Origin: Intestinibaculum porci
Lineage (GTDB): Bacteria; Bacillota_I; Bacilli_A; Erysipelotrichales; Coprobacillaceae
Reading direction: 5' to 3'
Assembly (NCBI RefSeq): GCF_003925875.1
Contig: NZ_AP019309.1
Span: 2,728,001-2,792,000, forward strand
Length of the DNA: 64,000 nucleotides
Numbering within the stretch: the stretch's first letter is position 1; the number at the start of each line of letters is the position of its first letter. Below, one piece after another: positions 1-64,000 of the stretch. The translations under genes and the position numbers were made by a program. Below the pieces are notes generated by a model. It saw only the letters and a program-made list of their open reading frames with translations. It searched no databases and was not told where the DNA came from.

Positions 1-322
1 CAGTTGATGAAAGGCAAGCTTCATAAAGCTTTTTAACCAGTCTGAAAAAGAATCTGTTATCAGAGCGCACTAAAAGGGCAACGGAAAAGTTATTGTTCCA
101 TAAGTGGTTATTTGCGCAGTCAGGAAAGACGTGCTCAGGCTTCTGCTCTGCACTAGAAGAATTTCTAATGAGCTCTTTGAAGCATGAGGAAATCTTATCA
201 TTGAAGGAAAAGGAACCATCACATAAATGCATATTTAAACTTTTATACTTGAAAACAGGCGGGATGTGTATTACTATCATATTGTCTTGTTGGACAGATG
301 ATGAGAAGCTTTTCCAGGGCAT
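1..322 (-). CDS. Unrecognised open frame running off the left edge (partial, doubtful)
   Basis: A minus-strand frame stays open for 107 codons from an ATG at 322 down to base 1 without a stop. It reads as mixed hydrophilic and aromatic residues, with a stretch near the edge reading NRFFFRLVKKLYEACLSS. I do not recognise a family. A GGAGGT lies at 348-353 but is about 26 bases from the ATG, too far to be its ribosome site, so the start is unsure or the frame is disrupted in the A-run at 334-340. It may be a partial gene or a decayed one. A plus-strand frame at 93-371 overlaps it, and neither has good support. Confidence 0.25.
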   Translation of the reverse strand, partial: MPWKSFSSSVQQDNMIVIHIPPVFKYKSLNMHLCDGSFSFNDKISSCFKELIRNSSSAEQKPEHVFPDCANNHLWNNNFSVALLVRSDNRFFFRLVKKLYEACLSST

Positions 323-543
323 TAACTCATCATCTTTTTTTGTCCTTACCTCCAAATCGAATTTAGTTTAACACTTTAATATCATGATAATTTTATCACA
401 TTTTAAAATAACTGAATAACTAAATTCATAAAAAACATAAGGATTAATAAGTGAATGATAGAATTCACGTTAGAAATATCTAACTGGAATTTCGAAAATC
501 AATTGACGTCCCAAAAATCTTTTAAACTTTTTTCATTTTTCTC
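323..543. other. Intergenic A+T-rich stretch
   Basis: Nothing convincing is seen here apart from the GGAGGT on the minus strand at 348-353. The sequence is A+T-rich and has stops in all frames. Confidence 0.5.
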
Positions 544-572
544 TTTACAAGTTTCGAAGAATCCTGTATACT
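544..572 (+). promoter_or_regulatory. Sigma-A promoter of tRNA-His
   Basis: The -35 is TTTACA at 544-549 and the -10 is TATACT at 567-572, with a 17-base spacer. The tRNA begins 18 bases after the -10, so the predicted primary transcript has only a short leader. Confidence 0.8.
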
Positions 573-590
573 CAGTCTTGTCCCAAATAT

Positions 591-668
591 GGCGGTTATG
601 GTGAAGCGGTTAACACACCGGATTGTGGCTCCGGCATTTCGTCAGTTCGATCCTGACTAGCCGCCCCA
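591..668 (+). tRNA. tRNA-His (anticodon GTG), CCA encoded
   Basis: The molecule folds as a complete cloverleaf. The anticodon stem is CCGGA (618-622) with TCCGG (630-634), and the seven-base loop TTGTGGC holds anticodon GTG at 625-627. The acceptor stem is seven pairs (592-598 with the bases before 665), preceded by an encoded G at 591 that pairs with C at the discriminator position. This G(-1):C73 pair is the known identity element of bacterial tRNA-His. The 3' CCA is encoded at 666-668. It stands alone, with its own promoter upstream and a terminator at 681-710. Confidence 0.95.
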
Positions 669-680
669 TTTAGAGGACTC

Positions 681-710
681 AAGATCTCATGTATTTGAGA
701 TCTTTTTTCT
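681..710 (+). terminator. Rho-independent terminator after tRNA-His
   Basis: A nine-pair stem of AAGATCTCA with TGAGATCTT is closed by a short loop and followed by a T-run. It begins 12 bases after the CCA. Confidence 0.85.
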
Positions 711-719
711 TTATCTTTT

Positions 720-854
720 CTTTTCGTTCATATAAAAGTCATAAATCTTCTTTATAGTGTAATCATCGGAAGAGATTCCGATCATCATATTAATTTTCCC
801 CAAGAAATGTGCCTTAAGGCACGAAGTGCGAATTCCCCTTCGCACTTTTTTATT
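720..854 (+). ncRNA. Candidate structured small RNA ending in a terminator
   Basis: Three hairpins follow one another between tRNA-His and the lipoprotein gene. The first is ATCGGAA/TTCCGAT closed by GAGA (765-782). The second is the palindrome GTGCCTTAAGGCAC (about 809-822). The third is a strong stem of AAGTGCGAA with TTCGCACTT plus a T-run (824-854). No open frame precedes this terminator on the plus strand and the tRNA already has its own, so a separate short transcript is a reasonable guess. I see no clear promoter and recognise no RNA family. Confidence 0.35.
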
Positions 855-896
855 TACAGAAAAATAAGGATGCCCATCTGCTGGCACCCTTTATCA

Positions 897-1640
897 TTAT
901 GCTTCTTTTTCCTGATCCAATGTTTCAGATTCCTGCTCATTTGATGTTTCATCTTGAGACGCATCTTTCTTACGCAGCTTTACGCAAACAAAAATCAGCG
1001 CCGCTACCCCAATCACTCCACCGATGTAATAGAGATATGTATAATCGTGAGCTTTGCTGGTAATGGTAATTGTATTGATGCGTTTATTTTTCGGTTTCAT
1101 CATTTCTTTTAATAAATCAATCTTAACCGTTTTATCTTTGACACTGCCGACATTACTCGTGGCTTTTTGTGGCATCGTCACACTCATACTCACTTCCACA
1201 CCAGCCGCTTCTAACGACTGATAGGTATAGTTTTTATTCGATAAAGTTGATGTATCTAAACCGCTGCTCGTTAATGAATTGGTAATCTTATCAACCGGAA
1301 TAGTCACTTTTACGATCCCGTCTTTCACTATCCCTTTAATCATCGCACTGTTTGAAGCCTTGGATTCGACCCCAATATATTTGACGCCCTGATATGTTTT
1401 CTCCACTGCTGAGATCTTCGCATTCTTCGAAGACTTCGCCAAAGAGGTCTTAAAAGAACTGATCACCTGATCATTGGTCGACTTTAAATAGTTTTTAATA
1501 AAATCCTCGGAAAACATAATCTTAAGATCCGTCGTATTTTTCCCTTGAGAATCAACGTTCACTTGCATTTTATATTTCATACAGCCGCTTAAGGCTAAAC
1601 ATAATCCTAATGTCATCAGAATGTGTATAAACTTTTTCAT
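897..1640 (-). CDS. LppM-like membrane-anchored lipoprotein
   Basis: The 247-residue product has a lipoprotein signal (MKKFIHILMTLGLCLALSGC, lipobox LSGC, lipidated Cys at 20). An extracellular beta-rich domain follows, then a C-terminal membrane helix (YLYYIGGVIGVAALIFVCV), a basic stop-transfer and an acidic Glu/Gln-rich tail. This layout matches the LppM-type lipoproteins of Gram-positives, whose function is not settled. I start at 1640 rather than at an upstream ATG because GTGAGG lies six bases before this ATG and because it gives a clean signal peptide. It appears monocistronic. Confidence 0.7.
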   Translation of the reverse strand: MKKFIHILMTLGLCLALSGCMKYKMQVNVDSQGKNTTDLKIMFSEDFIKNYLKSTNDQVISSFKTSLAKSSKNAKISAVEKTYQGVKYIGVESKASNSAMIKGIVKDGIVKVTIPVDKITNSLTSSGLDTSTLSNKNYTYQSLEAAGVEVSMSVTMPQKATSNVGSVKDKTVKIDLLKEMMKPKNKRINTITITSKAHDYTYLYYIGGVIGVAALIFVCVKLRKKDASQDETSNEQESETLDQEKEA

Positions 1641-1761
1641 AACTGCCTCACTTTCCCTACCATTATACCTATTATTTGTAAAAAGGAAACTATCCAAATT
1701 TTAGAAAATGTCTAATAGCCAGCTAAATAGGCTATAAAGAGACATTCCATTACCACAAATA

Positions 1762-1789
1762 TTGACATCATTTCAAAAAAGCACATAAT
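1762..1789 (+). promoter_or_regulatory. Promoter of the stand-alone oppA
   Basis: A perfect TTGACA (1762-1767), a 16-base spacer and CATAAT (1784-1789) precede the gene, with AAAGGAGG close upstream of the start. Confidence 0.65.
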
Positions 1790-1821
1790 TAAATTATGGG
1801 TACAATAAAGGAGGACACACT

Positions 1822-3456
1822 ATGAAGAAGAGAAATCTTACTGCGATCATTCTCTCAACCGCAATGTTAGCGGGATGTGGCAGTTCCACATCGTCATCCG
1901 CTACGAAAACGTACCGTTTTGCGGCTGATCAGGATATCACCACCATGGACAGCGCCTTTGCGACTGATCCGACATCAATGAATGCCCTGCATGCCACGAA
2001 TGAAGGATTAATGGCAGTTGGCAAGAAAGGAGATACCGTAGCTGGGTTAGCGAAATCTTACAAGCTCAGCAAAAACCGTAAAGTCTACACCTTCACCCTG
2101 CGAGACAATTTAAAATGGACTGATCCTGATGGTAAAACCACCCCATTAAAAGCTCAGGACTTTGTTTATTCATGGCGTCGCGCCCTTGGTCAGGCCAGTG
2201 AATATGCCTATATGTTCTCGAGTGATGGAGCGGGTATTAAAAATGCCGACAAACTTGTCGAACTAGGGACCAAAGCCACCAAGAAACAGTTAGCCACTTT
2301 AGGCATATCAGCCCCAGATGATAAGACAGTGAAAGTCACTTTGGAAAGACCTTGTTCTTATTTCTTAGATATCATGACATTCTCATGTTTCTATCCACAA
2401 AGTGAAAAATATATTACGAAATGGGGCAAGTCTTTTGCGACCGATGCTAAACATCTTTTAACTTGCGGAGCTTTCCAGGCCACAAACTGGGTGAAATCAA
2501 GCAAAATCACCTTTAAGAAAAACAACAACTACTATGATAAGAAAGATGTGAAGATTGACAATTTAACGATGTATCTCAACCAGGATCCGAAAACTTCCGC
2601 CGCTAACTTTGAAGCTGAAAAAGTAGATTTTGCGACGATTAACTCATCGTTAGTCGATAAATATAAATCTAACAAAGCTTACACGCAGTTTGCGCAGGGT
2701 TATGTTTACTACATCAATATCAACTTCAAGAAAAAACTGTTAGCCAATAAAAACATTCGTGCCGCTTTAAGCTATGCCATTAACCGTAAAGACTTTACTT
2801 CAAACGTCTTAAAAGATGGTTCTCAGCCAATCGGCGGAATGGTTGGCCGAACGATTGCCTACAATCCAAAAACACATGAAGATTTCCGTAAGGAATCTGG
2901 TAACTATGTGGCTTATGACTTAAAGAAAGCCCAGTCACTCTTCGACAAAGGCTTGAAGGAATTAGGCATGAAATCCGCTTCCTTAGAAATCTTATACGGG
3001 ACTGATGAATCACCAGAAAATACCGTTGCAGAATATCTCCAGCATGCTTTTTCTCAGTTAAAAGGCTTAAAAGTAGACGTCAAAGCGTCAACCCGTCAGG
3101 GACGTATTCAGAAACAGGATGCTTCACAGTATGACATCGCTCTCCAGCACTGGGGACCTGATTATAGCGATCCAACGACTTATTTAAACTTAGGTTTATC
3201 AAATAACTCTAACAACCGAGGAAAATACAATAATCCGAAGTTTGATGCAGCAATGAAAGCAGCTCAGAAAGAGTCTGATGCTTACAAACGCTGGAACGAC
3301 TTATTAAAAGCAGAAAAGATTGAAATGAAAGATTATGCATTCATTCCATTATTCCAGAAAGGTGCTGCCGCATTACAGAATCCTAAGACCAGCGGTCTGA
3401 TTTATAAGATGGCTTTAAGTTCACCTTATACCTTTACATACGTTCAAGTAAAATAA
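1822..3456 (+). CDS. oppA: Oligopeptide ABC transporter substrate-binding lipoprotein (orphan OppA)
   Basis: The 544-residue protein is a family-5 solute-binding lipoprotein. It has a signal peptide with lipobox LAGC (Cys19), a Ser/Thr linker, then the large two-lobe peptide-binding fold with family-typical segments such as DFVYSWRRAL and YYININFKKK. It should sit on the outer membrane face and pass peptides to an Opp permease. No permease or ATPase genes lie beside it, so it probably serves the oppBCDF transporter at 33787-37692, whose own OppA (37800-39434) is the same length. The ribosome site AAAGGAGG is strong, and a terminator follows directly. Confidence 0.9.
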   Translation: MKKRNLTAIILSTAMLAGCGSSTSSSATKTYRFAADQDITTMDSAFATDPTSMNALHATNEGLMAVGKKGDTVAGLAKSYKLSKNRKVYTFTLRDNLKWTDPDGKTTPLKAQDFVYSWRRALGQASEYAYMFSSDGAGIKNADKLVELGTKATKKQLATLGISAPDDKTVKVTLERPCSYFLDIMTFSCFYPQSEKYITKWGKSFATDAKHLLTCGAFQATNWVKSSKITFKKNNNYYDKKDVKIDNLTMYLNQDPKTSAANFEAEKVDFATINSSLVDKYKSNKAYTQFAQGYVYYININFKKKLLANKNIRAALSYAINRKDFTSNVLKDGSQPIGGMVGRTIAYNPKTHEDFRKESGNYVAYDLKKAQSLFDKGLKELGMKSASLEILYGTDESPENTVAEYLQHAFSQLKGLKVDVKASTRQGRIQKQDASQYDIALQHWGPDYSDPTTYLNLGLSNNSNNRGKYNNPKFDAAMKAAQKESDAYKRWNDLLKAEKIEMKDYAFIPLFQKGAAALQNPKTSGLIYKMALSSPYTFTYVQVK

Positions 3457-3460
3457 AAAC

Positions 3461-3486
3461 GAGCATCGCCAACGCGATGCTCCTTT
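3461..3486. terminator. Bidirectional terminator between oppA and the HMA gene
   Basis: An eight-pair stem of GAGCATCG with CGATGCTC (3461-3482) is followed by a T-rich run on the plus strand. It lies between convergent genes and abuts the stop of the minus-strand gene. Confidence 0.75.
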
Positions 3487-3489
3487 CTT

Positions 3490-3708
3490 TTAGAAGAAAA
3501 TCTGACAGTCAGATTCTACTTTTTTACAGTTTTCTAAAACCCGTGGCATAACTTCTTTAGGATCAGCACCATCTTCGAAGTCCACAATCATCTTTAAAGT
3601 CATGAAGTTGACAACAGCATCTTTCACGCCTTCAGTTTTCTTCGCTTCTACTTCCATTTTATTGGCACAGTTGGCACAGTCGACATCAATCTTATAACGT
3701 TTTTTCAT
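3490..3708 (-). CDS. Heavy-metal-associated (HMA) domain protein, CopZ-like
   Basis: A 72-residue single HMA domain with the metal-binding motif DCANCANKME (CxxC) in the first loop. Such free-standing domains act as copper chaperones or as detached N-termini of P-type metal ATPases; no ATPase is present here. I take the start at 3708 because AGGAG lies seven to eight bases before this ATG, while the earlier ATG almost touches it. The gene is divergent from the ArsR-type regulator at 3836, which suggests shared metal control. Copper against another metal cannot be decided from the motif. Confidence 0.75.
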   Translation of the reverse strand: MKKRYKIDVDCANCANKMEVEAKKTEGVKDAVVNFMTLKMIVDFEDGADPKEVMPRVLENCKKVESDCQIFF

Positions 3709-3736
3709 AATCATTCTCCTCTCATTGCAACGATTA

Positions 3737-3800
3737 AGCATTTGTTTAATTATCTACTTTCATCTTACGCTTAAACAGTAGTCATGTCAATAAGTTTGCA
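3737..3800. promoter_or_regulatory. Possible metal-regulator operator between HMA and ArsR genes
   Basis: The divergent gap holds inverted copies of TTAAGC/GCTTAA, and next to them TGTTTAA and TTAAACA. Imperfect dyads of this A+T-rich kind are the usual binding sites of ArsR/SmtB repressors. No exact consensus match is claimed. Confidence 0.3.
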
Positions 3801-3835
3801 TTCATGATACAATGAAAAAAGAAAGGAATTTTATC

Positions 3836-4165
3836 ATGAACCATTTACTCAATCTATCCGATGCATCCTCTTTAGCGGATGTTTTTAAACAGCTTGGTGA
3901 CCCCACGCGTTTGCGCATTTTTCTCTATCTTTGTCATACCTGCGATAATGTCCAAGGTATTGCCAGAGTCATGGAGATGTCTTCACCAGCCGTTTCTCAT
4001 CATTTACGTCTTTTAAAATCAGCGAAACTGATTGAAAGTCATCGTCAGGGCAAAGAAATGTATTATCAGGCTACAAACAGTGAAGTTACGCAGGCACTTC
4101 ATCATATGATTGAAGATATTGAAGAGATGACTTGCCCAAACGAAAAGGATGCCGAAGCATCCTAG
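3836..4165 (+). CDS. ArsR/SmtB-family metal-responsive repressor
   Basis: A 109-residue winged-helix protein. The hallmark DPTRLRIFLYL opens the family domain and the recognition helix is SSPAVSHHLRLLKSAKLI. LCHTCDNV sits where CadC/ArsR proteins carry the alpha-3 ELCVCD metal motif, so it likely senses a thiophilic metal. A further Cys (MTCP) lies near the C-terminus. The start at 3836 has GAAAGGA eight bases before it; an ATG 24 bases upstream lacks a ribosome site. It probably represses the divergent HMA gene and itself. Its last four bases overlap the convergent DUF389 gene. Confidence 0.8.
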   Translation: MNHLLNLSDASSLADVFKQLGDPTRLRIFLYLCHTCDNVQGIARVMEMSSPAVSHHLRLLKSAKLIESHRQGKEMYYQATNSEVTQALHHMIEDIEEMTCPNEKDAEAS

Positions 4166-4926
4166 TAAACAAAATAACCCAATAAAATTGTCGGAATGAT
4201 CATAATGATCGCATTGCGGACCATCTTATGTTTACGCACTAACCACTGCTCAGGGGTTAATTCCTGCACCTTTGGAATCTGTAAAACCGTTAAGACAATA
4301 TCTGCCGAGAAGAAGATAAAGTACGCATTCACCATAAATAAATAGAAGGCTCCCGCTAACATTGCCCACTGTCCATTGGCAATTGAATAGCCGCAAGTAC
4401 AAAGCGGCGGCATTAAAGCGGTCGCAATCGCCACCCCAGGAATAATGTTGTTGGCTTTATCCTGTCGCGTCTGTCCGATAATCCCAGCAATGCCCCCAGC
4501 ACTGGCAATAATAACATCAAAGAATGATGGCTGCGTACGCGCTAGAATCTGCGCCGTTGCCGTTTTCTCTGGGGAAATTAAGAAATAAAGCGTCGCTGTC
4601 GCCACACTGACAATAATCTGAAAAGCAAAGCCAATCCCAAACTTACGAGGAATTTCAATGTTGGCAGAAGCCGTTCCATAAGCAATCGCTAAAATAGTTC
4701 CCATTAATGGTGATACTAACATGGCCCCGATAATAACCGCAACGCTATCAGTATTTAAGCCGACTGATGCAATTAAGATGGCACAGATCATAATGACCAT
4801 ATTGGTGCCGCTAATCTTTCCGCCAGATAAAAGACGTTCACGAATTTCATTATGTGAAGCCGTGTCTTCTGAAATAGAAAACATATGTTTCAACAAAGCA
4901 GAAAATGATTCATGTTTATTTATCAT
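4162..4926 (-). CDS. DUF389 family membrane protein
   Basis: 254 residues with about six membrane segments. The family core is easily seen: GGKISGTNMVIMICAILIAS, then GAMLVSPLMG and ATALMPPLCTCGYSIANG, where the MPPLCT motif is diagnostic. The family has no established function. It is read convergently with the ArsR gene, overlapping its stop by four bases. The upstream gap to the next minus-strand gene is about 60 bases, so it could follow the 4988-5749 gene in one transcript. Confidence 0.8.
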   Translation of the reverse strand: MINKHESFSALLKHMFSISEDTASHNEIRERLLSGGKISGTNMVIMICAILIASVGLNTDSVAVIIGAMLVSPLMGTILAIAYGTASANIEIPRKFGIGFAFQIIVSVATATLYFLISPEKTATAQILARTQPSFFDVIIASAGGIAGIIGQTRQDKANNIIPGVAIATALMPPLCTCGYSIANGQWAMLAGAFYLFMVNAYFIFFSADIVLTVLQIPKVQELTPEQWLVRKHKMVRNAIIMIIPTILLGYFVY

Positions 4927-4987
4927 AGTCTCTCTCCCCTTTTTTGTTTTGAGAGACTATAGCATAATTCATTTCATTTTGCAATAT

Positions 4988-5749
4988 TTATAAACCAAGA
5001 ATAAGGATCGCACTGACGATGCCCACACTGATCATCGCAAAGATCAAAGCGATAAAAAGCACTGCAGAAAGCGGCTCGCTCTCATAAACATAACGGCGAC
5101 CACCTTTTTTGATGCCTAAGTAAATCGTATAAACAATCATAATCGCATAGTAAGCGAAGACCCCGATCTTTGTCGTGACATCCGTTAAAAACAGATAAGG
5201 CACTAACAAAGCGGCCTGCCCATACATAAAGTATATAAAGCCGCGGCGATCGCCTAAGATTGTTAAATCATAATAGTTGATGGCGCAGAAAACACCGCTT
5301 AAAACAATCATCATCAGTTTTACTGGCAAGGTATTGTCAATCGCTGTTGTCATCAGCATGTTATCGACTGCGAGAAAAGCAAAAAAAGCAGTCATGATCA
5401 TACTGATGATCATATGGGTCGCCATTTCCCTCGCTGAAAAGGCAATTTCATCTTTAAGGATCAAAGGATCATGCACTTGAATACGCTCTTCAACGGCATA
5501 ATGTTCACCATCGGATAAAGGATGACTCTTTTCAATCTGACGATAAATATCAGGAATGATCTTTTTATCTTCCGTTGATAAATAATCGAAGATCACACGT
5601 CCATGATCACGAAGAATCTCCCGAAAATAAACATCCTTCTGATAAGGATGAGATGATGCCGCAACGTAAGTGTGTCCCTGATAAGTAAAGGTATATTTGA
5701 TCAGGCTTTCTTCTCCCTGATCATCGATAATAATCTGATTTTTTCTCAT
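4988..5749 (-). CDS. Multi-pass membrane protein of unknown function
   Basis: 253 residues. The first 110 are soluble and contain no motif I recognise. The rest carries about five or six hydrophobic segments (MIISMIMTAFFAFLAV, LMMIVLSGVFCAI, AALLVPYLFL, AYYAIMIVYTIYLGI, and a long C-terminal one). It lies between DUF389 and DegV on the same strand with short gaps, so co-transcription is likely. No family assignment is offered. Confidence 0.6.
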   Translation of the reverse strand: MRKNQIIIDDQGEESLIKYTFTYQGHTYVAASSHPYQKDVYFREILRDHGRVIFDYLSTEDKKIIPDIYRQIEKSHPLSDGEHYAVEERIQVHDPLILKDEIAFSAREMATHMIISMIMTAFFAFLAVDNMLMTTAIDNTLPVKLMMIVLSGVFCAINYYDLTILGDRRGFIYFMYGQAALLVPYLFLTDVTTKIGVFAYYAIMIVYTIYLGIKKGGRRYVYESEPLSAVLFIALIFAMISVGIVSAILILGL

Positions 5750-5779
5750 AATGACCTCTTATTAAAAAAAGGGATAACA

Positions 5780-6640
5780 CTATCCCTCTGATTTGACGAA
5801 CTGTAAGCCGACACCGCCAATGCCCATATGGGCGCCAACCACTGCTGGCAGTTCCCGCACTAAGACATCACATGCCCCTATTTTTGATTCTAGATACGCT
5901 TTCAGTTCCAGAGCACTTTCTTCACATAAGACATGTTCGATGGCAAACTTATAGTTCGCCGCATTGGCTCCTTTTTCAATCGCGCGATCCGCTAATTTGC
6001 GGGTGGCCTTTTTGAGTGTCCGCACTTTGGCTAAAGAGTCAATTTTACCGCCTAATTCATAATTTAATTCCATAACTGGGACAATCTTTAACAGTCCCGC
6101 TAAACGAGCGACAGCCGGTGTTATACGACCCCCGCGTTTTAAGTGTTCCAAGTTAGGCACCATAATAATGGTTCCTGAATGAGCGATCATATCTTCTAAA
6201 ACCGGTACAACTTCATCGATCTGCTTCCCTTTCTCTAGCAGTGAATGGGCAGTTAAAACTAATTCTCGCTGTTCTCTGGCCGTTCCCTTTGAATCCACTA
6301 AGGTGATTGGCAAACCAACCATATCGGCAGCCACTTTCATCCCATTGAGAGTAGAAGATAAACCCGTCGCAATCGGAATGCCAATGACTTCGTCATAACC
6401 ATCCGCCTTAATTTGCTCCAGTGTTTTCACAAGTTCACCAGTACTCGGCTGGGATGTCTGTACCATCAGTTTTTCATCCTGTTCCATGGCTTTAAAAACG
6501 TCCAGAGACTGAATCTCTAACTGATCTAAATATGTTTTATTATTCATTGTGATCGTCAGCGGTGCAATATAGATACCAGGATGATCGCCCTGAATCTCAA
6601 TTTGACAGCCGCTGTCCGCTAATACAGCTACTTTGCTCAT
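5780..6640 (-). CDS. DegV family fatty-acid-binding protein
   Basis: 286 residues of the DegV fold. The family signatures TSQPSTGE (about residues 60-70) and LKRGGRITPA (about 165-175) are both present, along with the N-terminal VAVLADSGC in place of the usual TDSS/TDSG stretch. DegV/FakB proteins bind a fatty acid and present it to the FakA kinase; no FakA is in this window. The ATG at 6640 is preferred because GAGGAG lies eight bases upstream. A second DegV protein is encoded at 40707-41567, as is common in Bacillota with several FakB types. Confidence 0.88.
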   Translation of the reverse strand: MSKVAVLADSGCQIEIQGDHPGIYIAPLTITMNNKTYLDQLEIQSLDVFKAMEQDEKLMVQTSQPSTGELVKTLEQIKADGYDEVIGIPIATGLSSTLNGMKVAADMVGLPITLVDSKGTAREQRELVLTAHSLLEKGKQIDEVVPVLEDMIAHSGTIIMVPNLEHLKRGGRITPAVARLAGLLKIVPVMELNYELGGKIDSLAKVRTLKKATRKLADRAIEKGANAANYKFAIEHVLCEESALELKAYLESKIGACDVLVRELPAVVGAHMGIGGVGLQFVKSEG

Positions 6641-6695
6641 TTTAAGCACTCCTCATCGTTTTTTTCTTTCCCTATTATAAATCAATTTTACTTTT

Positions 6696-6722
6696 TTGAC
6701 AAATTCTTAAGAACACTATAAT
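6696..6722 (+). promoter_or_regulatory. Promoter placing the transcript start at the yigZ ATG
   Basis: TTGACA (6696-6701) and a perfect TATAAT (6717-6722) are separated by 15 bases, slightly short. Transcription should start near 6729-6731, which is the initiation codon itself. Confidence 0.6.
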
Positions 6723-6730
6723 ATGAAAGT

Positions 6731-7324
6731 ATGAAATCTATTAAAACAATAACAACTCATACACTCATTATCAAAAAATCTGAATTTATCACCACTCTCA
6801 TCCCCTGCAACGATCTTGATGAAGCTGATGATCTGATCAAAGACTTTGCAAAAACGGATGCAACACATAACTGCGTGGCTTATATTATCGGTCCTCATGA
6901 GAAGGCCAATGATGATGGCGAACCGAGCGGCACAGCCGGACTGCCGATGCTGAACGTCTTAAAAAGACAAGGTTTATCCAATATAATTGCCATTGTTACG
7001 CGTTACTTTGGCGGGATTAAATTAGGCGCTGGCGGATTAACCCGCGCTTATACCAATGCCGTGGCGGAAGCGCTCAAAGAAGCGGAAATCGTCGAGAAGG
7101 AGCTCGTCAAAAAATACCGCCTCGACATTGATTATCATTATGCGAAAAAGGTGGATTACCTGATCAAGGCCAGAGGTTATACGCTTCTTGATACAACTTA
7201 TGATACACAGGTCCACTATACTTTATTTTTACCAGATGAAGGTTTTTTAGACGAATTAAAAGATTTGACTAACAATACTTTCACCTTTGAAAATTGTGGT
7301 ATGGACTATATGTCCGTTAAATAA
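6731..7324 (+). CDS. YigZ / IMPACT family protein, probably leaderless
   Basis: A 197-residue UPF0029 (YigZ/IMPACT) protein. The signatures DDGEPSGTAGLPML and TRYFGGIKLGAGGLTRAY cover the conserved N-terminal domain, and a smaller C-terminal ferredoxin-like half follows. Bacterial members are of uncertain function; the eukaryotic relative IMPACT regulates translation stress signalling. The start fits the family N-terminus. There is no purine-rich ribosome site: the TATAAT of the promoter ends eight bases before the ATG, so the message is probably leaderless. Its 3' end overlaps the convergent gene by 19 bases. Confidence 0.85.
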   Translation: MKSIKTITTHTLIIKKSEFITTLIPCNDLDEADDLIKDFAKTDATHNCVAYIIGPHEKANDDGEPSGTAGLPMLNVLKRQGLSNIIAIVTRYFGGIKLGAGGLTRAYTNAVAEALKEAEIVEKELVKKYRLDIDYHYAKKVDYLIKARGYTLLDTTYDTQVHYTLFLPDEGFLDELKDLTNNTFTFENCGMDYMSVK

Positions 7325-7815
7325 TGGCACAGTCGCCGAATCAGACGATTGTATAAAAAGCCATGACCATTTAAGTAAGGCAAATCAATTTCGATGGCAT
7401 CACTTTCCGGATGAGGGATAATCCGTCCCTGCACATACGGGGTATTCAAAACAATAAAGATAACCATCACCAAGCGCTTCTCCGCTGATAAAACACAGCG
7501 ATAACGAAGCGCTTTTTCACTGATGGTATTGACTTTTAAATTGGCATCCTCGACTTCCACATCAATGAGGATTTCCTGTTTGCCATCATCATACGTTGTC
7601 ATAATACCATGCATAATCTGTTCATGATGCATCATCATTTCCAGATAATCGTGCACTGGCACGTTTAAAACATCCAAAGGCCCTAAATCCTGTTTGATCG
7701 CCGCTAAGTCCCGACTGCGGATGATAAGCTCCTGTAAGAGTATCGCCAATACATCCTTACTCGCTAAACGTTCCACATACGGAGATAAGCGCGCCTGTAA
7801 TTCCATTTCTTCCAT
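7306..7815 (-). CDS. Possible short PD-(D/E)XK/Rpn-type nuclease-like protein
   Basis: 169 residues. The middle reads ILIDVEVEDANLKV, followed by EKALRYRCVLSAEKR. This resembles the core of Rpn/PD-(D/E)XK 'transposase' proteins, where an acidic pair precedes a basic helix with an RxxYY-like turn. It is shorter than usual and the resemblance is weak, so it may be a diverged or non-catalytic relative, or something else. GGAGG lies ten bases before the ATG. The 3' end overlaps the convergent yigZ. Confidence 0.45.
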   Translation of the reverse strand: MEEMELQARLSPYVERLASKDVLAILLQELIIRSRDLAAIKQDLGPLDVLNVPVHDYLEMMMHHEQIMHGIMTTYDDGKQEILIDVEVEDANLKVNTISEKALRYRCVLSAEKRLVMVIFIVLNTPYVQGRIIPHPESDAIEIDLPYLNGHGFLYNRLIRRLCHYLTDI

Positions 7816-7862
7816 ATTTCAAAATCCTCCCAAACCATTATAAAACGATCTTATGGTCAGGA

Positions 7863-7892
7863 AAAGAAAAATCGGTGTTAAACACACCGATT
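7863..7892 (-). terminator. Terminator of the amtB-glnB operon
   Basis: On the minus strand AATCGGTGT (7884-7892) pairs with ACACCGATT (7870-7878), followed by a T-rich tract. The stem begins inside the glnB stop codon. Confidence 0.8.
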
Positions 7893-8235
7893 AATTCAAG
7901 GCATCCGTGCCGGTTTCCCCGGTACGAATACGCACCACATTCTTTAAATCATAAGAGACGATTTTCCCATCACCGATCTCCCCGGTATAAGCTGATTTTT
8001 GAATGGCTTTGATGGTTTTTTCTTCCCATTTTTCATCACTGACATAAATCTCTAATTTGATTTTTGGACGCATCATAATATCAATTTTCTGACCACGCAC
8101 CATTTCCGTGCGTCCTTTCTGCATCCCGCAGCCCATGACCTGATAAACAGTAATACCATGAACATCAATTTTATTTAATGCTTCTTTGACATCCTCGAAT
8201 TTTTCTTCGCGGACAATCGCTTCAATTTTAATCAT
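7891..8235 (-). CDS. glnB: PII nitrogen regulatory protein (GlnB/GlnK-like)
   Basis: A 114-residue PII protein. It starts MIKIEAIVR, has the conserved VMGCGMQKGRTE segment leading into the T-loop, and a C-terminal GEIGDGKI (B-loop). PII trimers bind ATP/ADP and 2-oxoglutarate and plug the AmtB channel. The usual uridylylation residue Tyr51 is Ile here (T-loop TEMVRGQKIDIMM), as expected for a Gram-positive PII that is controlled by ligands and not by GlnD. It lies 11 bases downstream of amtB in one operon, the classic amtB-glnK pairing with reversed naming in Bacillus (nrgAB). Confidence 0.93.
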   Translation of the reverse strand: MIKIEAIVREEKFEDVKEALNKIDVHGITVYQVMGCGMQKGRTEMVRGQKIDIMMRPKIKLEIYVSDEKWEEKTIKAIQKSAYTGEIGDGKIVSYDLKNVVRIRTGETGTDALN

Positions 8236-8246
8236 TGTCTTCCCTC

Positions 8247-9488
8247 CTAGTCTAAACCATTGAATGATGGATAAGCGACTTCATCATGCTCAGCGCGATC
8301 CAGACCGATCGCTTCATCGCGGCTTTCCACACGTAATGGTGTTATCAGTTTGACTAAGAAGACACAAATGAGGGTGCCGACAATAGCCACAGCAATCGTG
8401 ACTAAGATGGCGAGGACTTGCGCGCCAAATAGATGGACATTACCGAAGATTAAACCATTCCAGCGTAAGGCTGGGTTAATTGCCTGACTGCCAAAGACCC
8501 CCGTCATCAGACCGCCAAAGATTCCGCCTACGCCATGACAGCCGAAGGCATCTAAAGCATCATCATAACCAAAACGTTTCTTCACAACAGAAACCATGAA
8601 ATAACAGATTGGTGAAGCCAGACCACCGATAATAGCAGAAGCCCAGACTGGGACAAAACCAGCCCCTGGGGTAATGGCCACTAAACCGATAACCATCCCG
8701 GTAGAAGCGCCGATTAATGTTGGTTTGCCATTTACGATCACATCCATCAGCATCCAGGTCATCAAAGCGCATGCCGCTGACACAGCGGATGTCATGAAAG
8801 CCTGCGCTGCTAAACCGTTAGCGGCTAAAGCGCTGCCGGCATTGAAACCGAACCAGCCAAAGTTTAAGATGGCTGCCCCTAAAGCGATAAATGGAATGTT
8901 GTGAACACGATAAGAGGCATAACTGTAATCTTTACGTTTACCAAGAATCAGGCAAAGGACCAAAGCGGAGATCCCAGAACTGATATGCACAACGTTCCCG
9001 CCCGCAAAATCAACACTGCCGATGGCCGCTAAAAAGCCGCCTTCGCCCCAAACCATATGGGCTAAAGGATAATAAACAAGTAAAGACCAGAATAAAATGA
9101 AAAAGAATAAAGCTTTAAAACGCATACGCCCAGCGACGGCGCCAGTAATTAAAGCCGGTGTAATAATGGCAAACATCATCTGGAAAGCACAATAAACCAG
9201 ATTTGGAATACCTTTGGCATAAGGTCCTGCCTTCATGCCTACCCCATTGAGGAAAAACCACTTGCTGCCGCCAATAATGCCGGCATGATTACCGCCAAAG
9301 GCTAAGGCATAGCCAAAAGCGAACCACATTACGGTTGCTAAACCGATAATAAAGAAAGAACTCATCATCGTATTGACGACATTCTTTCGTCTTACCATGC
9401 CTCCATAAAAGAAGGCTAAACCTGGCGTCATGAAGAACACCAGAGCTGCGCAGATCATAATAAACGCAGTCGATCCTGTATCAATCAT
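8247..9488 (-). CDS. amtB: Ammonium transporter AmtB
   Basis: A 413-residue Amt-family channel with about eleven membrane helices. The N-terminus reads LVFFMTPGLAFFYGGMVRRKN, the typical first helices. GNVVHISSG carries the first of the twin pore histidines and FGCHGVGGIFGG the second. GWFGFNAGSAL is the central signature. It conducts ammonium across the membrane under PII control. An AGGGGGAT ribosome site precedes the ATG. It is co-transcribed with glnB from the promoter at 9522-9550. Confidence 0.95.
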   Translation of the reverse strand: MIDTGSTAFIMICAALVFFMTPGLAFFYGGMVRRKNVVNTMMSSFFIIGLATVMWFAFGYALAFGGNHAGIIGGSKWFFLNGVGMKAGPYAKGIPNLVYCAFQMMFAIITPALITGAVAGRMRFKALFFFILFWSLLVYYPLAHMVWGEGGFLAAIGSVDFAGGNVVHISSGISALVLCLILGKRKDYSYASYRVHNIPFIALGAAILNFGWFGFNAGSALAANGLAAQAFMTSAVSAACALMTWMLMDVIVNGKPTLIGASTGMVIGLVAITPGAGFVPVWASAIIGGLASPICYFMVSVVKKRFGYDDALDAFGCHGVGGIFGGLMTGVFGSQAINPALRWNGLIFGNVHLFGAQVLAILVTIAVAIVGTLICVFLVKLITPLRVESRDEAIGLDRAEHDEVAYPSFNGLD

Positions 9489-9521
9489 ATTTCCATCCCC
9501 CTATATTGATAAGTTGTTATT

Positions 9522-9550
9522 ACTATATAACTTTTCTATCACGTTATCAA
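9522..9550 (-). promoter_or_regulatory. Promoter of amtB-glnB
   Basis: On the minus strand TTGATA (9550-9545), a 17-base spacer and TATAGT (9527-9522). A GTTAT/ATAAC dyad overlaps the -10. It does not match the TnrA/GlnR consensus well enough to name. Confidence 0.55.
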
Positions 9551-9693
9551 GTACAATTTATTATTTTTATAATAATTTATCATCTATTAGGGATTATACG
9601 ATATTTACAATGATAAATTTCTAAAGAAAAGCGTGATAATTCAACCATAGTTCATTTTATTGACTATAATAAAAAGAAAGAGAGGTGTTTTAT

Positions 9694-10140
9694 ATGTATG
9701 ATTTAGCAAAACTCTATCAGCTCGTATTAAATCGGGAAATCGCCATTGCGAAGAATCAGGTGCTTGATACCAAACGAATCAAAGCCAAGCTTTTAGCATT
9801 CACATCCGATGTTGCTCAGGTCGGTGAACTTGCCCACATTTTTACCTTCTGGGAAAAAGAAACCCAAATCGTTCATGAAGACCTTTTAGAAACCTATGTC
9901 GAAGGGATCTCTATGCTTATGAGCATCGGTTATGAAATGCGCATTGACGCTGTCAAAACCACCCAGGAAATACCCGAAAATATCCCTTTGGATGATCTGA
10001 TGTTCACCATTTACCAGCAGGTCGTCATCTTAAAAAATACCTTTGATCCAATTGTTTATCAGGATTTATTAGATGACTATTTCCATTTAGGATTCCGTTT
10101 AGGGATTTCCCTCGAAGAAATCATTGATTCTTACGAATAA
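9694..10140 (+). CDS. All-alpha dUTPase-like (dUTPase_2/MazG-type) protein
   Basis: 148 residues. GELAHIFTFWEKE (44-56) followed by LLETYVEGISMLMSIGYEM matches the layout of dimeric all-alpha dUTP pyrophosphatases (GELAN..FKFWS and EEYVDGLHFLLSLG). These cleave dUTP to dUMP. The first metal-ligand Glu expected three residues before Glu45 is Gln42 here, and the usual Asn-Glu after GELA is His-Ile, so activity is in question. The start at 9694 has AGAGGTG a few bases upstream; an in-frame GTG at 9685 is the alternative. It is divergent from amtB. Confidence 0.6.
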   Translation: MYDLAKLYQLVLNREIAIAKNQVLDTKRIKAKLLAFTSDVAQVGELAHIFTFWEKETQIVHEDLLETYVEGISMLMSIGYEMRIDAVKTTQEIPENIPLDDLMFTIYQQVVILKNTFDPIVYQDLLDDYFHLGFRLGISLEEIIDSYE

Positions 10141-10141
10141 A

Positions 10142-10173
10142 AAGAAGTGACCTTTTTTGATCACTTCTTTTTC
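10142..10173. terminator. Bidirectional terminator
   Basis: AAGAAGTGA (10142-10150) pairs with TCACTTCTT (10161-10169), flanked by T-runs on both strands. It separates two convergent genes. Confidence 0.85.
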
Positions 10174-10875
10174 TTATGCTTTTCGCTTTAATCTTTGGAC
10201 AATTAAGAAACCAATCCCGCTAACTACTGCAATCGCGCCGACAATGTAACGAGTTGGTGAATCATAACGGCTTTCATACTTCTGATTCCTGACCTTTTCT
10301 ACTGTCTTGGTCTGCGTTGCTGGTTTACTTTTCTTTTTTGTTTTCTTTTTTGTCACTGTTTTTATCTTCTTAGGTGCTGTCACGCTTTTCTTGATAGGCG
10401 CTGCTTTGACCGCTTTTTTCGCATAACGAGGCTGACTCTCTTTTTTCTCGGTGACGCTTTTAGCAGGGGCCTCGACAGGTTCATCTTCCTCCACGCTTTC
10501 TTCTTGCGCTTCATCTTCCTGACTTGGCGCTACGCCGTCAATTGGATCATACTTCTCCATTCCGCCTTCTTCTTTAACGGTTTTCTTTTTGATCTGATCA
10601 CTGGTATCTTTCACAAGTTCATCAGCGCTATCCTGCACTTTGCCCTGTTGATCACCCGTATCTTTAGTGTCTGTATCCACTTTTTGCACAAGCGAATCCG
10701 CACTATCTTTCAGCTGATCACTTGTATCGACGCTAAGCTGCGAGGCAGTATCATAAGAGGCTGGATCACTGCTTTCTGCCGCTACCGGCATAAAGAATAC
10801 GGCCGCTGAAATGACCATTGTCGTTAATAATATATAACTTAAGGCATTTTTCAATGTCATGTACTTCTTACCCAT
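10174..10875 (-). CDS. Secreted Lys-rich low-complexity protein with C-terminal membrane anchor
   Basis: 233 residues. There is an N-terminal signal segment (ALSYILLTTMVISAAVFFMP), then an acidic Ser/Asp/Gln-rich stretch with repeated DSADxLV-type units. An acidic block follows (DEAQEESVEEDEP), then a strongly basic Lys/Pro/Thr region, and finally a hydrophobic helix (YIVGAIAVVSGIGFLIV) with an RLKRKA tail. The overall plan is that of a sortase substrate, but there is no LPxTG; only DSPTR precedes the helix. It is more safely called a surface protein with a C-terminal membrane anchor. GGGAAG lies near the ATG. Function is unknown. Confidence 0.6.
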   Translation of the reverse strand: MGKKYMTLKNALSYILLTTMVISAAVFFMPVAAESSDPASYDTASQLSVDTSDQLKDSADSLVQKVDTDTKDTGDQQGKVQDSADELVKDTSDQIKKKTVKEEGGMEKYDPIDGVAPSQEDEAQEESVEEDEPVEAPAKSVTEKKESQPRYAKKAVKAAPIKKSVTAPKKIKTVTKKKTKKKSKPATQTKTVEKVRNQKYESRYDSPTRYIVGAIAVVSGIGFLIVQRLKRKA

Positions 10876-10961
10876 GAGACTTCCCTTCTTTCTCTACGTA
10901 CAATATATCACAAAAAAGTCTCATTAAAAAGGCATATTTAATATTTTTTAAAGTTTCATGA

Positions 10962-13900
10962 CTATCTTTCTAACATTTGCGGATCGCTCTGGCGAATGAG
11001 TTCCGTTAAGAATTCACTTGCATAGTCGATGGTATGACTATCATCCTGAATAATAATCGATAAGGCTCCATCATCGAAAGATAATTTGGCTTTCTTCTGG
11101 AACAAGCGTGTCGATAAGCTAAAGAGCAGCTCACCATCGGCATGGGCAGTATAGTTGGGACTAAAAGTAATCTTTAAGCCTTTTGGCCCATCGTCGACAT
11201 GATCGACGATGCGATCACTCGCTAAGATTTCAAAATGACGTTTAGATACAATATTTGCCACTTCATGTGGTAATTCCCCATAAAGGTCTTTCAGTTCCGA
11301 TTGCACTTCCCGCAGCTGTGAAAGTTTATTGGCATGATAAATACGCTGATAAAGTTCCAGTTTTTCCATATCACTCTCTAAATAGTTTTCCGGAATATAA
11401 CCATCCACTTTGACATTCGTTGCTGGGGCTTCTTTTTCTTCCTCTTTCTTCCCCTGCTTTTCATCAATCGCTTCCTGCAGGATCTTCATATACATATCAA
11501 AACCAACGGTATCGATAAAGCCCGCCTGCTCACCGCCTAAGATATCCCCGCTGCCGCGGATGGATAAGTCTTTCATGGCAATCTTATAACCAGAACCCAA
11601 CTGCGTAAATTCTTTGATCGCTTTAAGACGTTTAGCGGCTTCTTCGGTTAAATTCTTTTGTTTACGATAGAGTAAGTAAGCATAGGCAATACGCGAGCTG
11701 CGGCCAACACGACCTTTAATCTGATAAAGCTGAGCTAAGCCGAAATGATCAGCATCTTCAATAACGATCGTATTAGCATTAGGAATATCAATCCCCGTTT
11801 CAATAATCGTCGTACAAACGAGAATATCAAATTCATGATCAATAAACGACTGCATCACTCGTTCTAAGTGATCTTTATCCATTTTCCCATGACCGATGGC
11901 AATGCGGGCATCCGGGCATAAGGCCTGAATATGATTCGCTGTTTCCTGAATCGTTTCCGTTTTATTGTGGAGATAGAAGACCTGTCCATCACGCGCTAAT
12001 TCTCGCTCAATGACCTGTTTAATAAGGGGATCGCTGCGCTCTGAGACATAGGTCTGAACCGGCATCCGGTTTCTTGGCGGGGTTTCGATCTGTGATAAGC
12101 CACGGACACCCATCAAAGACATCTGCAGCGTTCTTGGAATTGGCGTTGCCGTTAAGGTCAAAACATCAATGGTCTTACGATATTCTTTGATCTTTTCTTT
12201 TTGACGCACACCAAAGCGCTGCTCTTCATCGATACATAATAAGCCTAAATCTTTAAACTTGACATCTTTCGATAAAATACGATGGGTCCCCACAATCATA
12301 TCTAACTTGCCTTCCGCCAAATCACTCAGGATCTGTTTACGTTCTTTGACCGACGTAAAACGATTGAGGAGGGCAAAACGGACTGGAAAATGCGCAAAAC
12401 GTTTTTCCATCGTCCGATAATGCTGGGCGGAAAGAATCGTTGTCGGACATAAGAAGGCACACTGCTTGCCGGATAAAATGGCTTTAAAGCAAGCGCGCAA
12501 AGCCACTTCTGTTTTCCCAAAACCAACATCGCCGCAAAGTAAGCGGTCCATTGGCCGCGGACTTTCCATATCGGCTTTGATTTCTTTGACGGCGCGTTCC
12601 TGATCTGGTGTTAAATCATAACCAAATTCATCTTCAAATTCTTTCTGAATCTCATTATCTTTCGCAAAGGCGAAGCCAGGCTGCGCCATGCGCTGGGCAT
12701 AGAGGGCAATGAGATCATCCGCTAAGCCATCAACTTTCGCGCGAACGCGGGCTTTTTCTTTCTGCCACTTGGTTGAACCTAAAGAATGAATTTTCGGTAC
12801 GCGCCCTTCCCGTGAGGAATATTTCCGAATCATCTGGAAGTTTTCCACAGGAACATATAAAACATCATTGCCGGCATAGGCAATATATAAGAAATCCTTA
12901 TGAACACCTTTGACTTCCAAAGTCTTAATCCCCATATACTGACCGATCCCGTTGGTATCATGAACGACATAGTCACCGACATTCAATTCATTATAATCAT
13001 GAATAACTTTGGCATCTTTATAACGGACATAGCCTTTTTTCGTGTCACTGGCTTTGAATAATTCATGAGCTGTAATAAAGACAACGCGTTCATCGACAAA
13101 TTCAATCCCAATCGCTAAATTGCCGACAAAGATGTTGATACCATCATAAATATGATCATCATTGCCAATGAGGGTATATTTCATGCCCTGATCATCAAAT
13201 AAGCGAATCAGATGACGGACTTGTTCCTGACTTTGCAGGCAGAAGACCACCTTGTCATAAGTCAGATAATCCCTGATAGTCGAAAGGAAAATCTTTTCAT
13301 TCATCATCGGGATCTGCACACTTTGGGCTTTGAATTCGATCTGTGATTCTTTTTCTTTGAAATCAGCAAAATTGATGGCTCTATTTTTTAATAACACCTG
13401 AGGATCATGAATGACTTTTAAACCTTTGACCATTTCCCCGATACTTTGGATATCATGGAAATAATAGAAGTTTTCTTCACTGAAGCGTTTATAGGTGCCT
13501 AAAATCTTTTCATAGCTGGCCGTAATAATAAGCGGATCTTTTGCATAATCTAAGATGGTACAGTCATCTTCAAAAAGATTCATATACTGATAAAGACGAG
13601 GATTATAGTCATCCCCTTTAAGCGATTCCATATCCATCGCGATATTTTCATCAAGAGTTTCAGCGATACTTTCCTCAAGATCCATCTGATCTCTTAACGA
13701 CTGAATTTTGGTAATGACATCATCAACCTGATTGCGATCGTAAAGCATATCCGTGGCCGGTAAAAGAGCAACCTCCATAATGGCTTCTTCACGACGCTGG
13801 GTATCTTTATTAAAGAAAGAAATGGATTCAATTTCATCATCAAAAAATTCAATACGAATCGGGTTATCATACTGAATCGAATACACATCGACAACGCCCC

Positions 13901-14408
13901 CGCGTTTAGACATATAAAAAGGCGTATCAACGCGCTGCGTAGAGATATAGCCATAATCTAATAACTGTTTCCGTAAAGTGAGCGGTTCAATAATATCGCC
14001 GACTTTTAAATGGATGGTGGCCTCCTTAAATAAGCGTGGCGGCGTAACATAACGGACTAACGAATGCATATGGCAGACACAGATACATGGTTCATCACTG
14101 TTTAGCATCGCCATCGCATTAATACGTTCGCCGAGTAATTCATAAGAATAAGCAACGGATTCTACGCGCAGTGATTCATCACTTGGATAGTAACAAACCT
14201 TTGGCAGCATCTCGTTTAATAAACGATAGAGCGTTAACGCCTGATACTGGTTTTCTTTTACGATGATCATCGTCCGCTTTTGCAAGCAAAAAGCACTAGC
14301 AATGAGATAAGCCTCATCGCTAGCTTCATTCGTTACAATCTCGCCATGACCCGTTAACATCTGCTTGAGGGCGGGATTGTCTTTTAATACTTCGAGTACT
14401 TTATTCAT
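10962..14408 (-). CDS. mfd: Transcription-repair coupling factor Mfd
   Basis: A 1148-residue protein of normal Mfd length. UvrB-like domains come first (PSDESLRVESVAYSYELLGERI), then the RNA-polymerase-interacting domain (GDYVVHDTNGIGQYMGIK) and a RecG-like motor with Walker A (LLCGDVGFGKTEVA), DEEQRFGV and TATPIPRTLQMSL. The TRCF C-terminal domain is last. It removes stalled RNA polymerase at lesions and recruits UvrA. It starts one base after the pth stop, so the two are coupled as in many Bacillota. Confidence 0.97.
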   Translation of the reverse strand: MNKVLEVLKDNPALKQMLTGHGEIVTNEASDEAYLIASAFCLQKRTMIIVKENQYQALTLYRLLNEMLPKVCYYPSDESLRVESVAYSYELLGERINAMAMLNSDEPCICVCHMHSLVRYVTPPRLFKEATIHLKVGDIIEPLTLRKQLLDYGYISTQRVDTPFYMSKRGGVVDVYSIQYDNPIRIEFFDDEIESISFFNKDTQRREEAIMEVALLPATDMLYDRNQVDDVITKIQSLRDQMDLEESIAETLDENIAMDMESLKGDDYNPRLYQYMNLFEDDCTILDYAKDPLIITASYEKILGTYKRFSEENFYYFHDIQSIGEMVKGLKVIHDPQVLLKNRAINFADFKEKESQIEFKAQSVQIPMMNEKIFLSTIRDYLTYDKVVFCLQSQEQVRHLIRLFDDQGMKYTLIGNDDHIYDGINIFVGNLAIGIEFVDERVVFITAHELFKASDTKKGYVRYKDAKVIHDYNELNVGDYVVHDTNGIGQYMGIKTLEVKGVHKDFLYIAYAGNDVLYVPVENFQMIRKYSSREGRVPKIHSLGSTKWQKEKARVRAKVDGLADDLIALYAQRMAQPGFAFAKDNEIQKEFEDEFGYDLTPDQERAVKEIKADMESPRPMDRLLCGDVGFGKTEVALRACFKAILSGKQCAFLCPTTILSAQHYRTMEKRFAHFPVRFALLNRFTSVKERKQILSDLAEGKLDMIVGTHRILSKDVKFKDLGLLCIDEEQRFGVRQKEKIKEYRKTIDVLTLTATPIPRTLQMSLMGVRGLSQIETPPRNRMPVQTYVSERSDPLIKQVIERELARDGQVFYLHNKTETIQETANHIQALCPDARIAIGHGKMDKDHLERVMQSFIDHEFDILVCTTIIETGIDIPNANTIVIEDADHFGLAQLYQIKGRVGRSSRIAYAYLLYRKQKNLTEEAAKRLKAIKEFTQLGSGYKIAMKDLSIRGSGDILGGEQAGFIDTVGFDMYMKILQEAIDEKQGKKEEEKEAPATNVKVDGYIPENYLESDMEKLELYQRIYHANKLSQLREVQSELKDLYGELPHEVANIVSKRHFEILASDRIVDHVDDGPKGLKITFSPNYTAHADGELLFSLSTRLFQKKAKLSFDDGALSIIIQDDSHTIDYASEFLTELIRQSDPQMLER

Positions 14409-14975
14409 TTATTTTTTCCTCTCATTAAAAACATTAGATGCAGAGTTAAAATCTTTTTCAATATAACATTCAACAGCTTTGACACAATTGTCAATGCCTT
14501 CCTTGATCTGCGGATATTCAACCGGAGAGAAATGTCCTAAAACATAGTTCACCACATCACAGTGCGGGATCTTAGAGATCCCGACGCGAATGCGTTTAAA
14601 GTTTTTTGTCCCGACATGGGCAATAATACTTTTGACGCCATTATGACCGCCAGCCGAGCCGCTCTCACGTAAGCGCAGTTTCCCTACTGGTAAATCCATA
14701 TCATCATAGATGACTAATAAGTCATCGACATCAATTTTAAAATATTTCATCGTCTGAATAACGGACAGACCAGAATTATTCATATACGTCTGGGGCTTTA
14801 ATAAAATGATATCTTCCCCATGATATTTAAATTTGGTATATAAACCATCAAATTTTTTATTGGTAATGTCGACGCTGAAGGCTTCAGCGATGGCATCCAG
14901 GCACATAAAGCCGGTATTATGACGGGTCCCGTCATATTTCTTACCAGGATTGCCTAATCCAACGATTAATTTCAT
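14409..14975 (-). CDS. pth: Peptidyl-tRNA hydrolase
   Basis: A 188-residue Pth with N-terminal MKLIVGLGNPGKKYDGTRHN, in which the catalytic His follows the family motif; LLVIYDDMDLPVGKLRLR and GSAGGHNGVKSI are the other signatures. It recycles peptidyl-tRNA released from stalled ribosomes. I start at 14975, with TAGGAG just upstream; an ATG 45 bases earlier would overlap pulA and add unrelated residues. It lies seven bases after pulA and one before mfd. Confidence 0.96.
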   Translation of the reverse strand: MKLIVGLGNPGKKYDGTRHNTGFMCLDAIAEAFSVDITNKKFDGLYTKFKYHGEDIILLKPQTYMNNSGLSVIQTMKYFKIDVDDLLVIYDDMDLPVGKLRLRESGSAGGHNGVKSIIAHVGTKNFKRIRVGISKIPHCDVVNYVLGHFSPVEYPQIKEGIDNCVKAVECYIEKDFNSASNVFNERKK

Positions 14976-14982
14976 AAAACTC

Positions 14983-17067
14983 CTATCTTGCACAAATGGC
15001 AAATGAAATGCCCTGAACATTTAAATGACGATTTTCAATACGTTCATTTTCGCCTTTATGGAGGATTTCAAAATCATCATCAATATCAACCCCAATAATA
15101 TCAAAGGAAGGGTTAATATAAATTCTGAATTCCTTATAAGGACCTTCGTCCTGCGTTAAGATATATTCAATCATCCGGTGATTGATATTGTTAATGCGGA
15201 TATGTTCATGCATATCATCAAAGTTATTGTATCTGAAGCAGGCATTTTCTTTTCTTAATTTGATCAATGCCTTGATTAAATGAATGCTTTCAATGTGCTG
15301 ATCACGCCGCCCCCAGTCAAACTGATTGACTGAATCACCAGCATTATAGGAATTGGCATTCCCATGTTTGGTGTCAAAGAATTCCTGACCGGCATGTAAG
15401 AATGGTACTCCCATTGATAATAAGACCATAATATTGGCGAGTTCACAGCGTCGTCTGATCGCAGATTCCCCTTCATCACGGTTACAAATGGAATATTTAT
15501 CAAAGGTTGTCGCATTATCATGACATTCGACATAGTTGATCGACTGTTCCACCGAACTGAATTTGCCATAATCACACATCGTAATAATCGCATCATTCGT
15601 TTTATAAGTATCCCCAGAGGTATAGCCTTTGATTTCTAACTGATTGCTGCCGCGAACAGTATCACGGAAGAAATCATTAAAGAAACCAACGCGTGGGACT
15701 TTACGATTGTTTTCAATCATAGCCTTCTGTTCATTTGGCAGTGTCCCCATGTTCCAGCCTTCGCCATAAAGCATGAAGGATGGGTCTAAACTGCGGCCCT
15801 GCTCTTCAATCAGGTTAACCGTATCAATATCGGTAATCCCCATTAAGTCCATTCTAAAGCCATCGCAGCCATAAAGTGTCTGCCAGCGGCGACACATTGC
15901 CACAATGTATTTCCGGCACATATAAGCAGTGGAATTTAAATCATCCCCGCACCATGAGCCATTCGTCAAGTTGCCATTTTCATCTCTTCTAAAGAAATAG
16001 TAAGGAACAGTCTTTTCTAAAGCATTGTCATTGACATCATGCATATGGTTAAAGACCACATCTAAGATCACTCTCATGCCATGTTTATGAATGCTTTCAA
16101 TCATATGGATACATTCATTAATACGGCGATAGCCATCATTAGGATCACTGACATAAGACCCTTCTGTCACATTATACTGCGCCGGATCATAACCCCAGTT
16201 ATACAGTTCATAAGGATGATCTTCATCGACTGTCGCATAATCATTAATTGGCTGCAGCTGGACATGGGTAATGCCTAAATCTGCTAAATAATCGACCCCG
16301 CTCTTATAACCGAGCATCGTCGCATTGCCTTCTTCACAGAACGCTAAAAATTTCCCTTTATGACGTAATTCCCCATAAGGATCTACAGAAAAGTCACGGA
16401 CATGCAATTCATAAATAATGGCGTCCGTTTTCTTTTCCAGCGGCGGCAGCGGATAGGTTTTCCGCTGACATTTTGATAAATCCACAATGATCGAACTGCG
16501 CTGATTAGATGTTGAAGAAAACGCGTAAGGATCGCATGTTTCGGTTGTAATATCATTGTTGGAAATAAGATATGTATATTCATATAATTCCAGATCCGAA
16601 TAGACGCGGGTATAGAAAACCCCGCGATCTAAACGTTTCATGGTATAGAGCGTAATGCTCTCTTCATTTTTTAACTTTAAAGTAACGCTTGTAGCGGTTG
16701 GTGCCCAAACCTTAAAAGTGGTATAAGATTTTGTGTAGAATGCGCCTAAGTCATCTCCATCATAAGAGAAATGTTCATCGAATTCCTTACACATTGGCAA
16801 CATCGAAAAATCTAAAAAGCATGTTAAGCCATAAGCGTCAGAAATACGGTAGCTCTTTCCTACTTCAAAAGAGGTACGGAAATAATAGGTATTAAAACCA
16901 TTTTCTTCATTCCCGGCATCCCCGTGTAATAATCTATGTTCATTTGATTCAAGATCTTTTAAATAAAACTTGCTGGAAATTCCATTATAGTAGTTTTTTG
17001 ATAAAAGAACCTTGATTTCATCAAAGGATATTGCATAAGCAAACATCCTAATGGATTCTCTTTGCAT
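14983..17067 (-). CDS. pulA: Type I pullulanase (glycogen/starch debranching enzyme)
   Basis: 694 residues. The N-terminal region carries a beta-sandwich domain (FKVWAPTATSVTLKL), followed by a GH13 barrel. The type I signature YNWGYDP starts at residue 289, the nucleophile Asp is at 407 (GFRMDLMGI), and LYGEGWNMG carries the acid/base Glu. It cleaves alpha-1,6 branches and, lacking a signal peptide, acts inside the cell on glycogen or imported maltodextrin. AAGGAG lies nine bases before the ATG. It heads the pulA-pth-mfd run and complements glgB and glgP upstream. Confidence 0.95.
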   Translation of the reverse strand: MQRESIRMFAYAISFDEIKVLLSKNYYNGISSKFYLKDLESNEHRLLHGDAGNEENGFNTYYFRTSFEVGKSYRISDAYGLTCFLDFSMLPMCKEFDEHFSYDGDDLGAFYTKSYTTFKVWAPTATSVTLKLKNEESITLYTMKRLDRGVFYTRVYSDLELYEYTYLISNNDITTETCDPYAFSSTSNQRSSIIVDLSKCQRKTYPLPPLEKKTDAIIYELHVRDFSVDPYGELRHKGKFLAFCEEGNATMLGYKSGVDYLADLGITHVQLQPINDYATVDEDHPYELYNWGYDPAQYNVTEGSYVSDPNDGYRRINECIHMIESIHKHGMRVILDVVFNHMHDVNDNALEKTVPYYFFRRDENGNLTNGSWCGDDLNSTAYMCRKYIVAMCRRWQTLYGCDGFRMDLMGITDIDTVNLIEEQGRSLDPSFMLYGEGWNMGTLPNEQKAMIENNRKVPRVGFFNDFFRDTVRGSNQLEIKGYTSGDTYKTNDAIITMCDYGKFSSVEQSINYVECHDNATTFDKYSICNRDEGESAIRRRCELANIMVLLSMGVPFLHAGQEFFDTKHGNANSYNAGDSVNQFDWGRRDQHIESIHLIKALIKLRKENACFRYNNFDDMHEHIRINNINHRMIEYILTQDEGPYKEFRIYINPSFDIIGVDIDDDFEILHKGENERIENRHLNVQGISFAICAR

Positions 17068-17128
17068 AAGTTTACACTCCTTCTATGGTATTCTAACACA
17101 AATAGTCAATAATTACTTTTATTTTTTT

Positions 17129-17141
17129 CGTTAAAGTAACG
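17129..17141. promoter_or_regulatory. Small palindrome upstream of pulA
   Basis: CGTTAAAGTAACG is a perfect dyad with a three-base centre, 62 bases upstream of the pulA start. It could be an operator, but no regulator is identified. Confidence 0.25.
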
Positions 17142-17188
17142 TTTTATCCACGCTTTTTCTCTTAAAGACCACTGCGCATTAGAATAAG

Positions 17189-17217
17189 AAAATGAAGACC
17201 AATAAAGCCTTCATTTT
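17189..17217 (-). terminator. Terminator of the AAA-ATPase-like gene
   Basis: AAAATGAAG (17189-17197) pairs with CTTCATTTT (17209-17217), followed on the minus strand by a T-rich run. It overlaps the stop codon. Confidence 0.65.
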
Positions 17218-18787
17218 AATTATCTTTCACGGCAATCCAGTTTTCGATATTATGATTAACTGATGAAAATTGGACACCAACCTTATAAATCTTTTTTAAA
17301 CCGCTTCTGTAAGGAGAACTATATTTCTTTTCTTCAATTTGTTTCAGTGCTAATTCAGCACTTTGATCAACTTTAAACTCAAAAATATATACAAAGGATT
17401 CTGTTTCCACAATACAATCTGCTCTACCTTTTGCTGAATGTACTTCACATGATACCCTTTGCCCTAACAGCGAAAAAATAATATAAATCTGATCACGCCA
17501 TTCATGCTCGTATTTCATTGAGTTACGATCATATGGAATACCCGCAAATAAAGATTGAAGTTTATTCATAAAGCTTTCAATTTTCCCCAATTTTAAGTCA
17601 ATCACAAAATTCATTGTTGAATTACCCTTAACCTGATCATTATCGCCAAGTACATAATCCAGCAAAACGTTAAGAAAACCATCTTTAACCTCTTCATTAG
17701 GGAAAGCAAGGGTAATAATATCAAGATCTGAGTCATAATTTTTAATCGTTAAATAACCAGATTGATAAAATAACGGAATAAGATCATTTTGATCTGATCG
17801 ATAGTTCATTAAATATGTTCGTAAAACCTGGATACCATCATTAAAATCTTCAATAGCAATATTAGATTTTTGTAATTGTCTAATTAAAAGTGTTGGTGTC
17901 CCAGTTTCAAACCAATACATCCCCAATTGCCCATCATTAAATGAATTAAACAAGCTCACTGGATTATAAATACCTTCTCCTGTTTCAGAAAAACGATATC
18001 CATCATACATTTGTGCTAATTTCTTCTTGCACTCATCCACTGTCAATTTGAGCTTCCGAGCCAAATTGTTAATTTCGGGTTGAAAATTATTCAATAACTC
18101 ATCTTCTGTAATACCACAAATACCGTTAATATCTTCTAACATTGAGATATCTTTCAATTGGTTTAAGTCCCTAAAAATCGAGATTTTATTAAATTTTGTA
18201 ACACCAGTAAAAAATACAAACTGAATATAATCATCCTGATCTTTAAGAGCACTGAAAAACTGACGATATAATTCTCTATTCTTTTCTTCCAACTCTTTAT
18301 TGGGAAACATATTATCAAGCATAGGCTTATCATACTCATCAACTAAGACAACAACGCGATTTCCTGTTTTTTTGTAAAGTGCTCTAAGAATAGATCTAAA
18401 TTTGACGACAACACTTAAATCTTTTTGTAAATCTAAATGATATTCTTCAATTGCGGTATCTAACACACTGTTTAAGATATTTCTTAATCCATCTAATGCA
18501 CTATATTCCCCACTAGCAAAAGAAAAACGAATAACAGGATAAACCTTCCAATCTTTCTCTAATTTTGCAATAGCAGTTCCTTCGAAAAGATCCTTTTCTC
18601 CCTTAAAATAGGACTCTAAAGTTGAAACAAGCAAGCTCTTTCCGAACCTTCGCGGACGATTAAGAATACAAGCATTATATCTATGAATAATATTCCAAAT
18701 GTATTCAGTTTTATCAACATAAATATAATTTTCAGTTCTCAATTTAGTAAATGATTGAACATTCAACGGTAACCTATTCTGATCCAT
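17216..18787 (-). CDS. AAA-ATPase-like / PD-(D/E)XK nuclease-like protein
   Basis: 523 residues. The N-terminal AAA-ATPase-like domain has the family's altered P-loop (NRPRRFGKSLLVSTL) and Walker B (VVVLVDEYDKPML). The C-terminal domain ends in a PD-(D/E)XK pattern (GRADCIVE, then VYIFEFKV). This two-domain family (AAA-ATPase_like plus PDDEXK_9) is variable and often multi-copy in Bacillota and Bacteroidota; its function is not established. The start at 18787 has AGAGG eight bases before it. The gene is visibly more A+T-rich than its glycogen neighbours and interrupts the glgP-pulA order, consistent with insertion. Confidence 0.8.
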   Translation of the reverse strand: MDQNRLPLNVQSFTKLRTENYIYVDKTEYIWNIIHRYNACILNRPRRFGKSLLVSTLESYFKGEKDLFEGTAIAKLEKDWKVYPVIRFSFASGEYSALDGLRNILNSVLDTAIEEYHLDLQKDLSVVVKFRSILRALYKKTGNRVVVLVDEYDKPMLDNMFPNKELEEKNRELYRQFFSALKDQDDYIQFVFFTGVTKFNKISIFRDLNQLKDISMLEDINGICGITEDELLNNFQPEINNLARKLKLTVDECKKKLAQMYDGYRFSETGEGIYNPVSLFNSFNDGQLGMYWFETGTPTLLIRQLQKSNIAIEDFNDGIQVLRTYLMNYRSDQNDLIPLFYQSGYLTIKNYDSDLDIITLAFPNEEVKDGFLNVLLDYVLGDNDQVKGNSTMNFVIDLKLGKIESFMNKLQSLFAGIPYDRNSMKYEHEWRDQIYIIFSLLGQRVSCEVHSAKGRADCIVETESFVYIFEFKVDQSAELALKQIEEKKYSSPYRSGLKKIYKVGVQFSSVNHNIENWIAVKDN

Positions 18788-18833
18788 ACGTCTCACCTCT
18801 TATTTAGATTCTACCATGTTTCTTTCTGTAATA

Positions 18834-18860
18834 CAAAAAAAGCCACGAATTATCGTGACT
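18834..18860 (-). terminator. Terminator of the glgB-glgP-DUF1292 operon
   Basis: On the minus strand a short stem of TCACGA with TCGTGG leads into an eight-base T-run. It begins right at the DUF1292 stop. Confidence 0.65.
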
Positions 18861-19135
18861 TATTCGAAATCATCATCTTCTCCTAAAAAGGCTTCTAAAA
18901 CCGAATTCACAAAATCCCAATCGGTATCTTCTTCCACGGCATGCTGGAGGCCTTCTTCCTCATCACCATCATGATACATCGCATAATAAGAAATGTTATT
19001 TTCTTCGTCTGGGATGTAATCGGTATAGATGGTATAGTGTCGATCAAGCTCAGGATGATCAAAACTATAGACGAGGAAGTAGTCATGTAAGACCCCTTCC
19101 TCATCTTCAAGAGTGATTTTTAAATCTTCATCCAC
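18860..19135 (-). CDS. DUF1292 family protein
   Basis: A 91-residue very acidic protein matching DUF1292: a beta-rich core (HDYFLVYSF, YYAMYHDGD) and an acidic C-terminus (LGEDDDFE). The family is of unknown function. Here it begins two bases after glgP and ends in the operon terminator, so it is translated with the glycogen enzymes. That association may be incidental. Confidence 0.75.
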   Translation of the reverse strand: MDEDLKITLEDEEGVLHDYFLVYSFDHPELDRHYTIYTDYIPDEENNISYYAMYHDGDEEEGLQHAVEEDTDWDFVNSVLEAFLGEDDDFE

Positions 19136-19137
19136 GT

Positions 19138-21534
19138 TTAGTGTTTAACCTTTTCTAAGTGCCAGATATCATTGACATATTCTTCAATAGTACGGTCACT
19201 TGAGAAGTAGCCTGATTCCGCAATGTTCTTTAAGCACATTGCTGACCATTTCTGACGATCCTGATATAATTCATTGATCTTGGCCTGAGCTTCACGGTAA
19301 GATTCAAAGTCAGCTAATAAGAAGTATTCATCATTCTTAGACATTAATTCATCAAAGATTAATTTGAATTCTTCTCTTGACTGATGGAATGTCCCGTCAG
19401 TTAAAGAATCAACGACTTTCTTGATCTTAGGATCATTGTTGTAATAATTCCAAGCAGAGTATGTATTAGAACGTTTTAAGTCTTCGACTTCATGATCTTT
19501 TAAACCGAAGATCACGATATTGTCATCACCTAAGCGTTCATACATTTCAACGTTAGCACCATCCATTGTTCCTAAAGTAACAGCACCGTTCATCATGAAC
19601 TTCATGTTACCAGTACCTGATGCTTCTTTACCAGCAGTTGAGATCTGTTCTGAGACATCGGCAGCTGGCATAATCTTTTCAGCTAAAGTAACACCATAGT
19701 TTTCTAAGAATACAACTTTCAGATAAGCATTCGTATCACGGTCGTTATTTACGACATCAGCGACAGAGTTGATTAATTTAATAACTTTCTTAGCGAAGTA
19801 GTAAGAAGGTGCAGCTTTGGCGCCAAAGATAAAGGTATGTGGATAGATACGGAAATCTGGGTTAGCTTTCATTTCCTGATATAAGTAGATGACATGCATG
19901 ATATTTAATAACTGACGTTTATAAGCATGTAATCTCTTAACCTGGATATCAAAGATAGAATTGACATCAACTTCGACACCATTGTGTTCTTTGATATAGT
20001 CTGCTAAAACCTGTTTTCTCTGCTGTTTTACGTTATAGAATTTAGCCTGAACGATAGAATCGTTGACATATTTATTTAAGTTTGATAATAAATCAGGTTC
20101 CTTAATCCAGTCATCCCCAATTGTTTCGTGTAATAACGCGGTTAATTCAGGGTTAGAGTAAGCCAGCCAGCGACGATGTGTAACACCGTTTGTCTTGTTG
20201 TTGAACTTACCTGGGAATAAGTCATTGAATTCTTTCATTTCACGTGTCTTTAAGATTTCAGTATGTAATGCTGCAACCCCATTGACAGAGAATGAACCTG
20301 CAATGGCTAAGTTTGCCATATGCACCTGACCATCTTTCAGAATACGTACTTTTCTTAGGATTTCTTCATCACCATCAGTTTTCATCTTAACGAAGCCAAC
20401 GAAACGACGATCGATTTCTTCGATAATCTGATAAATACGTGGTAATAAGTCTCTCATGACATCGATTGGCCATTTTTCTAAGGCTTCCGCTAAGATCGTA
20501 TGGTTCGTATAGGCACAAGTATGTTTTACGATTTCCCATGATTCATCCCAGCCCATGTCATATTCATCCATAAAGATACGCATTAATTCAGGAATAACTA
20601 ATACAGGATGCGTATCATTTAACTGAATAACATTTTTATCTGCAAAATTCGTTAAGTCTGGATACACTCTTAAGTGTGCACGGATAATAGAATTTAAGCC
20701 GGCAGCCACAAAGAAATACTGCTGTTTTAATCTTAAAATACGTCCTGCTAATGTTGAATCATCAGGATATAAGGTCTGACAGATCTGATTCACTTCGTTC
20801 GCATACTGCTGGAAATCCTTATTAGAAGGAATATTTTCAGAAGGTTCAGCCTTCCATAATCTTAATGTATTTGTAATGATGGTATCATTACCAACCACTG
20901 GTACATCATATGGAACTGCGCGGACTGCTTCCGCATCAACATGTTTCCATTTTTGTTCATTATCATCCCAGATGACTTTCCCCCAGAATTTTACGTCGCA
21001 GGAATGTTTTGGTTTACGTACTTCCCACTGATAACCTAAATGAAGCCACTGATCTGGTACTTCGACCTGATAGCCGTCTTCAATTTTCTGTTTGAAAAAG
21101 CCATAGTCATAACGAATAGTATGACCGAATGCAGGATAAGATAATGAGGCTAAAGAATCCATAAAACAAGCTGCTAAACGACCTAAACCGCCATTCCCTA
21201 AACCAGCATCTGCTTCTAATTCTTCCAGTTCATGAATATTGATACCGAAGTCAGCTAAACCTTCCTTCGCAATATCATAAATACCCAGATTCATCATGTT
21301 GTTAACCAGTAAACGACCAATTAAGAATTCCATTGAGAAATAATGAAGCTGTTTCTTTGATTTCTGCTGAATGGCCATTTTGGTCATTGCCCAGTTGACA
21401 CTGGCATAATCACGTACCATTGTTTCAAGAACCATGAATTTTTCTGTAATGTGTGATTCTTCAACAGTACGACCATACGATTCAATAATTCGTTTAGAGA
21501 ACTCGTATTTAAATTCTTCCTTAGTTTTAAACAT
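19138..21534 (-). CDS. glgP: Glycogen phosphorylase
   Basis: 798 residues of the GT35 family. The pyridoxal-phosphate motif EASGTGNMKFMMNG is present with the cofactor Lys at 645, and LGNGGLGRLAACFMDSLA marks the substrate/PLP region. The enzyme releases glucose-1-phosphate from glycogen ends. It follows glgB by 13 bases. No synthase (glgA) or glgC/D is seen in the window, so the synthetic genes must lie elsewhere. Confidence 0.97.
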   Translation of the reverse strand: MFKTKEEFKYEFSKRIIESYGRTVEESHITEKFMVLETMVRDYASVNWAMTKMAIQQKSKKQLHYFSMEFLIGRLLVNNMMNLGIYDIAKEGLADFGINIHELEELEADAGLGNGGLGRLAACFMDSLASLSYPAFGHTIRYDYGFFKQKIEDGYQVEVPDQWLHLGYQWEVRKPKHSCDVKFWGKVIWDDNEQKWKHVDAEAVRAVPYDVPVVGNDTIITNTLRLWKAEPSENIPSNKDFQQYANEVNQICQTLYPDDSTLAGRILRLKQQYFFVAAGLNSIIRAHLRVYPDLTNFADKNVIQLNDTHPVLVIPELMRIFMDEYDMGWDESWEIVKHTCAYTNHTILAEALEKWPIDVMRDLLPRIYQIIEEIDRRFVGFVKMKTDGDEEILRKVRILKDGQVHMANLAIAGSFSVNGVAALHTEILKTREMKEFNDLFPGKFNNKTNGVTHRRWLAYSNPELTALLHETIGDDWIKEPDLLSNLNKYVNDSIVQAKFYNVKQQRKQVLADYIKEHNGVEVDVNSIFDIQVKRLHAYKRQLLNIMHVIYLYQEMKANPDFRIYPHTFIFGAKAAPSYYFAKKVIKLINSVADVVNNDRDTNAYLKVVFLENYGVTLAEKIMPAADVSEQISTAGKEASGTGNMKFMMNGAVTLGTMDGANVEMYERLGDDNIVIFGLKDHEVEDLKRSNTYSAWNYYNNDPKIKKVVDSLTDGTFHQSREEFKLIFDELMSKNDEYFLLADFESYREAQAKINELYQDRQKWSAMCLKNIAESGYFSSDRTIEEYVNDIWHLEKVKH

Positions 21535-21547
21535 TTTTTACCCCCGA

Positions 21548-23740
21548 TTACTTTTTGTCAGCCGCAGCTTTTTTCTGCGTGCTCGTTTTTCTTGACGTCT
21601 TGGCTGCTGTCTTCGTGGCAGTCTTGCGTGTTGTCTTCGTTGTCGCTTTAGACGTCTTTGATGGTGCCTTTTTCGTTTCTGTCTTACTTACTGTTTTACT
21701 TTCCGCTTTTGCTTTTGGCGCAGCCTTTGTTTTGGACGCTGCTTTTTTCGCTGCCGCTTTCTTAGCTGGCGCTTTTGCTGTTTTTTCAGCTGGTTTTTCA
21801 GCTGGTTTTTCAGCTTCTTCTTTTGCCTTTTGGGCAGCCTTTGCAGCCGCTTCACGTTTTGCTTTTCTCGTTGCTAAGGTTTCTTTTCCCTTATAACTGA
21901 AGACGCAAGCACTAAATGGTGCTAATTTCACAGTAATAGACTGATCCTGATTCAGACAAGTGCCATCAACTGATTTGATTGGTTTGGTATTCAGGAAGTT
22001 ACTTCCTGTATACTTACCTTCATCTGTGTTCATGATTTCTGTATACGTGCCCTTAAATGGAACCGGAATCGTATAGCCTTCATGTTTATTGCCAATGAAG
22101 TTGAGGACAACAACGATACAGTCACCATCTGGATCATGTCTTGCATATGCAAAGACTGACTGCTGGTTATCATCGACAACTAACCATTCAAATCCTTCCG
22201 GATCATAATCAAGCTTCCATAATGCTGGATGTTCATCATAAAGCTTATTTAAATCAGCGAAGAAATGGTGGAAGGAATCATGCTGTGGATATTTCAGGAT
22301 TTCCCAGCCTAACGCTTTCTTTTCATCCCATTCCTTGTATTCGCCAAGTTCATTGCCCATGAAGTTTAACTTCTTGCCAGGATGTGTAAACATATATGTA
22401 TATAATGCTTTGGCCTGGGCAAACTTATCATCATTTAAGCCCCACATCTTATTCAGAATCGTTGCTTTGCCATGAACCACTTCATCGTGTGAGAATGGCA
22501 GAATGAAACGTTCTGAGTAGAAGTACATCATGGAGAACGTTAAAAGGTTATGGTCATACTGACGATAAACAGGATCTTCTTTGAAATAGCGAAGGGTATC
22601 GTTCATCCAGCCCATATCCCATTTATAGTCGAAACCAACACCGCCTTCATCCACTGGTTTTGTCACAAATGGGAAGTCGGTACTATCTTCAGCGATCAGC
22701 ATAACGCCTGGATATTCCTCATTCATACGTTTATTCATACGTTTGAGTAATTCGATTGCGCCATCGTTTTCGCCGATAAACTTGTTACCTTTCCAGTATA
22801 ACATATTGGATACCGCATCAAAACGGATCCCATCAATATGGAATTCTTCAGCCCAGAAATGGACCGCTGACATTAAGAATGAGCGAACTTCTTCTTTCCC
22901 GGCATCAAAATAAACAGAATCCCATTCTGAATAACGGCGATTGACATCAGCATATTCATAAACCCAGCCGCCATCAAACTGATGTAAGCCGTGCGCATCT
23001 TTAACGAAATGCGCTAATACCATATCCATAATAACCCCGATGCCGTTTTTATGACATTCATCAATAAAATGCATCAGCTGTTTTGGATTACCATAACGCG
23101 ACGTTGCACTGAAGTAACCAGTTGCCTGATAACCCCATGAGCCATCAAATGGGAATTCATTTAATGGCATTAATTCTAAGTGCGTGAACCCATTTTCTTT
23201 CGCATATGGAATAATCATTTCCGATAATTCCTCATAAGAATAGAATGTGCCGTCTTCCGTATCCGTAAATGGCTTCTTTAATTTCCATGATCCTAAGTTC
23301 GCTTCATAAATCGTCATCTTACGATCAAAGTTTTTCGTACGCTTTTTCATCCAGTCCCCATCAGTCCATGGGAAGCCGCGTAAGTCATAAACCTTAGAAG
23401 CCGTACCAGGACGGATTTCACTAAAGAAAGCATAAGGATCGGCTTTTTCAATCATGCCGCCATCAGCCTTCTCAATACGATATTTATACATTTGGAAATC
23501 TTTTACATGAGGAATCCATTTGGTCCAGATCCCGCCATTGTAATGACGTTCCATATAATCATTGTGACCGTCCCAGTTGTTGAAATCACCAATCACCTGC
23601 ACAGAGCGAGCGTTAGGTGCATAGACAGTAAAACGCACACCATCGATATTATCCACTGTTTCGGGATGTGCACCGAAAAGCTTATAAGCTTCAAGACAGT
23701 TTCCTTCATGATATAATTTAATCAAGAAATCATCTAACAT
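21548..23740 (-). CDS. glgB: 1,4-alpha-glucan branching enzyme with histone-H1-like tail
   Basis: 730 residues. The N-terminal CBM48 domain (FTVYAPNARSVQVIGDFNNW) precedes a GH13 barrel with nucleophile Asp308 (GIRFDAVSNML), acid/base Glu351 (LIAEDST) and Asp419 (FSHDEVVHGK). It makes alpha-1,6 branches in glycogen. The enzyme proper ends near residue 618. The last 112 residues (619-730) are almost only Ala, Lys, Thr, Ser, Pro and Glu and increasingly basic, which is not part of normal GlgB. The start at 23740 has GGAGG upstream; an ATG 18 bases earlier is less likely. Confidence 0.95.
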   Translation of the reverse strand: MLDDFLIKLYHEGNCLEAYKLFGAHPETVDNIDGVRFTVYAPNARSVQVIGDFNNWDGHNDYMERHYNGGIWTKWIPHVKDFQMYKYRIEKADGGMIEKADPYAFFSEIRPGTASKVYDLRGFPWTDGDWMKKRTKNFDRKMTIYEANLGSWKLKKPFTDTEDGTFYSYEELSEMIIPYAKENGFTHLELMPLNEFPFDGSWGYQATGYFSATSRYGNPKQLMHFIDECHKNGIGVIMDMVLAHFVKDAHGLHQFDGGWVYEYADVNRRYSEWDSVYFDAGKEEVRSFLMSAVHFWAEEFHIDGIRFDAVSNMLYWKGNKFIGENDGAIELLKRMNKRMNEEYPGVMLIAEDSTDFPFVTKPVDEGGVGFDYKWDMGWMNDTLRYFKEDPVYRQYDHNLLTFSMMYFYSERFILPFSHDEVVHGKATILNKMWGLNDDKFAQAKALYTYMFTHPGKKLNFMGNELGEYKEWDEKKALGWEILKYPQHDSFHHFFADLNKLYDEHPALWKLDYDPEGFEWLVVDDNQQSVFAYARHDPDGDCIVVVLNFIGNKHEGYTIPVPFKGTYTEIMNTDEGKYTGSNFLNTKPIKSVDGTCLNQDQSITVKLAPFSACVFSYKGKETLATRKAKREAAAKAAQKAKEEAEKPAEKPAEKTAKAPAKKAAAKKAASKTKAAPKAKAESKTVSKTETKKAPSKTSKATTKTTRKTATKTAAKTSRKTSTQKKAAADKK
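21551..21886 (-). repeat. Lys/Ala-rich low-complexity tail of glgB
   Basis: These 112 codons encode an imperfectly repetitive tail with units such as EKPAEKPAEKTAKAP and KTARK/KTSRK-like basic blocks. The composition resembles histone H1 and the bacterial H1-like or AlgP-like tails. Codons vary among the repeats, so this is not a recent simple expansion. Confidence 0.8.
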
Positions 23741-23766
23741 ACATATTTCCTCCATCATATATACTT

Positions 23767-23772
23767 ATTATA
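23767..23772 (-). promoter_or_regulatory. -10 element of the glgB operon
   Basis: A perfect TATAAT (minus strand 23772-23767) lies about 27 bases before the glgB start. No good -35 is seen at 17 bases, which would suit an activated promoter. Confidence 0.5.
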
Positions 23773-23801
23773 CAGGATCCGGGAAATATTTCCATTAATT
23801 T

Positions 23802-23815
23802 TCAAACCGCTTTCA
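23802..23815 (-). promoter_or_regulatory. Candidate CcpA cre site upstream of glgB
   Basis: On the minus strand it reads TGAAAGCGGTTTGA, one mismatch from the cre consensus TGWNANCGNTNWCA. It is centred about 39 bases upstream of the -10, a position from which CcpA could activate or modulate the glycogen operon. Confidence 0.45.
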
Positions 23816-23824
23816 AAAATTGTT

Positions 23825-24814
23825 TTATCTTACATTTATTTCATTAATATGACTTAAGATAATATCGCTCGTTCCATCAGTGTTTTCGCGAATTTCAATA
23901 TTATTCTTATTCACATAGTCTTCGACACTCACTGTCACACTCATATCGGTATCTGTCGTGATTTTACATTTTTCAATGGCACTCGTTAACGTATTCGCGT
24001 TAATTGTATCCTCACTATCCACCCCTAAATTTTTGAGGTTTTCTTTGGATTCTTCAGCCGCCTGGTCATTGCTCGCTAACACCTGCTGAACAATTTCAAT
24101 CGGTTTGATCACTTCCTGATGCATAACCTTCTGATTCAGCTGCTGTTTCATCAGGGCAATCGCCTGACTATCTTTCACCGAATAATTGGCTTCCGCTTTT
24201 TTGACCACTTTGGTCATCGCACTGACCTTCTGACGATCCGTTAATTTCTCTTCGCCTTTGATCCATTGCGTATTTAAATACGTATCTAATTTCCCATCAA
24301 TGGCATATTTCTTTTCAATTAAATAGAGACTGTGACGATCGATATTCACGATAATCGCTTCATCGACTGGCGCGCCGATGCCTGGCAATGTCTGCGCGCG
24401 GGAAATGCGGACATTATCCGGATCCAGCACCGATACCGGTACAAATTTATAATTCAGTTTTAACGCTGCCACAACGCGATCTCCGTCTTTATAACAATCT
24501 ACATGCAAAACCATGCAGTTTGGCATGCCTTCGATCACGCTGCCTAATTTAAAGAACTTCTCAGTAACTTCTTTAGCCTGCTCTTTAAACTTTTCATCGT
24601 TTTCAATCATCTGATTAGCTCTGAGCATCATTTCATGCATCGAGCCCACAACGACCTGTTTGATTTGATTAGAGTTTAAACCCTTTTCTACTTTTTTCTG
24701 ATAATAATCCTGGGTTGTATCATTGAGCGTCGCAAATTCATCTGATAAATGAATTTTCCGATGTTCAAAATCAATCATGTGAACAAGAATTTTATTAATA
24801 ACAATAGTATTCAC
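23825..24814 (-). CDS. Nucleoid-associated (NdpA/YejK-like) protein
   Basis: 329 residues. The N-terminus (TIVINKILVHMIDFEHRKIHLSDEF) and the alpha/beta layout match the 37-kDa nucleoid-associated family. Members bind or associate with the chromosome in Proteobacteria; roles in Bacillota are little known. I start at a GTG (24814) because GGAAGGAGGGG lies five bases upstream; the ATG at 24847 has no such site. It stands just upstream of glgB on the same strand but is separated from it by the glgB promoter region. Confidence 0.7.
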   Translation of the reverse strand: MNTIVINKILVHMIDFEHRKIHLSDEFATLNDTTQDYYQKKVEKGLNSNQIKQVVVGSMHEMMLRANQMIENDEKFKEQAKEVTEKFFKLGSVIEGMPNCMVLHVDCYKDGDRVVAALKLNYKFVPVSVLDPDNVRISRAQTLPGIGAPVDEAIIVNIDRHSLYLIEKKYAIDGKLDTYLNTQWIKGEEKLTDRQKVSAMTKVVKKAEANYSVKDSQAIALMKQQLNQKVMHQEVIKPIEIVQQVLASNDQAAEESKENLKNLGVDSEDTINANTLTSAIEKCKITTDTDMSVTVSVEDYVNKNNIEIRENTDGTSDIILSHINEINVR

Positions 24815-24861
24815 ATCGTCCCCTCCTTCCAGGGCATTATAGCACATTTCTTATTAAAAAC

Positions 24862-25506
24862 CTATTCTTCACTTAAGCGAGAAGTCACCGATGACTTCTT
24901 ATCAATGCCTTCACTCGAGCGGCGAATCAGAATCGATGTTCGAATACTCAAATTCGATAATGCATCTTTAAAAACCGAATAAGAAACGGTGCGTTTCTCC
25001 TTCACCTGATTCATAAAGGTTACACTATTGCCATCCTCTGAAACAATATAAGGAATCCGTAAATAGGTGATACGGGCATTATCGATCTTCCTTACCACCT
25101 GATTCGTTTTTTTATTCGTCACGGCGATGACATCGCCGGTCAATAAAAAAGAATAGGCGACTTTACTAGCGACCTGAGAACCGATCAGATCATTTTTATG
25201 CGCCCCGGTATATTTGACATATTTTGTAAAACTCTGTGCATTCGTTAATGAATAACCAGCCACCCGGTCATCGGCATCCAAAATAATCTGCGTTTTCTCA
25301 AAAGCGGACGAATCATGCGTCGCAATATGGCCATAAGCGCATAAAGCTGCATCCTGGGTTAAGACCTCATAAGAAAAATCCTTAGCGGAAATCTTCTCCG
25401 TTTTCATGGCATTTTTCGGCAGCTGATTAAACCCTGTCACGAGAATCGTTCCCACTAAGAGAAGGTTATATAAAATTGTCGTATGCCGTGGTAAAATCCG
25501 TGCCAT
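24862..25506 (-). CDS. Exported or membrane-anchored protein of unknown function
   Basis: 214 residues. A single N-terminal hydrophobic segment (TTILYNLLLVGTILVTGF) after a basic start suggests a signal anchor. The remainder is a soluble domain I cannot assign. The C-terminus is Ser/Arg/Lys-rich. The start at 25506 has AAAGGGG upstream. It lies 47 bases before the NdpA-like gene and may share its transcript. Confidence 0.55.
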   Translation of the reverse strand: MARILPRHTTILYNLLLVGTILVTGFNQLPKNAMKTEKISAKDFSYEVLTQDAALCAYGHIATHDSSAFEKTQIILDADDRVAGYSLTNAQSFTKYVKYTGAHKNDLIGSQVASKVAYSFLLTGDVIAVTNKKTNQVVRKIDNARITYLRIPYIVSEDGNSVTFMNQVKEKRTVSYSVFKDALSNLSIRTSILIRRSSEGIDKKSSVTSRLSEE

Positions 25507-25641
25507 CGCTTTCGCCCCTTTCAGCCCTATTCTAGCGAAATGTGCCCCGCTTAGCAACTATCAATTGATTTTCCAATCTTGTGGATTTCTAAAAAAACGC
25601 AGTGCAGTTATGTTAAAATAAGAATAAAGGATGTGACTTTT

Positions 25642-26874
25642 ATGAGTGAACCTAAAAGAAAAAGAATTAATCCCCGGAAGGATCAATTCCTCTTTTATAT
25701 TATCTTTGCGATCATCTTCGCCTATATCGTCTTTCACCTCAATAACGTCTTAGACTGGCTGTTAAGTGTCGCCTCCCTCGCGACCCCTTTCTATATCGCC
25801 TTAGTGATCGCCTTTTTATTAAATATTCCGATGCGCGGCTTTGAACATTTATTCGACCGCCTCGGCAAAAAGATTAAGCTTTTCAATTTCAAAAAAGATA
25901 CCAAGCGCGTTGTCGCGATCTTCTCAACGCTCGCCGTCTTTGTTTTGATTATCGTTCTCTTTACCAGCATCATTGTCCCACGTATCGGAGACAGCATCTC
26001 GATGATCTTCTCCAACCTGAATGATTATGCCGTCCGTTTAGCCAACTGGCTCAACAAAATGACGCGTACGTTTCATCTCAAGAAGACTTATACGACCAGC
26101 GATGTCAACAACTTCTTTGATTCCGTCAATTTAAATACCATTTTGTCCACATTAGGCAACTTTGTGACGAGTGATGACAACGCCTCGACAGCAAGCGTCG
26201 TCAATTCCATTTCCGGTACCACCGTCACTACGATCACAGCCTTCTTTATGGCCGTTTACCTGCTTTTCAATAAAGAGAAACATATCACCCAGTTTAGAAA
26301 AGTGCTATGTTACTTCTTTGGCGCTGATCGCGCCGTACAGATTCTCGAAATCTGCGAAGAAGGCTCACATTATTTCAATAGCTTTATCACCGGTCAGGTA
26401 TTAGAAGCGACCGTCTTTATGACCGAAATCTACATTATGACCAAAGTCTTTCACTTTCCCTTTGCGGAACTGATCGCCGTCTGCGCGTTCCTGTTCTCAT
26501 TTATTCCGATGTTTGGCTCATTCTTGACCCTTTGTATCGGCACCGTCTTAGTGGCGGCCGCAGATTCTAAGGATATCTTCTTATTTATTGTGCTCTTCGT
26601 CATCACCCAGCAGTTCGAAGGCAACGTCGTCTACCCGCGTATCGTCGGCAAGAAAGTCGGCATCAGCGGTCTCTATGTCTTGATCGGCATTACCTTCTTT
26701 GGCAACCTTTGGGGCATCTTCGGCGTCGTGGCCGGCGTCCCGATCACCGCCTTGCTTTACGCCACGCTCTCTCGTCTGATCAATATTTCCCTGTATCGCC
26801 GAGGCATTTATGTCACCCGAGAACATATCGCCAAAACCGATGAAGACGGCAATAAAACAAGTAATCTGATCTAG
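25642..26874 (+). CDS. AI-2E family transporter-like membrane protein
   Basis: 410 residues with about eight membrane segments. The C-terminal block LFVITQQFEGNVVYPRIVGKKVGISGLYVLIGI is the PerM/AI-2E family signature, here quoted in part as QQFEGNVVYPRIVG. Members range from AI-2 exporters to Na+/H+ antiporters, so the substrate is unknown. I start at 25642, preceded by AAAGGATG; 63 bases of upstream frame lack a ribosome site. It is divergent from the 24862-25506 gene. Confidence 0.85.
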   Translation: MSEPKRKRINPRKDQFLFYIIFAIIFAYIVFHLNNVLDWLLSVASLATPFYIALVIAFLLNIPMRGFEHLFDRLGKKIKLFNFKKDTKRVVAIFSTLAVFVLIIVLFTSIIVPRIGDSISMIFSNLNDYAVRLANWLNKMTRTFHLKKTYTTSDVNNFFDSVNLNTILSTLGNFVTSDDNASTASVVNSISGTTVTTITAFFMAVYLLFNKEKHITQFRKVLCYFFGADRAVQILEICEEGSHYFNSFITGQVLEATVFMTEIYIMTKVFHFPFAELIAVCAFLFSFIPMFGSFLTLCIGTVLVAAADSKDIFLFIVLFVITQQFEGNVVYPRIVGKKVGISGLYVLIGITFFGNLWGIFGVVAGVPITALLYATLSRLINISLYRRGIYVTREHIAKTDEDGNKTSNLI

Positions 26875-26894
26875 CGCAGGGCGCTAGATCTTTT
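26868..26894 (+). terminator. Terminator of the AI-2E family gene
   Basis: A perfect ten-pair stem, GATCTAGCGC with GCGCTAGATC, then TTTT. The stop codon lies in the left arm. The right arm overlaps the 3' end of the convergent small gene. Confidence 0.85.
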
Positions 26895-27105
26895 CTATTT
26901 GCCAGCAGCCCTGTTTATAATAAAGACGCATGAGCTGGCCTTCACAAAAACAGTCATAAAGCATCCCTTCCGCGCAGGGACGCTTTTGTACAATACGCTT
27001 GATCCAATGCTTTGTTTTCACCCCATACTCTTCCCAGATAATAATTAATGGTCGCATAAGTCCTTCTTTATTTGTCACAATAACCACATCGATTGCACTT
27101 CTCAT
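26884..27105 (-). CDS. Small protein of unknown function, coupled to dinB
   Basis: 73 residues, basic, with three Cys, and no signal peptide or membrane helix. Its ATG overlaps the dinB stop by four bases, the usual mark of translational coupling. I do not recognise a family. Small partners of Y-family polymerases occur in Gram-positive SOS operons (YolD-like proteins, for example), but no such similarity is evident here. Confidence 0.6.
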   Translation of the reverse strand: MRSAIDVVIVTNKEGLMRPLIIIWEEYGVKTKHWIKRIVQKRPCAEGMLYDCFCEGQLMRLYYKQGCWQIEKI

Positions 27106-28334
27106 TTCAGATACCCCACCGGATGAATGACATTTTCTTCTAAGGGATTAAAGTCAGCTAATTCCTGATCTTCTAAGACGATCGCCTTACCAATGGCATG
27201 ATAGCCAAAACGCTCACGAATCGCATCAATGGTCTGATCTAACTGCTTATGGCAGTCATGTTTTTCCAGATCATCAAACAGCGATAACTGTTCCACTCCG
27301 TCATCTTTCTTTAACGAAGATACCGTCACATTAACGGAGCGAAAGATACCATCACGGATATTTTCTTTCACTAGTGTCATCGCCATATCAAGAATTTCAT
27401 AACTGACATTGGTTGCCCGCTCTAACTTACGCTGACGCGAGAAATAACGTAAATTACTGCCGCGTAAGCCGATCCGTACGACCGCTCCTTTTAAGCCAGC
27501 CTGCTTCAGGCGAGTAGCGACGCTTTCACAAAGAATCGTAAGCACGATTTTTAAATCATTGAGGCCGTTCATATCCTTACAGGTGGTAATCCCATTGCCA
27601 ACCGATTTCATGCCTTCATAAAGCGGCTGGACTTCGCTTTCATCATAGCCATTAGCAAAATACCAGAGGTATTCCCCCATCTTACCTAAAAAGCTTTTAA
27701 TGATCCCTTTGGGCATGGTGGCCAAATCGCCCACCGTGCCAATTCCCCGGGCTCGCAGTTTCGGCGCCGTCCGCACGCCAACATAGAAAAGATCTTCAAT
27801 TGGTAAAGGCCAGATGATCTTTTGATAGTTATCTGGCATAATCACATCAAAGCCGCGCTTTTTATGAAGATCAGAGCCCATCTTCGCAAAGATCTTATTA
27901 TAAGAAACACCCATTGAGACATTGATGCCGCATTCTTCATAGACGCGCTTTTGAATCGTTTGAGCGATCATCACCGGATCGCCAAACAGCGCTTGCGAAT
28001 GCGTCAAATCAATCCATGCTTCATCTAAACCAAAACTTTCGACGGCATCAGTGTACTGTCGATAAATATCTTTCACCTTGGTCGTATAATAGATGTAATC
28101 GTCATAATGTGGCAGAATAATGAGTAAATCCGGACAAACCTGCCGCGCCTCCCGCAAACTCATCGCTGTTTTCACGCCGCTAGCTTTCGCCAAATCATTT
28201 TTCGCAAGAATAATGCCATGACGTAATTCTTCATGTCCGCCGACAGCCATCGGCACCGCTTTTAAATCAGGATGCATCATCTCCTCAATCTGCGCATAAC
28301 AATGATTAATGTCACTATGGACAATAAATCGCAT
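27102..28334 (-). CDS. dinB: Y-family DNA polymerase (DinB/Pol IV-like)
   Basis: 410 residues of the ImpB/MucB/SamB family. The catalytic Asp8 is in HSDINHCYAQIEEM (steric-gate Tyr13), and the second acidic pair is Asp104-Glu105 in FGLDEAWID. A little-finger domain follows (VRIGLRGSNLRYFSRQRKLE). The enzyme copies damaged DNA. The start at 28334 has GAAGGGAG a few bases before it. It is divergent from a LexA-like repressor, and a dyad covers its promoter, so it is probably damage-inducible. The small 26884 gene follows in the same operon. Confidence 0.9.
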   Translation of the reverse strand: MRFIVHSDINHCYAQIEEMMHPDLKAVPMAVGGHEELRHGIILAKNDLAKASGVKTAMSLREARQVCPDLLIILPHYDDYIYYTTKVKDIYRQYTDAVESFGLDEAWIDLTHSQALFGDPVMIAQTIQKRVYEECGINVSMGVSYNKIFAKMGSDLHKKRGFDVIMPDNYQKIIWPLPIEDLFYVGVRTAPKLRARGIGTVGDLATMPKGIIKSFLGKMGEYLWYFANGYDESEVQPLYEGMKSVGNGITTCKDMNGLNDLKIVLTILCESVATRLKQAGLKGAVVRIGLRGSNLRYFSRQRKLERATNVSYEILDMAMTLVKENIRDGIFRSVNVTVSSLKKDDGVEQLSLFDDLEKHDCHKQLDQTIDAIRERFGYHAIGKAIVLEDQELADFNPLEENVIHPVGYLK

Positions 28335-28357
28335 CTCAATCACTCCCTTCATTCCCC

Positions 28358-28385
28358 ATTATAGAGATAAAGTTTCCTAATACAA
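28358..28385 (-). promoter_or_regulatory. Promoter of dinB
   Basis: On the minus strand TTGTAT (28385-28380), 16 bases, then a perfect TATAAT (28363-28358). The left arm of the dyad at 28369-28401 lies in the spacer. Confidence 0.65.
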
Positions 28386-28401
28386 CCTCTTTAGAAACTT
28401 T
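28369..28401. promoter_or_regulatory. Dyad operator candidate in the dinB / LexA-like intergenic region
   Basis: AAAGTTTCCTAA (28369-28380) and TTAGAAACTTT (28391-28401) are inverted copies with one unmatched base, separated by ten bases. The dyad spans the spacer and -35 of the dinB promoter, where a bound repressor would block polymerase. It does not resemble the Bacillus LexA box. Confidence 0.5.
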
Positions 28402-28439
28402 CGCATATATCATCCGCTTTCTTCCTTTTTATTTGTATC

Positions 28440-28456
28440 ATAATATGCTATATTAT
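28440..28456. promoter_or_regulatory. A+T palindrome at the promoter of the LexA-like gene
   Basis: ATAATAT and ATATTAT flank a three-base centre, 15 bases before the ATG and over the likely -10 of the repressor gene. It may be an autoregulatory site or simply promoter sequence. Confidence 0.3.
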
Positions 28457-28470
28457 TGTTAGGTGATAGT

Positions 28471-29067
28471 ATGGAATTAAAAGAATTCATTCAACAGTAT
28501 AAAGAAGAACAGCAAATCAATAACTCAGAAATGGCCAGACGTCTTGGCGTCACCAAATCCACGATCCATAAATGGTTAAATGGTGATGTCAAAAAACTGC
28601 AGAGTGAAACCCTGCAAAAGCTTTCCCAGGCCCTTGGCTATGATGTGGAAGCCGTCTTAAATGGTCAGGTGATCGAATTTAAAAAACCGATTCTCGGCTA
28701 TGTAAAGGCTGGCTATAACTTATATGCGGAAGAAAACTATTTAGGCTACGAAGACGTGACAGCCGCGGAAAATCGTCAAGGTGATTACTTTTTACAAGTG
28801 ACTGGTGATTCGATGATTGGTGAAGGTATTATGGATGGTTCCCTCGCCTATATCAAATCCTGTTCGGATGTCCCAAGCGGGACAATTGCCGTCTGTTTAA
28901 TTGGCGGTGAAGAAGTGACCATCAAGCGCGTGATCAAAAAAGAAGACATGATCATTCTTGAAGCCGCCAACCCACAGGTGAGCGCGCGTTACTTCTCCGC
29001 TGAAGAAGCAGCAACGCTCCCAGTTCAGATTATTGGCCGTCTCGTTTACGTTAAAACCGTCTTTTAG
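28471..29067 (+). CDS. LexA-like autoproteolytic repressor (XRE HTH + S24 peptidase)
   Basis: 198 residues. An XRE-type helix-turn-helix lies at about 16-40 (NSEMARRLGVTKSTIHKWLN). The S24 peptidase half carries a cleavage site Ala80-Gly81 (GYVKAGYN), the nucleophile Ser114 (VTGDSMIGEGIMDG) and the general base Lys152 (EVTIKRV). This is the architecture of LexA/CI-type repressors that self-cleave on RecA filaments, but with a phage-type HTH. It is divergent from dinB and probably controls it. The start at 28471 is preceded by AGGTGA. Confidence 0.85.
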   Translation: MELKEFIQQYKEEQQINNSEMARRLGVTKSTIHKWLNGDVKKLQSETLQKLSQALGYDVEAVLNGQVIEFKKPILGYVKAGYNLYAEENYLGYEDVTAAENRQGDYFLQVTGDSMIGEGIMDGSLAYIKSCSDVPSGTIAVCLIGGEEVTIKRVIKKEDMIILEAANPQVSARYFSAEEAATLPVQIIGRLVYVKTVF

Positions 29068-29118
29068 CTATTTTTTGAATATGTAACCCTTACCATTTCA
29101 AAATCTTGTCTATTCTCA

Positions 29119-29147
29119 TTGCATTCATAAATTGCGTCCATTACAAT
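29119..29147 (+). promoter_or_regulatory. Promoter of the zinc-ribbon protein gene
   Basis: TTGCAT (29119-29124), a 17-base spacer and TACAAT (29142-29147). Confidence 0.5.
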
Positions 29148-29182
29148 AAGGAAAAGAAAAGAATATGGTAGGTGATATTTTC

Positions 29183-30127
29183 ATGAAATGTGAGTTATGC
29201 GGCCGTGAAGTCGATGCCACAAAAAAGATCCATCTTGATGATTACGCCCTGGAAGCTCAGGTCTGCGCTAGTTGTTTTGATCGGATCAACGGTGCTTACT
29301 TAAAAGAAGTTAAAGCACCAGCGAAAGTAACGATTGAAAAGGCTCGTAATGAATTACAATATGTGGATGAAAAAGGACAGACTTTACCGGACTTTGTGCC
29401 TAAGTTTGTAATCAAGAAAGGTGAAGAAAGTCATTTCTTTGGCCTGATGCAGTTTACACGCGATATTGCTGGCGGCAAGCGCTATTATTATCGCGCTCTA
29501 GAAATCTATCCAACATCAACTGATCATTTGACGCATTATGAAACCTCTTATGCGTTTAATATCTTTGATGCAGATACCAAAGAAGATCAGGATCAGGCAC
29601 GTCTTCAGGCTTATCAAACCCTTAAAGAAAAGATGGCCCAGTTAATAGCCAATAACGCTGATGATGAAAGCGGCGTCGTGCGACTTAGCGTGGACGATCA
29701 GGACCATACGAAGATCGTTATGAATGGGGAAGAGAAAAAACTTTCTGATATGGAGGACGTTTTAAATCCATTAGAAGGCTTTACGATTTCTTATCAGATT
29801 CATGATTCCTATGATCCAGCCCCTTTAGCGCATACCGTTTACTTCCCTGAAGTCATCGAGGAAGATACCTTCTATAACGAATTATTTGATATCATTATTA
29901 CTTTCTCTTCTTTAGAGAACTTTATTCCTTTAGATAATGTGCAAAAGTTTGCCCTCTTCTATCGCAAACTGTTAAAGAAGTTTAAATATTTTGCAGCAAT
30001 TAAACCTGATGAAGCAGCTTTATCCGGATTCATGATGTTCGACTTGTTAAAACCATTAGAATCAGATGATCAGTACTTCATCGAAGTTGTCAAAAAGCAA
30101 TTACAGGATATCATGAAGACTTTATAG
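29183..30127 (+). CDS. Zinc-ribbon-containing protein of unknown function
   Basis: 314 residues. The N-terminus has two Cys pairs (MKCELCGREV and QVCASCFDRI) forming a likely zinc ribbon. The remaining 270 residues are an acidic mixed alpha/beta region with no motif I recognise and no membrane segment. The start at 29183 has TAGGTGAT upstream. It has its own promoter and terminator and looks monocistronic. Confidence 0.6.
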   Translation: MKCELCGREVDATKKIHLDDYALEAQVCASCFDRINGAYLKEVKAPAKVTIEKARNELQYVDEKGQTLPDFVPKFVIKKGEESHFFGLMQFTRDIAGGKRYYYRALEIYPTSTDHLTHYETSYAFNIFDADTKEDQDQARLQAYQTLKEKMAQLIANNADDESGVVRLSVDDQDHTKIVMNGEEKKLSDMEDVLNPLEGFTISYQIHDSYDPAPLAHTVYFPEVIEEDTFYNELFDIIITFSSLENFIPLDNVQKFALFYRKLLKKFKYFAAIKPDEAALSGFMMFDLLKPLESDDQYFIEVVKKQLQDIMKTL

Positions 30128-30150
30128 TACCCATTGCGGGTACTATTTTT
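30125..30150 (+). terminator. Terminator of the zinc-ribbon gene
   Basis: TAGTACCC (30125-30132) pairs with GGGTACTA (30138-30145), followed by a T-run. Confidence 0.85.
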
Positions 30151-30189
30151 ATTTGAATTGAAAACCTCAGCAATTTATAAGCACAAAAA

Positions 30190-30215
30190 GCGATCACCCA
30201 TGAAGAAATGATCGC
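30190..30215 (-). terminator. Second (distal) terminator of the man operon
   Basis: GCGATCA pairs with TGATCGC, and on the minus strand a TTTTT run follows. It lies just beyond the main terminator at 30228-30254, forming a tandem pair. Confidence 0.5.
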
Positions 30216-30227
30216 CTCTTATAAAAC

Positions 30228-30254
30228 TAAAAGGGTGCCCGAAGACACCCTTTA
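30228..30254 (-). terminator. Main terminator of the man operon
   Basis: An eight-pair stem of AAAGGGTG with CACCCTTT, followed on the minus strand by a T-rich run. Confidence 0.75.
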
Positions 30255-30258
30255 AACT

Positions 30259-30630
30259 TTATTTTCTGATGAAGATCGCTTTAAGACCGCGACCAATCAC
30301 CTGGAAGAAATTGAGCGATTTATACATTCGCTCTTCTGGCACATACTTACGCACCGCTCTTAATAACTGCTTGTTATCGGGAGCACTGAAGGTAAAAGAC
30401 CCATTACGCTTGGTAAAGATCGCAAAGCGATTGATCCATTTTCCAAAGAGGACTGAAGCGGAAATATAATCAACTTCTTCCCAAGGAATCTGAATATAAT
30501 CTTCGACGTTCTTATCATTATAATATTCAAAGGCATGATCCCCGACCATCACTTTCCCCGTTGTCCCAAGACCGCGGTGAGAAGAAGCCGCAATTGTGAA
30601 ATCAACCTTTGTATTTAATGATTGTGCCAT
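30259..30630 (-). CDS. manO: DUF956 family protein (ManO)
   Basis: 123 residues of DUF956, found almost only as the last gene of mannose-type PTS operons, as here. Recognisable segments are GLGTTGKVMVGDHAFEYYN and YIQIPWEEVDYISASV. It is cytosolic with no membrane helix. The family is thought to modulate the PTS or its expression, but the mechanism is not settled. It follows manN by 17 bases. Confidence 0.85.
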   Translation of the reverse strand: MAQSLNTKVDFTIAASSHRGLGTTGKVMVGDHAFEYYNDKNVEDYIQIPWEEVDYISASVLFGKWINRFAIFTKRNGSFTFSAPDNKQLLRAVRKYVPEERMYKSLNFFQVIGRGLKAIFIRK

Positions 30631-30647
30631 AATATTTCTCCTTTAGA

Positions 30648-31562
30648 TTACATGAAGTTGCAAACTCGTCCGATGATACCAACAACGAATAAACCGATGA
30701 TGATAGCGATTGGTGAGATACCCTTCTTTAATAATTTACAGATTAATAAAGTTAATAAGACAGCTGCTAAACCAGGAATTAACTGATCTAAGTTACCCTG
30801 TAAAGTTGTCACTTTAGCCTGATTTAAACCAGTTGCACCTAATGAAGAGTACTGTTCTAAGGCTGATTTAATACCAGCTGCACCTTTTGGTAATTTATCC
30901 CATTCGATATAAGCACCTTTCTGCTGCTGAACAGTTGAGACAACAGGTGTGAAGCTGATTGATACCCAGCGTTCTACTAAGGCACCGATGATGAACATAC
31001 CTAAGATGGTTGCACCAGAAGTGATTTTACCAAGAAGACCACCAGATAAGTCATTGGTGATCTGAGTACCTACACGGTAACCAAATTCCTGAGTATACCA
31101 TAAGAATGCGAAACGCATAACGTTCCATACAATGAAGAATAGTAATGGACCAACGATAGATCCAGACATTGCTAATGATGCACCTAAGGCACCAATGATA
31201 GGACGAGCAGTAAACCAGAATACTGGGTCACCGACACCAGCAAGTGGGCCCATCATCCCGACTTTAACACCCTGAATAGCCTGGTCATCGATTGCCGCAC
31301 CATTAGCTCTTTCTTCTTCAAGAGCTAAGGTTACACCCATAACTGGCGCTGATACATAAGGATGTGTGTTATAGAATTCCAGATGTCTCTTTAAAGCGGC
31401 AACCTGGTCTTCTTTGTTTGTATATAATTTCTTGATTGCAGGGATGATTGAATAACACCAACCACCATTCTGCATACGTTCATAGTTCCATGACCCCTGA
31501 AGGAACTGATGACGCCAACATACCGAAAAACGGTCATGTTTTGATAACTTAATTTCAGCCAT
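30648..31562 (-). CDS. manN: Mannose-family PTS EIID component
   Basis: A 304-residue EIID protein with the family segments FQGSWNYERMQNGGW-like near the N-terminus (here LQGSWNYERMQNGGW) and KVGMMGPLAGVGDPVFWFT in the middle. Several hydrophobic helices lie toward the C-terminus. With EIIC it forms the membrane channel that phosphorylates and imports mannose, glucose or related sugars. GAAGGAGG lies before the ATG. Order manL-manM-manN-manO on the minus strand. Confidence 0.94.
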   Translation of the reverse strand: MAEIKLSKHDRFSVCWRHQFLQGSWNYERMQNGGWCYSIIPAIKKLYTNKEDQVAALKRHLEFYNTHPYVSAPVMGVTLALEEERANGAAIDDQAIQGVKVGMMGPLAGVGDPVFWFTARPIIGALGASLAMSGSIVGPLLFFIVWNVMRFAFLWYTQEFGYRVGTQITNDLSGGLLGKITSGATILGMFIIGALVERWVSISFTPVVSTVQQQKGAYIEWDKLPKGAAGIKSALEQYSSLGATGLNQAKVTTLQGNLDQLIPGLAAVLLTLLICKLLKKGISPIAIIIGLFVVGIIGRVCNFM

Positions 31563-31582
31563 TTGTTTTTCCTCCTTCAGTA

Positions 31583-32401
31583 TTAATAGTCATTTAAGAT
31601 ATCGCCAAGAGGATCGCCGCTTCCGCCGCCGTTTCCTCCGCCTTTTTTAGCTTCTTCTTTTAATCCTAAGTAAATCAGGGCTAAAGAGATACCAATTAAA
31701 CCTAAAGCGATTAATGTTAATTCAGAAATTGCAGCTAAAACGAAACCTAAGATAAAGAATGGCCATACTTCTTTGTTTGCCATCATGTTGATAACCATTG
31801 CATAACCTACGGCAGCAACCATACCACCGCCGACAGTCATACCACCTGTTAACCAGGCAGGCATTGCATTTAATGCGCTTGTTACAGCTTTAGCTGGAAC
31901 GACACATAATGCAGCTGCAGGGATGGCAATACGAATACCCTGTAAGCAAATGGCTAAGATCTGCCATACTTCGATGCCTTTAAAGTCACCTTTTTCAGCA
32001 CATCTGTCCATCGCATGAACCATAGGGATAGCGATTGTACGACATAACATAGTTAAGAATAAGCCGGCTACTGAAAGTGGAACGGCTACAGCGATTGATG
32101 CAGAGATGGCATCTTTAGTATTAACGTGAGAACCACCGTTTAAAGCTAAAACCATGATAATTGCAGATGCAACGGATGCTAAGGCAGCATCTGGTGCAAC
32201 GGCTGCACCGATGTTGGCCCAGCCTAATGCCATCATCTGTAAAGAACCACCAAGCATGATTCCTTCAGTTAAATGGCCAGTAACTAACCCGATTAATGTA
32301 CAAGCAACAATTGGCTGATGGAATTCGAATTCATCAAGGATCCCTTCCATACCAGCTAAGAATGCTACGACAATAACCAGGATAATGTTAATAGCGTTCA
32401 T
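31583..32401 (-). CDS. manM: Mannose-family PTS EIIC component
   Basis: 272 residues, multi-pass. Family segments include AFLAGMEGILDEFEFHQPIV and LIGLVTGHLTEGIMLGGSLQ. A Gly/Ser-rich cytosolic tail (GGGNGGGSGDPLGD) ends the protein. It forms the translocation channel with EIID. A strong AGGAGG precedes the ATG. Confidence 0.94.
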   Translation of the reverse strand: MNAINIILVIVVAFLAGMEGILDEFEFHQPIVACTLIGLVTGHLTEGIMLGGSLQMMALGWANIGAAVAPDAALASVASAIIMVLALNGGSHVNTKDAISASIAVAVPLSVAGLFLTMLCRTIAIPMVHAMDRCAEKGDFKGIEVWQILAICLQGIRIAIPAAALCVVPAKAVTSALNAMPAWLTGGMTVGGGMVAAVGYAMVINMMANKEVWPFFILGFVLAAISELTLIALGLIGISLALIYLGLKEEAKKGGGNGGGSGDPLGDILNDY

Positions 32402-32420
32402 ATTATAAATTTCCTCCTGA

Positions 32421-33419
32421 TTAATTCATATGTAATTCTGTTTTGGCTTTTTTCATAATTGCATTGAAGTCTTCAACAGGATCTCCTGGGACTTTCTGCA
32501 CTTTAATCTTAATACCTAATTTTGTTAATTCTTCTAACGCTTTGACGTCATTCTGATCCATTGCAACGGCTTTTGTACAAACAACTTTGCCTTCGCTGGC
32601 CGCAATTGAACCTAAGTTGATTTCTTTAATCTGGACGCCGCCCTTAACAGCTGCTAAAGCATCTTCAGGGTTTTCGAATAACAATAAGGCTTTCGTATTA
32701 CCAAAACGCGTATCCTTATCGACTTTACACATTTTGTCGATTGGAACGACGTGCGCGCGAACCCCTGGTGGCGCAGCCTGTTCGATCATCTGTTTACGTA
32801 ACTTATCTTTTGCGACGTTATCAGAAACAGCGATGATACGATTTGGCTGTGTTGCTTTGGTCCAAGCCGTTGCGACCTGACCATGTAATAAACGCGTATC
32901 GATACGAGCTAAAACATATTTAATATGGCCATCACCGATGACTGTTCCTTCAGGAATTGCACCACGTGGTGCAGCATCCTGAGCAGCTGGTTTAGCCGCT
33001 TCATCTTCACCTTCAACTTTAATTGTTTCTGGTAAAATTCTGATACCTTCTCTAGATGTCTTTGCAACATGAGACGCAATGTCTGCAGCGCTTTCAGTGC
33101 CAAGACGTAATGCATATGATTCAATGAGCATTGGTAAATTTAAACCAGTAACAACAACCCAGTGACCTTCATGACCATCGATTAATGCGCTGGCCTGGTT
33201 GAATGGTGTTCCACTCCAAAGGTCGATTAAGAATAGAATTTCATCCTGCTGTGAGAAAGTGGCAATTGCTTCTTCCATCTTTTTACGGATGTCTTCTGGA
33301 CCTTCGCTAGGTAACAGTGTTACAGGCTTAACATCGGCCTGATCCCCAAAGATCATTGATCCAGACTGGAAAATGCCTTCTGCAAATTTTCCATGGCTGG
33401 CAATGACAATTCCTACCAT
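32421..33419 (-). CDS. manL: Mannose-family PTS EIIAB component
   Basis: 332 residues. EIIA (about 1-135) has phospho-acceptor His9 (IVIASHGKFAEG), and EIIB (about 165-332) has His179 (RIDTRLLHGQVATAW). They are joined by an Ala/Pro-rich linker. The protein relays phosphate from HPr to the sugar. It is the first gene of manLMNO, with AAGGAG before the ATG. Substrate specificity within the mannose/glucose/fructose group cannot be read from sequence. Confidence 0.95.
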   Translation of the reverse strand: MVGIVIASHGKFAEGIFQSGSMIFGDQADVKPVTLLPSEGPEDIRKKMEEAIATFSQQDEILFLIDLWSGTPFNQASALIDGHEGHWVVVTGLNLPMLIESYALRLGTESAADIASHVAKTSREGIRILPETIKVEGEDEAAKPAAQDAAPRGAIPEGTVIGDGHIKYVLARIDTRLLHGQVATAWTKATQPNRIIAVSDNVAKDKLRKQMIEQAAPPGVRAHVVPIDKMCKVDKDTRFGNTKALLLFENPEDALAAVKGGVQIKEINLGSIAASEGKVVCTKAVAMDQNDVKALEELTKLGIKIKVQKVPGDPVEDFNAIMKKAKTELHMN

Positions 33420-33502
33420 AAAATTTCTCCTTTTTATTATTTTTTAATACAACTCTCGTCAGAGCTTCAAAAAAAGTTAATGTAAACGAATTCGCAATTC
33501 CT

Positions 33503-33530
33503 ATTGTAACCATTTTCATAATTTGTTCAA
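33503..33530 (-). promoter_or_regulatory. Promoter of manLMNO
   Basis: On the minus strand TTGAAC (33530-33525), 16 bases, then TACAAT (33508-33503). The leader is about 80 bases. No sigma-54 (-24/-12) element was found, unlike many LevR/ManR-controlled man operons. Confidence 0.5.
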
Positions 33531-33546
33531 TAAAATATGGGTTTTA

Positions 33547-33597
33547 TTGTGTCACAACATTTGTCACATAAATATATTGACATTCGTCATATGACAG
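33547..33597. promoter_or_regulatory. Cluster of TGTCA/TGACA motifs upstream of the man promoter
   Basis: Within 50 bases there are TTGTGTCACAA (a perfect 11-base palindrome, 33547-33557), TTTGTCACA, TTGACA and GTCATATGAC (a perfect palindrome). The spaced TGTCA/TGACA halves form further dyads. The cluster ends 17 bases upstream of the -35, a typical activator position. The regulator is unknown. The rest of the gap, 33598-33753, shows nothing but A+T-rich sequence. Confidence 0.4.
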
Positions 33598-33753
33598 ATG
33601 TAATATTGCGAAAAATTGTAAAAATCCATTATCATACCTTATGAAAATGAACTGAATTTGAATTATATGTTACATAAAATGTCTCATTTTAATATATTGA
33701 TATCTTTCATTCTATTTTAATGATATTTCATGCATATTATTTCCAAGACATGA

Positions 33754-33779
33754 AAAAACCGGTAAAACTACCGGTTTTT
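33754..33779 (-). terminator. Terminator of the opp operon
   Basis: A strong stem of AAAACCGGTA with TACCGGTTTT, T-runs on both sides; it closes oppABCDF on the minus strand. Confidence 0.85.
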
Positions 33780-33786
33780 ACTAAAA

Positions 33787-34731
33787 TTAATATGGTTTTC
33801 CTGCATTTTTCTTAAACGTTTCAAATTCTTCATCTGTCGCTAAGACAAAATGGGTATCAGTGACCTTCTGCTGTTTGCCTTTCGTATAGTCCAGACCGCT
33901 TGTCGCATAGTCATAAGTGAATGACTTTCTCGTCTTTTCCACTCTTGGATTAGGATGTGGAATAGCTGAAAGCAGAGATTTAGTATATGGATGTAATGGA
34001 TTAGCGAAGATTTCTTCAGATGTGCCTGTTTCCACTAAGTGGCCTAAATGGAGAACCCCGATACGATCAGAGAAATATTTAACCATTGATAAGTCATGGG
34101 CGATGAATAAATAAGCTGCTCCCGTTTCCTTCTGCATTTTCTTCATCAGGTTGACAACCTGGGCCTGAATGGAAACGTCTAAGGCCGAAATCGCTTCATC
34201 GGCAATGATTAAATCCGGCTGCATAATCAGGGCACGAGCAATCCCGATACGCTGACGCTGACCACCAGAGAACTGATGTGGATAACGGTTGGCATGTTCT
34301 CTTGATAAACCGACCATCTCTAACATCTTATACACTTTTTCATTTCTTTCTTCGATTGAAGAATAAGCATGATGGATATCTAACCCCTGAGCAACGATAT
34401 CAATAACTTTTTTACGTGGGTTTAAGCAGGCCATTGGATCCTGGAAGATCATCGCCATCTTAGTACGTAAAGTACTGATCGCCTGTTTACTCATATGGCC
34501 GGAAATATCCTGTCCTTCGAAAATGATATGACCGCCCGTTGGTTCATACAGACGGATAATTGAACGACCAGTCGTTGATTTTCCAGAACCTGATTCCCCA
34601 ACCAGACCATAGGTTTCACCAGCTTTGATATCAAAGGAAATACCATCCACGGCTTTGACAGTCAATTTACGTGAGACTTTGAAGTACTGCTTCAAATCTT
34701 TGACTTCAAGAATTGTTTCACCTTTATTCAT
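33787..34731 (-). CDS. oppF: Oligopeptide ABC transporter ATPase OppF
   Basis: 314 residues. Walker A GLVGESGSGKSTTGRS, Walker B LIIADEAISALD and the ABC signature QFSGGQRQRIGIARAL are intact, and the C-terminal Opp/Dpp extension begins NPLHPYTKSLLSAIP. It powers peptide import together with OppD. I start at 34731, with GAAGGTG upstream, giving an eight-base overlap with oppD. Last gene of the operon. Confidence 0.95.
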   Translation of the reverse strand: MNKGETILEVKDLKQYFKVSRKLTVKAVDGISFDIKAGETYGLVGESGSGKSTTGRSIIRLYEPTGGHIIFEGQDISGHMSKQAISTLRTKMAMIFQDPMACLNPRKKVIDIVAQGLDIHHAYSSIEERNEKVYKMLEMVGLSREHANRYPHQFSGGQRQRIGIARALIMQPDLIIADEAISALDVSIQAQVVNLMKKMQKETGAAYLFIAHDLSMVKYFSDRIGVLHLGHLVETGTSEEIFANPLHPYTKSLLSAIPHPNPRVEKTRKSFTYDYATSGLDYTKGKQQKVTDTHFVLATDEEFETFKKNAGKPY

Positions 34732-35815
34732 GAGCAGCACCTTCTTTCTTCATTTTATCAATTCTCCTGCGTAATGATTCTGGCATATCAATTTTTGGCG
34801 CCCGTGGATCCATTAACCACGATGCGACCTTATGAGTCTTACTGCCAGGCACCGAGAACATTGGCGGTTCAAGACGCTTATCAATGTTCAAAGCGTATTT
34901 ATTACGTGGGGCAAAGGCATCCCCCTGCACTTCATGGGTTAAGTTTGGCGGCGTCCCTGGAATTGTATATAATTCATCATCATCGGTGTCTAAGTCCGGC
35001 ATCGCTGAGAGAAGCCCCCATGTATAAGGGTGACGAGGATCATAGAAGATTTCATCAATGGTCCCTTTTTCAATAATTTTACCAGCATACATAACGTTGA
35101 CGAAGTCAGCAACTTTCGCGACAACGCCTAAGTCATGGGTAATGTAGATAACAGAAATATTCTTTTTCTTCTGTAAGTCCTGAATTAATTCGAGGATCTG
35201 CGCCTGGATAGTGACATCCAAAGCCGTTGTTGGTTCATCACAGATGAGAACGTAAGGATCGCAGGCTAAAGCAATCGCGATAACGACACGCTGTCTCATC
35301 CCGCCTGATAACTGATGTGGATATTCCTTCATGCGGGCTTCCGGATTGACAATCCCAACTTCATCTAATAACTGTACCGCACGTTTCCATGCTTCTTCCT
35401 TTGGCGTATGGTAATGATAGATCATTGGTTCCATGATCTGTTTACCAATTGTCATGGTTGGGTTTAATGATGTCATTGGATCCTGGAAGACCATCGCAAT
35501 CTTACGACCACGAATTTCTCTCTGGATTTCCTTTTCTGTTAATTTGCAGATGTCCACAGTATGTGGTTCACCCGTTTTTTCATCATGCCAGGTATAGAGA
35601 ATTTCCCCTGAATCAATCGTTCCGTTTTTCGCTAAGATACCCATAACGGCTTTCGTTGTAACGGATTTTCCTGAACCAGATTCCCCAACGATGGCAATCG
35701 TTTCTCCTTCATATAAGTCAAAGTTAACGCCACGGATGGCTTTTAACTTCTTTCCTTCAGTTTTGAAAGAGATATTTAAGTCATTAATTTCAAGAATTTT
35801 TTCTTTTTTGGCCAT
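34724..35815 (-). CDS. oppD: Oligopeptide ABC transporter ATPase OppD
   Basis: 363 residues with Walker A AIVGESGSGKSVTTKA, ABC signature LSGGMRQRVVIAIAL and Walker B VLICDEPTTALD. The C-terminal Opp region (YDPRHPYTWGLLSAMP) is present; the family's cluster-binding Cys residues are not evident. It pairs with OppF. AGGAG lies before the ATG, two bases after oppC ends. Confidence 0.95.
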   Translation of the reverse strand: MAKKEKILEINDLNISFKTEGKKLKAIRGVNFDLYEGETIAIVGESGSGKSVTTKAVMGILAKNGTIDSGEILYTWHDEKTGEPHTVDICKLTEKEIQREIRGRKIAMVFQDPMTSLNPTMTIGKQIMEPMIYHYHTPKEEAWKRAVQLLDEVGIVNPEARMKEYPHQLSGGMRQRVVIAIALACDPYVLICDEPTTALDVTIQAQILELIQDLQKKKNISVIYITHDLGVVAKVADFVNVMYAGKIIEKGTIDEIFYDPRHPYTWGLLSAMPDLDTDDDELYTIPGTPPNLTHEVQGDAFAPRNKYALNIDKRLEPPMFSVPGSKTHKVASWLMDPRAPKIDMPESLRRRIDKMKKEGAAHE

Positions 35816-35817
35816 AA

Positions 35818-36744
35818 TTACATCTCCTTCATAGTTGGATCAAGGGCATCACGGAGCCCATCACCAAATAAGTTGAAGCTTAACATTAAGACTGCTAAGA
35901 CAATTGATGGAATCAGCATCTGATATGGATAGACTAAGAAATAATCAAAACCATCATTGATTAATGTCCCTAAAGATGCTCTTGGAACAGTTAAACCTAA
36001 GCCGACGAAAGCCAAGTAAGCTTCGTAGAAGATCGCATTTGGCACGGTCATCATCGACATGATGATCAGCTGACCAAAGATGTTTGGTAAGATTTCTTTA
36101 AAGATTAAGAACATATCACTTGCCCCTAAGGTACGGGATGCTAAAACATATTCATCTTCCTTAACCTTTAAAACCTGGGCACGGGTAATACGTGACATTG
36201 GAATCCATTCGGTAAAGATTAAGGCTAAGATAACGGTTGTTAAAGAAGGTTTCATGACCGTTAATAAGATTGTTAAGATAACTAATGTTGGAATGGAGTT
36301 AATGATTTCCTGGATACGCTGTAAGATCGCATCGACCATTCCGCCAAAGTAACCAGAGATTAACCCATAAGTCATCCCGACAACGACGTCGATCACAACG
36401 GCCACTACGGCAATGAATAAAGAAATACGGGTACCAGTCCAAAGACGAGCCCATAAATCACGACCAAATGAGTCCGTTCCAAACAAATGGGCAGCACTTG
36501 GTGCTAAGTTGATATTCGCTGTATCTACCCCATCATAAGTGTATTTAGAGAAGATTGGCGCAAAGATCGCCATTAAAGTAATTAAGATAATCAGGATTAC
36601 CCCGATAACCGCCCCTTTGTTTTCAAAGAAACGGGCTAAGATATCTTTCCATAAAGGACGGGCAGGTTCTACCTCATCGATCATGATATTCTGTTTATCG
36701 CCGATTAATTCAAAATCATCCGGCTGAAATTTATAGTCATCCAT
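35818..36744 (-). CDS. oppC: Oligopeptide ABC transporter permease OppC
   Basis: 308 residues. A cytosolic N-terminus leads into six membrane helices; the loop with the inner-membrane-component signature reads EWIPMSRITRAQVLKVKEDE. The family motif HLFGTDSFGRDLWARLWTGT is clear. It forms the channel with OppB. GGGGG-type ribosome site, 3-base gap after oppB. Confidence 0.95.
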   Translation of the reverse strand: MDDYKFQPDDFELIGDKQNIMIDEVEPARPLWKDILARFFENKGAVIGVILIILITLMAIFAPIFSKYTYDGVDTANINLAPSAAHLFGTDSFGRDLWARLWTGTRISLFIAVVAVVIDVVVGMTYGLISGYFGGMVDAILQRIQEIINSIPTLVILTILLTVMKPSLTTVILALIFTEWIPMSRITRAQVLKVKEDEYVLASRTLGASDMFLIFKEILPNIFGQLIIMSMMTVPNAIFYEAYLAFVGLGLTVPRASLGTLINDGFDYFLVYPYQMLIPSIVLAVLMLSFNLFGDGLRDALDPTMKEM

Positions 36745-36747
36745 CGA

Positions 36748-37692
36748 TTAGTCCCCCTTTCCTAAACGAATTCTAGGGTCAATCAGACCATAAGAGACGT
36801 CGATCACTAACATCATAATGATATACATGAACGCATATAAGAACGAACATGCCATAATAATGTTGTAGTCATTAGAACGAATGGAGTTAATTAATAACTT
36901 CCCTAACCCTGGAACAGAGCAGATCTGTTCCACAACTAATGTCCCAGTCATTAAGTTGACTAAGATTGGACCTAAGACCGTAATAACTGGAATCAGCGCA
37001 TTACGCAGCGCATGACGCATAATCAGCGTGCGACGGTCTAACCCTTTCGCCTGAGCTAATGTCATGTATTCACTGCCTAAAACAGTAATCATTTCAGTAC
37101 GCGTAAAACGCGCAACGTTCGCCACAACGGATAAGTTGAGGGCGATGACCGGCATAATGGATGATATAATCGGATCCGATTCATCAAACATTGTTGGCAG
37201 GACTCTTAATTTGACACCAAATAACATTAGCATTAATAATGCGAATACGAATGAAGGGATTGAAACACCTAATACTGAGATAATTGTGGCAATTGTGTCC
37301 CAGATGGTATTACGGTTTAACGCGGCGATGATGCCGAGAATCATCCCGACAACAGTCCCTAAAGCGGTCGCTGCAATACCATAAGCGAATGAGATTTTAG
37401 CTGCATCAAAAACCAGTGAAGAAACATTCTGGTCTTTATACAGGACGTAGGAAACCCCGAAGTCTCCTGTTACCATGTTCTTCAAATAACTCAAATACTG
37501 CACAAAGACAGGCTTATCGAGGCCATACTTGGCTTCGACAACTTTCATCTGTGCTTTGGATAGCTTTTCTGAGTTAAAAGGAGAACCTGGCATTAATCTT
37601 GTCATTAAGAACAAGACAGTGAGTATAACGAATAACGTCACAGCTGAAATCAACAGACGTTTCCCGATATACTTTAACATGGATTTATCCAT
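36748..37692 (-). CDS. oppB: Oligopeptide ABC transporter permease OppB
   Basis: 314 residues with six membrane helices. Family segments are FLMTRLMPGSPF, QYLSYLKNMVTGDFG and the EAA-like loop YMTLAQAKGLDRRTLIMRHA. The start at 37692 is chosen because AAGGAAGG precedes it; the upstream 57 bases of frame contain no ribosome site. It is separated from oppA by the palindrome at 37743-37775. Confidence 0.95.
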   Translation of the reverse strand: MDKSMLKYIGKRLLISAVTLFVILTVLFLMTRLMPGSPFNSEKLSKAQMKVVEAKYGLDKPVFVQYLSYLKNMVTGDFGVSYVLYKDQNVSSLVFDAAKISFAYGIAATALGTVVGMILGIIAALNRNTIWDTIATIISVLGVSIPSFVFALLMLMLFGVKLRVLPTMFDESDPIISSIMPVIALNLSVVANVARFTRTEMITVLGSEYMTLAQAKGLDRRTLIMRHALRNALIPVITVLGPILVNLMTGTLVVEQICSVPGLGKLLINSIRSNDYNIIMACSFLYAFMYIIMMLVIDVSYGLIDPRIRLGKGD

Positions 37693-37742
37693 AGTCTTCC
37701 TTCCTTTCCTTACCAAGAAATTTATAAGTCGTATATAAATAA

Positions 37743-37775
37743 GAAACACATTATAGCAGTGCTATAATGTGTTTC
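37743..37775 (-). terminator. Perfect palindrome between oppA and oppBCDF
   Basis: GAAACACATTATAGCA and its exact complement flank a single central base: a 16-base arm with no mismatch. It lacks a long T-run in the minus direction, so it may be a partial terminator or an RNA-stabilising hairpin that keeps oppA mRNA above oppBCDF mRNA. Confidence 0.65.
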
Positions 37776-37799
37776 GACTTACTATTTTAAAAACCTTAT

Positions 37800-39434
37800 T
37801 TATTTCATATCAATGAATGCAAATGTGTAAGGAACACCAGCAGACATGTGAACTAAGCCTTTAACCTTCGTAGACTTTAATGCGCAGCCACCTTTATCGA
37901 AAAGTGGAATTTCGCCATAGTCTTCCATTAAGATCTTTTCAGCTTTCTTCATCATATCCCAGCGTTTTGTTAAATTAGATTCCGTACGAATCTTTTCGCA
38001 AAGCTTGTCATATTCTTTATTAGACCATTTACCACGGTTGAATGAGTTACCTGTTGTACAGATATTTAAGTAAGTTGTTGGATCAGCATAGTCAGGACCC
38101 CAGCGTGTTACTGAAATATCGAATTCACCTTTTGGTTCACGGGTATTGACACGGTCCTGTTTAACAGTTGCAACCATGTTCAGTTTTAAGCCTTTTAATT
38201 TAGACCAGCATGACTGAGTGAAGACAGCAATATCTTTCATTGCGATTTCATCAGTACCATAAAGAATAGATAATTCAATAGACTTCTTGCCTAATTCTTT
38301 TAAGCCTTTATTGAATGCTTTCTGAGCTTCTTTCAGATCATACTTAGTATAATCTTCTTTGACGTCAGCACGGAAATCTACACCTTTTGGTGATTTAGAT
38401 AATCCCTTAGGAACGAACCCATTTGATTCAGTTGAGCCATCCTTCAAGATTTTAGAACATAATTCTTCACGATTCAAGGCTAAAGATAAACCTTTTCTAA
38501 TATTTTTGTTCGCTAAAGCTTTATTTTTAAGGTTTGGCATTAAATAATGTAAGAAACCATCCTGATATGTATAGAACGCTTTGTTGTTTTTATACTTATC
38601 AACTAATGATGATGTTAATGGTGCATAGTCTAAGTTACCAGCATCGAAGGAAGCGGCCGCTGATTTAGGATCAACAGCTAACTGCCATTTCATCCCATCA
38701 AGTTTGACAACTGACTTATCCCAGTAAGAAGTGTTCTTCGTGAAATCACAAGATTTACCCTTTGTCCAAGCGGTCATACGGAATGCGCCGTTTGTTAAAA
38801 CGTTCTTGTAGTTAGCTGCATACTGTTTGCCCTTTGATTCAGCGAATTTTTCATTAATTGGATAGTAGCAGGCAAATGTCATCAGACCAATGAAGAATGG
38901 GACTGGTGAAGCTAAGGTCACAACTAATGTCTGATCATCTTTTGCTTTAACGCCTAAAGTATTTAATTCAGCTTTAGAAGCTTTCGCACCTTTGGCAATA
39001 AGCTTATCAGCGTTCACTAAGTTAGCGCCTCCTGAGCCTAACATATAAGCATATTCGCCAGCATTTTTAATGATTCTCTGCCAAGAATAAACAAAGTCAT
39101 TCGCCGTTACTTTCGCATACTTCTTGCCAGAGTAATCAACCCAGTTCGTATCTCTTAAATGGAATGTATAAGTCTTCTTATCTTTCGAAACATCATAAGA
39201 CTTAGCGATACCAGGTGCTGTCTGTCCTTTCTCATTGACAATTTCCAAACCATCTGTAAAAGCATGGATGGCGTCAAATGAAGTACCATCGGTCGCTACC
39301 GTGGAATCCAATGAAGAAATATCCGTGTCGGCAGCAAAGTTGAATGTTTTCGTAGCACTACTGCTTGAACTGCCACATCCAGCGAGCATAGCTGCGCTCA
39401 ATGTCAGTGCCACAACTTTTTTTGCGGTGTTCAT
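37800..39434 (-). CDS. oppA: Oligopeptide ABC transporter substrate-binding lipoprotein (operon OppA)
   Basis: 544 residues. Signal peptide with lipobox LAGC (Cys20), a Ser-rich linker and the family-5 peptide-binding fold (DFVYSWQRIIKNAGEYAYML). It captures peptides outside the membrane for OppBC. It is the first gene of oppABCDF, with GGAGGGG before the ATG. It is a clear paralogue of the stand-alone OppA at 1822-3456: same length, and closely matching order of motifs, but diverged enough to bind different peptides. Confidence 0.93.
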   Translation of the reverse strand: MNTAKKVVALTLSAAMLAGCGSSSSSATKTFNFAADTDISSLDSTVATDGTSFDAIHAFTDGLEIVNEKGQTAPGIAKSYDVSKDKKTYTFHLRDTNWVDYSGKKYAKVTANDFVYSWQRIIKNAGEYAYMLGSGGANLVNADKLIAKGAKASKAELNTLGVKAKDDQTLVVTLASPVPFFIGLMTFACYYPINEKFAESKGKQYAANYKNVLTNGAFRMTAWTKGKSCDFTKNTSYWDKSVVKLDGMKWQLAVDPKSAAASFDAGNLDYAPLTSSLVDKYKNNKAFYTYQDGFLHYLMPNLKNKALANKNIRKGLSLALNREELCSKILKDGSTESNGFVPKGLSKSPKGVDFRADVKEDYTKYDLKEAQKAFNKGLKELGKKSIELSILYGTDEIAMKDIAVFTQSCWSKLKGLKLNMVATVKQDRVNTREPKGEFDISVTRWGPDYADPTTYLNICTTGNSFNRGKWSNKEYDKLCEKIRTESNLTKRWDMMKKAEKILMEDYGEIPLFDKGGCALKSTKVKGLVHMSAGVPYTFAFIDMK

Positions 39435-39490
39435 AAATTATCCCCTCCGTTATGAAATTATTACCGTCGGTTTTTTCTAACCTTGTATTC

Positions 39491-39519
39491 AATATACTCC
39501 ATACATAAGCGGAAGTCAA
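39491..39519 (-). promoter_or_regulatory. Promoter of oppABCDF
   Basis: On the minus strand TTGACT (39519-39514), 17 bases, then TATATT (39496-39491), with a leader of about 50 bases. The stretch 39435-39748 has no gene. Confidence 0.7.
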
Positions 39520-39586
39520 ATCGTTATCCAATAATTTTTGTGTTTTTTACTAAGAAGCTATGTATTCTTTGTGGATTTCACAATTT

Positions 39587-39600
39587 TAGAAGCGTTTACA
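39587..39600 (-). promoter_or_regulatory. Weak cre-like site upstream of oppA
   Basis: Minus strand TGTAAACGCTTCTA, two mismatches from TGWNANCGNTNWCA, about 70 bases before the -35. Confidence 0.3.
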
Positions 39601-39724
39601 TCCGTCACTTTATACAAGATAATTTCTTCTCATTGTAATATATTGTTCTTAATTAACTTGATTTTATCCCTATTTTTCGTCTTTTATTCATTTTTGCTGG
39701 CTTTTTTATCATTTTGGAAAATAA

Positions 39725-39750
39725 AAAACTGATAATTTTTTATCAGTTTT
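39725..39750 (-). terminator. Terminator of mscS
   Basis: An eleven-pair stem of AAAACTGATAA with TTATCAGTTTT and flanking T-run, overlapping the mscS stop codon. Confidence 0.8.
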
Positions 39751-40573
39751 ATGCATCCAGATGGTCTTTGATATGGACATCGAGCTGTGGATACGGAATA
39801 TCGATGCCTTCTTCATCAAATTTCTTTTTGATCTCTTCGACAATATTAAATTTAAATTCCTCATAGTTCTCCGTTTTGGTCCAGGCTCTTAAGCTGAACG
39901 TAATTGAAGAATCCTTATATTCCGTTAAACGGACAAAGGGTTCCTGCTCGCGGGCACAAAGCGGATTCGAGATAACGACATCGTGAATGACGTCTTTGAC
40001 ATGATCAATACTGCAGTCATAGCCGACATCAAACGTTAAGTCGACGCGGCGATACGGTTCGCTCGAATAATTGATCAAACGCGAATTGGCCATTGTGGAG
40101 TTAGGAATGACAATCCGCTTATTATCCAAAGTTAATAAGAAAGTATAAAGCAGAGAGATTTCCTGGATCTTGCCGGTGACCCCATCTACTTCAATGACGT
40201 CCCCTTTCACAAACGGACGAGAGAACATAATCTTCATGCCATCGACAATTTCGGCCAAGGTATCTTTTAACGCCAAGGCGATGGCCGCGGATACGGTTGT
40301 GAAAACAGCTAATAAAGATGTCACATTGACCCCCAGCTGCGATAAGGCCATCATCGCCACGACAATACCAAAGCCGACGCGTAAGCAGGTGTGAAAGAAA
40401 TTAAGGATAATTTCATCACGATTCGATTTTTGGATCGCCCGCATAATAAATTTAGAAACAACCTTTGAAATAATATAACCGATCAGGATAATTAATAAGG
40501 CCTGTCCTAAATGAATCAGGTTATCAAAAAGACTCTCGATAAATTTTTCTGTTATTGTTAGACTTTTATTCAT
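39749..40573 (-). CDS. mscS: Small-conductance mechanosensitive channel MscS
   Basis: 274 residues, close to E. coli MscS in length. Three membrane helices are seen, the pore-lining third being GVNVTSLLAVFTTVSAAIAL, followed by the beta domain (KGDVIEVDGVTGKIQEISLL) and the alpha/beta cage. It releases solutes on hypo-osmotic shock. The start at 40573 has TTAGGTGA upstream; an in-frame ATG nine bases earlier is less well placed. Monocistronic. Confidence 0.92.
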   Translation of the reverse strand: MNKSLTITEKFIESLFDNLIHLGQALLIILIGYIISKVVSKFIMRAIQKSNRDEIILNFFHTCLRVGFGIVVAMMALSQLGVNVTSLLAVFTTVSAAIALALKDTLAEIVDGMKIMFSRPFVKGDVIEVDGVTGKIQEISLLYTFLLTLDNKRIVIPNSTMANSRLINYSSEPYRRVDLTFDVGYDCSIDHVKDVIHDVVISNPLCAREQEPFVRLTEYKDSSITFSLRAWTKTENYEEFKFNIVEEIKKKFDEEGIDIPYPQLDVHIKDHLDA

Positions 40574-40652
40574 TATTATCACCTAAGCGCCATTATACGG
40601 ATTCATTTTCATAAAACAAGAATATTTTGATATACAAAAAAAGGAAAATTTG

Positions 40653-40680
40653 TTGATTTCTAGCCGTAATACGATAAAAT
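40653..40680 (+). promoter_or_regulatory. Promoter of the second degV gene
   Basis: TTGATT (40653-40658), 16 bases, TAAAAT (40675-40680). Confidence 0.5.
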
Positions 40681-40706
40681 AGACATGATTTGAGGAGGAA
40701 GAAACT

Positions 40707-41567
40707 ATGAATATTGCCGTAATGACTGATAGTAATTCCGGAATCACCCAGGCCCAGGCGAAAGACTTAGGCGTCACAGTGATCCCCATGCCATTTACTA
40801 TTAATCACGAAGCCTATGAAGAAGATATCAACTTAACTCAGGATCAGTTCTATCAGCTGATTCGTGATGAAAATACTGAAATATTAACCTCACAGCCCGC
40901 TTTAGGCGACTTAAGTAAAGCCTGGCAGAAGGCCTTAGAAGATCATGATGCTGTGATTTACATTCCTATGAGTTCCGGCCTTTCCGGCAGCTGTCAGAGT
41001 GCCACAATGTTAGCCTCAGATGATGAATTTGAAGGCAAAGTTTTTGTTTTAGATACCCAGCGTATTTCCGTCACTTTAAGACAAAACGTCTATGATGCCT
41101 TAGAACTTATCAAGCAGGGCAAAACCGCTCAAGAAATCGCCGATATCTTAGTTTCCCGAAAGATGGATGCGACAATTTATATCACGGTCCCAACATTAAC
41201 GTATTTAAAACGCGGCGGCCGTATTACTCCTGCCGCAGCCACGCTCGGTTCTTTATTAAAGATCAAGCCAATTCTTACCATTCAGGGAGAAAAGCTTGAT
41301 AAATTCGAACAGGCCCGCACCATGAAGAAAGCCCGCAAGATCATGATCGAAGCCGTTAAAAAAGACATTGCAGAGCGGCACTGGGATGATTATGATTTAT
41401 TCGTTGCTTACACCGAAGATAAAGAGCAGGCTGATGATTACATCAAAGAAATTGAAGCGGCATTCAATCATCCGGTTAACTGGGTTGATCCTTTATCATT
41501 AAGTGTTGCCTGCCATATCGGCCCAAATTCTTTAGCCTTAGCAGCGGCGAAGAAATACATTGACTAA
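40707..41567 (+). CDS. DegV family fatty-acid-binding protein (second copy)
   Basis: 286 residues, the same length as the copy at 5780-6640. It has VMTDSNSG at the N-terminus, LTSQPALGDL in the fatty-acid-binding region and TYLKRGGRITPAAATLG. It would present a fatty acid to FakA. The N-terminal TDS motif is better kept than in the first copy. GAGGAGG precedes the ATG; own promoter and terminator. Confidence 0.92.
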   Translation: MNIAVMTDSNSGITQAQAKDLGVTVIPMPFTINHEAYEEDINLTQDQFYQLIRDENTEILTSQPALGDLSKAWQKALEDHDAVIYIPMSSGLSGSCQSATMLASDDEFEGKVFVLDTQRISVTLRQNVYDALELIKQGKTAQEIADILVSRKMDATIYITVPTLTYLKRGGRITPAAATLGSLLKIKPILTIQGEKLDKFEQARTMKKARKIMIEAVKKDIAERHWDDYDLFVAYTEDKEQADDYIKEIEAAFNHPVNWVDPLSLSVACHIGPNSLALAAAKKYID

Positions 41568-41593
41568 CGAAGCGCCAAGCTTCGTTTTTTTTT
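41567..41593 (+). terminator. Terminator of the second degV gene
   Basis: ACGAAGC pairs with GCTTCGT, followed by a long T-run. Confidence 0.85.
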
Positions 41594-41660
41594 CTTTGAA
41601 ACAAATTATGAAAGCAAATTTATAACCTGCTCATCAAGGCAATATTCTCCAGAGGTATCT

Positions 41661-41690
41661 TTTCATTTGCATGTTTCATGCTTTTATAAT
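41661..41690 (+). promoter_or_regulatory. Promoter region of rnjA with a small dyad in the spacer
   Basis: A perfect TATAAT lies at 41685-41690, but the -35 (TTTCAT, 41661-41666) is weak. GCATG-TTT-CATGC (41669-41681) forms a dyad inside the spacer. Confidence 0.4.
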
Positions 41691-41746
41691 AGAATTTAAT
41701 AGAGATTGTACATCTTAAGCAAGATAAGAAAGGTGAGTATTCATAA

Positions 41747-43504
41747 ATGAATAATAATACGAGAAATACCCAAAAGCAGCCTCACCAGAATAATAGACGC
41801 AAAACGCATCCTCGTAACCGCAATAATCGTAAACCTGCAAGAGGTTTAGATACGAAGATCTTTGCGTTAGGTGGCCTGAATGAAATTGGGAAAAACATGT
41901 ACTGTATCGAACATGATGATGAAATCATCATCATTGATGCGGGGGTAAAATTCGCCTCCGAAGGTTTACCAGGTGTTGACTATGTCATTCCTGACTATAC
42001 CTATCTCAAACAAAACAGCAAAAAAATAAAAGGATTATTTATTACCCATGGTCATGAAGATCATATCGGGGGCATTCCTTTTCTCTTACAGATTGTGCCG
42101 ATTCCTATCATCTACGCTTCGCCGTTAGCGACCGCGATGATTCAGCGTAAGCTCGAAGAATATCGCTTAACCAAAGCAACGAAATTCAGACAGATCGATC
42201 ACACCAAATCGGTCCGCACAAAATATTTTAACATCGGTTTCTTTAATACCAATCATTCGATTCCAGAATCTCTCGGCATCGTCATCAATACGCCTAATGG
42301 CCGCATTGTGGAAACCGGAGATTTCAAATTTGACTTGTCGCCGGTGAATCGTCCCGCTGATTATCAGATGATTTCTTTCTTAGGCGAAACGGGTATCGAT
42401 TTACTGATGGCCGATTCGACCAACGCCGAAGTGCCAAGCTTCTCAATTAGCGAAAAGAAAGTCGCTTCGCAGGTGCAGGAAGAATTCCGTAAAGCCGAAC
42501 ACCGCATTATCGTCGCAACATTCGCATCCAATATCGAACGTGTCGGCCAAATCGTGGATGCGGCGGTGCATTTCAACCGCAAGATTCTGATTTATGGCCG
42601 TTCAATGGCGAACAACATTACCATCGCCCGTAAACTCGGTTATATTAAAGCACCGGATCGTTTCTTCATCTCTAACGAAGAAGCGAAACATATTCCTGAT
42701 GATGAAATTCTGATTCTTTGTACCGGCTCTCAGGGGGAAGCTTTAGCTGCTTTAAGCCGCATCGCTAATGGCACCCATCGCCAGGTCAAGATCAAACCAG
42801 GTGACACAGTCATCTTCTCATCAAACCCAATTCCGGGTAACCAGGCAAGTGTCAATAACGTTATCAACAAATTATACCGGGCGGGAGCCACCGTACTCGA
42901 AAACTCTTCAATTTCTAACTTACATACATCCGGTCATGCCTCACAGGAAGAAATGAAACTGATGTTCTTACTGACAAAACCACGTTACTTCTTCCCAATT
43001 CATGGGGAATACCGTATGTTAGTGATCCATAAGAAATTATATGAAGAAGTGGGCGGTGCCAAAGACCACAGCTTTATCTTAAGCAACGGCGACACCCTCT
43101 TACTCAATCATGGCGAATGTCGCGTCGGACCACGTGTCCATGCCGATGATATTTATGTCGATGGCAATGATTTAACCGGTTTATCGACCGCAGTATTACA
43201 TGACCGTCAGATTTTATCAGAAGATGGCATGGTAGCTGTTCTCATTTCGATGGATTCCCATGCCGGCACCTTGTTAAATAAACCTGTCATTATGTCTCGT
43301 GGTTTCGTTTATATGAAAGATTCCCAGGAACTCATCCGGGAAAGTGAAAACCTGGTACGTAACGCTTTAACGAAACAGTTACGTTCTAAAACAACCTTCG
43401 GCGAAATCAAAAATACGATTCGTCATACCCTTGAAACATACTTCTACCAGCAGACCCGACGTCATCCGATGATCATTCCGGTCATCATGAACAAGAAAGT
43501 CTAG
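41747..43504 (+). CDS. rnjA: Ribonuclease J
   Basis: 585 residues of the metallo-beta-lactamase/beta-CASP family. The metal motif HGHEDH is at His101-His106 (THGHEDHIGG). FGLF-type features of the family follow (ADSTNAEVPSFSISE; FFPIHGEYRML). RNase J is a 5'-to-3' exonuclease and endonuclease central to mRNA turnover in Gram-positives. The first 33 residues are an Asn/Arg/Gln/Lys-rich basic extension that could contact RNA. AAAGGTGA precedes the ATG at a rather long distance. The next gene begins one base after the stop. Confidence 0.93.
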   Translation: MNNNTRNTQKQPHQNNRRKTHPRNRNNRKPARGLDTKIFALGGLNEIGKNMYCIEHDDEIIIIDAGVKFASEGLPGVDYVIPDYTYLKQNSKKIKGLFITHGHEDHIGGIPFLLQIVPIPIIYASPLATAMIQRKLEEYRLTKATKFRQIDHTKSVRTKYFNIGFFNTNHSIPESLGIVINTPNGRIVETGDFKFDLSPVNRPADYQMISFLGETGIDLLMADSTNAEVPSFSISEKKVASQVQEEFRKAEHRIIVATFASNIERVGQIVDAAVHFNRKILIYGRSMANNITIARKLGYIKAPDRFFISNEEAKHIPDDEILILCTGSQGEALAALSRIANGTHRQVKIKPGDTVIFSSNPIPGNQASVNNVINKLYRAGATVLENSSISNLHTSGHASQEEMKLMFLLTKPRYFFPIHGEYRMLVIHKKLYEEVGGAKDHSFILSNGDTLLLNHGECRVGPRVHADDIYVDGNDLTGLSTAVLHDRQILSEDGMVAVLISMDSHAGTLLNKPVIMSRGFVYMKDSQELIRESENLVRNALTKQLRSKTTFGEIKNTIRHTLETYFYQQTRRHPMIIPVIMNKKV

Positions 43505-43505
43505 T

Positions 43506-44324
43506 ATGGCTCGTAAATTTAAGTTACGTAAACGGGTCTATGTTCTCTTTGCCGGGATCATAGCCCTGATTCTTGTCATCAATGTCATTTATGTGGCAGC
43601 CTTTTCGAAGACTGCCTACACTTTTTCTCAGGAAAATGTGGCATCGACAAGTATTCCGAAAGATTTTGATGGTTTCAAGGTTGCGATGATCAGTGATGTC
43701 CATTTAAAGACCGAGGCTGATCTGACGCGTTTGACGCAGATCCTCAAAGAATTATCCACTAAAGATATTGATTTGGCCCTTTTTGGCGGGGATCTCTATT
43801 ACTCTAAAATCTTTTCTTCAGAAAAGACGATTCAGGCATTAAAAAGCGTCGAAGCCCCTTATGGGAAATTTGCCGTCTTAGGGGATGAAGATGAAAGTCA
43901 AGGCAAAGAAGTCACGGCGTTGCTTAATGATGGCGGCTTTGAAGTTTTGAATAATGAAGAACGGCCGATCTATTATAAAGATAAAGAGATCGATCTCTAT
44001 GGTTTGAGCACAACGCCGCAGACCAGTCTATTACATAGTGCGAATTACTCTATTGTCCTTACGCATTATCCCGATAGTTTTACGACGATTGCTGGACATA
44101 CATCCCTGCAGTTATCCGGCCATAGCGGCGGCGGTTACTTAACCTTCCCGCTGATTGGTTCATTAATTAAGGTGAAACATGCTAAAACCTATACCCATGG
44201 CACTTACACCAAAAAGAAATCTACCTTACTGATTTCTAACGGCGTCGCGCCTAGTCCCCTTTATCCTTATAAATTCGGGGCTAAAAATGAAGTCCAGATC
44301 ATCACTTTTACCTATGGTCATTAG
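43506..44324 (+). CDS. Metallophosphoesterase-like protein with altered active site
   Basis: 272 residues. An N-terminal membrane anchor (YVLFAGIIALILVINVIYV) is followed by a YkuE-type calcineurin-like domain. AMISDVHLK and LFGGDLYY fit the family. However the usual GNHD/E is GDED (LGDEDES), and the usual SGHTHGG is SGHSGGG, so an invariant His is lost in each motif. It may be catalytically inactive or use different chemistry. It begins one base after rnjA with only a weak ribosome site, so it is likely translationally coupled to RNase J. Confidence 0.8.
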   Translation: MARKFKLRKRVYVLFAGIIALILVINVIYVAAFSKTAYTFSQENVASTSIPKDFDGFKVAMISDVHLKTEADLTRLTQILKELSTKDIDLALFGGDLYYSKIFSSEKTIQALKSVEAPYGKFAVLGDEDESQGKEVTALLNDGGFEVLNNEERPIYYKDKEIDLYGLSTTPQTSLLHSANYSIVLTHYPDSFTTIAGHTSLQLSGHSGGGYLTFPLIGSLIKVKHAKTYTHGTYTKKKSTLLISNGVAPSPLYPYKFGAKNEVQIITFTYGH

Positions 44325-44347
44325 CTCGCTTAGCGAGCTTTTTTTAT
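44323..44347 (+). terminator. Terminator of rnjA operon
   Basis: AGCTCGCT pairs with AGCGAGCT, then a T-run; it overlaps the stop codon. Confidence 0.85.
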
Positions 44348-44412
44348 GAATGGTGTGCAATTCTTTTTTTGTTCATAAATAACTGATACTATAAACTTAT
44401 GGAGGCAAGATT

Positions 44413-45453
44413 ATGACGAGTAAAAAGAGTTATTTAATCAACACCCTGATTATTATTTTGGTGGGTGGTCTATCTTTATATTTCTCCGTTGGTCATGAAG
44501 TCAAAAATGTCATGAACGCGATCGCTCATGCCGATATCCGCTGGATGTTTGTTTTAGCAGTCATCATGATTGGCTATTACTTAACCGATGGTCTGGTGAC
44601 AACCCTTTTTGCCCGTGAGTACAAAAAGGATTACACCCTCAAACAAGGCTTTGTGAATGGTTTAGTGGGCACCCTCTTTAGTGATATCACCCCTTCTTCT
44701 AGCGGTGGTCAGTTTGCCCAGGTCTATTTATTCAATCATCAGGGCGTCGCCCCGACTGCCGCCACGAGTATTTTACTCATGTGCTTTATTTCTTACCAGG
44801 TCGTCATGATTCTCTTTACCGCTCTCATCATGTTAGTGCAGGCCCCTTATTTTATGCATGAAGGCTGGCATGTCACGTTAATGGCCTTGACCGGCTTCCT
44901 CATTAACTTTGGGGTCACCGCCGCTTTACTTTTAGCGGCGAAATCAAAAACGTTTCATAACTTCGTTTCCCGTTATGTGATCACTTTTTTAGCGAAGATC
45001 CACATCGTCAAAGATCCCGAAGCGACGCGTTATAAAATTGAAGACAGCTTAGGCCGTTTCCGCAAGGAAATCAGTCATTTGGAACAAAATAAAAAACTCT
45101 TTGTGAAAGCCTGCCTTGGTAATTTAGTCAAGCTAACAATTATCTATTCCACCCCGTTTTTTGCCTGTTTAGCCTTGCATATTCCAGTTCATATCAGTCA
45201 GTTTATTAACTTCTTATCATTAGCCGCCATCATTAACCTCATTAATACTTTCTTACCGATTCCTGGCGCTTCTGGCGGCAGTGAAGGCTGCTATATGATT
45301 CTCTTTAGTTTCTTAGGCCATGTGCATACAACTTCTAGTATGATGTTATGGCGTTTCTTCTCTTTCTATTTTGGTTTAGTACTGAGCTTTATTGCTTTCC
45401 TCACCTCTAAAGAGATGAAAACCCCCGTAGCTCCCATCGAAACAGCGAACTAG
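44413..45453 (+). CDS. Flippase-like / lysylphosphatidylglycerol synthase TM-region family protein
   Basis: 346 residues with about eight membrane helices. The signature SDITPSSSGGQFAQVYLF and the later FLPIPGASGGSEGCYMILF define the UPF0104/LPG_synthase_TM family. It contains only the flippase-like part: the C-terminal aminoacyltransferase domain of MprF is missing, so it is a stand-alone lipid transporter candidate of unknown substrate. ATGGAGG lies upstream of the ATG. Confidence 0.88.
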   Translation: MTSKKSYLINTLIIILVGGLSLYFSVGHEVKNVMNAIAHADIRWMFVLAVIMIGYYLTDGLVTTLFAREYKKDYTLKQGFVNGLVGTLFSDITPSSSGGQFAQVYLFNHQGVAPTAATSILLMCFISYQVVMILFTALIMLVQAPYFMHEGWHVTLMALTGFLINFGVTAALLLAAKSKTFHNFVSRYVITFLAKIHIVKDPEATRYKIEDSLGRFRKEISHLEQNKKLFVKACLGNLVKLTIIYSTPFFACLALHIPVHISQFINFLSLAAIINLINTFLPIPGASGGSEGCYMILFSFLGHVHTTSSMMLWRFFSFYFGLVLSFIAFLTSKEMKTPVAPIETAN

Positions 45454-45477
45454 TTTCCCTTTCGGGAAACTTTTTTG
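45452..45477 (+). terminator. Terminator before groES
   Basis: AGTTTCCC pairs with GGGAAACT, then a T-run, isolating the flippase-like gene from groESL. Confidence 0.85.
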
Positions 45478-45483
45478 ATTTTT

Positions 45484-45555
45484 TTAGCACTCCTATTGAC
45501 AATGTGCCAAATAAGGGTAAAATAAGCATTGGCAATTGAGTAATGCAAGTGCTAA
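45484..45555 (+). promoter_or_regulatory. groESL promoter bracketed by two separated CIRCE half-sites
   Basis: TTAGCACTC (45484-45492) is an exact left half of CIRCE, the HrcA operator. AAGTGCTAA (45547-45555) is the right half with one mismatch. The normal spacing is nine bases; here it is 54. The promoter TTGACA (45496-45501), 16 bases, TAAAAT (45518-45523) lies between them, so the right half falls in the leader just before the ribosome site. Confidence 0.6.
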
Positions 45556-45573
45556 AAGGAGGAACAAACAAAC

Positions 45574-45834
45574 ATGTTAAAACCACTTTATAAAAATGTT
45601 GTCTTACAAAAAGAAGAAGTTGAACAGAAAACCGCTAGCGGTATTATCCTTTCGACTGAGACAAAGGAATTACCTAGCATCGGGAAAGTCATCGCTGTCG
45701 GCCCAAAATGTGAATCAGGCTTAAAAGTCGGTGATAAAGTTGTCTTTAAACAGTACTCAGGTACAAAAGTGACTTTAGATGAAGTTGAATATACAGTAAT
45801 CGATGAAGAAGATATTCTTGCATCCGTTGAATAG
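45574..45834 (+). CDS. groES: Co-chaperonin GroES
   Basis: An 86-residue GroES with LKPLYKNVVLQKEE at the N-terminus, in the place of the usual IKPLxDRV, and the mobile loop KTASGIILSTETKELPS, which binds GroEL. It is slightly shorter than typical (about 94). The heptamer caps the GroEL cage. AAAGGAGG precedes the ATG, and groEL follows by 13 bases. Confidence 0.95.
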   Translation: MLKPLYKNVVLQKEEVEQKTASGIILSTETKELPSIGKVIAVGPKCESGLKVGDKVVFKQYSGTKVTLDEVEYTVIDEEDILASVE

Positions 45835-45844
45835 GAGGAAATAA

Positions 45845-47467
<1,623 letters not shown>

Positions 47468-47536
47468 TCCCCAAAAAGGTCTTAAATACATTCAGTGAAG
47501 CTGAATTTGTAATGAACAATTGAAATAATCGAAGTT

Positions 47537-47580
47537 CCAGAGTGGGAGAATAAATGCTATTCTCACACTCTGGCTTTTTT
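47537..47580 (+). terminator. Terminator of groESL
   Basis: CCAGAGTG pairs with CACTCTGG around an inner GAGAAT/ATTCTC stem, followed by a T-run. Confidence 0.85.
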
Positions 47581-47594
47581 TGCTTTATGTAAGG

Positions 47595-47633
47595 AAAAAG
47601 CCAGCCACGCAATGTGCGTGAACTAACTCTACA
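47595..47633. repeat. Short dispersed repeat, copy A
   Basis: A 39-base element with a small hairpin (CACGCA-ATG-TGCGTG). It matches copy B at 50722-50759 at 34 of 39 positions, same orientation. The two copies flank the A+T-rich accessory segment. The remainder of 47634-47812 shows no gene. Confidence 0.7.
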
Positions 47634-47827
47634 ATGTGGAACTGAATGACATTGATCTTGTTCTCTTCGTTTTCTTTTCGGCACAGTTATAAATGCTATA
47701 AAACTCTTCCATAACAACTGCTGTGCGATCTTCTTTGCAATAAAAATCAATGATACCCTTTTTAATATGAATTATTGATAAGAAATACAAACTCATAATT
47801 TCCTATAATAAAATGGAGGCACTTAAG

Positions 47828-48122
47828 GTGCAATATAGTGGAGATAAAGGTAAAATCACAACTTATGATGCAAAGCTCCGTCAGCTTTATTATAGTAATG
47901 GTCAATATGTGACAGCCACTACTGTTTATAACGGTCAATTCTATGTTTTTAATGTAACTGGTAATCTCGATCAGTGAAAGACATATAAGTTAAGATATTC
48001 AAAATGAAGTCCAGAAGCTTATTAAACTGATTGGTAATCCTATAGTGAAACAGTATTTTGTAAGCCGTTTTGGTGATAATGAAGATGGTATAAATGAGCG
48101 ATCATATTTATACCTTATATAG
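47828..48122 (+). pseudogene. Decayed fragment of a secreted repeat/binding-type protein
   Basis: A GTG at 47828 with GGAGG eight bases upstream and TATAAT at 47804-47809 opens a 49-codon frame ending at 47977. Its product, with segments such as YDAKLRQLYYSNGQYVTATT and VYNGQFYVFNVTGNL, resembles one or two Tyr/Gly/Asn repeats of cell-surface binding modules. After a frame change, 47994-48122 again reads like protein (QKLIKLIGNPIVKQYFVSRF). Together they look like the remnant of a gene disrupted by stops and at least one frameshift. Confidence 0.5.
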
Positions 48123-48155
48123 GAGCTTTTTTGCACTCAAAGCAAAAAAATGATA

Positions 48156-48169
48156 TTAAAGCGTTTTCA
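48156..48169 (-). promoter_or_regulatory. Candidate cre site upstream of the secreted Ig-like protein
   Basis: The minus strand reads TGAAAACGCTTTAA, one mismatch from the cre consensus, and sits just upstream of a likely -10 (TATGAT, 48177-48182), where CcpA would repress. Confidence 0.4.
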
Positions 48170-48220
48170 CTCATGATATGATAAACCTATGAAGTAAAAG
48201 AAAGATGAGGGAGAAAAATT

Positions 48221-50323
48221 ATGAACTATAAGAAACTTTTAGCTGGTGTCATGACTGCTAGCATGATTCTTTCGACTGGAACTGCACCATCCTTTGCAAA
48301 AGCAAAAAAGAAAGCTCCAGTTAAGATCACACTTAACAAAAAAGCTATGACAATCAAAAAAGGAAAAACATTTAGACTTAAGTTAAACGGAACAAAAACT
48401 ATTGCTAAAGCTTCAGTATCCAACAAAAAGATTGTAAAACTGACACCTGTTAAAAAGAAAAAGAAGGTCGTAAAAAATCAGTGGATCGTTAAGGGCCTTA
48501 AGGCAGGTAAAACCAAAGTTACAGTAAAAGCTGGAAAAAGAAAATATGTATGCAAAGTAACGGTAATAGATAAGAAGACTAAGAAAAAAACTTCTGTAAA
48601 GAAGCCAACTCAATCATCATCAAAAACTAACGACTCAACAAAGCAAAAAAGTACAACGCCAAATTCTCATACAGCTCAAGCTAATAATACTCAAACGCAA
48701 GAACAAAGTACAGCCTCAAAACCATCCGATGAAACGGCTCAGAAACAAGCACAAAATACTGTTCCGACATCTTCTGATGAAACAACTCAGAGTGCTAATA
48801 CTCAGACGCAAGAACAAAATACAGTCTCAAAACCATCTGAAGAAACAGCTCAGAAACAAACACAAAATACTGTTGCAACACCTTCTCATGAAACAACTCA
48901 GAGTGCTAATACTCAGACGCAAGTAGAAAACACGGCTTCAACATCTTCTGATGAAACAGCTCAAACTTCATCATCTCAGCCAACAGATACTAAATCAGAG
49001 CAAACTCCACAGACACCTACAAAGACTGATAATACTAGAATTTTCTTTTCTGATGAAACATTAGATGCAATGGCTGGCGATACATCAGGCATATATGGCG
49101 TAACTATTAACGTTTTGTCCAATACATACAGTAAATCGGATGTTGTATTCAAATCTTCAAATCCAGAAATTGCAACAGTCGATCAAACGGGAAAAGTGAC
49201 TCCCAAGAAACAGGGCAGTGCTGATATTATTGCATCTGTTGGTCCACATTCCGCAACAGAAACGATTAAAGTTCATGACGTTACAATGACAAAGCCAGAA
49301 CTTCCATATAAAGTAAACTTGTACTACACATATAATTACAATAAGATAGCGAGTACAATTGAAATCACAGATATTACTGAAAAAGATAAATCATATGGGT
49401 TTAATGGATATATTAACGAAACGATTGATATAAAAGGGAAAGTAACATATGTTGATAAAGATGTTATTTCATTTCCTAATGATGATTTAAGCGTGGGCGT
49501 TTTTGATGAAAACAATAAGGACGCAAGTGAAACTTTTTGGAAAGGTGATCACTCAATATTTTATAAACCAGAAGGAAGCACTTTTGAGTTTTCTACAACA
49601 AGACAACTGGGGCAAGACAAGACTTATAACTTGAAATTTCTTCCAAGCTCAGAATATTACTACTTGACTAATAAGTCAGATGTTGATAATACAGTTCTTA
49701 GTAAGGATTATGATGGAGAATTTGATGCTTATACTGATTGTACTGTCAATATAGGGATGTATTATCATTTTGCCTCAACCTATTATAAGAGATCAGATCT
49801 TACATATTCATCTTCTGATGAATCCATTGCGACGATTGATTCTTACGGGAATATGACTGGTAAATCAGTAGGCAAAGTAGATATAACAGTATCGGTGGGA
49901 TCTCATAAGCTTGTATTACATTACTTTGTTCATGGCTGGAATGCAGAAACACCACAAACACCTTTTAAAGTAAATATGACAGGTTATAAAAATCCAGAAC
50001 CGCCTGCCACGGCAACAACATCTGTGGATAATTCATTAACAGTAACTCACATTTCTTTTAAGCATTCTTATGTTTCAGATAAAGTTATTTATAAAACAAT
50101 GTATATTGAAGGAATACTTGATCATGAAACATCCAAAAGCGATTATTATGTCATTCCATTGAAGATTTATGATGATTCCAATCATTTGCTTACTGGTTAC
50201 AGCGAAAGAGTTAATCCCATTTCTGACGATGGGAAAACATTTAAAGGATCAATCGGTTTTGGATTCACTCGAGATAAAAACTATCGTATTGAATTTGGTG
50301 ATTCATCAGCTCAAACATCATAA
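48221..50323 (+). CDS. Large secreted Ig-like (Big_2-type) repeat protein
   Basis: 700 residues. A signal peptide ends near residue 26 (LSTGTAPSFA). A Lys-rich Ig-like domain (about 30-115) is followed by a Thr/Gln/Ser-rich linker (about 118-285) with 37-residue tandem repeats. Two bacterial Ig-like regions follow, marked by SSNPEIATVDQTGKVTPKKQ and SSDESIATIDSYGNMTGKSV. There is no LPxTG, lipobox or membrane anchor; it ends SSAQTS, so it is secreted or held by its basic N-terminal domain. The gene is visibly more A+T-rich than its neighbours. The exact function is unknown; adhesion or matrix roles are typical. Confidence 0.8.
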   Translation: MNYKKLLAGVMTASMILSTGTAPSFAKAKKKAPVKITLNKKAMTIKKGKTFRLKLNGTKTIAKASVSNKKIVKLTPVKKKKKVVKNQWIVKGLKAGKTKVTVKAGKRKYVCKVTVIDKKTKKKTSVKKPTQSSSKTNDSTKQKSTTPNSHTAQANNTQTQEQSTASKPSDETAQKQAQNTVPTSSDETTQSANTQTQEQNTVSKPSEETAQKQTQNTVATPSHETTQSANTQTQVENTASTSSDETAQTSSSQPTDTKSEQTPQTPTKTDNTRIFFSDETLDAMAGDTSGIYGVTINVLSNTYSKSDVVFKSSNPEIATVDQTGKVTPKKQGSADIIASVGPHSATETIKVHDVTMTKPELPYKVNLYYTYNYNKIASTIEITDITEKDKSYGFNGYINETIDIKGKVTYVDKDVISFPNDDLSVGVFDENNKDASETFWKGDHSIFYKPEGSTFEFSTTRQLGQDKTYNLKFLPSSEYYYLTNKSDVDNTVLSKDYDGEFDAYTDCTVNIGMYYHFASTYYKRSDLTYSSSDESIATIDSYGNMTGKSVGKVDITVSVGSHKLVLHYFVHGWNAETPQTPFKVNMTGYKNPEPPATATTSVDNSLTVTHISFKHSYVSDKVIYKTMYIEGILDHETSKSDYYVIPLKIYDDSNHLLTGYSERVNPISDDGKTFKGSIGFGFTRDKNYRIEFGDSSAQTS
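48686..48966 (+). repeat. 111-base in-frame tandem repeats (2.5 copies)
   Basis: Units begin at 48686, 48797 and 48908, each opening with NTQTQ and carrying SKPS-ETAQKQ and SSDETTQSA-like stretches. The exact 111-base period (37 codons) keeps the frame. Such repeats expand and contract by slippage or recombination, changing linker length. Confidence 0.9.
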
Positions 50324-50429
50324 TCATCCAATATGCTAAGTAGGCTATATTATTTATGAGCTTGGCGTGATCATTTATTGCTCATAATATTTTTAAAGTA
50401 CACTTTAAGTGTTTGACTACCAATCATTT

Positions 50430-50456
50430 AACCGCTCCCATGAAGGGAGCGGTTTT
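50430..50456 (+). terminator. Terminator downstream of the secreted Ig-like protein
   Basis: AACCGCTCCC pairs with GGGAGCGGTT, followed by TTTT. It is about 107 bases after the stop codon. Confidence 0.75.
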
Positions 50457-50503
50457 ACAAAGTTACTTAAGCATAAGGCTAAAGTCAATATTCAATCAAT
50501 CGC

Positions 50504-50589
50504 AAACTTCCTGATATTAATGTGTGTCATAAGATCTGAAAAATTGTTTGATAAATAGATCTATTATGAGACCAGCTATCAGGAAGTTT
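50504..50589. repeat. 86-base palindromic element (MITE-like or structured RNA)
   Basis: Perfect 13-base terminal inverted repeats (AAACTTCCTGATA / TATCAGGAAGTTT) enclose a second inner pair (TCATAAGATCT, 50527-50537, with AGATCTATTATGA, 50557-50569). The whole folds as one long interrupted hairpin. There is no T-run and no coding capacity. The remaining gap, 50590-50721, shows nothing definite. Confidence 0.5.
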
Positions 50590-50721
50590 TGTATATTCAA
50601 AAGTAATCTATGAATGCTTGCTTGGAGTTACTGACATTCTCAAATGTGGGATTTCTAGCATACTTGACTTATTTACACTAGCTATAAGCATTCTTTTTGT
50701 CAGCAGCTTTATTAAAAAAAT

Positions 50722-50759
50722 AAAAAGCCATCCACGCAATGCGTGTGAACTGACTTACA
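50722..50759. repeat. Short dispersed repeat, copy B
   Basis: 38 bases matching copy A at 47595-47633 (34 of 39 aligned positions), with the hairpin CACGC-AAT-GCGTG. It ends nine bases before the stop codon of the 81-residue gene. Confidence 0.7.
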
Positions 50760-50767
50760 TGATATTT

Positions 50768-51013
50768 TTATTCGTGTTTTTTCTTTTGCAGAGCTGCATT
50801 AAGTGTCCTCGCCTCTTGTCGATAATGCAATACAAACAAAGCATAGATCAGAAAACAGCTGCCGATTTGAATAAACAATGAGAAGATCAGATGAGTCTGC
50901 CCCAGCCCGCTTAAAAGTGCCTCCGCCTCTACGACTTCTTTATTCATCGTCGAACTACAAATGATGGCAAACGTCTCCTGATACTGTGGCGAGATTTGTG
51001 TTTTCACTTTCAT
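50768..51013 (-). CDS. Small single-helix membrane protein
   Basis: 81 residues. The first 30 (MKVKTQISPQYQETFAIICS) vaguely recall the N-terminus of LytTR-type regulators. A single hydrophobic helix (LIFSLFIQIGSCFLIYALFV) and a basic tail follow. It may be a small membrane protein or a disrupted regulator. The start at 51013 has AAGGAGGG six bases upstream. Confidence 0.45.
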   Translation of the reverse strand: MKVKTQISPQYQETFAIICSSTMNKEVVEAEALLSGLGQTHLIFSLFIQIGSCFLIYALFVLHYRQEARTLNAALQKKKHE

Positions 51014-51126
51014 CTTCATCCCTCCTTGCCTCTCTATCATGACGTAAAACATTATTCTTGTGTGTCTACTTGGCATAAGTGGTTTTATTTTATGGCCCAA
51101 ATGCACAAAAAGCAGCATAGGCTGCT

Positions 51127-51936
51127 TTACATACCATATATTTTCTTGTGATCTTCTAAAACGCGTGCATCAATGGCTTCCATTTGTCCCATTTTATAAG
51201 GTAAAACCGTCACACTGCCATCATTGAGACAAAGACAGTTTAACTGCCCCTTATCCGCTACCGCGAGGCCGCCATCAATCCCGATCTTATTATGATAATC
51301 AGGATCATACCAGACATTGAACGACCCATCTTCATTAATAAAACATAATGGCGTATGGCCAAAGATATAAGTAATATGGGGATCACATTCACTTAAATAG
51401 AAATACTCACGAATCCAGCATAATAGTTCCGGATCGGTATCGGCTGGGCCTTTGGCTTCGGGATCAACACCGGCATGCACGAGCACGTAGTGGGTGCCCT
51501 GGAAGGTGAACTCAAAATAATTAGGCAAGGAATCAATAAAGGCAATAATTTCTTTGATAAAGGTTCGGCGATTATCAAAGTATTCACTATAGGCAATCGC
51601 ATCTTTCTGTAAGAATTCGCGAATACTGTTGACAGTTTTATAGCCGCCATTTTGTTTCCAAAGACGGAAGGCATTATTGCGGGGATCGTCTAAGTCATCG
51701 TATTTCAAGGATTGCGCCAACGCCTGACGCATCATAATTTCATGATTGCCTTTAATCATATAAATATTTGGCATTTCTTTCACAAAATAATAAATATCAA
51801 TACTATTAGGGCCGCGATCCATAATATCGCCTAAAATAAACAGCTCATCCTCATCAGTGAAATGAATTTTCTCAAGTAATAACTGCAGGAGAACGAACTG
51901 TCCATGAAGATCTGAAATCACAAATTTTCTGCCCAT
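51127..51936 (-). CDS. PPP-type serine/threonine phosphatase-like metallophosphoesterase
   Basis: 269 residues. All metal motifs are intact: ISDLHGQ, LGDIMDRGPN and KGNHEIMM near the N-terminus, and LVHAGVDPEAKGP and FGHTPL later. This is the pattern of bacterial PPP phosphatases and of PrpE/ApaH-like diadenosine tetraphosphatases, and sequence alone does not choose between them. It is cytosolic and monocistronic. Confidence 0.85.
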   Translation of the reverse strand: MGRKFVISDLHGQFVLLQLLLEKIHFTDEDELFILGDIMDRGPNSIDIYYFVKEMPNIYMIKGNHEIMMRQALAQSLKYDDLDDPRNNAFRLWKQNGGYKTVNSIREFLQKDAIAYSEYFDNRRTFIKEIIAFIDSLPNYFEFTFQGTHYVLVHAGVDPEAKGPADTDPELLCWIREYFYLSECDPHITYIFGHTPLCFINEDGSFNVWYDPDYHNKIGIDGGLAVADKGQLNCLCLNDGSVTVLPYKMGQMEAIDARVLEDHKKIYGM

Positions 51937-52065
51937 TACTGATCACCTGCCTTTTCTCTATTTTACCATATGCATTTGAAAATAGAAAAGAAAAGACCTC
52001 TCCCAAAAAAATTCATTGAAGACGGTCATTTCACTTTATGATAAAATAAACGTAGTGAGGTAATT

Positions 52066-52665
52066 ATGGATTCATTTTTCAAAGATATTTATGCCCCCAT
52101 CATTTTCAAGTGGCTCACTTACCAGCAAGAACATGATGGCATCAAAGTGAGCACCATTGCAAATAATGATATGTACCAAAGTGTTGGTTTTTATGCTCAT
52201 GATTATACTGGCATCATCACGCTCTGGCACAAAGGCTTTGTGGAAGAAGCGATCAAAAGAAACAGCACTTCAGAATATGTCTTCTATCTCCATTATGCTT
52301 TTCAGACCATCCCTCAGTTCATGAAGATGTACCGGGAATTTTATGCCTCGCTCATCAAGCATGCCAAAGAGCGTCTTTATCAGTCAGGCATTGTCTGTGA
52401 TGGCGGCTTTACGGCGACGATCTTTTCCCAGATGGTCAATGCGGCACTATCATTAACCGATGCCCCGTTAACGACCAAGCCACTCGCTTTTTATCAGCTC
52501 AGCCCAGACTCCCCATTGGATGCTTTGTATTTAGCTCCACAAATTGCCGATAAACAAACTTCAATTGCTCATTATTCCTGCCCGATTTATACGATTCCCC
52601 CAGAAATATATGGGACGAAAGATACTTACGCTTTTATTCGTCTGATGGAAAAAGATTTACTGTAA
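52066..52665 (+). CDS. Conserved-looking protein of unknown function (possibly TetR-like)
   Basis: 199 residues, helical through about residue 130, then a Pro-rich segment and a mixed C-terminus. I see no definite DNA-binding motif, membrane segment or catalytic motif. The helical N-terminal two thirds have the general look of a TetR-type effector domain, but this is weak. GTGAGGTAATT precedes the ATG. It overlaps nanE by nine bases, convergently. Confidence 0.45.
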   Translation: MDSFFKDIYAPIIFKWLTYQQEHDGIKVSTIANNDMYQSVGFYAHDYTGIITLWHKGFVEEAIKRNSTSEYVFYLHYAFQTIPQFMKMYREFYASLIKHAKERLYQSGIVCDGGFTATIFSQMVNAALSLTDAPLTTKPLAFYQLSPDSPLDALYLAPQIADKQTSIAHYSCPIYTIPPEIYGTKDTYAFIRLMEKDLL

Positions 52666-53331
52666 AGCTTTCACAAAGCGAGCCGTAATTTCCTGTGGAC
52701 GCGTAATTGCGCCGCCGACCACCGCCGCAAAAGCGCCGCAGTCAAAGACCTTGGCGAGATCTTCTGGGGTATGGATCTTTCCTTCCGCAATCACTGGCGT
52801 GGATAAATCATCACTGAGCTTTTTGATGAGCGCAAAGTCCGGATGATCGAGCTGATGCGAATAAGGGGTATAGCCAGTCAGCGTCGTCGAGACAATATCA
52901 AAGCCAAGCTTTTGCGCGTTTACGCATTCTTCATAAGTAGAACAGTCAGCCATCGCGAGGCGCTGATGATCATGAATCATCTTCACCAAATCACTCATCT
53001 TCTCATCATTTGGCCGTTGACGACTGGTCGCATCAAGGGCGATGATTTCGCAGCGGGTCCCTAATAATTCTTCGATTTCCTTTTTCGTTGGCGTAATATA
53101 AATCTCACTATCGGGATAATTTCTTTTAACAATACCGATGATCGGCAGATCAACGGTTTTTTCGATTTCTAAAATATCTTCCTGAGACTGGGCACGAATA
53201 CCAACGGCTCCGCCCTGCTTAGCGGCTAAAGCCATCCGTCCCATAATAAAAGAGCTATGGAGAGGCTCATTTGCTAAGGCCTGGCAGGATACAATTAATC
53301 CGCCTTTGAGCTTGTCTAAAACATTATTCAT
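52657..53331 (-). CDS. nanE: N-acetylmannosamine-6-phosphate 2-epimerase
   Basis: A 224-residue TIM-barrel NanE: LKGGLIVSCQALANEPLHSS at the N-terminus, GAVGIRAQ, and PVIAEGKIHTPEDL plus FAAVVGGAITRP at the end. It converts ManNAc-6-P to GlcNAc-6-P in sialic-acid or ManNAc use. No nanA or nanK is near. It follows the HD hydrolase gene with an eight-base overlap. AAGGAG precedes the ATG. Confidence 0.93.
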   Translation of the reverse strand: MNNVLDKLKGGLIVSCQALANEPLHSSFIMGRMALAAKQGGAVGIRAQSQEDILEIEKTVDLPIIGIVKRNYPDSEIYITPTKKEIEELLGTRCEIIALDATSRQRPNDEKMSDLVKMIHDHQRLAMADCSTYEECVNAQKLGFDIVSTTLTGYTPYSHQLDHPDFALIKKLSDDLSTPVIAEGKIHTPEDLAKVFDCGAFAAVVGGAITRPQEITARFVKALQ

Positions 53332-53911
53332 CTTTAATATCTCCTTTCGCTATATGTTTTTGTAAAATTTTATCCGTGTACTCATACAAAGCTAACGAGC
53401 CTTCCGCAGTGCGACTCTGGCGGCCATAGACCTGTGTTTTTGTGACGCCATGTCCGCGCCAGTCGCCGCCGTCATTCGCATCATTTAACATGAACGGCTG
53501 AAGGTTATCCATGGCATGGGCAAACTTGGCTTCAGGCGTCTTCGATTCTTCAAATTCATTGAATAATGCGATCATTTCCTGTTTTTGATCTTCTGGCAAA
53601 AGGCCAAATAAATGATCCGCCGCTAAGGCTTCGCGCGCAGCCTGAGTCTTTTTTCCCTCTTCATCATAAGCGTATGTATCCCCCGCTTCAATTTCCACAA
53701 TATCATGGATCAGACACATCATCATCGTATGGGCAAGATCGATCTCTTCATTGGCATATTCTTTGAGTAAATAAGCCATAATACTCATATGCCAGGCATG
53801 TTCAGCATCGTTTTCCCGACGGCCGTGATGTGATAAGTGCGTCTGACGTAAAATATTTTTTTCTTCATCAATTTTTAAGGCAAAAGCCATCTGTTTTTCT
53901 AATCTGTTCAT
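53324..53911 (-). CDS. HD-domain hydrolase (YfbR/5'-deoxynucleotidase-like)
   Basis: 195 residues. HD motifs: the first His lies in ENDAEHAWHM, the His-Asp pair in CLIHDIVEIEAGDTYAYD, and the distal Asp in AHAMDNLQPFML. This fits YfbR/YGK1-type 5'-deoxynucleotidases, although HD enzymes vary in substrate. The start at 53911 has GGAGGA upstream; an ATG 12 bases earlier has none. It is coupled to nanE, perhaps by chance of operon structure. Confidence 0.8.
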   Translation of the reverse strand: MNRLEKQMAFALKIDEEKNILRQTHLSHHGRRENDAEHAWHMSIMAYLLKEYANEEIDLAHTMMMCLIHDIVEIEAGDTYAYDEEGKKTQAAREALAADHLFGLLPEDQKQEMIALFNEFEESKTPEAKFAHAMDNLQPFMLNDANDGGDWRGHGVTKTQVYGRQSRTAEGSLALYEYTDKILQKHIAKGDIKDE

Positions 53912-53949
53912 TGTCTCCTCCATGATGAAAAAGATACTCCGTGAGTATC

Positions 53950-55224
53950 TTAATCGAGATCTTTAAAATGGAATTGTTTTTTCCCGCTGGCATAATCACT
54001 TACAATCTGACCATGACCATAGAGCTTATACTTATAAGTGACTAAGCCATCTAAACCAACCGGTCCGCGGGCATGGATTTTCGATGTCGAAATCCCTACT
54101 TCCGCGCCAAAGCCATAACGGAAGCCATCCGCAAAGCGCGTGGACGCATTGACGTATACGCCAGCTGAATCAACACGATCTAAGAAATAGTCCGCATTTT
54201 CCTGATTTTCAGTAATAATCGCATCAGTATGATGAGAACCATACTGATTGATATGATCCACCGCTTCTTTCACATCCGCGACGCATTTAAGAGAAACTTC
54301 CAAGTCTAAGTATTCCTTATGGAAATCTTCCATAATTTCTACCGGAATAATCTCATTAACTTCATGAGTGCCATGCATCTTCACATGCGCCTCATCAAAT
54401 GCCTCCTTTAACATTGGCAAAATATCCTTCGCTACCTTCCGGTTAACTAAGACCGTTTCGACCGCATTGCAGGCAGCCGTATACTGGGTTTTCGCATCAA
54501 TGACCAACGGAATAATCTTCTTCATATCAGCGTATTCATCGATATAAATACTGCACACCCCGTCGGCATGTCCCATCACTGGAATCTTGGTATGATTCAT
54601 AATATACTGGACAAAGGCATTCGATCCTCTTGGAATCAGTAAATCGACATCCCCTTCACAGGTTAATAATTCATCAATTTCATTATGCGCCGATACCTGC
54701 ACTAAGCAGTGACGTGGCAGGCCGCTATCAATGGCCGCCTGATAAATAGTATCGAATAGCACTTTATTTGTATGGGCCGTTTCTTTCCCGCCTTTGAGAA
54801 TCGCACAGTTCCCGCTTTTTAAACATAAGGTCGAGATCTGCACTAAGGCATCAGGACGCGCTTCAAAGATGACTCCGATGACACCAATTGGCACCGTCAC
54901 TCTCTTTAACTCTAAACCTTTATCTAATTCACGATCTAACTGGACCTGATGAATCGGATCATCAAGCGTCATTAACATCTGGATGCCGCTGATGACATCT
55001 TTCATCTTTCCTTCATCAAATTTTAAACGTTTTTTTACCGCTGCGCTGACACCATTTTCATCAGCTAACGCTAAATCCTCCTGATTGGCCGCAAAAATTT
55101 TCTCCGCATTGCTTTCAATCGCTGAGGCAATATGAGCTAAGGCATCGTTACGCATTTCAATACTGCTAGCTGCTAAAGCGGGTGCATCGTGTTTCATCGC
55201 ACGTGCCATATCTTTTACATTCAT
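53950..55224 (-). CDS. proA: Gamma-glutamyl phosphate reductase
   Basis: 424 residues. The substrate and NADPH regions read VIFEARPDALVQIS and LKGGKETAHTN; the catalytic Cys lies in TQYTAACNAVETVL. It makes glutamate semialdehyde in proline synthesis. The partner kinase proB, usually adjacent, is not here. The start at 55224 is better spaced from GAGGAGG than an ATG six bases earlier. Confidence 0.95.
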   Translation of the reverse strand: MNVKDMARAMKHDAPALAASSIEMRNDALAHIASAIESNAEKIFAANQEDLALADENGVSAAVKKRLKFDEGKMKDVISGIQMLMTLDDPIHQVQLDRELDKGLELKRVTVPIGVIGVIFEARPDALVQISTLCLKSGNCAILKGGKETAHTNKVLFDTIYQAAIDSGLPRHCLVQVSAHNEIDELLTCEGDVDLLIPRGSNAFVQYIMNHTKIPVMGHADGVCSIYIDEYADMKKIIPLVIDAKTQYTAACNAVETVLVNRKVAKDILPMLKEAFDEAHVKMHGTHEVNEIIPVEIMEDFHKEYLDLEVSLKCVADVKEAVDHINQYGSHHTDAIITENQENADYFLDRVDSAGVYVNASTRFADGFRYGFGAEVGISTSKIHARGPVGLDGLVTYKYKLYGHGQIVSDYASGKKQFHFKDLD

Positions 55225-55257
55225 GTACATTCCTCCTCGTTCTATTGTATCAAATTT

Positions 55258-56460
55258 TTAGGATATAAGGTATTCTTTTAACTGCTCTCGATAATAAGCC
55301 GGCGCTTCAATAAGCAAGTGAATCCCTTCCGCCGCAAAACGTTCCTTAATCAAGGTCGTTTCTTGGCGCAAACGCTGATAAAGCCCACCTTCTTCATAAG
55401 GAATCAGTAAGTGCAAACGCTCTTCATCCTGATAAAGAATGCGCGTCATCGCTTCTTCCAAATCGTCAAGATGTAAATGATCCTTCACTGAAATAAAGAC
55501 ATGGGGATCTTTCGGCACTAAAAATTCCGAAGTCGGGAGATCACACTTATTATACACATAGAGAATTGGCGTCTCTCCAACCCCTAATTCTTTGAGCACC
55601 TGCGTAGTTACATTAATCTGGGTCTGAATATAATCACTGCTTGAATCAATGACAAAAACAATCAGATCCGCCTGCGTCACTTCTTCTAACGTTGATTTAA
55701 ACGCTTCAATTAAGAAATGCGGCAGCTGCGAAATAAAGCCGACCGTATCAATCATAAGCGCTTCCCGCTCTTTGATCATAACCTTACGAGTCGCTGTCTG
55801 AAGCGTCGCAAAAAGCATATCTTTGCTTTCTACCTTTTTGCTTGTAAAAAGATTTAAAAGCGATGATTTTCCCGAATTTGTATAGCCGACCAAAGCGATA
55901 CATTTCATTGTCGAACGCCGTTTGCGCTGCGTCTGCCGATCTTTTTTCACTTCCTTTAACTGCCGTCTCACGCTCGCTAGCGTTTTTCGAATACGACGTC
56001 TTTCAAGCTCTAACTGCTGTTCCCCGGCGCCACGGAAACCCGAGCCGCCCTGCTGGGAATATATTTCACTATGCGCTCCTGCAAGACGCGGCAGCTCATA
56101 ATTAAGACGCGCCATGCGCACCTGCAGCTTCGCTTCTTTGGTCGCTGCCCGGCTTTCAAAAATTCGTAAAATAAGATCCGTACGATCTAACACTGGCACA
56201 TCAATCAGATCGGTAATATTACGCATTTGCAGCGGGGTCAGCTCTTCATTAAAAATCACCACATCATAAGCATTGGCATAAGCCGCAATCTCATTAAGTT
56301 TGCCGGAGCCGATATAAGTGACCTTATTGGGGCTCGCTTCCTGAATCACTGTTTCACTGACGGTAATCGCACAGGCTAAAGCTAATTGTTTGATTTCTTC
56401 AATAGAAATCTCTAAATCAAAAGATGAACGATATTTGAGTCCTACTAGTAATCCGACCAT
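55258..56460 (-). CDS. hflX: GTPase HflX
   Basis: 400 residues. The N-terminal HflX domain (PNKVTYIGSGKLNEIAAYAN) and coiled region (RGAGEQQLELERRRI) precede an Era/Obg-type G domain: ALVGYTNSGKSSLLNLF (G1), DTVGFISQLPHFLIEAFKST (G3) and YNKCD (G4). HflX binds the 50S subunit and splits stalled ribosomes. The start at 56460 has AAAGGAGG upstream. Probably monocistronic. Confidence 0.95.
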   Translation of the reverse strand: MVGLLVGLKYRSSFDLEISIEEIKQLALACAITVSETVIQEASPNKVTYIGSGKLNEIAAYANAYDVVIFNEELTPLQMRNITDLIDVPVLDRTDLILRIFESRAATKEAKLQVRMARLNYELPRLAGAHSEIYSQQGGSGFRGAGEQQLELERRRIRKTLASVRRQLKEVKKDRQTQRKRRSTMKCIALVGYTNSGKSSLLNLFTSKKVESKDMLFATLQTATRKVMIKEREALMIDTVGFISQLPHFLIEAFKSTLEEVTQADLIVFVIDSSSDYIQTQINVTTQVLKELGVGETPILYVYNKCDLPTSEFLVPKDPHVFISVKDHLHLDDLEEAMTRILYQDEERLHLLIPYEEGGLYQRLRQETTLIKERFAAEGIHLLIEAPAYYREQLKEYLIS

Positions 56461-56478
56461 AGGCACCTCCTTTGTAGT

Positions 56479-56506
56479 ATTGTACCATATTTATAATTGT
56501 ATTGAA
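56479..56506 (-). promoter_or_regulatory. Promoter of hflX
   Basis: Minus strand TTCAAT (56506-56501), 16 bases, TACAAT (56484-56479). Confidence 0.55.
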
Positions 56507-56571
56507 TATTTTGTCTGAAAGTAGTTGCAGGCAGACTGATTTAGATATATATTTAACATATTTTTTGGAAC

Positions 56572-56616
56572 ATGATGAGTGATACTTTACCAGAGCTAAC
56601 ACTCATCATTTTTTTC
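56572..56616 (+). terminator. Orphan terminator in the hflX-perR gap
   Basis: ATGATGAGTG (56572-56581) pairs with CACTCATCAT (56600-56609), followed by seven T. No plus-strand gene precedes it: upstream is the divergent hflX. It may end a small RNA starting near 56500, where a TATAAT (56492-56497) lies. Confidence 0.6.
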
Positions 56617-56667
56617 GCTTCCTTTTAATGATTTTCATTACATTTTAACATATTTTAGACAATTATT

Positions 56668-56728
56668 AAGTGAAGGACTTACTTCCATACATTTTACTCC
56701 CTTCAGAAGTGAAAGACTTACTTCCAAA
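56668..56728. repeat. Paired 22-base direct repeats upstream of perR
   Basis: AAGTGAAGGACTTACTTCCA (from 56668) and AAGTGAAAGACTTACTTCCA (from 56707) differ at one base and are 39 bases apart. GAAG...CTTC gives each partial dyad symmetry. Nearby TACAGGCTGTA is a further palindrome. They could be operators. Confidence 0.5.
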
Positions 56729-56793
56729 TCACTCACTACAGGCTGTAAGTTAAGTTTGCATTTCAGGTTTTTTAAAATTTTGATACAAAACTA

Positions 56794-56822
56794 TTGAAAT
56801 GGCTTCCGTAACTCCTTATAAT
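56794..56822 (+). promoter_or_regulatory. Promoter of perR-rubrerythrin
   Basis: TTGAAA (56794-56799), 17 bases, perfect TATAAT (56817-56822). TTACT-AATA-AGTAA (56844-56857) forms a dyad in the leader just before the ribosome site. Confidence 0.7.
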
Positions 56823-56868
56823 AAAGTCATAAAGTAGGAATGATTACTAATAAGTAAAGGAGGTACCC

Positions 56869-57294
56869 ATGGCTGTAAAAATCAGACAATCGAAACAACG
56901 TGATGCGATTTTGGCTATCTTACGCCAATCAACCGCTCATCCCACAGCGGAAGACGTTTACAAGCAGGCCCGTGAAGAGCTGCCGGATATTTCGCTGGGA
57001 ACGGTCTACCGTAATCTCAATTTTTTAGCGGATCACAATCTGATCAGACGCGTGAAAACAAAAGATAATACGGTCCATTTCGATGGAAATATGACCCCGC
57101 ATTATCACTTTGTCTGTGAAAACTGTGGGCAGATCTACGATATCTTCCCTACTACAGACGCAACGGCTAAACTCATTAGTGAAGTCGAAATGACTGGTCA
57201 TAAAGTCCACTACTCAAGCATTAACTTTGTGGGTTTATGCGCTGAGTGTGCAAATACATTGGAGGTACAAGAACATGAACTTAAAGAACACTAA
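56869..57294 (+). CDS. perR: Fur-family peroxide regulator (PerR-like)
   Basis: A 141-residue Fur-family repressor: winged helix with [13 protein letters not shown], then a dimerisation domain. PerR-type metal ligands can be placed at His24, Asp72, His78, His80 and Asp91, and the structural zinc pairs at Cys83/Cys86 and Cys124/Cys127. The Asp ligands and the linked rubrerythrin favour PerR over Fur or Zur. It senses peroxide by iron-catalysed oxidation of a ligand His. AAAGGAGG precedes the ATG; its end overlaps rubrerythrin by 20 bases. Confidence 0.87.
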
Positions 57295-57868
57295 AACTGC
57301 AGAAAACTTATTACATGCCTTTGCTGGCGAATCACAGGCAAGAGCCCGTTACACTTACTTTGCTTCTCAGGCTAAGAAAGATGGTTATGTACAGATTCAG
57401 AACATCTTTGAAGAAACAGCTAACCAGGAAAAAGAACATGCTAAACGCTTAATGAAATTATTAGTAGCTGGCGGCTTAAAAGGCGAATCTTTAAAAGTTG
57501 AAGGCAGCTTCCCTATTATGCTTGGCACAACCGCTGAAAACTTAAAGAGTGCCGCTGCTGGCGAAAACGAAGAATGGACAGATATGTATCCAACATATGC
57601 AAAAATCGCTGATGAAGAAGGATTCCCTGAAATTGCGGCGATCTTAAGAAATATCGCCCGTGCTGAAAAGATGCATGAAGCGCGCTATCTGACATTATTA
57701 AAAGATGTTGAAGATGGTACTTTCTTCAAGAAAGATCACAAAGTATTATGGAAATGTAATAACTGTGGTTTCGTTATTGAAAGCGAAACAGCGCCAGAAC
57801 GCTGCCCAGCATGTGATCATCCACAGTCATACTTCGAAGTTTACACTTTCCCATTCTTAGATGATTAA
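57275..57868 (+). CDS. rbr: Rubrerythrin
   Basis: 197 residues. A four-helix ferritin-like di-iron domain ([37 protein letters not shown]) precedes a rubredoxin domain with two CxxC pairs (WKCNNCGFV and RCPACDHP). It reduces hydrogen peroxide in anaerobes. The start at 57275, inside the perR end, has GGAGG nine bases upstream. It is transcribed with perR and the HAD gene. Confidence 0.95.
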
Positions 57869-58448
57869 AAATATCATTTTCGATATTGGCAATATTCTCT
57901 TGCGCTATGATCCCCTTCCTTATTTAAATAGTCATTATGATCATGGCGCAGAGTTATATGCTCTTATCAGCCAATCGAAAGAGTGGCTGATGCTTGATCA
58001 GGGCACCCTTACAAATGAAGAAGCGATCGCCGTCTTTACTAAGCAGAATCCGGCTTTGAAAGATGAGATCATCCATTATATGACGCATTGGAGTGAATTA
58101 TTAACACCGCTTGAAGAACATGTGAACGTCTTCAAGCAAGTCAAAAAAGATTATCATGTCTATTTGCTTTCTAATTTTCACCTAGAAGCATTTCAAATGA
58201 TGCGTCAGAAATACCCTTTCTTACAGGATGTTGATGGTCAGGTGATTTCCGCAGATGTCCATCAGTTAAAACCTGATCCAGCTATTTATCAGACGCTTTT
58301 TACGCGTTATCATCTTCGACCTGAGGAATGTCTGTTTATTGATGATTCAAAGGCTAATATCGATACGGCAAAAAAACTAGGTATGAAAACACTTCATATC
58401 CAAGCGAATGATCCCCTTGAAGATCACTTAAAAGTTTTATTAAAATAG
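57861..58448 (+). CDS. HAD-superfamily hydrolase (YihX-like)
   Basis: 195 residues. Motif I is [12 protein letters not shown] (Asp8 is the expected nucleophile; the second Asp of DxD is Gly-type as in YihX relatives). Motif II is LLSNFH, motif III Lys is in [10 protein letters not shown] and motif IV is FIDDSKANI. Such enzymes dephosphorylate sugar phosphates or nucleotides. It overlaps rubrerythrin by eight bases, so it is coupled to it. Its substrate is unknown. Confidence 0.85.
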
Positions 58449-58470
58449 CCATGTACTGGCTATTTTTTGT
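58444..58470 (+). terminator. Terminator of the perR-rbr-HAD operon
   Basis: AATAGCCA pairs with TGGCTATT, followed by TTTT. The left arm contains the stop codon. Confidence 0.85.
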
Positions 58471-58490
58471 ATACAAAAAAGAGTGTTCGA

Positions 58491-58898
58491 TTAATTTTGT
58501 TCATCGAACGCTCTTTTTGCCTTCATTAGTAAATCACTAATTTCCGGGTACATCAAATGATCAACGGGTAATGCCTCAAAGGATTTCCGTTCTCTCATTT
58601 CACATTCCCCTAACTGACCTAAATCATAAATATTTGCCATAAAACAGATGCCTTGTAAATCATCTTTTGTGAAGTCACAAAGCGGCTGTAAGTTAAATGT
58701 GACAGCTCCTGATTCTTCCATCAGGATTCTTTTGGCAGCCATGATCTGGCTTTCCCCTTCTTGAATTGGTCCTCCCTGAAATTCCCAGTTCGCACTTTTC
58801 TTATGTCGGCTCAATAATAACTGCGACTGATATGTGGAAATAATGATCGCTATATCATAATGTTCCAGCGTTTCAGGGGCATATGTCTGACAACTCAT
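58491..58898 (-). CDS. Nudix-fold protein with altered Nudix box
   Basis: 135 residues. The Nudix box reads GGPIQEGES, then AAKRILMEESG. In the pattern Gx5Ex7REUxEExGU the first Glu of REUxEE, a metal ligand, is Ile. The later Glu-Glu pair is kept. It may hydrolyse a nucleotide-type substrate weakly or only bind it. The start at 58898 is preceded by GAGGTG. Convergent with the HAD operon. Confidence 0.7.
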   Translation of the reverse strand: MSCQTYAPETLEHYDIAIIISTYQSQLLLSRHKKSANWEFQGGPIQEGESQIMAAKRILMEESGAVTFNLQPLCDFTKDDLQGICFMANIYDLGQLGECEMRERKSFEALPVDHLMYPEISDLLMKAKRAFDEQN

Positions 58899-58968
58899 GA
58901 ATTTCACCTCGCAGTCCATATTACCATTAATCGTTTCAAAAAGGAATAATTTTCATATAAAAATAGCC

Positions 58969-59520
58969 TTATTGACTGATAAATGCAAGAAAACTTGTCA
59001 CCTGACGCTCTAACATCAGAAAATGTTCTTCTCGAAAATGCGGAATATCTTCATCAAAATCAGCCTGCTCTAAGCCAACGCCAGTCTGATGCTCTTTCAT
59101 GATATCCATCCCCATATAGGCGCACATCTGATTAAGTGCGACTAAGACATACTTGCCGGCGCTGCGCCCAGCCACGCTAGTAAAGGTCACTTTCTTCCCC
59201 GTCACATAGGTGCCGTCTTCAAAATGATGGGAGATGGGACGAGAACACCAGTCGAGTAAGTTTTTTAAATAAGCGCTCGGTCCTAAATTATATTCCGATG
59301 CAAAGATCCACAAGCCATCCGCTTCCTGCACCTTTTGTAAAACACGATTGACAGCGTCAGGGCGAGGATCCTCTAAATCCGGTGACATAAAAGGCAAATC
59401 ATGAAAATCTAAGACTTCAATGGTGGCATGACCTTGTAATAAAGCCATTGCCTGCTTCGCAAAAGCTTTATTAAATGAATTCTTTTTTGGGGAACCAATA
59501 ATAATGAGTATTTTCTTCAT
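58969..59520 (-). CDS. NADPH-dependent FMN reductase-family flavoprotein
   Basis: 183 residues of the flavodoxin-like FMN_red family: phosphate loop IIGSPKKNSFNKAF at the N-terminus, FASEYNLGPSAYLKNLLDW in the middle. Such proteins reduce flavins, quinones, azo dyes or chromate. It starts two bases after the 59522-60190 gene stops, in one leftward operon. Confidence 0.85.
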   Translation of the reverse strand: MKKILIIIGSPKKNSFNKAFAKQAMALLQGHATIEVLDFHDLPFMSPDLEDPRPDAVNRVLQKVQEADGLWIFASEYNLGPSAYLKNLLDWCSRPISHHFEDGTYVTGKKVTFTSVAGRSAGKYVLVALNQMCAYMGMDIMKEHQTGVGLEQADFDEDIPHFREEHFLMLERQVTSFLAFISQ

Positions 59521-59521
59521 C

Positions 59522-60190
59522 CTACTTCTCCAATGGATCTTTGATCAAACGTGGCTTGAAATAAGCATATAAAGCTACTAATAAGGCATTGATCACAATA
59601 ATGATAATCAAAATAGCGATTAAGCACAGTTTAAAGAACTCTTCTGGGAAGATATTGATGACCGGATCCACTAAGGGATCCATCAGCCAGTAGTTATTAT
59701 GAAATAAAAGCTGATGCATCATCGTAAAAGCGGAAGAGAAATCACTTAAACCGACAAAACCAAAAAAGATAAGAATCAACGCTGAAATAATAGCCGTCAG
59801 TTTCAGATAACTGACTTCCCGCTCTTTAATCGCTTTTTGAATAAGAAAGAACGCCAAAACAGCACCAATAGGCAAATAGAGCTGTAAGACGATCATCACT
59901 TTGCGGACATCCGCAAAGTGAATCAAAGCATGCTTACTTAAGGTAAAGTAAGGTACCTGTAAAGGACCATGATGGAAGATTGATAAATACTGGCAGATCG
60001 TCGTAAAAGAGGTGACGATCTGGTCATTGCTTAAACCGGTGACCCGGTTTAAGGCAAAACCATCAATATTCGCTTTATAAATGAGCGGCACAAAGGTCAC
60101 AAACAGCACCGCTGCATCAATAATCAATGTACTTAAAAGAAAAGCCATCCCGACATCCCGTTTATGGTACGTCATCAGATAGTTTTTCAT
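59522..60190 (-). CDS. TIGR01906/DUF1461-type integral membrane protein
   Basis: 222 residues with about five membrane helices. HFADVRKVM after the first outer loop and NIFPEEFF before the last helix are the recognised family marks. Its function is unknown. Four-base overlap with trmL upstream. Confidence 0.75.
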   Translation of the reverse strand: MKNYLMTYHKRDVGMAFLLSTLIIDAAVLFVTFVPLIYKANIDGFALNRVTGLSNDQIVTSFTTICQYLSIFHHGPLQVPYFTLSKHALIHFADVRKVMIVLQLYLPIGAVLAFFLIQKAIKEREVSYLKLTAIISALILIFFGFVGLSDFSSAFTMMHQLLFHNNYWLMDPLVDPVINIFPEEFFKLCLIAILIIIIVINALLVALYAYFKPRLIKDPLEK

Positions 60191-60711
60191 GGTCTTAAAG
60201 TATCTGATTCCTCAACGAGGAAGTCTTCTCCTTTTTGCACTTCATGGCGTACTAAGTCGGGGAAATCCTGCTGGCGTAAACATTCGTAAATACCAATCGC
60301 TACCGTATTAGATAAATTTAAAGAACGGGAATCAGCGTACATCGGAATACGCACGCATTCATTAAGATGGGCTCTTAAAATATCATGAGGAATACCATCA
60401 TGTTCATGACCAAATAAGAGATAATGTTCCCCTGGCATCGTGTAATCTTCTTCCGTATAAGTGCGGTTAGAATAGCGGGTATAGAAATGATAAATACCAG
60501 GATTTTTCGCTTCAAACTCTTCCCAGTTTTCATAGATTGTCATATCTAAATCTTTAATATAATCTAAGCCAGCTCTTTTCATATGTTTATCATCTAACGA
60601 AAAGCCTAATGGCTTGATCAAATGTAATTTGGTATGCGTGGCGACGCAGGTCCGCATGATATTTCCGGTATTTTGAGGAATGGCCGGATGTACTAAAACA
60701 ATATGATTCAT
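60187..60711 (-). CDS. trmL: tRNA (cytidine/uridine-34-2'-O)-methyltransferase TrmL
   Basis: 174 residues of the SPOUT fold. Motifs: HPAIPQNTGNIMRTC, FGHEHDGIP and SLNLSNTVAIGIYE. It methylates the wobble ribose of tRNA-Leu isoacceptors. It is followed by the DUF1461 gene (overlap of four bases) and preceded by rdgB two bases away. Confidence 0.93.
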   Translation of the reverse strand: MNHIVLVHPAIPQNTGNIMRTCVATHTKLHLIKPLGFSLDDKHMKRAGLDYIKDLDMTIYENWEEFEAKNPGIYHFYTRYSNRTYTEEDYTMPGEHYLLFGHEHDGIPHDILRAHLNECVRIPMYADSRSLNLSNTVAIGIYECLRQQDFPDLVRHEVQKGEDFLVEESDTLRP

Positions 60712-60713
60712 GT

Positions 60714-61304
60714 TTATTTCTCCTTTAAAATCTTATACAGTTTCTTTAATGCTTTCGCACGATGAGAATGTTCATTCTTTTCTTCCATACTCATCGTCGC
60801 ACTGGTTTTATGTAAAGGCGGATAGTAGAAAATCGGATCATAGCCAAAGCCATTTTCCCCTTCAATATGATCATAGATTTCCCCTTCAAACGTTTCTTCG
60901 ATAGTAATCGTTTCTTCGCCCGGAATGGCTAAAGCCATAGCGCAGACAAAGCGGGCAGTGCGCGGTTTGCCAGAGGCATTGACTAAATCGATAATTTTCT
61001 GATTTTTGATATCATATGATGTCTCTTCTCCCATCCAACGAGAAGAATAAATGCCTGGGGCACCATCTAACGCATCAACGACTAAGCCGGAATCATCGGC
61101 TAAAACAGGTTTATTGACCATCTTCATCACAGTTTCAGCTTTGATCACCGCATTTTCCACAAATGTCGATCCGGTTTCTTCAATATCCGGATTATGTCCT
61201 AACACATCTTTGATGGAATGGATCGTTATGCCAATGTCTTCTAACATGGCTTGAATTTCTCTGATTTTCCCTTGATTGGTACTCGCTACAATAATTTCTT
61301 TCAT
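60714..61304 (-). CDS. rdgB: XTP/dITP pyrophosphatase (RdgB/HAM1)
   Basis: 196 residues. ASTNQGKIREIQ, LADDSGLVVDALDGAPG and GFGYDPIFYYP are the signatures, with SHRAKALKK at the C-terminus. It removes deaminated purine nucleotides. The start at 61304 has AGGAG upstream and the family N-terminus; an in-frame ATG 24 bases earlier is rejected. It is the first gene of rdgB-trmL-DUF1461-FMN reductase. Confidence 0.95.
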   Translation of the reverse strand: MKEIIVASTNQGKIREIQAMLEDIGITIHSIKDVLGHNPDIEETGSTFVENAVIKAETVMKMVNKPVLADDSGLVVDALDGAPGIYSSRWMGEETSYDIKNQKIIDLVNASGKPRTARFVCAMALAIPGEETITIEETFEGEIYDHIEGENGFGYDPIFYYPPLHKTSATMSMEEKNEHSHRAKALKKLYKILKEK

Positions 61305-61382
61305 TGTTTTGTCTCCTATTAATCTCATTTATTCTACACTTTTCCCCTTTTTTATGCAAGAATGGAACCAGGAGGTGTATAT

Positions 61383-62057
61383 ATGATCAAACAGCTGATT
61401 ATTAACGCTGATGACTATGGCATGTGTGAAAGTGTAACGCAGGGCATCCTGAAAGGCTTACACGATGGTGTCCTGACATCAACGACCGCTTTTATGAATA
61501 GTCCAACAATTGCGCAGGATTTAATATTATTAAAGCATACTTCTTATGGTTTAGGAGTGCATCTCAATGTCACCTTTGGCAAGCCTTTGACAAAAGGACA
61601 CAGCTTTATCAATAGCGAAGGCTTTTTCAAAAAGCCTAAAGACTATGGTGAAAAGATCATCATCGATGCAAAAGAACTCAAAGCAGAATGGCAGGCACAA
61701 ATCGAGAAGTTTATTGCCCTGACGCATCATCTTCCAGATCACATTGACTCGCATCACAATATCCACTTACTTTACCCAGAAGTTTTTGATGCTTTAGCGA
61801 AGCAGTATCATTTACCAGCACGCTCGATCACCTATCCGTGTGTCCACTTTACCGCTGACAAAGCGCAGTTAGATACGTTTAGACAAATTTTAAATAGCTA
61901 TGATGGCACTTTAGAAATCATGACCCATCCTGGTTACTGCGATGAAACCTTAAAGCAGTTATCTTCGCTTAATCAAGAGCGAGAAACAGAACTTGCCTTC
62001 TGGTGTCAGAGAGAAGTCAAAGAAGCTTTAAAAAACATTCACTTATCGACATTTTAA
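61383..62057 (+). CDS. ChbG/YdjC-family carbohydrate deacetylase
   Basis: 224 residues. LIINADDYGMCESV carries the metal Asp pair; GVHLNVTFGKPL and HIDSHHNIHL supply the His ligands; EIMTHPGYCDE follows near the C-terminus. Family members deacetylate diacetylchitobiose or related N-acetyl sugars. No chitobiose PTS is beside it. AGGAGGTG precedes the ATG at 61383. Confidence 0.88.
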   Translation: MIKQLIINADDYGMCESVTQGILKGLHDGVLTSTTAFMNSPTIAQDLILLKHTSYGLGVHLNVTFGKPLTKGHSFINSEGFFKKPKDYGEKIIIDAKELKAEWQAQIEKFIALTHHLPDHIDSHHNIHLLYPEVFDALAKQYHLPARSITYPCVHFTADKAQLDTFRQILNSYDGTLEIMTHPGYCDETLKQLSSLNQERETELAFWCQREVKEALKNIHLSTF

Positions 62058-62082
62058 AAGCCAGGAAAGCCTGGCCTTTTTA
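62058..62082 (+). terminator. Terminator of the deacetylase gene
   Basis: GCCAGG pairs with CCTGGC inside a longer imperfect stem, followed by TTTTT. Confidence 0.8.
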
Positions 62083-62652
62083 CGTGTTTTTCATTTTCAC
62101 AAATCTATTGACGACAAAGTAAGAAAATAAGCCGCAAACTGCGCCTAAACATAAACCGGCTAAAACATCGGTTGGATAATGGACCATCAGATAGTTACGA
62201 CTAAAGCCTACTAACAAAGCAAAGAGAAGAAATAACCATGAGTATTTCTTATTGAGACTCAGGAATAGCACCATCATTGCGGCCATGATGGAAGTTGAAT
62301 GACCAGAGGGAAAGGAATAGATTTCTCCTTCGACCGTTGCCCCGGTATATTTCCACCACCGCACATACTCGGCAATATGGGCATTATACGGACGACTGCG
62401 TCCAACCACATTTTTAATAAAAATGTTGGTGAAGAGAACGCCTAAAACAATAGCCGCTAATAACGCTAATCCCGTTTTTCTTGTTTTCTTGAAAAACAAA
62501 AGGATAATACCTAAGATTAAGACCGGATAACCTTTACTTAAATCACAGGAATAGGATACAAAACGCATAAAGGGCGTGAAAAAACCGTGGGTTGCCACGG
62601 CAAAGGCATGAATCGCTTTTAAAATGTTGTAATCAAATGCTTGATGAATCAT
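62080..62652 (-). CDS. PAP2-family membrane phosphatase
   Basis: 190 residues with about five membrane helices. The three phosphatase motifs are present: KNVVGRSRP, YSFPSGHSTS and SRNYLMVHYPTDVLAG. It likely dephosphorylates undecaprenyl pyrophosphate or phosphatidate. Two adjacent ATGs at 62655 and 62652 are possible; the second is better spaced from AAAGGAG. It overlaps the upstream EIIB-like gene by 20 bases. Confidence 0.88.
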   Translation of the reverse strand: MIHQAFDYNILKAIHAFAVATHGFFTPFMRFVSYSCDLSKGYPVLILGIILLFFKKTRKTGLALLAAIVLGVLFTNIFIKNVVGRSRPYNAHIAEYVRWWKYTGATVEGEIYSFPSGHSTSIMAAMMVLFLSLNKKYSWLFLLFALLVGFSRNYLMVHYPTDVLAGLCLGAVCGLFSYFVVNRFVKMKNT

Positions 62653-63220
62653 CATCTTCTCCTTTCACAAAATCTAAAATTTGTTTGAAAAGCTGCGCAC
62701 AGTCATAAGATGCAAAGACTTGTGGAGCGATGGGCTCCACATGCGCCTGCGGGACGCTTTCCTGAATCTGCGTAAGCGCATAACGCATTTGCGGGGCAAC
62801 GAGCACGAGTTCATGATCGTTTACCATGTCTTTGACTTCATCATAAGCGGCCGCTTCCACGCTATAAGGGGCGTGGTTATACTTTAAGAACGTGTTCATC
62901 TTTTGTGTAAAATAAGCTGATGTCAATCCCCCGCTGCAACAGATAATCACTTTCTTAAGCGGATTTTCTTTCCGAAAGACGCGCATCATGCCATCGAAAT
63001 TCTTTTTCGCATAGGCATAGCTGGAAAACTGATAATATAAATAGAAGATCACCTGATCATGATACAAAATGATTTCTTCGACAAAGCCATGATCATAGAA
63101 AAGAATCTTTCCCACTTTGTCCTGATCATAGAAAAGATATTCGTGATCAGTGACAATAAGATGATCATTTTTCAGTTGTCCTCGTAAATAGTATTTAAAG
63201 ATTTCCAGACAATCGCGCAT
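62633..63220 (-). CDS. EIIB-like (lactose/cellobiose PTS type) domain protein
   Basis: 195 residues. The first 90 are an unassigned alpha/beta segment rich in Tyr and Asp. From about residue 88, KKVIICCSGGLTSAYFTQKM followed by LVLVAPQMRYAL resembles the phospho-Cys loop and later strand of PTS EIIB of the lactose/cellobiose group. No EIIA or EIIC is nearby, so it is probably regulatory. The start at 63220 has AGAGGGGG upstream. Confidence 0.6.
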   Translation of the reverse strand: MRDCLEIFKYYLRGQLKNDHLIVTDHEYLFYDQDKVGKILFYDHGFVEEIILYHDQVIFYLYYQFSSYAYAKKNFDGMMRVFRKENPLKKVIICCSGGLTSAYFTQKMNTFLKYNHAPYSVEAAAYDEVKDMVNDHELVLVAPQMRYALTQIQESVPQAHVEPIAPQVFASYDCAQLFKQILDFVKGEDDDSSSI

Positions 63221-63298
63221 AATAAGCCCCCTCTTCATTATATCAATTTTTTATACGCATGTAAAAAAGGTATTCCCTGCCCTTCTCGAGAAATAGCG

Positions 63299-63307
63299 TG
63301 CTATAAT
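63299..63307 (+). promoter_or_regulatory. Extended -10 promoter of the aminopeptidase gene
   Basis: TGC followed by TATAAT (63302-63307) forms an extended -10; no clear -35. Confidence 0.55.
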
Positions 63308-63324
63308 AGGGGCAGGTGATAAAA

Positions 63325-64000
63325 ATGAAAGAATTACAGAAAATATTAAAAGAAAGACATATTAAATATTACATTATTCCAACGGATGATGATCATCAGA
63401 GTGAAATGGTTGGTGATTTCTATCAGTTCCGTCGTTACCTCTCCCACTTTACCGGTTCTGCCGGGACCCTTTTAGTTGGTCAGGATGACGCTTATTTATG
63501 GACGGATGGCCGTTATTTCCTGCAGGCACAGGAGCAGCTGCCAAATGATATTACACTCATGAAAATGCGTATGCCCGGGGTGCCAACCTTAAGTGAATTT
63601 CTCGCACAGCACTTAGAAGAAGATGATGTCTTAGGCTTTGATGGTCAGGTTATGAACGCTTCTTTTATTCTTGATTTAGAAGAAGAATTACCTTTTGACT
63701 TAAAGTTTGAAGATGTCGACCTCAGCTATATCTGGAAAGATCGTCCAAAGCGCTCTCATGAAGCGGTTTATTTATATGATGATACTTATAATGGCATGGA
63801 TTATAAGATCAAATTAGAATGGGTGCGTGATTATATGGATGCCAATGAGATCAATCATCATTTAATTGCCTCATTAGATGATATTGCCTGGCTCTTTAAT
63901 ATCCGCGGAAATGATATTCCATGTACCCCCGTTGCCCTCGCCTTTGCGATCGTCCACGAAACAACCGCCACATTGTATTTGCAGAAAGGGACATATGATC
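63325..64000 (+). CDS. pepP: Xaa-Pro aminopeptidase (M24B), 3'-truncated by the window
   Basis: The first 225 codons are seen, and the frame is open at the right edge. It begins MKELQKILKERHIKYYIIPT, then RRYLSHFTGSAGTLLVG and YLWTDGRYFLQA, the creatinase-N domain of M24B aminopeptidases. LDDIAWLFNIRGNDIP opens the second N-terminal subdomain. The metal-binding catalytic domain lies beyond the window. It cleaves the N-terminal residue before proline. AGGTGAT precedes the ATG. Confidence 0.9.
   Translation, partial: MKELQKILKERHIKYYIIPTDDDHQSEMVGDFYQFRRYLSHFTGSAGTLLVGQDDAYLWTDGRYFLQAQEQLPNDITLMKMRMPGVPTLSEFLAQHLEEDDVLGFDGQVMNASFILDLEEELPFDLKFEDVDLSYIWKDRPKRSHEAVYLYDDTYNGMDYKIKLEWVRDYMDANEINHHLIASLDDIAWLFNIRGNDIPCTPVALAFAIVHETTATLYLQKGTYD

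Follow-up and report, generated by a model that had tools for sequence, protein, structure and literature searches.

By means of histone-like domains, PhaF and PhaM attach to DNA and distribute PHA/PHB granules over the nucleoid, and the KPAA-rich, H1-like C-terminus of AlgP is needed for the even spacing of polyphosphate (polyP) granules; the H1-like domains of these proteins are KPAA-rich or of the PAKKA type (PMC9239181, PMC13052382, PMC11352279). For PHA/PHB granules, H1-like tails were shown experimentally to act as nucleoid tethers (PMC9239181, PMC13052382), and AlgP with its H1-like tail was found on the polyP granules themselves (PMC9239181). Few studies have addressed where bacteria place glycogen inside the cell; glycogen is absent from a 2025 review on the positioning of bacterial organelles (PMC13052382), and a literature search for basic tails of GlgB or GlgA found no paper.

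We analyzed a window of 64,000 nucleotides from the genome of Intestinibaculum porci (here G000), in which the glycogen branching enzyme GlgB continues beyond its enzyme part into a long basic tail. The following features are referred to; G001 is a sister species of the same genus, and G030 and G031 are two species of one other genus.

21548-23758, minus strand: glgB open reading frame, 736 aa
21893..23758, minus strand: catalytic part of GlgB, residues 1-622, with GlgB_N/CBM48, GH13 catalytic and all-beta C-terminal domains (Pfam PF02922, PF00128, PF02806; NCBIfam NF003811, NF008967)
21809..21877, minus strand: charged linker helix predicted by AlphaFold2, residues 628-650, right behind the GlgB core
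21551..21793, minus strand: predicted disordered polycationic tail, residues 656-736, with 27 K/R and 4 D/E (from pLDDT, composition and the orthologous tails of G001, G030 and G031)
19138..21534, minus strand: glgP, glycogen phosphorylase (PF00343), starting 13 bases past the glgB stop, without a tail
14983..17067, minus strand: pulA-type debranching enzyme belonging to the same conserved cluster (PF00128 and PF02922), without a tail
23825-24847, minus strand: conserved upstream ORF, 340 aa, found upstream of glgB in G001, G011, G012, G026 and G029 and in at least six genomes in all
10174-10875, minus strand: protein with a signal-like N-terminus, a C-terminal membrane segment and a Lys-rich stretch, KKAVKAAPIKKSVTAPKKIKTVTKKKTKKKSKP

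Homology to GlgB stops at residues 617-625 in both Pfam and NCBIfam, and the all-beta C-terminal domain ends at residue 622 according to Pfam. Two GlgB equivalogs, NF003811 (788.5 bits against a cut-off of 741) and NF008967 (782 against 577), end at residues 621-625. Judged by these matches, residues 1-622 make up a complete GlgB of the usual kind. Residues R312, D314, E357, H424 and D425 are unchanged in an alignment with 16 relatives; D314, E357 and D425 lie in the motifs RFDAV, AEDST and SHDEVVHGK and correspond to the Asp/Glu/Asp catalytic triad of GH13. Solved GlgB examples (21jh, 5gqw, 1m7x, 3k1d) match residues 9-619 of the window's enzyme; their alignments end at residues 613-619, and none reaches its 114-residue tail. 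A putative polymer-binding part of GlgB and GlgA is implied by catalysis on glycogen and by CBM48.

The glgB gene adjoins glgP in nearly all neighbourhoods examined, and the order GlgB-GlgP-PulA-Pth-Mfd is kept in relatives. A second GlgB paralogue of the same genome (G000:C1:2215550-2217226) is devoid of a basic low-complexity C-terminus of at least 50 residues. Elsewhere, three equally scoring GH13-type matches follow each other at intervals of exactly 3582 bases (G000:C1:1820534-1828057), which suggests that a GH13 gene and its surroundings were recently triplicated in tandem.

The upstream ORF had been described as nucleoid-associated in type, a description that found no support. It showed no significant family match in Pfam or NCBIfam and no solved relative among PDB sequences, and a search of the whole genome for the nucleoid-associated family NA37 (PF04245) came up empty even at E up to 10, while a control search was positive in E. 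coli. The ORF thus lends no support to a link with the nucleoid, and the assignment was rejected; the AlphaFold model of the ORF was poor (pLDDT 54).

The in-frame continuation past the GlgB core comprises 114 residues with 38 K/R and 10 D/E, a net charge of +28 as compared to -32 for the core. Residues 623-736 consist largely of 34 K, 4 R, 31 A, 18 T, 9 E, 7 S, 5 P and 1 D. A preliminary description had placed the tail at 21551-21886, which corresponds exactly to residues 625-736, and had called it histone-H1-like; indeed, its composition resembles that of histone-H1 C-termini. Furthermore, it had mentioned KTSRK/KTARK-like repeats; such loose motifs are present, but they form no regular array. 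Tandem repeat analysis with TRF returned short weak repeats only, and the tail holds no KPAA and a single PAKK motif. Over the last 81 residues the net charge per residue is +0.28, with a single large hydrophobic residue among them.

AlphaFold2, run with 16 relatives, predicted an ordered GlgB core, a confident helix at residues 628-650 (block pLDDT 81-84) and disorder at residues 656-736 (pLDDT mostly <50). The helix follows a G-x-ETL junction common to G001, G029, G030 and G031. An E-K pattern at i+3/i+4, as in single alpha-helices, was significant in G001, G030 and G031; for the GlgB of the window the charge pattern was not significant, and a single-alpha-helix stalk was rejected there.

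Tails of this kind are rare in the genome. Among 761 ORFs of a sample that covers 27% of the genome (the window and forty stretches of 20 kb), only the GlgB of the window carries a basic low-complexity C-terminus of at least 50 aa; as the sole hit in this sample, the tail is more than chance in its own genome. The sampled ORFs also contain three Lys-rich low-complexity segments of at least 60 aa, one of them in the membrane-type protein at 10174-10875.

The tail is, as judged from relatives, not peculiar to one strain. The GlgB of G001 carries 117 tail residues, and those of G030 and G031 carry 99 each in a gap-free alignment; the basic tail thus recurs in related species. Shorter tails were found in G026 (29 residues), G011 (22), G012 (14; its GlgB matches Eggerthia catenaformis) and the g9 species (21-28). 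That of G029 has 49 residues and is helical and nearly neutral, behind the same junction as in the window's enzyme. Most members of the family end 4-13 residues past the core without a long tail; the overall range in the window's family is 4-119 aa. Nearly all GlgB proteins surveyed in this family have a net-basic tail, of 5-119 residues, and in two families 56 of 59 GlgB sequences end in a net-positive C-terminal tail, however short.

On a GlgB tree the long-tailed lineage of the window forms one supported clade. Other long tails (g9/g13, G019 and several lineages of a second family) are placed elsewhere on the tree; long tails were therefore gained or lost several times. Outside the order, basic GlgB tails occur in Anaeroplasma and rumen Clostridia, and one of 129 residues lies in a contig labelled Collinsella. 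Frequencies beyond the family of the window are overestimates, because one search peptide for GlgB relatives (QKAKEEAE) lay inside the tail and the second-family neighbourhoods were mostly picked for long alignments.

Selection on the tail was analyzed in pairs of relatives. For G030/G031, the tail gave dN 0.101 and dS 0.317 (dN/dS 0.32) as compared to 0.018 and 0.532 (0.03) for the core; for G000/G001, the values were 0.441 and 2.375 (0.19) for the tail and 0.111 and 1.495 (0.07) for the core, with dS saturated. In simulations that placed an equal number of base substitutions at random in the tail of G030, 99.9% of the trials produced more amino-acid changes than observed (P=0.0006), and about 80% produced a stop codon. 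By the dN/dS values and the outcome of these trials, the tail is under purifying selection, though less strongly than the core. Its codons are mixed in much the same way as those of the core: Lys is coded 21 times by AAA and 13 times by AAG, and all four Ala codons are used. In G183/G184, the tails share 57% identity as compared to 99% for the cores, and in a short pair of 23 codons, G017/G014, dN exceeded dS. By these measures the tail is fast-evolving yet selected as protein, with dN/dS of about 0.2-0.3 versus 0.03-0.07 for the core. The earlier proposal that it is kept as protein thus holds for the longer pairs.

A search for glycogen synthases revealed a second carrier: many tail-bearing genomes of the family possess a further GlgA, whose open frame is unusually long.

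About G000:C1:2954003-2956255 (L216:7004-9256), minus strand: GlgA2, second glycogen synthase, near glgP and malQ paralogues

GlgA2 consists of an N-terminal extension of ~270 aa followed by a catalytic part of 480 residues, which matches the glycogen synthase model TIGR02095 with 547.7 bits (cut-off 328.45). The standard GlgA1 of the glgC-glgD-glgA cluster has no extension, whereas most members of the GlgA2 clade carry N-terminal ones of ~50-360 aa. The extension is rich in Lys, Ala, Thr, Glu and Pro, holds 80 K/R and 42 D/E, and is partly coded by a 48-bp tandem DNA repeat present in 8.8 copies, KPAAKTTAKKAEVKEE. It contains 8 KPAA motifs in G000 and 10 in G030. Orthologues vary in repeat number (360 versus 242 aa in sister species); the extension spans 120-360 residues in relatives, requires a GTG start in G026 and is missing in G029, and a PRRS/PRKS motif always joins it to the catalytic domain. 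A BLAST search for further copies of the GlgB tail in the genome returned none at E up to 10; the same search missed the GlgA2 extension, and similarity driven by composition can thus escape it.

Two further observations were made around glgA2. An identical ORF of 640 aa (PMVPFFVMKVIIVMSKG...) occurs in five sampled stretches of the genome (L158, L164, L165, L173, L216); it is a multi-copy mobile element, one copy of which lies ~1.3 kb downstream of glgA2. Additionally, G030 (L217:5680-6355) and G031 (L223:9668-10361) encode near glgA2 a protein with a charged-helix repeat, KAEAEAKAKAEAEAK, which resembles the GlgB linker and precedes a conserved SRGGRL...SAGVFNG segment.

Basic low-complexity segments of at least 50 aa were counted in the distinct ORFs of the loci gathered by this stage of the analysis. 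They were present in 23 of 30 GlgA2, 17 of 101 GlgB, 0 of 216 other glycogen enzymes and 7 of 1609 other ORFs; Fisher P values for these counts ignore relatedness. In the same genomes, no such segment occurs in GlgP, GlgC, GlgD, GlgA1, GlgB2 or PulA. A looser C-terminal test was positive for 2 of 452 neighbouring ORFs, both of them glycogen phosphorylases of Anaeroplasma (L070 and L092) encoded downstream of glgB; these have a short basic C-terminal tail (APAKKAPAKKTTAKKAA), and the GlgB there is basic-tailed too. HU-family open frames of 12 relatives measure 92-122 aa and leave no room for a long H1-like tail.

In the window's family, GlgA2 occurs in 12 of 43 genomes. In eleven of these, the GlgA2 extension goes with a GlgB tail of at least +7 net charge; G029, the twelfth, lacks both. 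This co-occurrence is given in raw genome counts that represent few independent lineages. Without GlgA2, GlgB tails of net +7 or more were found only in G001, G016 and G025, and in two of these (assemblies 82% and 72% complete) a gap in the assembly may explain why GlgA2 is absent. The second family contains GlgA2 extensions without GlgB tails (G232, G235, G237), a tailless GlgB in g69, and, conversely, GlgB tails in genomes lacking GlgA2 (G117 and others); its GlgA2 extensions are often mixed-charge or acidic (L245, L252, L253, L256). The pairing of the two extensions therefore holds in the window's family and fails as a general rule.

The tail exists, is basic and predicted to be disordered, recurs in relatives, is selected as protein, and is concentrated, together with the extension of GlgA2, on two glycogen-building enzymes. 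Disordered polycations of such make-up bind polyanions without sequence preference. The tail may be a polycation, intrinsically disordered and maintained, that sits on a short stalk of helix and would let the glycogen-building enzymes grip a large polyanion inside the cell, with their folded domains staying on the glucan. The partner would most likely be the nucleoid, and growing glycogen particles would be tethered to the chromosome and spread along it, as happens to PHA/PHB granules through PhaF and PhaM and has been proposed for polyphosphate granules and AlgP. GlgB C-terminal and GlgA2 N-terminal extensions on the same particle could provide a multivalent, weak and sequence-independent attachment. 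We infer all three of polyanion binding, DNA as that polyanion and granule positioning, and hold this polycationic anchor on the glycogen builders, with the nucleoid as its most likely partner, as a tentative preference that we put somewhat below an even chance. Tethering of glycogen to the nucleoid by the tail appears plausible; it gains indirect weight because GlgA2 of the same genome is similarly extended and because H1-like granule tethers have precedents. The shorter basic tails on both GlgB and GlgP of Anaeroplasma would fit a common third partner. Against an anchor count the spread of tail lengths within one family, the high sequence turnover, the many members without a long tail, and a charge sign and GlgA2/GlgB pairing that are not kept in the second family.

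The same observations feed a serious rival, namely that the tail is a tolerated low-complexity extension whose length and sequence are loosely constrained. Termini would grow by repeat slippage and stay soluble, hydrophilic and stop-free, with no specific partner or role. Tails of 4-119 aa in one family, their divergence far faster than that of the core, the 48-bp array of GlgA2 with its differing copy number in sister species, and the relaxed charge sign of distant GlgA2 proteins would all be expected of such growth. However, dN/dS is well below 1 in the longer pairs, amino-acid changes fall below expectation, the extensions cluster on GlgB and GlgA2 and spare the other enzymes of the pathway at this length, and nearly all GlgB tails are net positive. 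We regard mere tolerance as less likely than not, with a considerable chance nevertheless of being right.

The opposite charges of core and tail could also point to an electrostatic glue: basic extensions would bind the acidic cores of GlgB, GlgP or GlgA to form a complex or condensate, or would fold back on their own core and tune its activity. The adjoining positions of glgB and glgP in the operon and the sharing of the trait by enzymes of one pathway are in line with this. But an acidic core is ordinary among cytoplasmic proteins, the restriction of the tails to GlgB and GlgA2 would be left unexplained, and in Anaeroplasma both would-be partners are basic-tailed; we consider this explanation, the other main rival, unlikely.

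Polyphosphate, which the preliminary description had named as a possible partner, or RNA might draw the glycogen enzymes to granules or condensates of these polymers. AlgP sits on polyP granules by way of precedent (PMC9239181), and the window's own genome has ppk1 (G000:C1:2714257). However, G012, G013 and G026 (99-100% complete) have GlgA2 extensions and no match to PF02503; these three near-complete genomes without a recognisable ppk1 make polyP a less likely partner. Since many tailless genomes carry ppk1, which is not associated with tails, polyP was rejected as an obligatory partner, and binding to polyP or RNA in general seems quite improbable. Anchoring to the anionic cell surface (teichoic acids), likewise suggested earlier, or to the membrane is hardly credible: the signal- or membrane-type protein at 10174-10875 also has a Lys-rich segment, but GlgB shows no export signal, and its substrate and its operon partners, GlgP included, are cytoplasmic.

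If the tail does anchor glycogen to DNA, glycogen would join PHA/PHB and polyphosphate as a storage polymer held on the nucleoid by H1-like tails, and its tether would be part of the very enzymes that synthesise it. In its widest form this would mean that Erysipelotrichales-type Firmicutes fix glycogen to the nucleoid by H1-like tails at the N-terminus of GlgA2, the C-terminus of GlgB and, in Anaeroplasma, on GlgP, making it the third such polymer after PHA and polyP, by convergence; taken as a whole, this is possible but rather doubtful. The analysis supplies GlgA2 as a named second carrier and a family-wide natural series of tail lengths from 4 to 119 residues. Like the proteobacterial proteins PhaF, PhaM and AlgP, GlgB combines a role in storage-polymer metabolism with a predicted disordered, Lys/Ala/Pro/Thr-rich, H1-like domain, and the KPAA motifs of AlgP-type domains are also present in GlgA2. 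The likeness to PhaF, PhaM and AlgP is detectable in composition only. In those systems the tail belongs to a dedicated granule-associated protein of PHA/PHB or polyP, whereas here, in another phylum, it is carried by the enzymes that build the glycogen.

Follow-up and report, generated by a model that had tools for sequence, protein, structure and literature searches.

The window analysed here is a stretch of 64,000 nucleotides from the gut bacterium Intestinibaculum porci, corresponding to positions 2,728,001-2,792,000 of a single-contig genome of 3,212,924 bases. It contains a gene for a LexA-like repressor lying opposite a dinB-type polymerase gene, which is followed by a short gene that the preliminary description had not listed (Table 1). 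Longer versions of both divergent frames appear in the list of open reading frames, one for the repressor from a TTG at 28456 and one for dinB from 28352, the latter of which would overlap the promoter. Pfam assigns the polymerase to the IMS family (E 4.1e-40, run on 27105-28337), and a consensus scan predicts a near-consensus promoter in front of it (TTGTAT-N16-TATAAT). Downstream of the repressor, at 29165-30127, lies a gene for a 320-aa protein with a CxxC-type start and no Pfam match.

Table 1. Features of the repressor-dinB unit, in window coordinates.
Feature	Position	Strand	Remarks
Small protein, 73 aa	26884-27105	-	start overlaps dinB stop (ATGA); same family as gene at second dyad
dinB-type Y-family DNA polymerase	27102-28334	-	410 aa, ATG at 28334 (MRF); IMS, IMS_C
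dinB promoter (predicted)	28358-28385	-	-10 TATAAT 28358-28363; -35 TTGTAT 28380-28385, inside dyad; consensus match only
Candidate operator dyad AAAGTTTC-N17-GAAACTTT	28369-28401		core GTTTC-N17-GAAAC, 27 bp
XRE-HTH/S24 LexA-like repressor	28471-29067	+	198 aa, ATG; Ala80-Gly81, Ser114, Lys152

The repressor combines an XRE/CI-type helix-turn-helix (HTH_3, E 1.7e-10) with a full S24 domain (Peptidase_S24, E 1.5e-21), a scissile Ala-Gly pair, and a Ser/Lys dyad, features expected of S24 SOS repressors other than LexA. The preliminary description had already identified an S24/XRE protein facing a Y-family polymerase, and both the Pfam matches and the numbering of the residues bear this out; A80, G81, S114, and K152 are unchanged in 15 of 15 aligned sequences. 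Among sequences of solved structure, LexA proteins come closest, with alignments that span the C-terminal part (best match 3k2z, E 2.2e-10). The S24 domain, the Ala-Gly site, the Ser/Lys dyad, and a TIGR00498 score of 74.9 bits are points of likeness to canonical LexA. Unlike it, the repressor has no match to LexA_DNA_bind (PF01726) at E<=0.001 in Pfam, a threshold at which its N-terminus matches HTH_3, HTH_19, and HTH_26, and its TIGR00498 score falls short of the 110.95 bits set as the cut-off for LexA equivalogs. The cleavage motif suggests that the protein may cut itself with the assistance of RecA.

Searches for S24 and LexA_DNA_bind domains found no canonical LexA in this genome. Four proteins match S24, namely the repressor and three that read as signal-peptidase-like, which leaves the window repressor as the sole protein with both a helix-turn-helix and an S24 domain. 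LexA_DNA_bind gives one weak match (23.3 bits, E 1.6e-4), and the 361-aa frame that contains it lies apart from all S24 matches. Among 60 genomes of relatives, the domain exceeds the cut-off in five and is strong once, in a 96-aa frame of genome G027. There, dinB, the 96-aa frame, and the small protein stand in a row (G027:C49:19002-20689), perhaps a second, LexA-type route in the genus of this genome.

Between the two divergent genes (28335-28470) lies the inverted repeat AAAGTTTCCTAATACAACCTCTTTAGAAACTTT, 69 bp from the repressor start codon. It covers the dinB -35 box, in line with its earlier placement on the polymerase promoter. In its exact 16-base form with N17, the dyad occurs at two places in the genome, both on promoters. 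The second copy, 179 kb away (G000:C1:2935582-2935614, where G000 is the Intestinibaculum genome), covers the -35 box of a gene that stands alone and encodes an 87-aa protein; the promoter of this gene (TTGATT-17-TATAAT) has its -35 box at the dyad centre, as at dinB. With three mismatches allowed, 31 places were found vs 70 for a backwards control pattern. The core GTTTC-N16-18-GAAAC occurs at 16 places vs 35 for its control; the two real sites are included in the 16, and the others were not taken. We likewise regard a dyad with two mismatches at G000:C1:2871416 as a chance occurrence, intergenic and with no repair gene downstream. Because the dyad sits on the -35 box, upstream of the expected transcript start, it is neither a terminator nor a leader hairpin of dinB. 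Bacillus and Proteobacteria have LexA boxes of other sequence, so the distinction that had been drawn from them stands.

A search with the repressor protein found matches in 48 of the 60 relatives. We compared 80 repressor loci from named genomes, some of which are represented twice; most are titled Erysipelotrichaceae/Erysipelotrichia or bear the names of genera of that group, among them Sharpea, Massilimicrobiota, Longibaculum, Longicatena, Allobaculum, Faecalicoccus, Merdibacter, and Erysipelothrix. The divergent gene is related to the Y family at 60 loci, encodes the small protein alone at 11, and is neither of these at nine. A DinB-like gene diverges within 400 bp at 46 loci, with the small protein next in 29 of them. 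Reading of the remaining 34 gave 11 umuC-type genes, two shortened dinB relatives, one broken dinB, 11 small proteins alone, and nine loci with none. At four Massilimicrobiota-type loci (L155, L156, L162, and L164), the gene opposite the repressor is a shortened dinB relative of 301-317 aa that, aligned with the window dinB by MAFFT, lacks long internal stretches and the positions of the catalytic Asp and Asp-Glu. Such genes perhaps encode a dead polymerase retained as a regulated accessory, a case comparable to that of ImuB.

The dyad is found in relatives as well. In a genome of the same genus (G001), GTTTCATTATGCAATATATTATGAAAC lies at dinB and GTTTCTTAACATTGCATATCAGGAAAC lies 57 bp before the orthologue of the small-protein gene at the second dyad; the detached small-protein gene of Sharpea (G018 and G026) has no clear dyad. 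We built a paired model, R1, on 18 dyads that lie between genes in relatives and in the window. At 45 of the 80 loci it has a match immediately upstream of the repressor, at least 13 of these 45 being training sites. The other 35 loci have no R1 match at the repressor, and some of them carry other palindromes. In 45 of 47 dyads (the 45 repressor-adjacent plus-strand R1 matches of the 80 loci, the window, and locus L006), the -35 box of the divergent gene falls within 2 bp of one offset from the dyad centre; both this position and the palindromy of R1 matches are partly built in, since the training palindromes have a central TTGAAA-like stretch. Together with 17 off-locus sites (L108 and L120 left out), these dyads form a set of 64, in which the half-sites are GTTGCATA (22), GTTGCGTA (7), GTTTC forms (12), and rarer forms. 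GTTGC is the commonest half-site in relatives, and GTTTC is the form seen here. Across the 64 sites, an arm agrees with its own partner at 7.23 of 8 positions vs 5.10 of 8 for partners from other sites. The lineage box as it appears from these alignments is a family of dyads with drifting half-sites that keep their place on the promoter, and not one sequence. Conservation in relatives, the second genomic site, and the fixed position at the -35 box support the view, put forward in the preliminary description, that the dyad behaves as an operator. Two findings had been named there as speaking against it, a separate canonical LexA whose box controls dinB and a dyad absent elsewhere and from relatives; neither was borne out, because no canonical LexA was found and the dyad occurs both in relatives and at a second site in the genome.

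In the Intestinibaculum genome, R1 finds the dinB site alone (36.6 bits, E 6e-4), which is one of its 18 training sites; the second dyad scores 18.8 bits (E 0.38), is absent from the genome-wide R1 list, and was found independently of the model. Two weak R1 matches (E 8-9) front no repair gene by reading and were set aside. Since the exact search adds one site to that of R1, the regulon here would consist of two units. A site upstream of recA and uvrB, where a search had been proposed, is missing from this genome, and none of the sites listed lies at its umuC-type gene or second dinB.

Across the 60 whole genomes, R1 matches 43 distinct places at E<=0.05, of which 19 are at repressor genes and 24 elsewhere. 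Nine of these 24 have a Y-family gene within 300 bp downstream, as judged against 37 Y-family places from genomes with sites; by eye, the remaining Y-family places are on other contigs or far away. In G011 and G044, dinB and the repressor gene are no longer neighbours, yet dinB carries the operator. Reading and Pfam matches add rarA (G006 and G022) and dnaE (G019) as targets. In G006 and G022, the operator also precedes the gene of an S41/PDZ protease that directly precedes uvrB, and a local scan adds G019, giving three uvrB operons with an operator among 40 loci scanned; uvrB occurs in 59 genomes. A carboxyl-terminal protease of this type is unexpected in a damage operon (sites at G006:C6:628365, G022:C1:87583, and G019:C22:38398). 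recA is present in 59 of the 60 genomes and has no convincing operator upstream at any of the 50 loci scanned (30 + 20), and by eye none of the R1 places from the 60-genome search is near recA. With the operator at recA in 0 of 50 loci, and at uvrB in none in the own genome and three of 40 loci scanned, this is not the picture of a full SOS regulon, and the best reading of the sites is a small regulon centred on mutagenesis. The suggestion that the lineage may use its own SOS box is therefore supported in part, by the operator family in relatives; as a full SOS box it finds no support, given two units in the own genome and the recA and uvrB counts.

Further R1 sites lie at a TnpB-type gene (G022), at a gene for a 321-aa protein of no known function (G011), inside an open reading frame (G007), and near an esterase-like gene (G014), and others at E 0.01-0.05 occur in G005 (C52), G027 (C99), G051, G037, and G013. 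In G044, a near-perfect operator (G044:C29:43009) stands before a gene for a 282-aa XRE protein without an S24 domain.

The short gene behind dinB is translationally coupled to it and belongs to the regulated unit. Its 73-aa product is related to the 87-aa protein at the second dyad (P0001; BLASTP E 8e-7; hhalign probability 98.6 against the family alignment). A family model from an alignment of 22 members (A3) finds both genes in the genome, the dinB-coupled one with E 3.7e-12 (G000:C1:2754890-2755096). Family members are about 80 residues long and have no Pfam match better than E 0.0086 and no NCBIfam match better than E 0.026, the weak matches being scattered; P0001 has no PHROG match, and PDB sequences offer no relative (best E 1.2). 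AlphaFold2 predicts, with high confidence, an all-beta protein of six strands (pLDDT 95.2, pTM 0.82). No fold relative emerged from the PDB, with none of 280 Foldseek matches at E<=0.001 and a best VIA-align Z of 4.6, so an unlisted family is conceivable. The protein may resemble DUF6504. Of 392 genomes drawn from the phylum, 29 have it; 28 of these belong to the same order and the other to the same class.

This protein is found after dinB, alone opposite the repressor, and, here, as a second copy under the same operator. Its coupling to dinB points to a polymerase accessory, and its solitary position at 11 of the 80 loci suggests a function independent of a dinB neighbour. We tentatively consider that it could be an order-specific SOS effector, either a polymerase partner or a damage checkpoint, from a family that has no name, and that it could form the true core of the regulon. 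In any case, it represents an unstudied family that is probably induced by DNA damage.

The interpretation we favour, with a probability of about 0.8, is that the repressor belongs to an SOS module resembling those of HdiR and FddR, which replaces LexA, has a lineage-specific, evolving operator, and is cleaved with RecA to derepress dinB and the small proteins. The S24 protein would be the LexA substitute of the cell. A dimer would bind the dyad through its XRE-type helix-turn-helix, mask the -35 box, and thereby silence both the dinB-small-protein operon and the second small-protein gene. Upon DNA damage, RecA filaments would cause the repressor to cut itself at Ala80-Gly81 by means of Ser114 and Lys152; the cleaved repressor would leave the dyad, and the translesion polymerase and small proteins would be made. 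The dyad may co-evolve with the helix-turn-helix, which would explain why genera have letters of their own within the same geometry.

One could instead suppose that the repressor senses a signal other than RecA filaments, so that the module answers stress rather than forming an SOS system. One report describes such a RecA-independent LexA-like regulator, IrvR of Streptococcus mutans (PMC7101444), and recA is no target here; we nevertheless consider this improbable, as the genes targeted serve translesion synthesis and repair, the Ala-Gly/Ser/Lys set does not vary in the alignment, and recA is present in all genomes but one. A little less probable still is that a CI-type repressor was left behind by a prophage, with the dyad as an old phage operator, dinB as a passenger, and no cellular damage response. 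Phage repressors share the XRE-S24 architecture, the top PHROG match is phrog_4 (transcriptional repressor, E 4.2e-30), and 100 phage records match, with a top identity of 34.9%. However, the same divergent module occurs in many genera of the order, the open reading frames at 20000-36000 of the window look cellular, and at other loci the operator is found again in front of cellular repair genes; a phage origin of the repressor is, moreover, compatible with its being a LexA substitute. It is very improbable that the dyad is a palindrome by chance, forms an RNA hairpin, or serves some unrelated regulator: palindromes do arise in AT-rich promoters, and the control was the commoner pattern at three mismatches, but an exact second copy sits on the promoter of a related gene, the place is conserved in relatives, and a hairpin would not be expected ahead of the transcript.

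Systems of the kind favoured here have been published for Streptococcaceae, Bacteroidetes, and Francisella. HdiR of Lactococcus and Streptococcus is described as a LexA-like S24 repressor that cleaves itself with the aid of RecA where LexA is absent (PMC8565304). It shares with the present repressor a clustering with phage repressors, the absence of LexA, and a small regulon on an error-prone polymerase; in contrast, Streptococcaceae are a different order, and HdiR of S. thermophilus reaches cinA-recA (PMC8565304), whereas no recA site was found here. The present module would control dinB and a small protein through its own operator, and the likeness is drawn from the description of HdiR and not from its sequence. 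FddR of Francisella is portrayed as a phage-type HTH_3 and S24 protein whose self-contained unit includes a divergent gene, which is dinB in some species; the FddR operator is GTG-N11-CAC, compared with GTTTC-N17-GAAAC here, and in relatives of our genome sites reach rarA, dnaE, and uvrB (PMC13148647). In the non-canonical LexA of Bacteroidetes, a phage-like S24 repressor likewise replaces LexA and palindromes diverge by lineage, but the SOS regulon is large and includes recA, and the motifs are GGA-N5-TTC and CTAA-N5-TTAG instead of a dyad of 27-28 bp (PMC8565304).

A literature search, to which subscription papers were mostly inaccessible, retrieved nothing on a system of this kind in Erysipelotrichia. 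The module would fill this gap: Erysipelotrichia with no recognizable LexA, among which gut bacteria are numerous, seem to possess inducible mutagenesis under an operator of their own. The Francisella paper proposes that networks grow from divergent units (PMC13148647), and the present module fits this model closely. Several stages are found within one order: the repressor opposite dinB, a umuC-type polymerase, or the small protein; dinB moved with its operator; and operators added in front of rarA, dnaE, and the S41-uvrB operon. The growth of SOS networks from self-contained divergent units thus becomes testable by comparison.

Elsewhere in the Intestinibaculum genome (G000:C1:2664500-2673500), we read a umuC-type gene with a YolD-like neighbour. 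An inverted repeat lies before the umuC copies; since a T run comes directly after it, we took it for a terminator. A umuC-type stretch of 702 bp is present there twice together with its upstream region, the copies being 99.7% identical and flanking a transposase-like gene.
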